Under the pieces are notes generated by a model, which searched no databases, was not told where the DNA came from, and saw only the letters and a list, made by a program, of their open reading frames with translations. A DNA stretch of 12,273 bases from Acinetobacter wuhouensis (lineage in GTDB: Bacteria; Pseudomonadota; Gammaproteobacteria; Pseudomonadales; Moraxellaceae), in contig NZ_CP031712.1 of the NCBI RefSeq assembly GCF_001696605.3, forward strand, positions 1 to 12,273, given 5' to 3'. The position numbers were made by a program, and so were the translations under genes. Below, piece by piece: positions 1-12,273 of the stretch. Every line of letters starts with the position of its first letter. The stretch's first letter is position 1.

Positions 1-22
1 CGTTATATGGAATAACACCTAA
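1..22 (+). CDS. mobC: 3' end of mobC copy 2, continued across the circular junction from 11993-12273
   Basis: Base 1 completes the codon begun by the last two bases of the window. Bases 2-22 then read V-I-W-N-N-T-stop, against F-I-W-D-K-T-stop in the other mobC copy at 6993-7014. The alignment has no gap and 5 of 22 bases differ. The joined gene is 303 bp (100 residues), exactly the length of the internal copy. The stop codon at 20-22 directly abuts a pdif site, as it does at 7012-7014. This is the main evidence that the window is a closed circle. It is an inference from frame and homology, since the junction itself is not in the linear sequence. Confidence 0.85.
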
Positions 23-50
23 ATTTCGCATATGAGATTTTGTATTAAAT
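23..50 (+). other. pdif site 1 (XerC/XerD recombination site), spacer GAGATT
   Basis: XerC arm ATTTCGCATAT, 6-bp spacer GAGATT, XerD arm TTGTATTAAAT. Three bases in the arms differ from the better site at 7015-7042, which has the same spacer and orientation. It directly follows the mobC copy 2 stop codon. With 7015-7042 it forms a direct pair that could resolve the 12.3-kb circle into 6,992-bp and 5,281-bp circles. Confidence 0.75.
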
Positions 51-52
51 AA

Positions 53-79
53 AAAAACAATCCCCTAAAAATAGGGGAT
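53..79 (-). terminator. Rho-independent terminator of the yefM-yoeB operon
   Basis: A perfect 8-bp stem (60-67 ATCCCCTA with 72-79 TAGGGGAT) has a 4-base loop and is followed on the minus strand by a T-rich tail (complement of 53-59). It lies just downstream of the toxin stop codon at 84. Confidence 0.85.
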
Positions 80-83
80 CTTG

Positions 84-353
84 TTAGTAATGGAATCGAC
101 ATTGAATTATAGAGATTCGTTCATCTGTCACTTCATAAACTAATCTATGCTTTTCATCAATCCTACGACTCCAAAATCCTGAAAGATTAGCTTTTAAAGG
201 TTCTGGTTTTCCTGTTCCTTCAAAAGGTGTTCGCTGACATTCTTTGATTAAGGTATTAATACGCTTAAGTATCTTTTTATCCTGTGTCTGCCAATAGATA
301 TATTCATCCCAGGCATTATCAGTCCATTCGACGTTACGATTCGTCATCCTCAA
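84..353 (-). CDS. yoeB: YoeB/Txe-family mRNA interferase toxin
   Basis: This is the toxin of a type II toxin-antitoxin pair, 89 residues, in the RelE/YoeB superfamily, which cleaves mRNA in the ribosomal A site. The family core is clear: a WD.Y.YWQ segment near residues 15-22, RRTPFEG-like QRTPFEG at 40-46, GKPEPLK at 48-54, LSGFWSRRI at 57-65 and the C-terminal RFHY. Residues matching the E. coli YoeB catalytic set are present: E51, R70, H88 and Y89 (E46, R65, H83, Y84 in E. coli). The toxin therefore looks intact. The gene overlaps the antitoxin gene by 20 bp. A second in-frame ATG (M3, position 347) could be the real start and gives a length closer to E. coli YoeB. Expression is expected to depend on antitoxin translation and on YefM repression at 685-702. 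Confidence 0.95.
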   Translation of the reverse strand: MRMTNRNVEWTDNAWDEYIYWQTQDKKILKRINTLIKECQRTPFEGTGKPEPLKANLSGFWSRRIDEKHRLVYEVTDERISIIQCRFHY

Positions 354-597
354 TCAACTCTCTGTGTTTTGTTTTCCCTGCACGTAATTGAGCAATTGAT
401 TCATTTAAACGACTTGCATTATTTGGAGATGAAAGGAGATATAACGTTTCCATTAAGCTATCATAATGATCTTGTCCCATTACTACAGCATGGCCACCTT
501 CTTTTCTTGTAATAAAAGCAACGTCTACATCATCAATTACTTTATCTAAAACAGATTTTAAATTGTTACGTGCGTCCGTATATGTAAATACATGCAT
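334..597 (-). CDS. yefM: YefM/Phd-family antitoxin
   Basis: This is the antitoxin partner of YoeB. It neutralises the toxin through its flexible C-terminal part and represses the operon through its N-terminal Phd/YefM fold (PF02604). The reading frame opens at 612, but I place the start at 597. There the protein begins MHVFTYTDARNNLK, the usual YefM N-terminus, and an AGGGA Shine-Dalgarno sequence lies 7 bases upstream, inside the first codons of the longer frame. This gives 87 residues. The segment DVAFITRKEGGHAVVMGQD matches the conserved YefM core, and the acidic tail RELIEDDES is typical of the toxin-binding end. It is transcribed first in the operon, with 20 bp of overlap with yoeB. No ParAB is visible on the plasmid, so this pair is the likely stability determinant. 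Confidence 0.93.
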   Translation of the reverse strand: MHVFTYTDARNNLKSVLDKVIDDVDVAFITRKEGGHAVVMGQDHYDSLMETLYLLSSPNNASRLNESIAQLRAGKTKHRELIEDDES

Positions 598-645
598 ATA
601 TCTATCCCTCATAGGGTAAGCTGCGTCAAAACGCTGCTAGCTAGA

Positions 646-660
646 CTACCTAGGCGGTAG
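646..660. repeat. Small inverted repeat in the yefM leader
   Basis: CTACC (646-650) and GGTAG (656-660) form a short hairpin in the untranslated leader between the yefM promoter and its ribosome-binding site. The function is unknown and it may be fortuitous. Confidence 0.35.
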
Positions 661-682
661 TGATTGAAACTTTACAATCCTA

Positions 683-711
683 AATGTACAGAATACTGTA
701 CATATTGTCAA
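683..711 (-). promoter_or_regulatory. yefM-yoeB promoter with double TGTACA operator
   Basis: On the minus strand there is a consensus -35 TTGACA (711-706), a 17-bp spacer and a -10 TACATT (688-683). Two TGTACA motifs at 685-690 and 697-702 overlap the -10 and the spacer, with their centres 12 bp apart. TGTACA cores at this spacing are the known operator layout of E. coli yefM-yoeB, so conditional autorepression by YefM-YoeB is expected. The first base of the -35 box is also the first base of the neighbouring pdif site. Confidence 0.85.
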
Positions 712-738
712 TTTCGTATAACAGCCATTATGTTAAAT
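711..738 (+). other. pdif site 2, spacer CAGCCA
   Basis: XerC arm ATTTCGTATAA, spacer CAGCCA and XerD arm TTATGTTAAAT, both arms close to consensus. Its right end encodes the last residue and the stop codon of the hydrolase gene (733-738). Its left edge shares one base with the yefM -35 box. It forms an inverted pair with 1278-1305 around the hydrolase, and a direct pair with identical spacer with 1350-1377. Confidence 0.92.
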
Positions 739-1212
739 CATCGTATTAGAAGATAAATTTTCAGATGTAGTAATTGATCTAAAATGATGTTTCCAAAGTT
801 GAATTCCTAAATTTCCACTTCGATCTAAAGAAGAACCTACAGTTAAATCTGTAACTAAGCAGGGGAAAAGACCAGCATCAAATAATCTAAAACCAGCAGC
901 AAGAACACACGTATCCGTTTGGATACCACATACATAAACTTGTTGAGTATCTAAACCTTTCAAATACTGAATCAAGTCATCTGTTGGAGAATATCCATAC
1001 TTAATAAATACTTTCTCTACTTTTAGTGGACATTCATCAAATTCCGATGGAGCCCAATTTAGCTGGCTTTTGAAGGGAACTATTGATTCATCATGTAGTT
1101 CTATAGTCGCGATTGAATGAACCGAAGGCAGCAATTTTTCTAATTTTTGTATTAACCAGTTAGGAGGATTAAAAGTTGATTGAACATCAATTATTAACAG
1201 GACTGGTTTCAT
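733..1212 (-). CDS. Isochorismatase-like cysteine hydrolase
   Basis: This is a member of the isochorismatase/nicotinamidase superfamily, alpha/beta hydrolases using an Asp-Lys-Cys triad. The frame is open from a TTG at 1224, but the ATG at 1212 begins MKPVLLIIDVQ, the normal start of the fold, giving 159 residues. In that numbering the triad is D9 (LIIDVQ), K71 (FIKYGYSP) and nucleophile C102 in GIQTDTCVLAAG. It is shorter than the usual 180-210 residues, but all catalytic blocks are present in order. The substrate cannot be read from sequence. No siderophore, nicotinamide or phenazine gene is nearby, so isochorismate itself is not favoured. It is the only gene between an inverted pair of pdif sites, hence a single-gene mobile module. 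The C-terminal Ile and stop come from the pdif XerD arm. No good ribosome-binding site is seen. Confidence 0.88.
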   Translation of the reverse strand: MKPVLLIIDVQSTFNPPNWLIQKLEKLLPSVHSIATIELHDESIVPFKSQLNWAPSEFDECPLKVEKVFIKYGYSPTDDLIQYLKGLDTQQVYVCGIQTDTCVLAAGFRLFDAGLFPCLVTDLTVGSSLDRSGNLGIQLWKHHFRSITTSENLSSNTMI

Positions 1213-1277
1213 AAATAATAACAAATTAGTTTTAGTAAATTGATTTTATCACAGAGAAGCCTTTTAAGAGCTACTAA

Positions 1278-1305
1278 AATTAATATAATATGCCTTATAA
1301 GAAAT
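1278..1305 (-). other. pdif site 3 (degenerate), spacer GGCATA
   Basis: Read on the minus strand: XerC arm ATTTCTTATAA, spacer GGCATA, XerD arm TTATATTAATT. The XerC arm has one central change and the XerD arm has G replaced by A. It lies upstream of the hydrolase gene and closes that module opposite the site at 711-738. Only 44 bp separate it from the next site. Confidence 0.75.
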
Positions 1306-1349
1306 CTGAAAAAAACAATTTAAATCAATATTTTAATGTGTTTTTAAAA

Positions 1350-1377
1350 AATTCACATAACAGCCATTATGTAAAAA
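1350..1377 (+). other. pdif site 4 (degenerate), spacer CAGCCA
   Basis: Arms AATTCACATAA and TTATGTAAAAA around spacer CAGCCA, identical to the spacer at 722-727. It ends three bases before the stop codon of the small membrane protein. On the minus strand its imperfect palindrome (UUUACAUAA against UUAUGUGAA, one G-U pair) is followed by six T residues, so it may also act as a weak terminator for that gene. Confidence 0.7.
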
Positions 1378-1380
1378 GGC

Positions 1381-1539
1381 TTAATCAAAATAACCTAAAA
1401 TTGCTAAAGTAGGTATAAAAAAGATCGCAAATACACCAAAATATTGAATCATCTTCTTATGTCTGAAATCTCGTTTAGAAATGATCAAAAGCAAAGCTGA
1501 AAAAGAAATGACTATTAATGTCCATGAAATTGAATACAT
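1381..1539 (-). CDS. Small two-helix membrane protein, 52 residues
   Basis: I do not recognise the family. The protein starts MYSISWTLIV and ends LAILGYFD. It has two hydrophobic stretches of membrane-spanning length, about residues 4-21 and 31-50. A strongly basic turn SKRDFRHKK (21-29) separates them and predicts a cytoplasmic loop with both ends outside. Support for a real gene is an AGGA Shine-Dalgarno 7 bases before the ATG, and an exact fit between an inverted pair of pdif sites (1350-1377 and 1583-1610), which makes it the only gene of its own module. The stop codon lies 3 bp from the pdif. Small size plus two helices is seen in toxin-like peptides, regulators of transporters and superinfection or stress proteins. 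Nothing in the sequence decides among these. Confidence 0.7.
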   Translation of the reverse strand: MYSISWTLIVISFSALLLIISKRDFRHKKMIQYFGVFAIFFIPTLAILGYFD

Positions 1540-1582
1540 ACTTAAATCCTAATTAATTATGTTGGGCTTTAAATTTCTCTAA

Positions 1583-1610
1583 AATTAACATAATACACCT
1601 TATACGAAAG
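1583..1610 (-). other. pdif site 5, spacer GGTGTA
   Basis: Minus strand reading: XerC arm CTTTCGTATAA, spacer GGTGTA, XerD arm TTATGTTAATT. It shares the spacer and nearly all arm bases with 2756-2783 and 8018-8045, all in the same orientation. It bounds the small membrane protein module on its promoter side. Confidence 0.9.
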
Positions 1611-1630
1611 GCCCATAAATTGGGCTTTTT
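1611..1630 (+). terminator. Small + strand intrinsic terminator between two pdif sites
   Basis: Stem GCCCA (1611-1615) with TGGGC (1621-1625), loop of 5, then five T residues. It fills most of the 28-bp gap between two same-orientation pdif sites. Confidence 0.55.
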
Positions 1631-1638
1631 GGTCATGC

Positions 1639-1666
1639 ATTTAACATAAAATCTCATCTACGAAAT
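1639..1666 (-). other. pdif site 6, spacer GAGATT
   Basis: Minus strand reading: XerC arm ATTTCGTAGAT, spacer GAGATT, XerD arm TTATGTTAAAT. The spacer equals those at 23-50 and 7015-7042 but in the opposite orientation, so pairing with either would invert DNA. It breaks the alternation of orientations, following another minus-oriented site by only 28 bp. Confidence 0.8.
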
Positions 1667-1681
1667 CCAGATTCAAGACAT

Positions 1682-1712
1682 AAAAAAGCCCGACATCCTG
1701 TCGGGCTTTTTT
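1682..1712. terminator. Bidirectional intrinsic terminator
   Basis: Perfect 8-bp stem GCCCGACA (1688-1695) with TGTCGGGC (1699-1706), loop TCC, preceded by six A and followed by six T residues. It therefore works for both strands. Confidence 0.85.
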
Positions 1713-2020
1713 AGATTGGGTTGCTCGTCTTGCTGATCTCGTGCTGCCCATTCCTTGCGCTACTTTCTTATTCTTGTTTTTTTGGAAACATCCTGTTCCC
1801 TGTATAGCCATCATAGGATTAATGCCTTGAATTACCAATCCGCAAAATCCTTAAATCTATGTAAGTTTTAGCTTACAAAGTTGGCCTATTTTTATCCCAA
1901 GAGTTGTCCGCAGAAATTGGGGATGATTTAAGCTCTCTATGGATTGATAATGCACACTAAAGTTTCATTTTGATTAAAAAATCATCAAAAACATTGGCAA
2001 GAAGTATCAAATCCGTTCAT

Positions 2021-2053
2021 AAAAAAGCCGACTTGTTTCCAAGTCGGCTTTTT
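2021..2053. terminator. Bidirectional intrinsic terminator
   Basis: Stem GCCGACTTG (2027-2035) with CAAGTCGGC (2040-2048) and loop TTTC. Six A residues precede it and five T residues follow. On the minus strand it is positioned to end the NTF2-like gene transcript after the pdif site at 2116-2143. Confidence 0.85.
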
Positions 2054-2115
2054 AGGTTTTGCGTCCCAATTTTTTATAGCATAACTTTTTGAAATATAAA
2101 ACTATTTATGAGTAC

Positions 2116-2143
2116 GTTTCGTATAAGCTCTATTATGTTAAAT
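2116..2143 (+). other. pdif site 7, spacer GCTCTA
   Basis: XerC arm GTTTCGTATAA, spacer GCTCTA (unique in this plasmid), XerD arm TTATGTTAAAT. It lies 15 bp past the stop codon of the NTF2-like gene and faces the inverted site at 2756-2783. Confidence 0.88.
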
Positions 2144-2158
2144 GGACTCTATTCTGTA

Positions 2159-2548
2159 TTATTTTGAATACGTACCTATGATTTCATGGCCATATGAATT
2201 GTCTATCGAGCATAGCCAAGTGCCTTCGGAATTCTTTGTAAATACATATGTTGCTTTACGGATTACTTCAGGGTAATTGGGTGCTGATACAATGGTATTG
2301 GCCAAGACTAAGGCTGAGTTTCCAGTTTCAAGAACTTCTATACCTTGTTGTCTTACTTGTAGTCCATTTTTAAAATATATAGCGATAGCTTCAAAGGCTT
2401 TACGAATAGCATCTTTACCTACTGCATTTTGACCAGGCTGAACAACTAATACAGCATCATTTGTATAAATATCCATGAGCGTATCAAAATCTTCAGCAAC
2501 AATCGCTTTATCGGCCTTATTAATTTGTTCAATAACTGGATGCGTCAT
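2159..2548 (-). CDS. NTF2-like / SnoaL-type small protein (DUF4440-like)
   Basis: A 129-residue protein with the look of the NTF2-like cone fold, of the kind annotated SgcJ/EcaC, SnoaL or DUF4440. An N-terminal helix pair with INKADKAIVAEDFDTLMDIYTNDAVLV (residues about 9-35) is followed by VGKDAIRKAFEA (43-54) and alternating beta strands that end in TWLCSIDNSYG near the C-terminus. Family members range from ketosteroid isomerase-like enzymes and polyketide cyclases to simple ligand-binding pockets. No catalytic set can be recognised here, so I leave the reaction open. The ATG at 2548 gives a normal N-terminus, but there is no strong ribosome-binding site. It is the sole gene between inverted pdif sites 2116-2143 and 2756-2783, a one-gene module on the minus strand like its neighbours. 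Confidence 0.8.
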   Translation of the reverse strand: MTHPVIEQINKADKAIVAEDFDTLMDIYTNDAVLVVQPGQNAVGKDAIRKAFEAIAIYFKNGLQVRQQGIEVLETGNSALVLANTIVSAPNYPEVIRKATYVFTKNSEGTWLCSIDNSYGHEIIGTYSK

Positions 2549-2755
2549 AATTCAACTACTATTATTAAGATAATGTTATTAGGAACTTAACTGAAGTTCT
2601 TACTAGTCTAGCCATGATTGGGTAATATCCACCATCATCTAATTCAGTTATGCATAATTAAAAATAACTTAGTCAATGATTCTACAATATATTTTGTGAA
2701 TTTCTTAATTTTATTAGATTTATCCTCTTTCTAAGAAAATGTTAAGATTCCCTAA

Positions 2756-2783
2756 AATTAACATAATACACCTTATACGAAAT
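2756..2783 (-). other. pdif site 8, spacer GGTGTA
   Basis: Minus strand reading: XerC arm ATTTCGTATAA, spacer GGTGTA, XerD arm TTATGTTAATT. It is identical over the 28 bp and a few flanking bases to 8018-8045 in the same orientation. It marks the left edge of the replicon 1 backbone. Confidence 0.93.
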
Positions 2784-2821
2784 GCTTTGATTTATCCCTT
2801 CTAAATCATTATCTTACTTTG

Positions 2822-2859
2822 AGCCGTTCCAGTATTCAGCGCACTGGAACGGCTTTTTT
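2822..2859 (+). terminator. + strand intrinsic terminator at the backbone edge
   Basis: A 12-bp perfect stem AGCCGTTCCAGT (2822-2833) with ACTGGAACGGCT (2843-2854), a 9-base loop, and T residues through 2859. There is no T tract on the minus strand. It faces transcripts entering the rep operon in antisense, like 8092-8121 in the other backbone. Confidence 0.8.
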
Positions 2860-2929
2860 GTGACTATTCACGTTCCACGCCTATTCTTTGATCAATGTTT
2901 CACGGTTTTAATTAAATAAACTGAATAAT

Positions 2930-3217
2930 TCAATCTGCACGATTTAAGCGATTATCTTGAATAAGATCATCCAATTTATCTTCTAAATCTTCAATCTTAT
3001 ATTTGAGCGATAAAATAGAATTTTTTAAACGCTCATTTTCAGGAGCATCAGGATTTTTTAATTGATTAAAAATTTCTAATAATTCGTTGCGATTAGTGCT
3101 TAACCTTTCAATGTCACTTTCAATAGCCATTCTTGGTGTCCACAGAGCAAGTAAAATTTGCTCATAGTCTTTGAGTTCTTGATGGCTCATTGCATCTAAT
3201 TCAGCTCTAGTTTTCAT
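2930..3217 (-). CDS. Rep-coupled small coiled-coil protein (copy 1)
   Basis: A 95-residue, highly charged helical protein. The N-terminus is AELDAMSHQELKDYEQ and WTPRMAIESDIERL lies near residues 26-39. A heptad-like C-terminal half (about 64-90, LKNSILSLKYKIEDLEDKL) suggests a coiled coil. I do not recognise a named family. Its ATG overlaps the rep1 stop codon as ATGA (3214-3217), which indicates translational coupling, so its amount should follow Rep. The paralogue at 8192-8479 sits in the same place behind rep2 and matches at 81 of 95 positions. A small gene kept in this position in both replicons suggests a role in replication or copy control, perhaps by binding Rep through the shared C-terminal domain. 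That role is inference. It lacks the helix-turn-helix of the larger DNA-binding proteins that follow rep in many Acinetobacter plasmids. Confidence 0.82.
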   Translation of the reverse strand: MKTRAELDAMSHQELKDYEQILLALWTPRMAIESDIERLSTNRNELLEIFNQLKNPDAPENERLKNSILSLKYKIEDLEDKLDDLIQDNRLNRAD

Positions 3218-4164
3218 GGTTTAAAATCCGTCTTGCTATGAAGAGCTTTAAAAATCCGCTTTGCTGTTTCCTCTCTTACACTTTTCGGATCTCGTAAGAT
3301 GCCACTAATCCAAAGGGCAAAACTAGGATAGTCCTGGAAGTTACTTAGGTCTGATAGCTCAGAAAGTTTAGATAAAATAGCACTGTACTTGTTAATTTGA
3401 GCATCAGACAGGTTGCAGAACATATCTATTGTTTTTGGATCTCGCTCAGGAGCTATTAATTTTGGCTTAGATTTTTCTTTCACAGTGAACTTAAAGCCGA
3501 CAACAGAACGTCCTTTTTTAACTGGACTATAGTCAACTGTTACATCGGTAAATTCATTAATTTCATCTAATGAGCTCTTCAAAACTCTTCGTTTTAAGTT
3601 CCTCAAATCTCTATAAGATTCTGGTAAACCAAACTCTGTAAACATTTCATCTAGCGTTAATTCAAAGCCATTTTTTGCCTGATTTTTTTTCGCTAAATGG
3701 TAAAAATCTATTGAGTAGTCTTTTTTTAATTTTAGAACTACATCTTTTTTATAACGAGTGTATGGATTGTATTTATCTAAAATTTTCAACATCACCAAAA
3801 CAATAGATGTAAACCTTAAAGATATCCCTGCATCTTCATAAGTAGCATCAATTACCCAGTTAGAGTAGACCTTTTTCCCCCTATCATTAACGTATGAAAA
3901 GGACCGATCTACTAGTTTTTTTGACGCATTTTCAATTTGTTTATAAGCAGAATTGACTTTGATACCACAGTCATCAGCAAATTGTTGAGCAGATATTAAG
4001 ATTTGATCTTGTTCACTTGCATCGACATTTCTAGCAATCGGAGAAGCCATAATTAAAATTCTTTTTTCATCTACAGACATGCTTTTAAAGCATTCAGTAA
4101 CTTTGTTTTGAATAGCCATTGTTGTTACTGGATAAGATTTATCATAACTATTTTCTTTATTCAT
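3214..4164 (-). CDS. repB: Rep_3-family replication initiator (replicon 1)
   Basis: A 316-residue iteron-binding initiator of the Rep_3/RepB superfamily (PF01051), which opens oriV and recruits host replication proteins. An N-terminal winged-helix region with NKVTECFKSMSVDEKRILIMASPIAR (about 19-45) and YKKDVVLKLKKDYSIDFYHLAKK (about 137-159) is followed by the second winged helix with LTLDEMFTEFGLPESYRDLRNLKRRVL (about 169-195), KKGRSVVGFKF at 216-226 and an alpha-helical tail. It is transcribed away from its iterons at 4256-4365. An AAGG motif lies 12 bases before the ATG, a weak and distant site. An inverted repeat of the iteron core (4201-4249) sits in the promoter region and suggests autorepression by Rep dimers. 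From residue 216 on it is nearly identical to Rep2, while the N-terminal part is much less similar, a mosaic pattern. Confidence 0.95.
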   Translation of the reverse strand: MNKENSYDKSYPVTTMAIQNKVTECFKSMSVDEKRILIMASPIARNVDASEQDQILISAQQFADDCGIKVNSAYKQIENASKKLVDRSFSYVNDRGKKVYSNWVIDATYEDAGISLRFTSIVLVMLKILDKYNPYTRYKKDVVLKLKKDYSIDFYHLAKKNQAKNGFELTLDEMFTEFGLPESYRDLRNLKRRVLKSSLDEINEFTDVTVDYSPVKKGRSVVGFKFTVKEKSKPKLIAPERDPKTIDMFCNLSDAQINKYSAILSKLSELSDLSNFQDYPSFALWISGILRDPKSVREETAKRIFKALHSKTDFKP

Positions 4165-4200
4165 TCAGATATCAAACCTTATAAAAAATGAACATGATTT

Positions 4201-4249
4201 TTGTACCCTTATGAGAAAACAATGTACACCAATAAACATAAGGGTACAA
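4201..4249. promoter_or_regulatory. Inverted repeat in the rep1 promoter region (probable Rep operator)
   Basis: TTGTACCCTTATG at 4201-4213 and its exact reverse complement at 4237-4249 carry the same TTGTACCC core as the iterons. In Rep_3 plasmids, dimers of Rep bind an inverted version of the iteron to repress rep. The position 37-85 bp before the rep1 start fits that role. Confidence 0.7.
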
Positions 4250-4255
4250 TAATTT

Positions 4256-4365
4256 ATTTGTACCCTTTATCATGCTATTTGTACCCTTTAATCATGCTAT
4301 TTGTACCCTTTTAAACGATAAAATCATGCTATTTGTACCCTTTATCATGCTATTTGTACCCTTTT
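4256..4365. repeat. Replicon 1 iterons
   Basis: Four copies of a 21-22-bp unit ATCATGCTATTTGTACCCTT start at 4269, 4291, 4323 and 4344, with spacings of 22, 32 and 21 bp. A partial unit ATTTGTACCCTTT lies at 4256-4268. A spacing near two helical turns is typical of Rep_3 binding arrays. The fifth half-unit points into the rep1 promoter. Confidence 0.92.
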
Positions 4366-4406
4366 AACGCTTGAAACTATTGCTGCATAAGGTTTTCAGA
4401 GGGTCT

Positions 4407-4431
4407 AAAAGCTTTTAAAAGCTTTTTAAAA
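4407..4431. promoter_or_regulatory. AT-rich palindromic tract, possible DNA unwinding element (copy A)
   Basis: Two AAAAGCTTTT-type palindromes in tandem, followed by AAAAG-rich sequence, lie directly beyond the iterons. AT-rich DNA next to iterons is where strand opening normally occurs. It is identical in both replicons although the iterons are unrelated. Confidence 0.5.
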
Positions 4432-4466
4432 GAATAAAAGGGAATTTATTTCCAAAGTGAGTTATT

Positions 4467-4541
4467 AAAACTGCCCTTGGTACTCGCTAAAGCTCGTACT
4501 CTATTGAAGCTCGTTTCACTCGCTTCGTGGGGGGCAGTTTT
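4467..4541. other. Structured element with a 10-bp closing stem and two inner hairpins (copy A)
   Basis: AAAACTGCCC (4467-4476) pairs perfectly with GGGCAGTTTT (4532-4541). The 55 bases between them hold GTAC...GTAC with GC pairs (4480-4499) and GAAGC/GCTTC (4506-4510, 4522-4526), so a three-way junction is possible. T residues follow on the + strand (to 4543), and a TTTTAATAA run follows on the minus strand. It lies downstream of mobA and could be its terminator or a structured RNA. Confidence 0.5.
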
Positions 4542-4630
4542 TTGCATATATGATCAAGGATTCAAAAAGCAAAACATGAATAATGCATTCGCTATGCTCA
4601 TGCTTTTTGACGAGCAAAAGCATCAATACT

Positions 4631-4738
4631 TCGCTCGTAGACACTCGCTAATCACTGTCCCCAGTAATTCAATAAAAAACGGTTTTTCAGAGGGGGAATA
4701 AGCAAACTTTCGTTGTGTCGCTCGTAGATACTCGCTAA
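4631..4738. repeat. Near-identical 21-mers TCGCTCGTAGA(C/T)ACTCGCTAA (copy A)
   Basis: The 21-mers are at 4631-4651 and 4718-4738 and differ at one base. A third ACTCGCTAA lies at 4482-4490 inside the structured element. Direct repeats in a plasmid backbone next to oriV could be protein-binding sites. The role is unknown. Confidence 0.55.
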
Positions 4739-4847
4739 AAGGCTCTCATTTGCGTTCTAAGCGATTTTATTTTTATCAACTATAGTTTTACTGTATTTCT
4801 ATCAAAAGTCGCTAAAACCCCCGTTTTTTTGCGCTTAAATGGGATTT

Positions 4848-6500
4848 CTAAGGCGTGTAGTCATGGTTATTGTCATTTTCTGGCTTTTTAGGCTCATTTC
4901 TCTGCTGTTTTTCTTGTTCTTGGCGTCTTACAAATGCCAAATGTTCTTGTTGCTCTCGTTCTTGTGCATAGCGTTGTTCTTGTTGCTCTCGTTCTTTACG
5001 TAACTGCTGTTCTCTAGATTCACGATCTTTTCGGTCGTTTTCGAGCTGTATTGCTCTTTTTTGGGAAAACTCTTGCTGCGCTTCGGTCTCAATTTTTTTT
5101 GTAAAAGCCGCATGCAATTCTTGGATTTTTAGATCTTCCATTTCTTCTGCATATAGTCGCTTTTGTTTTTCACCATTTTGAGGACTAAAGTATTTATTTC
5201 CATAGTTATCTTCTTCAAATATATAACTATTTATGATCTCCAGTCTTTGATCGCGTACATACTCTTGATACTCAGTTTCTCTGCGTGATATTTCAGAAAT
5301 TTGATGATCTATATTTGAAATTTGATCATTAAGTTTTCGTTGTTTAACAGTGATGTTCGGTTCGTCAAATTTTGCAAAAGACTTTTTAGGCTGGAGCAGC
5401 TGATTTTCTTCTGTCCATTTATTTAAATGATCAGAATATCTCTCTTTTTTTTCTATTTCACTAAGACCAGAAATATGCTTTTGGATGTCTAGTTGGGTGT
5501 TGTGTTGGTCGATCAGGTCATTTATTTGATTGATCCATTTTGTTTTAAAAAATAAAGGCTCTTTTTTGCGTAGTTCTGATATTGCAGAACTCATCGTGTC
5601 TAATTTTGTTGTTAATTTTGATAATTCTTCATTTTGGAATTCATAAAGTTTCTGAGAAGTTTTTTCTGAATACTCAGCTTGAGAGTATTGAAACTGAAGC
5701 TCACTTCGTACTTTTTGAACAAGATCCTCAGATACTTTGATGTTTTCATCCAGTGCGATGACCTTTTTGATTTTTAAATTACGTAGCTTAATTTCATCAT
5801 TTTTCAGACTAATTTCTGTAAATATCCCTCGTCTCCGGAGGTATGTCGCTTGAGGACCTTCGTGCTGAGTTGCTTCTAGGTCACTTTCCTGGTCTTCATA
5901 ACTTCTGTGATCGACACGTTCATCAAATCCATTTTGTTCCAGGTGATGATTGCATAACTCTGCAAATGATTCTCTCCAGTGGCTTACAGTTTCTGTGCCA
6001 TTGTCACGACTGAAGTCCCTATATTTTTTTGCTGAAAAGCCACCCTGCTCATTAATACTTCGGGTTGTGAACATGATGTGTGCATGGTAGTTGCGTTCAT
6101 CACTTCCACTGTCTGTATGAGGTGCATGAATAGCAGCATCAACGATGACACCGTATTTTTTAACGAGGTTTCGGCAAAGTTCATTGAGCATATTTTCACG
6201 CTGTTCAGCGTTTAACTCACTGGGAAATGCAATCTCAAACTCTCTTGCAAGTAATGCATCTTTTCTACGTTCAACCTTTTCGACTTCATTCCAAAGTGTT
6301 TGGCGCTTGAGTAACTCAGTATTTGTATTTTCAGGTGCATAGATTTTTGTAAATTCGACACCAGTTTTTCTTGTGTAGTCTTGTTCTTTTCCATAAAAAT
6401 CGCATACCAATTTTTCACTTGAACGATATGCAGCACAAGCAACGGCCGATCGTCCATTACCTCTACTAATCGTTTTAACTGAAAAATGATATATCGCCAT
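4848..6500 (-). CDS. mobA: MOBQ relaxase, MobA/MobL family (copy A)
   Basis: A 550-residue conjugative relaxase (PF03389) that nicks oriT and pilots the strand during helper-dependent mobilisation. The N-terminus starts MAIYHFSVKTISRGNGRSAV. Tyr25 in CAAYRSSEK lines up with the catalytic Tyr25 of RSF1010 MobA. The metal-binding histidines are in IHAPHTDSGSDERNYHAHIMF (about residues 123-143). The relaxase domain fills about residues 1-210. After it come helical, coiled-coil sequence and a tail rich in Arg, Glu and Gln (about 470-540), with no primase domain like that of the longer RSF1010 protein. It is divergent to mobC, with oriT and several palindromes between. There is no strong ribosome-binding site; an AAAGAG lies about 10 bases upstream. 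An identical copy lies at 10129-11781, so either protein should serve both oriTs. Confidence 0.95.
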   Translation of the reverse strand: MAIYHFSVKTISRGNGRSAVACAAYRSSEKLVCDFYGKEQDYTRKTGVEFTKIYAPENTNTELLKRQTLWNEVEKVERRKDALLAREFEIAFPSELNAEQRENMLNELCRNLVKKYGVIVDAAIHAPHTDSGSDERNYHAHIMFTTRSINEQGGFSAKKYRDFSRDNGTETVSHWRESFAELCNHHLEQNGFDERVDHRSYEDQESDLEATQHEGPQATYLRRRGIFTEISLKNDEIKLRNLKIKKVIALDENIKVSEDLVQKVRSELQFQYSQAEYSEKTSQKLYEFQNEELSKLTTKLDTMSSAISELRKKEPLFFKTKWINQINDLIDQHNTQLDIQKHISGLSEIEKKERYSDHLNKWTEENQLLQPKKSFAKFDEPNITVKQRKLNDQISNIDHQISEISRRETEYQEYVRDQRLEIINSYIFEEDNYGNKYFSPQNGEKQKRLYAEEMEDLKIQELHAAFTKKIETEAQQEFSQKRAIQLENDRKDRESREQQLRKEREQQEQRYAQEREQQEHLAFVRRQEQEKQQRNEPKKPENDNNHDYTP

Positions 6501-6516
6501 TTTGCTTTTGCTCTTT

Positions 6517-6554
6517 ATTTCGATTTATCGAAATTACCAACATGTATATGTTGG
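6517..6554. promoter_or_regulatory. Two palindromes in the mobA-mobC divergent region (copy A)
   Basis: ATTTCGAT/ATCGAAAT (6517-6524, 6527-6534) and CCAACAT/ATGTTGG (6537-6543, 6548-6554) are perfect inverted repeats just upstream of mobA. They are suited to binding MobC or a relaxosome repressor that controls mob transcription. A third, AAGGGG/CCCCTT, is at 6568-6584. The same set recurs 5,281 bp to the right. Confidence 0.55.
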
Positions 6555-6590
6555 TCAGGGGATTACAAAGGGGATTTACCCCTTGTCGCA

Positions 6591-6625
6591 CCATTGGATG
6601 AAATCCAATGGCTAAGTGCGCCCTT
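6591..6625 (+). other. oriT: MOBQ-type origin of transfer, oriT (copy A)
   Basis: A perfect 9-bp inverted repeat CCATTGGAT/ATCCAATGG (6591-6599, 6603-6611) is followed at once by CTAAGTGCGCCCTT. The TAAGTGCGCCCT core after a hairpin is the RSF1010/R1162/pSC101 class nic region, with the cut expected within GTGCGCCCT. The location between divergent mobA and mobC is the standard MOBQ arrangement. Confidence 0.9.
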
Positions 6626-6711
6626 CGGGAAAACCACGATAGCATGGGCTGTCTTGAATTTCAATTCAAACAGACCTATGCTTGAGGGGGATTCCTTGAG
6701 ATGGTGATGGT

Positions 6712-7014
6712 ATGAGTGTTGAAACTTTAGAGCAAAAAATTGCAAAGCAAGAAGAACGATTAAGACAACTAAAAGCACAAAAACAAGCTATTGCTGCTCG
6801 TGAAAAAAAGAAAAATTCTGATCGACAAAGAAAAGATGATACTAGACGTAAAATTCTACTGGGGGCTTGGGTTCTAAACAAACTGAAAAATGATGAATCT
6901 TTTAAGGGTCAACTAACCGATTTTGAAAAGTTTTTAAGCACGGAAAGTAAGACTGAAGAAAATAGGCAGAAAGATAAAGATCTTTTTAATGGATTTATTT
7001 GGGATAAGACCTAA
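6712..7014 (+). CDS. mobC: MobC-like relaxosome accessory protein (copy A)
   Basis: A 100-residue basic helical protein resembling RSF1010 MobC. There is an N-terminal coiled coil (VETLEQKIAKQEERLRQLKAQK, residues 3-24) and then a basic stretch leading into RKDDTRRKILLGAWVLNKLKND (about 40-61). The latter corresponds to the ETRRKVLVGAMIL-type block of MobC. MobC helps to open oriT for the relaxase. The gene is divergent from mobA and starts about 90 bp beyond the oriT core, after a GGTGATGG motif that may be the ribosome-binding site. Its stop codon touches the pdif site at 7015. The last seven codons lie outside the exact repeat and read FIWDKT-stop, against VIWNNT-stop in copy B. Confidence 0.85.
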   Translation: MSVETLEQKIAKQEERLRQLKAQKQAIAAREKKKNSDRQRKDDTRRKILLGAWVLNKLKNDESFKGQLTDFEKFLSTESKTEENRQKDKDLFNGFIWDKT

Positions 7015-7042
7015 ATTTCGCATAAGAGATTTTATGTTAAAT
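7015..7042 (+). other. pdif site 9, spacer GAGATT
   Basis: XerC arm ATTTCGCATAA, spacer GAGATT, XerD arm TTATGTTAAAT, all consensus. It starts at the base after the mobC stop codon, and its XerD arm encodes the end of TetR (7032-7042). It forms a direct pair with 23-50, with the same spacer. Confidence 0.95.
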
Positions 7043-7589
7043 AGGTTCGATTAAGCAGATCGTCTTCTAATTTTGAACATTGCTCATCATCAATGACTCC
7101 GGTAATACTTTGTAGCCACAACCCATCTGCTGCTAAACGAAGTAACTCTAAATCAGGATGACTATCCGTTTCTGCATGTTGAGATAATCTATTTTTTAGC
7201 CATTCCATCCAAATTTTATTAAAGGTAGGCTCTGTGATCATAGTCATTGATAACGCTGACCAAGCAGAAACCACCCCATCTATTTGATGGATAAAAGAAC
7301 TATGAATATAAGCTCGTGTGAATTTACCATATTCTGTTGGATCGCGTTTAATCAAGTATTCAACTGTTTGATCTAAATCAAGAATTATTTGATTGAACAT
7401 TTCTTCTATCAAATTTTTTTTATTCGGGAAATGGTGAAATACCCCCCCTTTTGTTATACCTACTGCTGTAGCAATATTTTGAATAGAAACACCAGAAATA
7501 CCCTTTTGAGAAACAAGAATAGTTGCCTGTTCAAGGATGCGCTTTCGAATAACCTCTGGTTGCTTCTTTTGTTGCCGAATTTCTTTCAC
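7032..7589 (-). CDS. TetR/AcrR-family repressor linked to the SMR transporter
   Basis: A 185-residue one-component regulator. The N-terminal TetR domain has IRKRILEQATILVSQKG (14-30) and the helix-turn-helix VSIQNIATAVGITKGGVFHHFPNK (34-57). The C-terminal helical part should bind ligand and form the dimer. The start is GTG, placed immediately after the TAA of the transporter gene. An AGCAGG ribosome-binding site lies within the last transporter codons, 7 bases upstream, so the two genes are co-transcribed and translationally linked. The likely target is the inverted repeat CATACCT/AGGTATG upstream of the transporter gene, which would make the operon self-repressed and drug-inducible. The last residues and stop are encoded by the XerD arm of the pdif site. 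Confidence 0.92.
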   Translation of the reverse strand: MKEIRQQKKQPEVIRKRILEQATILVSQKGISGVSIQNIATAVGITKGGVFHHFPNKKNLIEEMFNQIILDLDQTVEYLIKRDPTEYGKFTRAYIHSSFIHQIDGVVSAWSALSMTMITEPTFNKIWMEWLKNRLSQHAETDSHPDLELLRLAADGLWLQSITGVIDDEQCSKLEDDLLNRTYLT

Positions 7590-7934
7590 TTAATGACCTG
7601 CTGATTGCGAAAATAAATTAATAATTATTACGCCAGATACGATAAAACCAATTCCAATTAAAGCAGGATTATCTAGTGTCTGTTTAAAAACAAAGTAGCT
7701 AACTACAGCAGTTAGAACAATCCCAACACCAGCCCATATAGCGTATGCGATACCTAAAGGGATTGTTTTAATAACTTGTGATAATAAATAAAATGCCGTG
7801 CTAAAAAAAATAAAGACCATCACGCTTGGAAAAAGTTTTGTAAACCCTTCCGATTTAACTAAAAAACTACTTCCAATCACTTCGGAAACTATTGAAAATC
7901 CAAGTAATACATAAGCGAGTAACACACTGTTCAT
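7590..7934 (-). CDS. Small multidrug resistance (SMR) efflux transporter
   Basis: A 114-residue, four-helix inner-membrane protein of the EmrE/QacE/SugE family, dual-topology dimers that exchange protons for cationic compounds such as quaternary ammonium disinfectants. The essential membrane Glu is E18 (IVSEVIGSS), matching EmrE E14. The signature KTIPLGIAYAIWAGVGIVL (residues 56-74) contains Y64, W67, G69 and G71, equivalent to EmrE Y60, W63, G65 and G67. The AYAIWAGVG motif favours the drug-exporting rather than the guanidinium-exporting (SugE/Gdx) branch. The substrate range cannot be read from the sequence. The gene comes first in a two-gene operon with tetR, inside an inverted pdif pair. 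The AGG ribosome-binding motif is 11 bases from the ATG and overlaps the presumed operator. Confidence 0.94.
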   Translation of the reverse strand: MNSVLLAYVLLGFSIVSEVIGSSFLVKSEGFTKLFPSVMVFIFFSTAFYLLSQVIKTIPLGIAYAIWAGVGIVLTAVVSYFVFKQTLDNPALIGIGFIVSGVIIINLFSQSAGH

Positions 7935-7941
7935 AAGTAAT

Positions 7942-7996
7942 CATACCTAAAATACCCATCGGAAGGTATGTTAAATTTTCAAAAAAAAATTATCAA
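7942..7996 (-). promoter_or_regulatory. SMR-tetR promoter and putative TetR operator
   Basis: On the minus strand, -35 TTGATA (7996-7991), a 17-bp A/T-rich spacer and -10 TAACAT (7973-7968). CATACCT (7942-7948) and AGGTATG (7964-7970) form an inverted repeat with 15 bp between arms. It overlaps the -10 and the ribosome-binding region, a sensible operator for the adjacent TetR. The protein-site match is inferred. Confidence 0.6.
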
Positions 7997-8017
7997 TAAT
8001 TATTTTAGATTTTCTAA

Positions 8018-8045
8018 AATTAACATAATACACCTTATACGAAAT
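8018..8045 (-). other. pdif site 10, spacer GGTGTA
   Basis: Minus strand reading: XerC arm ATTTCGTATAA, spacer GGTGTA, XerD arm TTATGTTAATT. It is identical to 2756-2783 and closes the SMR-tetR module opposite 7015-7042. Confidence 0.94.
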
Positions 8046-8091
8046 GCGTTATAATTATCCTTATAATTCAACGCTGTAGTTTCAATTTTCT

Positions 8092-8121
8092 AGCCCAGTC
8101 GTCAATGACTGGGCTTTTTTT
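8092..8121 (+). terminator. + strand intrinsic terminator at the backbone edge
   Basis: A perfect 9-bp stem AGCCCAGTC (8092-8100) with GACTGGGCT (8107-8115), loop of 6, T residues to 8121. It has the same place and orientation as 2822-2859 but an unrelated stem sequence. Confidence 0.82.
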
Positions 8122-8191
8122 ATTACTTTTCACGTTCCACGCCTAGTCTTTAATCAATGTTCCACGATTTTGATTAAATAAACTGAATAAT

Positions 8192-8479
8192 TCAATCTGC
8201 AGAATTTAAGCGATTATCTTGAATAAGATCACTCAACTTACCTTCAAGCGATTCGATTTTATATTTCAGAGACAAGATTGAATCTTTTAAACGTGAATTT
8301 TTAGGTGCATCCGGATTCTTTAATTGATTAAAAACCTCTAATAATTCGCTGTGATGAGTGCTTAACCTTTCAATGTCACTTTCAATAGCCATTCTTGGTG
8401 TCCACAGAGCAAGTAAACTTTGCTCATAATCTTTGAGTTCTTGATGACTCATTGCATCTAATTCAGCCTTAGTTCTCAT
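8192..8479 (-). CDS. Rep-coupled small coiled-coil protein (copy 2)
   Basis: A 95-residue paralogue of the product of 2930-3217, with 14 substitutions and no gaps. The changes concentrate in residues 42-44, 60-66 and 77-83, while the N-terminal 40 residues are almost constant. The start codon overlaps the rep2 stop as ATGA (8476-8479), so coupling is conserved. The same argument for a Rep-associated role applies. The constant N-terminus would suit contact with the constant C-terminal domain of the two Rep proteins, which is speculation. No DNA-binding motif or known family is recognised. Confidence 0.82.
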   Translation of the reverse strand: MRTKAELDAMSHQELKDYEQSLLALWTPRMAIESDIERLSTHHSELLEVFNQLKNPDAPKNSRLKDSILSLKYKIESLEGKLSDLIQDNRLNSAD

Positions 8480-9417
8480 GGTTTAAAATCCGTCTTGCTA
8501 TGAAGAGCTTTAAAAATCCGTTTTGTTGTTTCCTCTCTTACACTTTTCGGATCTCGTAAGATGCCACTAATCCAGAGGGCAAATGTCGGGTAGTCTGGGA
8601 AATTACTGAGGTCTGATAGCTCAGAAAGTTTAGATAAAATAGTGCTGTACTTGTTAATTTGAGCATCAGATAAATTGCAGAACATATCTATAGTTCTTTG
8701 ATCTCGCTGAGGCGCTATTAATTTTGGCTTAGGTTTTTCTTTCACTATAAATTTAAAGCCAACTACTGAACGCCCTTTTTTTACATTTTCATAAGTGAGT
8801 TCAATATCTGTATTAGTTGTAATCTCATTTAATGAAGGCTTCATTACTCGGTCTTTTAAATTACAGAGTTTGTCATAAGATTTGGGCAAACCCAGCTCAT
8901 TTTTTATATGTTCTAAGGACATTTCAAATTGTCCCATTGCTTGATGCTTTTTAGCTAAATGATAAAGATCGAATGAGTAATCTTTTTTCAAACTTAGTAC
9001 GATATCTTTTTTATATTTTGTATAAGGGTTTAATTTATCAAACTCTTTTAACATCAGTAGAACGATTTCAGGGAAACGTATAGCTATCCCTCCGTCTTCA
9101 TAAGTGCAATCAATCACCCAATTCGACAGCACCTTTTTTCCTCTTTCATTGTTATAAGAGAAATTTCTTTTAAGTAGATTCTTGCTGGCTAGTTCTAACT
9201 GCGTATATGCGGAATGCGTTTTAATGCCACATTCTCTAGCAAACTCTTCTGCCGTAATCATAATTCGGTCTTTTTCAGTTGCATCAGTGGTTCTAGCAAT
9301 TGGGCTAGCAAGTATTAACATTCGTTTTTCATCAATGTTCATACTCTTAAAGCATTCTTGAACATTGTTTTGCATAACAACCCAGCTCAGAGGATATGTT
9401 TTTTTATTTTCGTCCAT
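8476..9417 (-). CDS. repB: Rep_3-family replication initiator (replicon 2)
   Basis: A 313-residue initiator, the paralogue of the protein at 3214-4164. Segments NNVQECFKSMNIDEKRMLILASPIAR, ERGKKVLSNWVIDCTYEDGG and YKKDIVLSLKKDYSFDLYHLAKK keep the first winged helix. The second carries MSLEHIKNELGLPKSYDKLCNLKDRVM, clearly different from Rep1 where iteron reading is expected. From KKGRSVVGFKF (residue 213) to the end, 92 of 101 residues equal Rep1. Its iterons (9549-9642) share no unit with those of Rep1, so the replicons should be compatible, which fits their coexistence on one molecule. The ATG at 9417 has no clear ribosome-binding site. GTAG-containing inverted repeats at 9446-9465 and 9504-9530 are candidate autoregulatory sites. 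Confidence 0.95.
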   Translation of the reverse strand: MDENKKTYPLSWVVMQNNVQECFKSMNIDEKRMLILASPIARTTDATEKDRIMITAEEFARECGIKTHSAYTQLELASKNLLKRNFSYNNERGKKVLSNWVIDCTYEDGGIAIRFPEIVLLMLKEFDKLNPYTKYKKDIVLSLKKDYSFDLYHLAKKHQAMGQFEMSLEHIKNELGLPKSYDKLCNLKDRVMKPSLNEITTNTDIELTYENVKKGRSVVGFKFIVKEKPKPKLIAPQRDQRTIDMFCNLSDAQINKYSTILSKLSELSDLSNFPDYPTFALWISGILRDPKSVREETTKRIFKALHSKTDFKP

Positions 9418-9503
9418 ATAACTACAACCCCAAAAAACTAACTAACTACATTGGTATTTATGTAGCTTAAACATACATTGTCGTTTATTTTTTGACTACT
9501 ATT

Positions 9504-9530
9504 TTTGTAGTTTTTTAACAAAACTACAAA
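9504..9530. promoter_or_regulatory. Inverted repeat in the rep2 promoter region (probable Rep operator)
   Basis: TTTGTAGTTTT (9504-9514) and AAAACTACAAA (9520-9530) are exact reverse complements and carry the TGTAGTTT element of the iterons. By analogy with replicon 1 this is a candidate site for Rep autorepression. A shorter pair, CTACAT/ATGTAG, is at 9446-9451 and 9460-9465. Confidence 0.6.
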
Positions 9531-9537
9531 CTTTTTC

Positions 9538-9642
9538 TTGTAGTTTAATGTCCGGTAAAAGTAGTTTCTATGTCCGGTAAAAGTAGTTTTTTAAGTCCAT
9601 TTTGTCCGGCATTTGTAGTTTAATGTCCGGTAAAAGTAGTTT
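9538..9642. repeat. Replicon 2 iterons
   Basis: The unit TGTCCGGTAAAAGTAGTTT occurs at 9549-9567, 9571-9589 and 9624-9642, and as a degenerate copy at 9603-9621. Spacings are 22, 32 and 21 bp, the same series as in replicon 1 although the sequence is unrelated. The first and last units are each preceded by TTGTAGTTTAA, giving two 30-bp repeats (9538-9567, 9613-9642). Confidence 0.92.
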
Positions 9643-9747
9643 TTTAAAGTCTGAAAGCATTGCTAGGCGTGGTTTATAGGGGGGTCTAAAAGCTTTTAAA
9701 AGCTTTTTAAAAGAATAAAAGGGAATTTATTTCCAAAGTGAGTTATT

Positions 9748-9822
9748 AAAACTGCCCTTGGTACTCGCTAAAGCTCGTACTCTATTGAAGCTCGTTTCAC
9801 TCGCTTCGTGGGGGGCAGTTTT
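9748..9822. other. Structured element with closing stem and two inner hairpins (copy B)
   Basis: Identical to 4467-4541. The closing stem arms are 9748-9757 and 9813-9822. Confidence 0.5.
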
Positions 9823-10128
9823 TTGCATATATGATCAAGGATTCAAAAAGCAAAACATGAATAATGCATTCGCTATGCTCATGCTTTTTGACGAGCAAAA
9901 GCATCAATACTTCGCTCGTAGACACTCGCTAATCACTGTCCCCAGTAATTCAATAAAAAACGGTTTTTCAGAGGGGGAATAAGCAAACTTTCGTTGTGTC
10001 GCTCGTAGATACTCGCTAAAAGGCTCTCATTTGCGTTCTAAGCGATTTTATTTTTATCAACTATAGTTTTACTGTATTTCTATCAAAAGTCGCTAAAACC
10101 CCCGTTTTTTTGCGCTTAAATGGGATTT

Positions 10129-11781
10129 CTAAGGCGTGTAGTCATGGTTATTGTCATTTTCTGGCTTTTTAGGCTCATTTCTCTGCTGTTTTTCTTGTTC
10201 TTGGCGTCTTACAAATGCCAAATGTTCTTGTTGCTCTCGTTCTTGTGCATAGCGTTGTTCTTGTTGCTCTCGTTCTTTACGTAACTGCTGTTCTCTAGAT
10301 TCACGATCTTTTCGGTCGTTTTCGAGCTGTATTGCTCTTTTTTGGGAAAACTCTTGCTGCGCTTCGGTCTCAATTTTTTTTGTAAAAGCCGCATGCAATT
10401 CTTGGATTTTTAGATCTTCCATTTCTTCTGCATATAGTCGCTTTTGTTTTTCACCATTTTGAGGACTAAAGTATTTATTTCCATAGTTATCTTCTTCAAA
10501 TATATAACTATTTATGATCTCCAGTCTTTGATCGCGTACATACTCTTGATACTCAGTTTCTCTGCGTGATATTTCAGAAATTTGATGATCTATATTTGAA
10601 ATTTGATCATTAAGTTTTCGTTGTTTAACAGTGATGTTCGGTTCGTCAAATTTTGCAAAAGACTTTTTAGGCTGGAGCAGCTGATTTTCTTCTGTCCATT
10701 TATTTAAATGATCAGAATATCTCTCTTTTTTTTCTATTTCACTAAGACCAGAAATATGCTTTTGGATGTCTAGTTGGGTGTTGTGTTGGTCGATCAGGTC
10801 ATTTATTTGATTGATCCATTTTGTTTTAAAAAATAAAGGCTCTTTTTTGCGTAGTTCTGATATTGCAGAACTCATCGTGTCTAATTTTGTTGTTAATTTT
10901 GATAATTCTTCATTTTGGAATTCATAAAGTTTCTGAGAAGTTTTTTCTGAATACTCAGCTTGAGAGTATTGAAACTGAAGCTCACTTCGTACTTTTTGAA
11001 CAAGATCCTCAGATACTTTGATGTTTTCATCCAGTGCGATGACCTTTTTGATTTTTAAATTACGTAGCTTAATTTCATCATTTTTCAGACTAATTTCTGT
11101 AAATATCCCTCGTCTCCGGAGGTATGTCGCTTGAGGACCTTCGTGCTGAGTTGCTTCTAGGTCACTTTCCTGGTCTTCATAACTTCTGTGATCGACACGT
11201 TCATCAAATCCATTTTGTTCCAGGTGATGATTGCATAACTCTGCAAATGATTCTCTCCAGTGGCTTACAGTTTCTGTGCCATTGTCACGACTGAAGTCCC
11301 TATATTTTTTTGCTGAAAAGCCACCCTGCTCATTAATACTTCGGGTTGTGAACATGATGTGTGCATGGTAGTTGCGTTCATCACTTCCACTGTCTGTATG
11401 AGGTGCATGAATAGCAGCATCAACGATGACACCGTATTTTTTAACGAGGTTTCGGCAAAGTTCATTGAGCATATTTTCACGCTGTTCAGCGTTTAACTCA
11501 CTGGGAAATGCAATCTCAAACTCTCTTGCAAGTAATGCATCTTTTCTACGTTCAACCTTTTCGACTTCATTCCAAAGTGTTTGGCGCTTGAGTAACTCAG
11601 TATTTGTATTTTCAGGTGCATAGATTTTTGTAAATTCGACACCAGTTTTTCTTGTGTAGTCTTGTTCTTTTCCATAAAAATCGCATACCAATTTTTCACT
11701 TGAACGATATGCAGCACAAGCAACGGCCGATCGTCCATTACCTCTACTAATCGTTTTAACTGAAAAATGATATATCGCCAT
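10129..11781 (-). CDS. mobA: MOBQ relaxase, MobA/MobL family (copy B)
   Basis: The protein is identical in all 550 residues to the relaxase at 4848-6500, including Tyr25 and the NYHAHIMF histidine motif. It belongs to the replicon 2 half of the circle. Two identical relaxase genes in direct orientation on one small plasmid make the molecule prone to RecA-dependent resolution. Complete identity beside clearly diverged rep genes means that the copies were homogenised or joined very recently. Confidence 0.95.
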   Translation of the reverse strand: MAIYHFSVKTISRGNGRSAVACAAYRSSEKLVCDFYGKEQDYTRKTGVEFTKIYAPENTNTELLKRQTLWNEVEKVERRKDALLAREFEIAFPSELNAEQRENMLNELCRNLVKKYGVIVDAAIHAPHTDSGSDERNYHAHIMFTTRSINEQGGFSAKKYRDFSRDNGTETVSHWRESFAELCNHHLEQNGFDERVDHRSYEDQESDLEATQHEGPQATYLRRRGIFTEISLKNDEIKLRNLKIKKVIALDENIKVSEDLVQKVRSELQFQYSQAEYSEKTSQKLYEFQNEELSKLTTKLDTMSSAISELRKKEPLFFKTKWINQINDLIDQHNTQLDIQKHISGLSEIEKKERYSDHLNKWTEENQLLQPKKSFAKFDEPNITVKQRKLNDQISNIDHQISEISRRETEYQEYVRDQRLEIINSYIFEEDNYGNKYFSPQNGEKQKRLYAEEMEDLKIQELHAAFTKKIETEAQQEFSQKRAIQLENDRKDRESREQQLRKEREQQEQRYAQEREQQEHLAFVRRQEQEKQQRNEPKKPENDNNHDYTP

Positions 11782-11797
11782 TTTGCTTTTGCTCTTT

Positions 11798-11835
11798 ATT
11801 TCGATTTATCGAAATTACCAACATGTATATGTTGG
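11798..11835. promoter_or_regulatory. Two palindromes in the mobA-mobC divergent region (copy B)
   Basis: Same as 6517-6554: ATTTCGAT/ATCGAAAT and CCAACAT/ATGTTGG upstream of mobA copy B. Confidence 0.55.
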
Positions 11836-11871
11836 TCAGGGGATTACAAAGGGGATTTACCCCTTGTCGCA

Positions 11872-11906
11872 CCATTGGATGAAATCCAATGGCTAAGTGC
11901 GCCCTT
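11872..11906 (+). other. oriT: MOBQ-type origin of transfer, oriT (copy B)
   Basis: Inverted repeat at 11872-11880 and 11884-11892, followed by the TAAGTGCGCCCT core. Identical to copy A and in the same orientation. Two direct oriTs on one circle allow transfer that begins at one and ends at the other, which would deliver a single replicon half. Confidence 0.9.
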
Positions 11907-11992
11907 CGGGAAAACCACGATAGCATGGGCTGTCTTGAATTTCAATTCAAACAGACCTATGCTTGAGGGGGATTCCTTGAGATGGTGATGGT

Positions 11993-12273
11993 ATGAGTGT
12001 TGAAACTTTAGAGCAAAAAATTGCAAAGCAAGAAGAACGATTAAGACAACTAAAAGCACAAAAACAAGCTATTGCTGCTCGTGAAAAAAAGAAAAATTCT
12101 GATCGACAAAGAAAAGATGATACTAGACGTAAAATTCTACTGGGGGCTTGGGTTCTAAACAAACTGAAAAATGATGAATCTTTTAAGGGTCAACTAACCG
12201 ATTTTGAAAAGTTTTTAAGCACGGAAAGTAAGACTGAAGAAAATAGGCAGAAAGATAAAGATCTTTTTAATGG
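11993..12273 (+). CDS. mobC: MobC-like relaxosome accessory protein (copy B), 5' part up to the window edge
   Basis: The first 93 codons plus two bases are identical to mobC copy A. The frame remains open to the last base and is completed by bases 1-22 if the molecule is circular, giving 100 residues. See the entry at 1-22 for the end. The same coiled coil and TRRKILLGAWVL block are present. Confidence 0.88.
   Translation, partial: MSVETLEQKIAKQEERLRQLKAQKQAIAAREKKKNSDRQRKDDTRRKILLGAWVLNKLKNDESFKGQLTDFEKFLSTESKTEENRQKDKDLFN

Follow-up and report, generated by a model that had tools for sequence, protein, structure and literature searches.

The 12,273-bp contig analysed here (the window) carries two plasmid replication units and two copies of one mobilization segment, which raises the questions of whether it is a fusion of two plasmids, where the two were joined, and whether the join was made in the cell or in the assembly. 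The window is one entire contig of an Acinetobacter genome of eight contigs and, matched by described features, is very probably the plasmid p4_010060 of Mindlin et al. (2020, PMC7693717). On balance we judge it probable that two compatible mobilizable plasmids of the Rep_3/OrfX kind gave rise to this contig as a cointegrate, fused by RecA-type homologous recombination in a shared mob segment.

Two replicons and a repeated mob segment

The forward-strand segments at 4401..6992 (R1, adjoining rep A) and 9682..12273 (R2, adjoining rep B) are 100% identical over exactly 2,592 bp and diverge in both flanks, the right side having been checked across the circle; the final base of the contig is the last base of the segment. 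They are the sole full-length copies in the genome among the 40 scored of 78 candidates. Because the copies lie 5,281 bp apart, the remaining arc measures 6,992 bp, and the direct repeat and the two circles named in a preliminary description of this DNA thus hold exactly. The span given there for the cointegrate, 4401..12273, was too short, as it omits positions 1-4400, which belong to the larger circle alone.

R1 and R2 encode identical MobQ relaxases on the reverse strand (4848..6500 and 10129..11781), whose match to NCBIfam model NF041496 (259.8 bits against a curated cutoff of 200) marks a MOBQ mobilizable plasmid. A mobC-like open reading frame, named by position and matching no Pfam or NCBIfam model, follows on the forward strand at 6712..7014 and again at 11993..12273, the latter continuing through positions 1-22 past the contig end when read across the circle join. 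The motif TAAGTGCGCCCT, taken here as the oriT core, occurs on the forward strand at 6613..6624 and 11894..11905. The Rep_3 initiators rep A (3214..4164; Pfam PF01051/PF21205, Rep3_N and Rep3_C) and rep B (8476..9417; Rep3_N and Rep3_C), both on the reverse strand, share 74% DNA identity over 901 bp. Downstream of each lies a reverse-strand orfX-like partner (2930..3217 for rep A, 8192..8479 for rep B); the two frames are equal at 82/96 positions, stop included, and matched no Pfam or NCBIfam family model, their assignment being by position and mutual similarity. Iterons of the TATTTGTACCCTTT type (4255..4364, forward) accompany rep A and iterons of the ATGTCCGGTAAAAGTAGTTT type (9538..9642, forward) accompany rep B, the two regions having no 10-mer in common. 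Each arc therefore contains one Rep_3 gene, one partner gene, one iteron set, one relaxase and one oriT core, and the proposal of two Rep/iteron systems, two oriTs and two mob regions, one set per circle, is borne out by Pfam, NCBIfam, iteron and motif evidence. Two different Rep_3 genes, each with its own iterons and a downstream orfX-type frame, are what defines a Rep_3/OrfX cointegrate, as are pdif sites at the borders of its backbones and modules.

Such pdif-like sites are far above chance in the window, with 11 matches that reduce to 10 distinct sites, one of them being hit on both strands, compared with 1 match in 20 simulated sequences in total. The modules, all on the reverse strand, comprise a YoeB/Phd-YefM toxin-antitoxin pair (84..612; PF06769, PF02604), an isochorismatase-like cysteine hydrolase (733..1224; PF00857) and a dif module with a SnoaL-like gene (2144..2755, gene at 2159-2548) in the A half, and a dif module with a TetR regulator and an SMR transporter (7032..7934) in the B half, where the names follow NZ_CP133716.1 and the NCBIfam TetR and SMR matches all fall under curated cutoffs. 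Two site pairs are directly oriented with identical spacers, as XerCD cointegration demands. The GAGATT pair lies on the forward strand at 23..50 and 7015..7042; the GGTGTA pair, absent from the preliminary description, lies on the reverse strand at 2756..2783 beside the rep A orfX and at 8018..8045 beside the rep B orfX, with all 28 bases equal, and XerCD exchange there would yield different circles of 5,262 and 7,011 bp.

Free relatives and a second joined record

The earlier suggestion that each half be sought as a separate plasmid succeeded outright for the smaller half and in part for the larger. The 5,281-bp B half has a circular counterpart of equal length in NZ_CP133716.1, a plasmid of A. 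baumannii CRAb1; the two differ in 22 alignment columns, of which 16 lie within one 28-bp patch. The 6,992-bp A half aligns with A. defluvii p2_010030 (7,173 bp) in two stretches, one of 4,735 bp (2 mismatches, 1 gap) and one of 1,659 bp (2 mismatches); the rep A backbone (2784-4400) shows 0/1,617 differences, and a single pdif-bounded module, that with the SnoaL-like gene, is exchanged. Both components are accordingly known as free circles, the A relative differing in one module. As each window junction, the SnoaL module ends excepted, is also present in other plasmids, no junction proves the joined molecule.

Rep A and rep B plasmids are separate records within a single strain, A. lwoffii EK30A, which suggests that the two are compatible. 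Among 175 Acinetobacter genomes, with the two best candidate places scored in each, 7 yielded a near-identical rep A, 7 a near-identical rep B and 2 both, on one contig each time (hypergeometric P = 0.026, uncorrected). Neither genome with both genes has a separate second mob segment copy at >89% identity among the 40 candidates scored in each, which is expected whether the join is real or false.

The second joined record, p4_010034, has the layout and order of the window with an identical repeat of 2,412 bp. Its B unit differs from that of the window at 1/2,689 bases and is joined to another A plasmid that is likewise known free, p7_010062, from which its rep A backbone shows 0/1,617 differences as against 21/1,617 from the window. 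This match of the backbone to p7_010062 and not to the window indicates separate fusions, and because the same layout recurs with a different A partner, fusion has probably occurred at least twice, as judged from these comparisons. From their naming, the window and p4_010034 perhaps come from one laboratory's pipeline, a point in favour of the assembly join weighed below. Three multimer-like records, pAB839-3 (exactly 2 x 5,623), pAS903-1-3 (near 2 x 6,566) and pAcsw19-3 (roughly five copies), could reflect either true multimers or artefacts of long-read assembly; they were set apart from the fusion evidence, although their mob segments still provide rows in our tables of base 4529 and of pdif tails (pAcsw19-3 in the former only).

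The site and agent of the join

The preliminary description had credited the fusion to RecA or XerCD and held that crossover at the GAGATT pair would give the same two circles as the repeat. Spacer, orientation and circle sizes do agree for that pair, but as the fusing event it was set aside on tail and arm evidence. The mobC tail (22 bp) and the GAGATT arms are concordant at 24/24 sites, the window's two and the copies in dimer records included; hybrid sites or tails, as XerCD exchange would leave, number 0/24, and site 23-50 carries 4 arm mismatches. Fusion by XerCD at this pair is thus the least probable origin that we considered. Since tails and arms are parental throughout, the exchange lies to their left, inside the 2.6-kb mob segment, which favours the RecA part of the earlier claim. 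At the GGTGTA pair hybrids would be invisible, the sites being identical.

In the cointegrate model, parent A would have carried rep A with the toxin-antitoxin, hydrolase and SnoaL modules and parent B rep B with the TetR/SMR module, and fusion would have taken place by homologous recombination within the mob segment already present on both, presumably through RecA. The fused circle may be abundant in the cell, and the fusion would be reversible: recombination in the mob segment would return the 6,992- and 5,281-bp circles, and XerCD action at the GGTGTA pair would release circles of 5,262 and 7,011 bp with cargo swapped between the rep genes. A broader and decidedly tentative proposal, which we think rather doubtful, is that the relaxase/oriT segment, common to many Acinetobacter Rep_3 plasmids, serves compatible plasmids as a recurrent docking site, with entry by homologous recombination and exit by XerCD at GGTGTA beside orfX, swapping rep genes between cargo sets.

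One base bears on how simple the exchange was. At 4529 (forward strand) most rep A records have one G fewer, and rep B records carry the G, as do the two copies in the window. Had parents resembling p2_010030 and CRAb1 undergone a single crossover, the copies should be unlike; as both are in the B state, conversion, a pHZE30-1-7-like parent or bubble removal must be added, and the identity of R1 and R2 would likewise stem from gene conversion between the copies or from graph collapse. The difficulty is mirrored in p4_010034, which is identical over that stretch to p7_010062, itself lacking data at 4529. In the table of this base pAcsw19-3 is represented by one of its five copies and pAB839-3 and pAS903-1-3 by their first; two partial rows were dropped, and EK30A pALWEK1.10, whose match is split, has no row. 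Relaxase-mediated recombination between oriTs is known for other plasmids, and at the nic regions near 6613 and 11894 it would give the same two circles; both oriTs lie within the repeat, with the mobC tail to their right, and the parental tails fit this route as well. However, markers left of nic should then follow the rep gene, yet both copies are in the B state at 4529, and 2.6 kb of identical sequence makes RecA exchange far likelier, so that we regard oriT recombination as very improbable.

The strongest competitor to a cellular fusion, though we still think it unlikely, is an assembly join, in which separate co-resident A and B plasmids had their common mob segment collapsed to one node and A was bridged to B by a graph-based hybrid assembler. 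Both ends of the contig coincide exactly with the repeat boundary, as would those of a de Bruijn graph segment, and p4_010034 is likewise cut at the last base of its repeat, which suggests a short-read graph node and makes a false join possible. By eye, one other contig of the genome begins at an apparent dnaA start codon, which fits rotation by Unicycler, as does another that begins at a Rep-like frame; the other five, viewed in the same way, show no rep gene at their start. The assembler was presumably Unicycler; a literature search did not name it. Unicycler is described as rotating replicons and as drawing bridge sequence from the graph, where a second path can be joined by elimination, and there is a documented precedent for plasmids wrongly joined through a repeat that they share. 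In that case, as far as its description goes, the repeat was collapsed and the outcome was one linear contig, whereas the window has two repeat copies; moreover, a repeat is normally resolved by long reads of >2.6 kb, and identical copies are equally expected after recombination. Less probable again, and in our estimate improbable, is XerCD fusion at the GGTGTA pair of a 5,262-bp rep A-R-SMR plasmid and a 7,011-bp rep B-R-toxin-antitoxin-hydrolase plasmid. The two sites have the same 28 bases and orientation, GGTGTA pairs are reported to be those active in plasmids of A. baumannii (PMC9947245) and to join p1ABAYE and p2ABAYE (PMC11705084), and plasmids of the second kind exist, positions 9682-12273 plus 1-2145 showing 3 mismatches in a 4,737-bp alignment to the rep B repeat unit of pAcsw19-3. 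Against this, the SMR/rep B junction at 8018 pre-exists in the free 5,281-bp plasmid, making a new fusion there unnecessary; the tet(39)/rep A junction of p4_010034 is parental in p7_010062; and the records compared include no free rep A-R-SMR plasmid that carries this mob segment, the nearest being pE47_005 with R ~84% alike at its start. On the other side, no free plasmid was found in which the SnoaL module adjoins rep A in the window order, 0/960 matching records covering 80% of 2100-3300.

If the joined molecule is real, fusion of small Acinetobacter plasmids would not be confined to pdif sites but would also take place through the transfer genes they share, probably repeatedly and in more than one species, and the reshuffling of rep genes and cargo modules in this plasmid family would have a simple explanation. 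If the join arose in assembly, it is a caution that records of such size in which an identical mob region occurs twice should be checked at the level of reads.

Relation to known plasmid fusions

Rep_3 cointegrates are already well known. Mindlin et al. (2020, PMC7693717) describe p4_010060 and p4_010034 as group I-1a plasmids "constructed from repeating elements", with two backbones, identical mobilization genes, repB genes 77% alike, two dif modules and one toxin-antitoxin copy, a description that fits the window; the section on these two plasmids gives no resolved circles, pair of free relatives, exchange point or test for an assembly join. A table in PMC11233732 matches p4_010060 to pC54_004 over 75% at 99.49%, and in our comparison the A half of the window matches pC54_004 over 3,332 + 1,649 of its 6,575 bases. 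Ambrose, Xiao and Hall (2026, PMC13141974) report cointegrates in 11/35 r3-T5 types that, like the window, combine dif modules and two different Rep_3 backbones in a single circle, but credit fusion to pdif sites, whereas the exchange in the window lies in the shared mob segment. The p1ABAYE/p2ABAYE cointegrates (PMC11705084) involve p1ABAYE, which is related to the A half through rep A; unlike the window, they are described as XerC-dependent minority forms made between pdif-type sites. The pAb242/pAb825 fusions (PMC9947245) show the reversible fusion and resolution of Acinetobacter Rep_3 plasmids proposed here, but were made at pXerC/D sites and left hybrid sites behind. A parallel for the segment itself comes from A. 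bereziniae HPC229, whose authors inferred that two plasmids of that one strain, pAbe229-15 and pAbe229-9, had once exchanged a segment with mobA that is 93% alike between them (PMC6863613); those are separate plasmids, unlike the fused record with both copies described here.

Arrangement of the window and free relatives of its halves

The window is the entire contig C4 of an Acinetobacter genome of 8 contigs and 3,960,451 bases, and contains two identical 2,592-bp segments, R1 (4401-6992, after rep A and its iterons) and R2 (9682-12273, after rep B and its iterons), whose flanks share no further identity on either side. Within each copy lie a MobQ relaxase gene, an oriT core and the greater part of a mobC-like ORF. 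Rep A and Rep B are both Rep_3 proteins; their genes are 74% identical across 901 bp, and the two iteron regions have no 10-mers in common. The preliminary description proposed that crossover between R1 and R2 would give circles of 6,992 bp (A half) and 5,281 bp (B half), and the repeat spacing agrees with these products.

Either half was sought as a separate plasmid in other isolates, and free relatives were found for both, that of the A half with one different module. The circular A. baumannii CRAb1 plasmid NZ_CP133716.1, of 5,281 bp, aligns to the B half over its full length with 22 differing columns (17 mismatches and 2 gap openings by blastn), 16 of which fall inside one 28-bp patch. This patch (8082-8109), between the SMR module and orfX, is a local replacement relative to the CRAb1 plasmid. 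The A. defluvii plasmid p2_010030 (7,173 bp) aligns to the A half in two blocks, one of 4,735 bp with 2 mismatches and 1 gap, the other of 1,659 bp with 2 mismatches. Its rep A backbone is identical to that of the window across 1,617 bp; the differing part is the module between the XerC/D-type (pdif) sites at 2116 and 2756. At 2144-2755 the window has a pdif-bounded SnoaL-like module where p2_010030 has a helix-turn-helix regulator module in nearly identical surroundings, a difference that represents a clean exchange of a single dif module. A rep A plasmid and a rep B plasmid are also found as separate records in one strain, A. lwoffii EK30A, where the mob segments of the two agree at about 99.5% over the approximately 2.2 kb compared.

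A second fused record, p4_010034 (12,457 bp), matches the window's order (rep A, R, SMR module, rep B, R, A cargo) and has a 2,412-bp repeat with identical copies. Between the two B units there is 1 differing base in 2,689. The A half of p4_010034 is another plasmid than the window's: it shares 5,102 identical bp with p7_010062, a separate plasmid, and its rep A backbone, again identical to p7_010062, has 21 differences from that of the window in 1,617 bases. From this near-identity of the B units and the difference between the A halves, a near-identical B plasmid seems to have joined two different A plasmids. Plasmid p7_010062 (NZ_CP033127.1) exceeds the A circle of p4_010034 by 174 bp, and its mob segment has a partial local duplication at its left end, near 2385-2492.

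Across 175 Acinetobacter genomes, in each of which the two best candidate places were scored, near-identical rep A occurred in 7 and near-identical rep B likewise in 7, with 2 genomes having both (hypergeometric P = 0.026, uncorrected); these two are the genomes of the window and of p4_010034, each time with both genes on one contig. A second rep A was not found in the window's genome, and neither genome yielded further mob segment copies above 89% identity among the 40 candidates scored in each, the best extra match being 66 bp long at 89% identity.

Point of exchange and a possible alternative exit

The 22-bp mobC tail and the adjoining GAGATT pdif were compared in 22 records, the window among them. 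Record L043 gave no site; 25 tail sites were found in all, 24 of them followed by a pdif. Tail type and pdif form were paired in one combination at 16 sites and in the other at 8, with hybrids at 0 of the 24, a count that takes in the window's two sites, the two of p4_010034 and both copies of two dimer records, so that the number of independent cases is smaller. The window's SMR-side tail adjoins the SMR module and its toxin-side tail adjoins the toxin genes, as in free plasmids, and it is rep A and rep B that are swapped. XerCD fusion at the GAGATT pair (23-50/7015-7042), one of the routes suggested in the preliminary description, would part each tail from its cargo. Because the tails stay with their parental cargo, that route is disfavored, and the sequence comparison places the exchange to the left of the GAGATT pair, within the repeat. 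In p4_010034, whose two tails are alike, 26 of 228 bases distinguish one mobC region from the other and lead to the same conclusion.

Similarity of rep A plasmids to rep B plasmids often starts exactly at position 9682 (and 4401), and at least 19 records, among the 40 listed of 143 with a match, begin at query position 383. This common start suggests that the rep/iteron cassette was long ago swapped at a single fixed position.

The sites at 2756-2783 and 8018-8045 are identical over 28 bases, in the same orientation, with the spacer GGTGTA. This spacer is described as common to active pairs in A. baumannii plasmids (PMC9947245), and p1ABAYE and p2ABAYE are reported as fused by a GGTGTA pair (PMC11705084). 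XerCD action here would yield 5,262- and 7,011-bp circles in which rep A and rep B trade cargo; rep B plasmids carrying toxin-antitoxin genes exist, and in pAcsw19-3 the run also has the hydrolase.

Real cointegrate or assembly join

At position 4529, one G is absent in 9 of 10 other rep A records with data, some of them draft contigs, and in 0 of 8 other rep B records; adding p7_010062, which lacks row data at this position and to which p4_010034 is identical there, makes 10 of 11 for rep A. In the window, the copy beside rep A shows the rep B state; in p4_010034, the copy beside rep B shows the rep A state. These opposite states indicate that the repeat copies were homogenised in opposite directions. 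Gene conversion would make two copies alike; an assembler that removed a small bubble from its short-read graph would have the same effect. Inheritance could also account for the window's state, since pHZE30-1-7 is a rep A plasmid without the deletion.

The other reading raised at the outset is that an assembler falsely joined two plasmids via their shared repeat. The window and p4_010034 each stop at the final base of the repeat with no overhang, for which simple arithmetic gives a chance expectation of about 4 in 12,000 per record. We infer that Unicycler assembled the source genome. According to its paper, this program rotates completed replicons to dnaA or repA if found, takes bridge sequence from the short-read graph and, after one bridge is placed, can join another path by elimination. 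The chromosome-sized contig begins, as read by eye, with the dnaA start codon, and contig C2 starts at a Rep-like ORF; no rep gene was seen at the start of the other five contigs looked at. Given the contig ends and this behavior, the repeat was probably a single graph node, which by construction makes its two copies identical. One published guide does describe Unicycler wrongly joining two plasmids via a shared repeat, but that false join was one linear contig with the repeat collapsed, unlike the window. On balance we favor a real cointegrate and regard a false join as the less probable explanation.

Plasmid p3_010055 (NZ_CP032282.1, 1-14838) carries rep B and this mob segment plus a second unit, which has RepM and a different MobQ relaxase; it is apparently a further cointegrate, one that arose without use of the shared mob segment. 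CP119246.1 (2 x 5,623 bp) and CP119211.1 (about 2 x 6,566 bp) are exact or near-exact multimers, and NZ_CP043310.1 is a multimer of about 5 x 7.7 kb whose copies differ by indels; all three may be genuine multimers or errors of long-read assembly. In a draft contig titled Nakamurella silvestris, 4548-5495 encodes a protein 100% identical to rep A along its length, likely through contamination with Acinetobacter plasmid DNA.

Relation to described plasmids

The window is very probably p4_010060, listed as CP031712.1 of A. wuhouensis in a table of PMC11233732. Mindlin et al. 2020 describe p4_010060 and p4_010034 as plasmids constructed from repeating elements, in which the mobilization genes are identical and the repB genes differ (PMC7693717). 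The present analysis adds the pair of free relatives, the point of exchange, a second fusion that is apparently separate, and the alternative pair of resolution sites; searches of open-licence PMC papers showed no published account of these four points. Cointegrates of Rep_3/OrfX plasmids are themselves well documented (PMC13141974), and two plasmids within one Acinetobacter strain have been inferred to have exchanged a segment bearing mobA in the past (PMC6863613).
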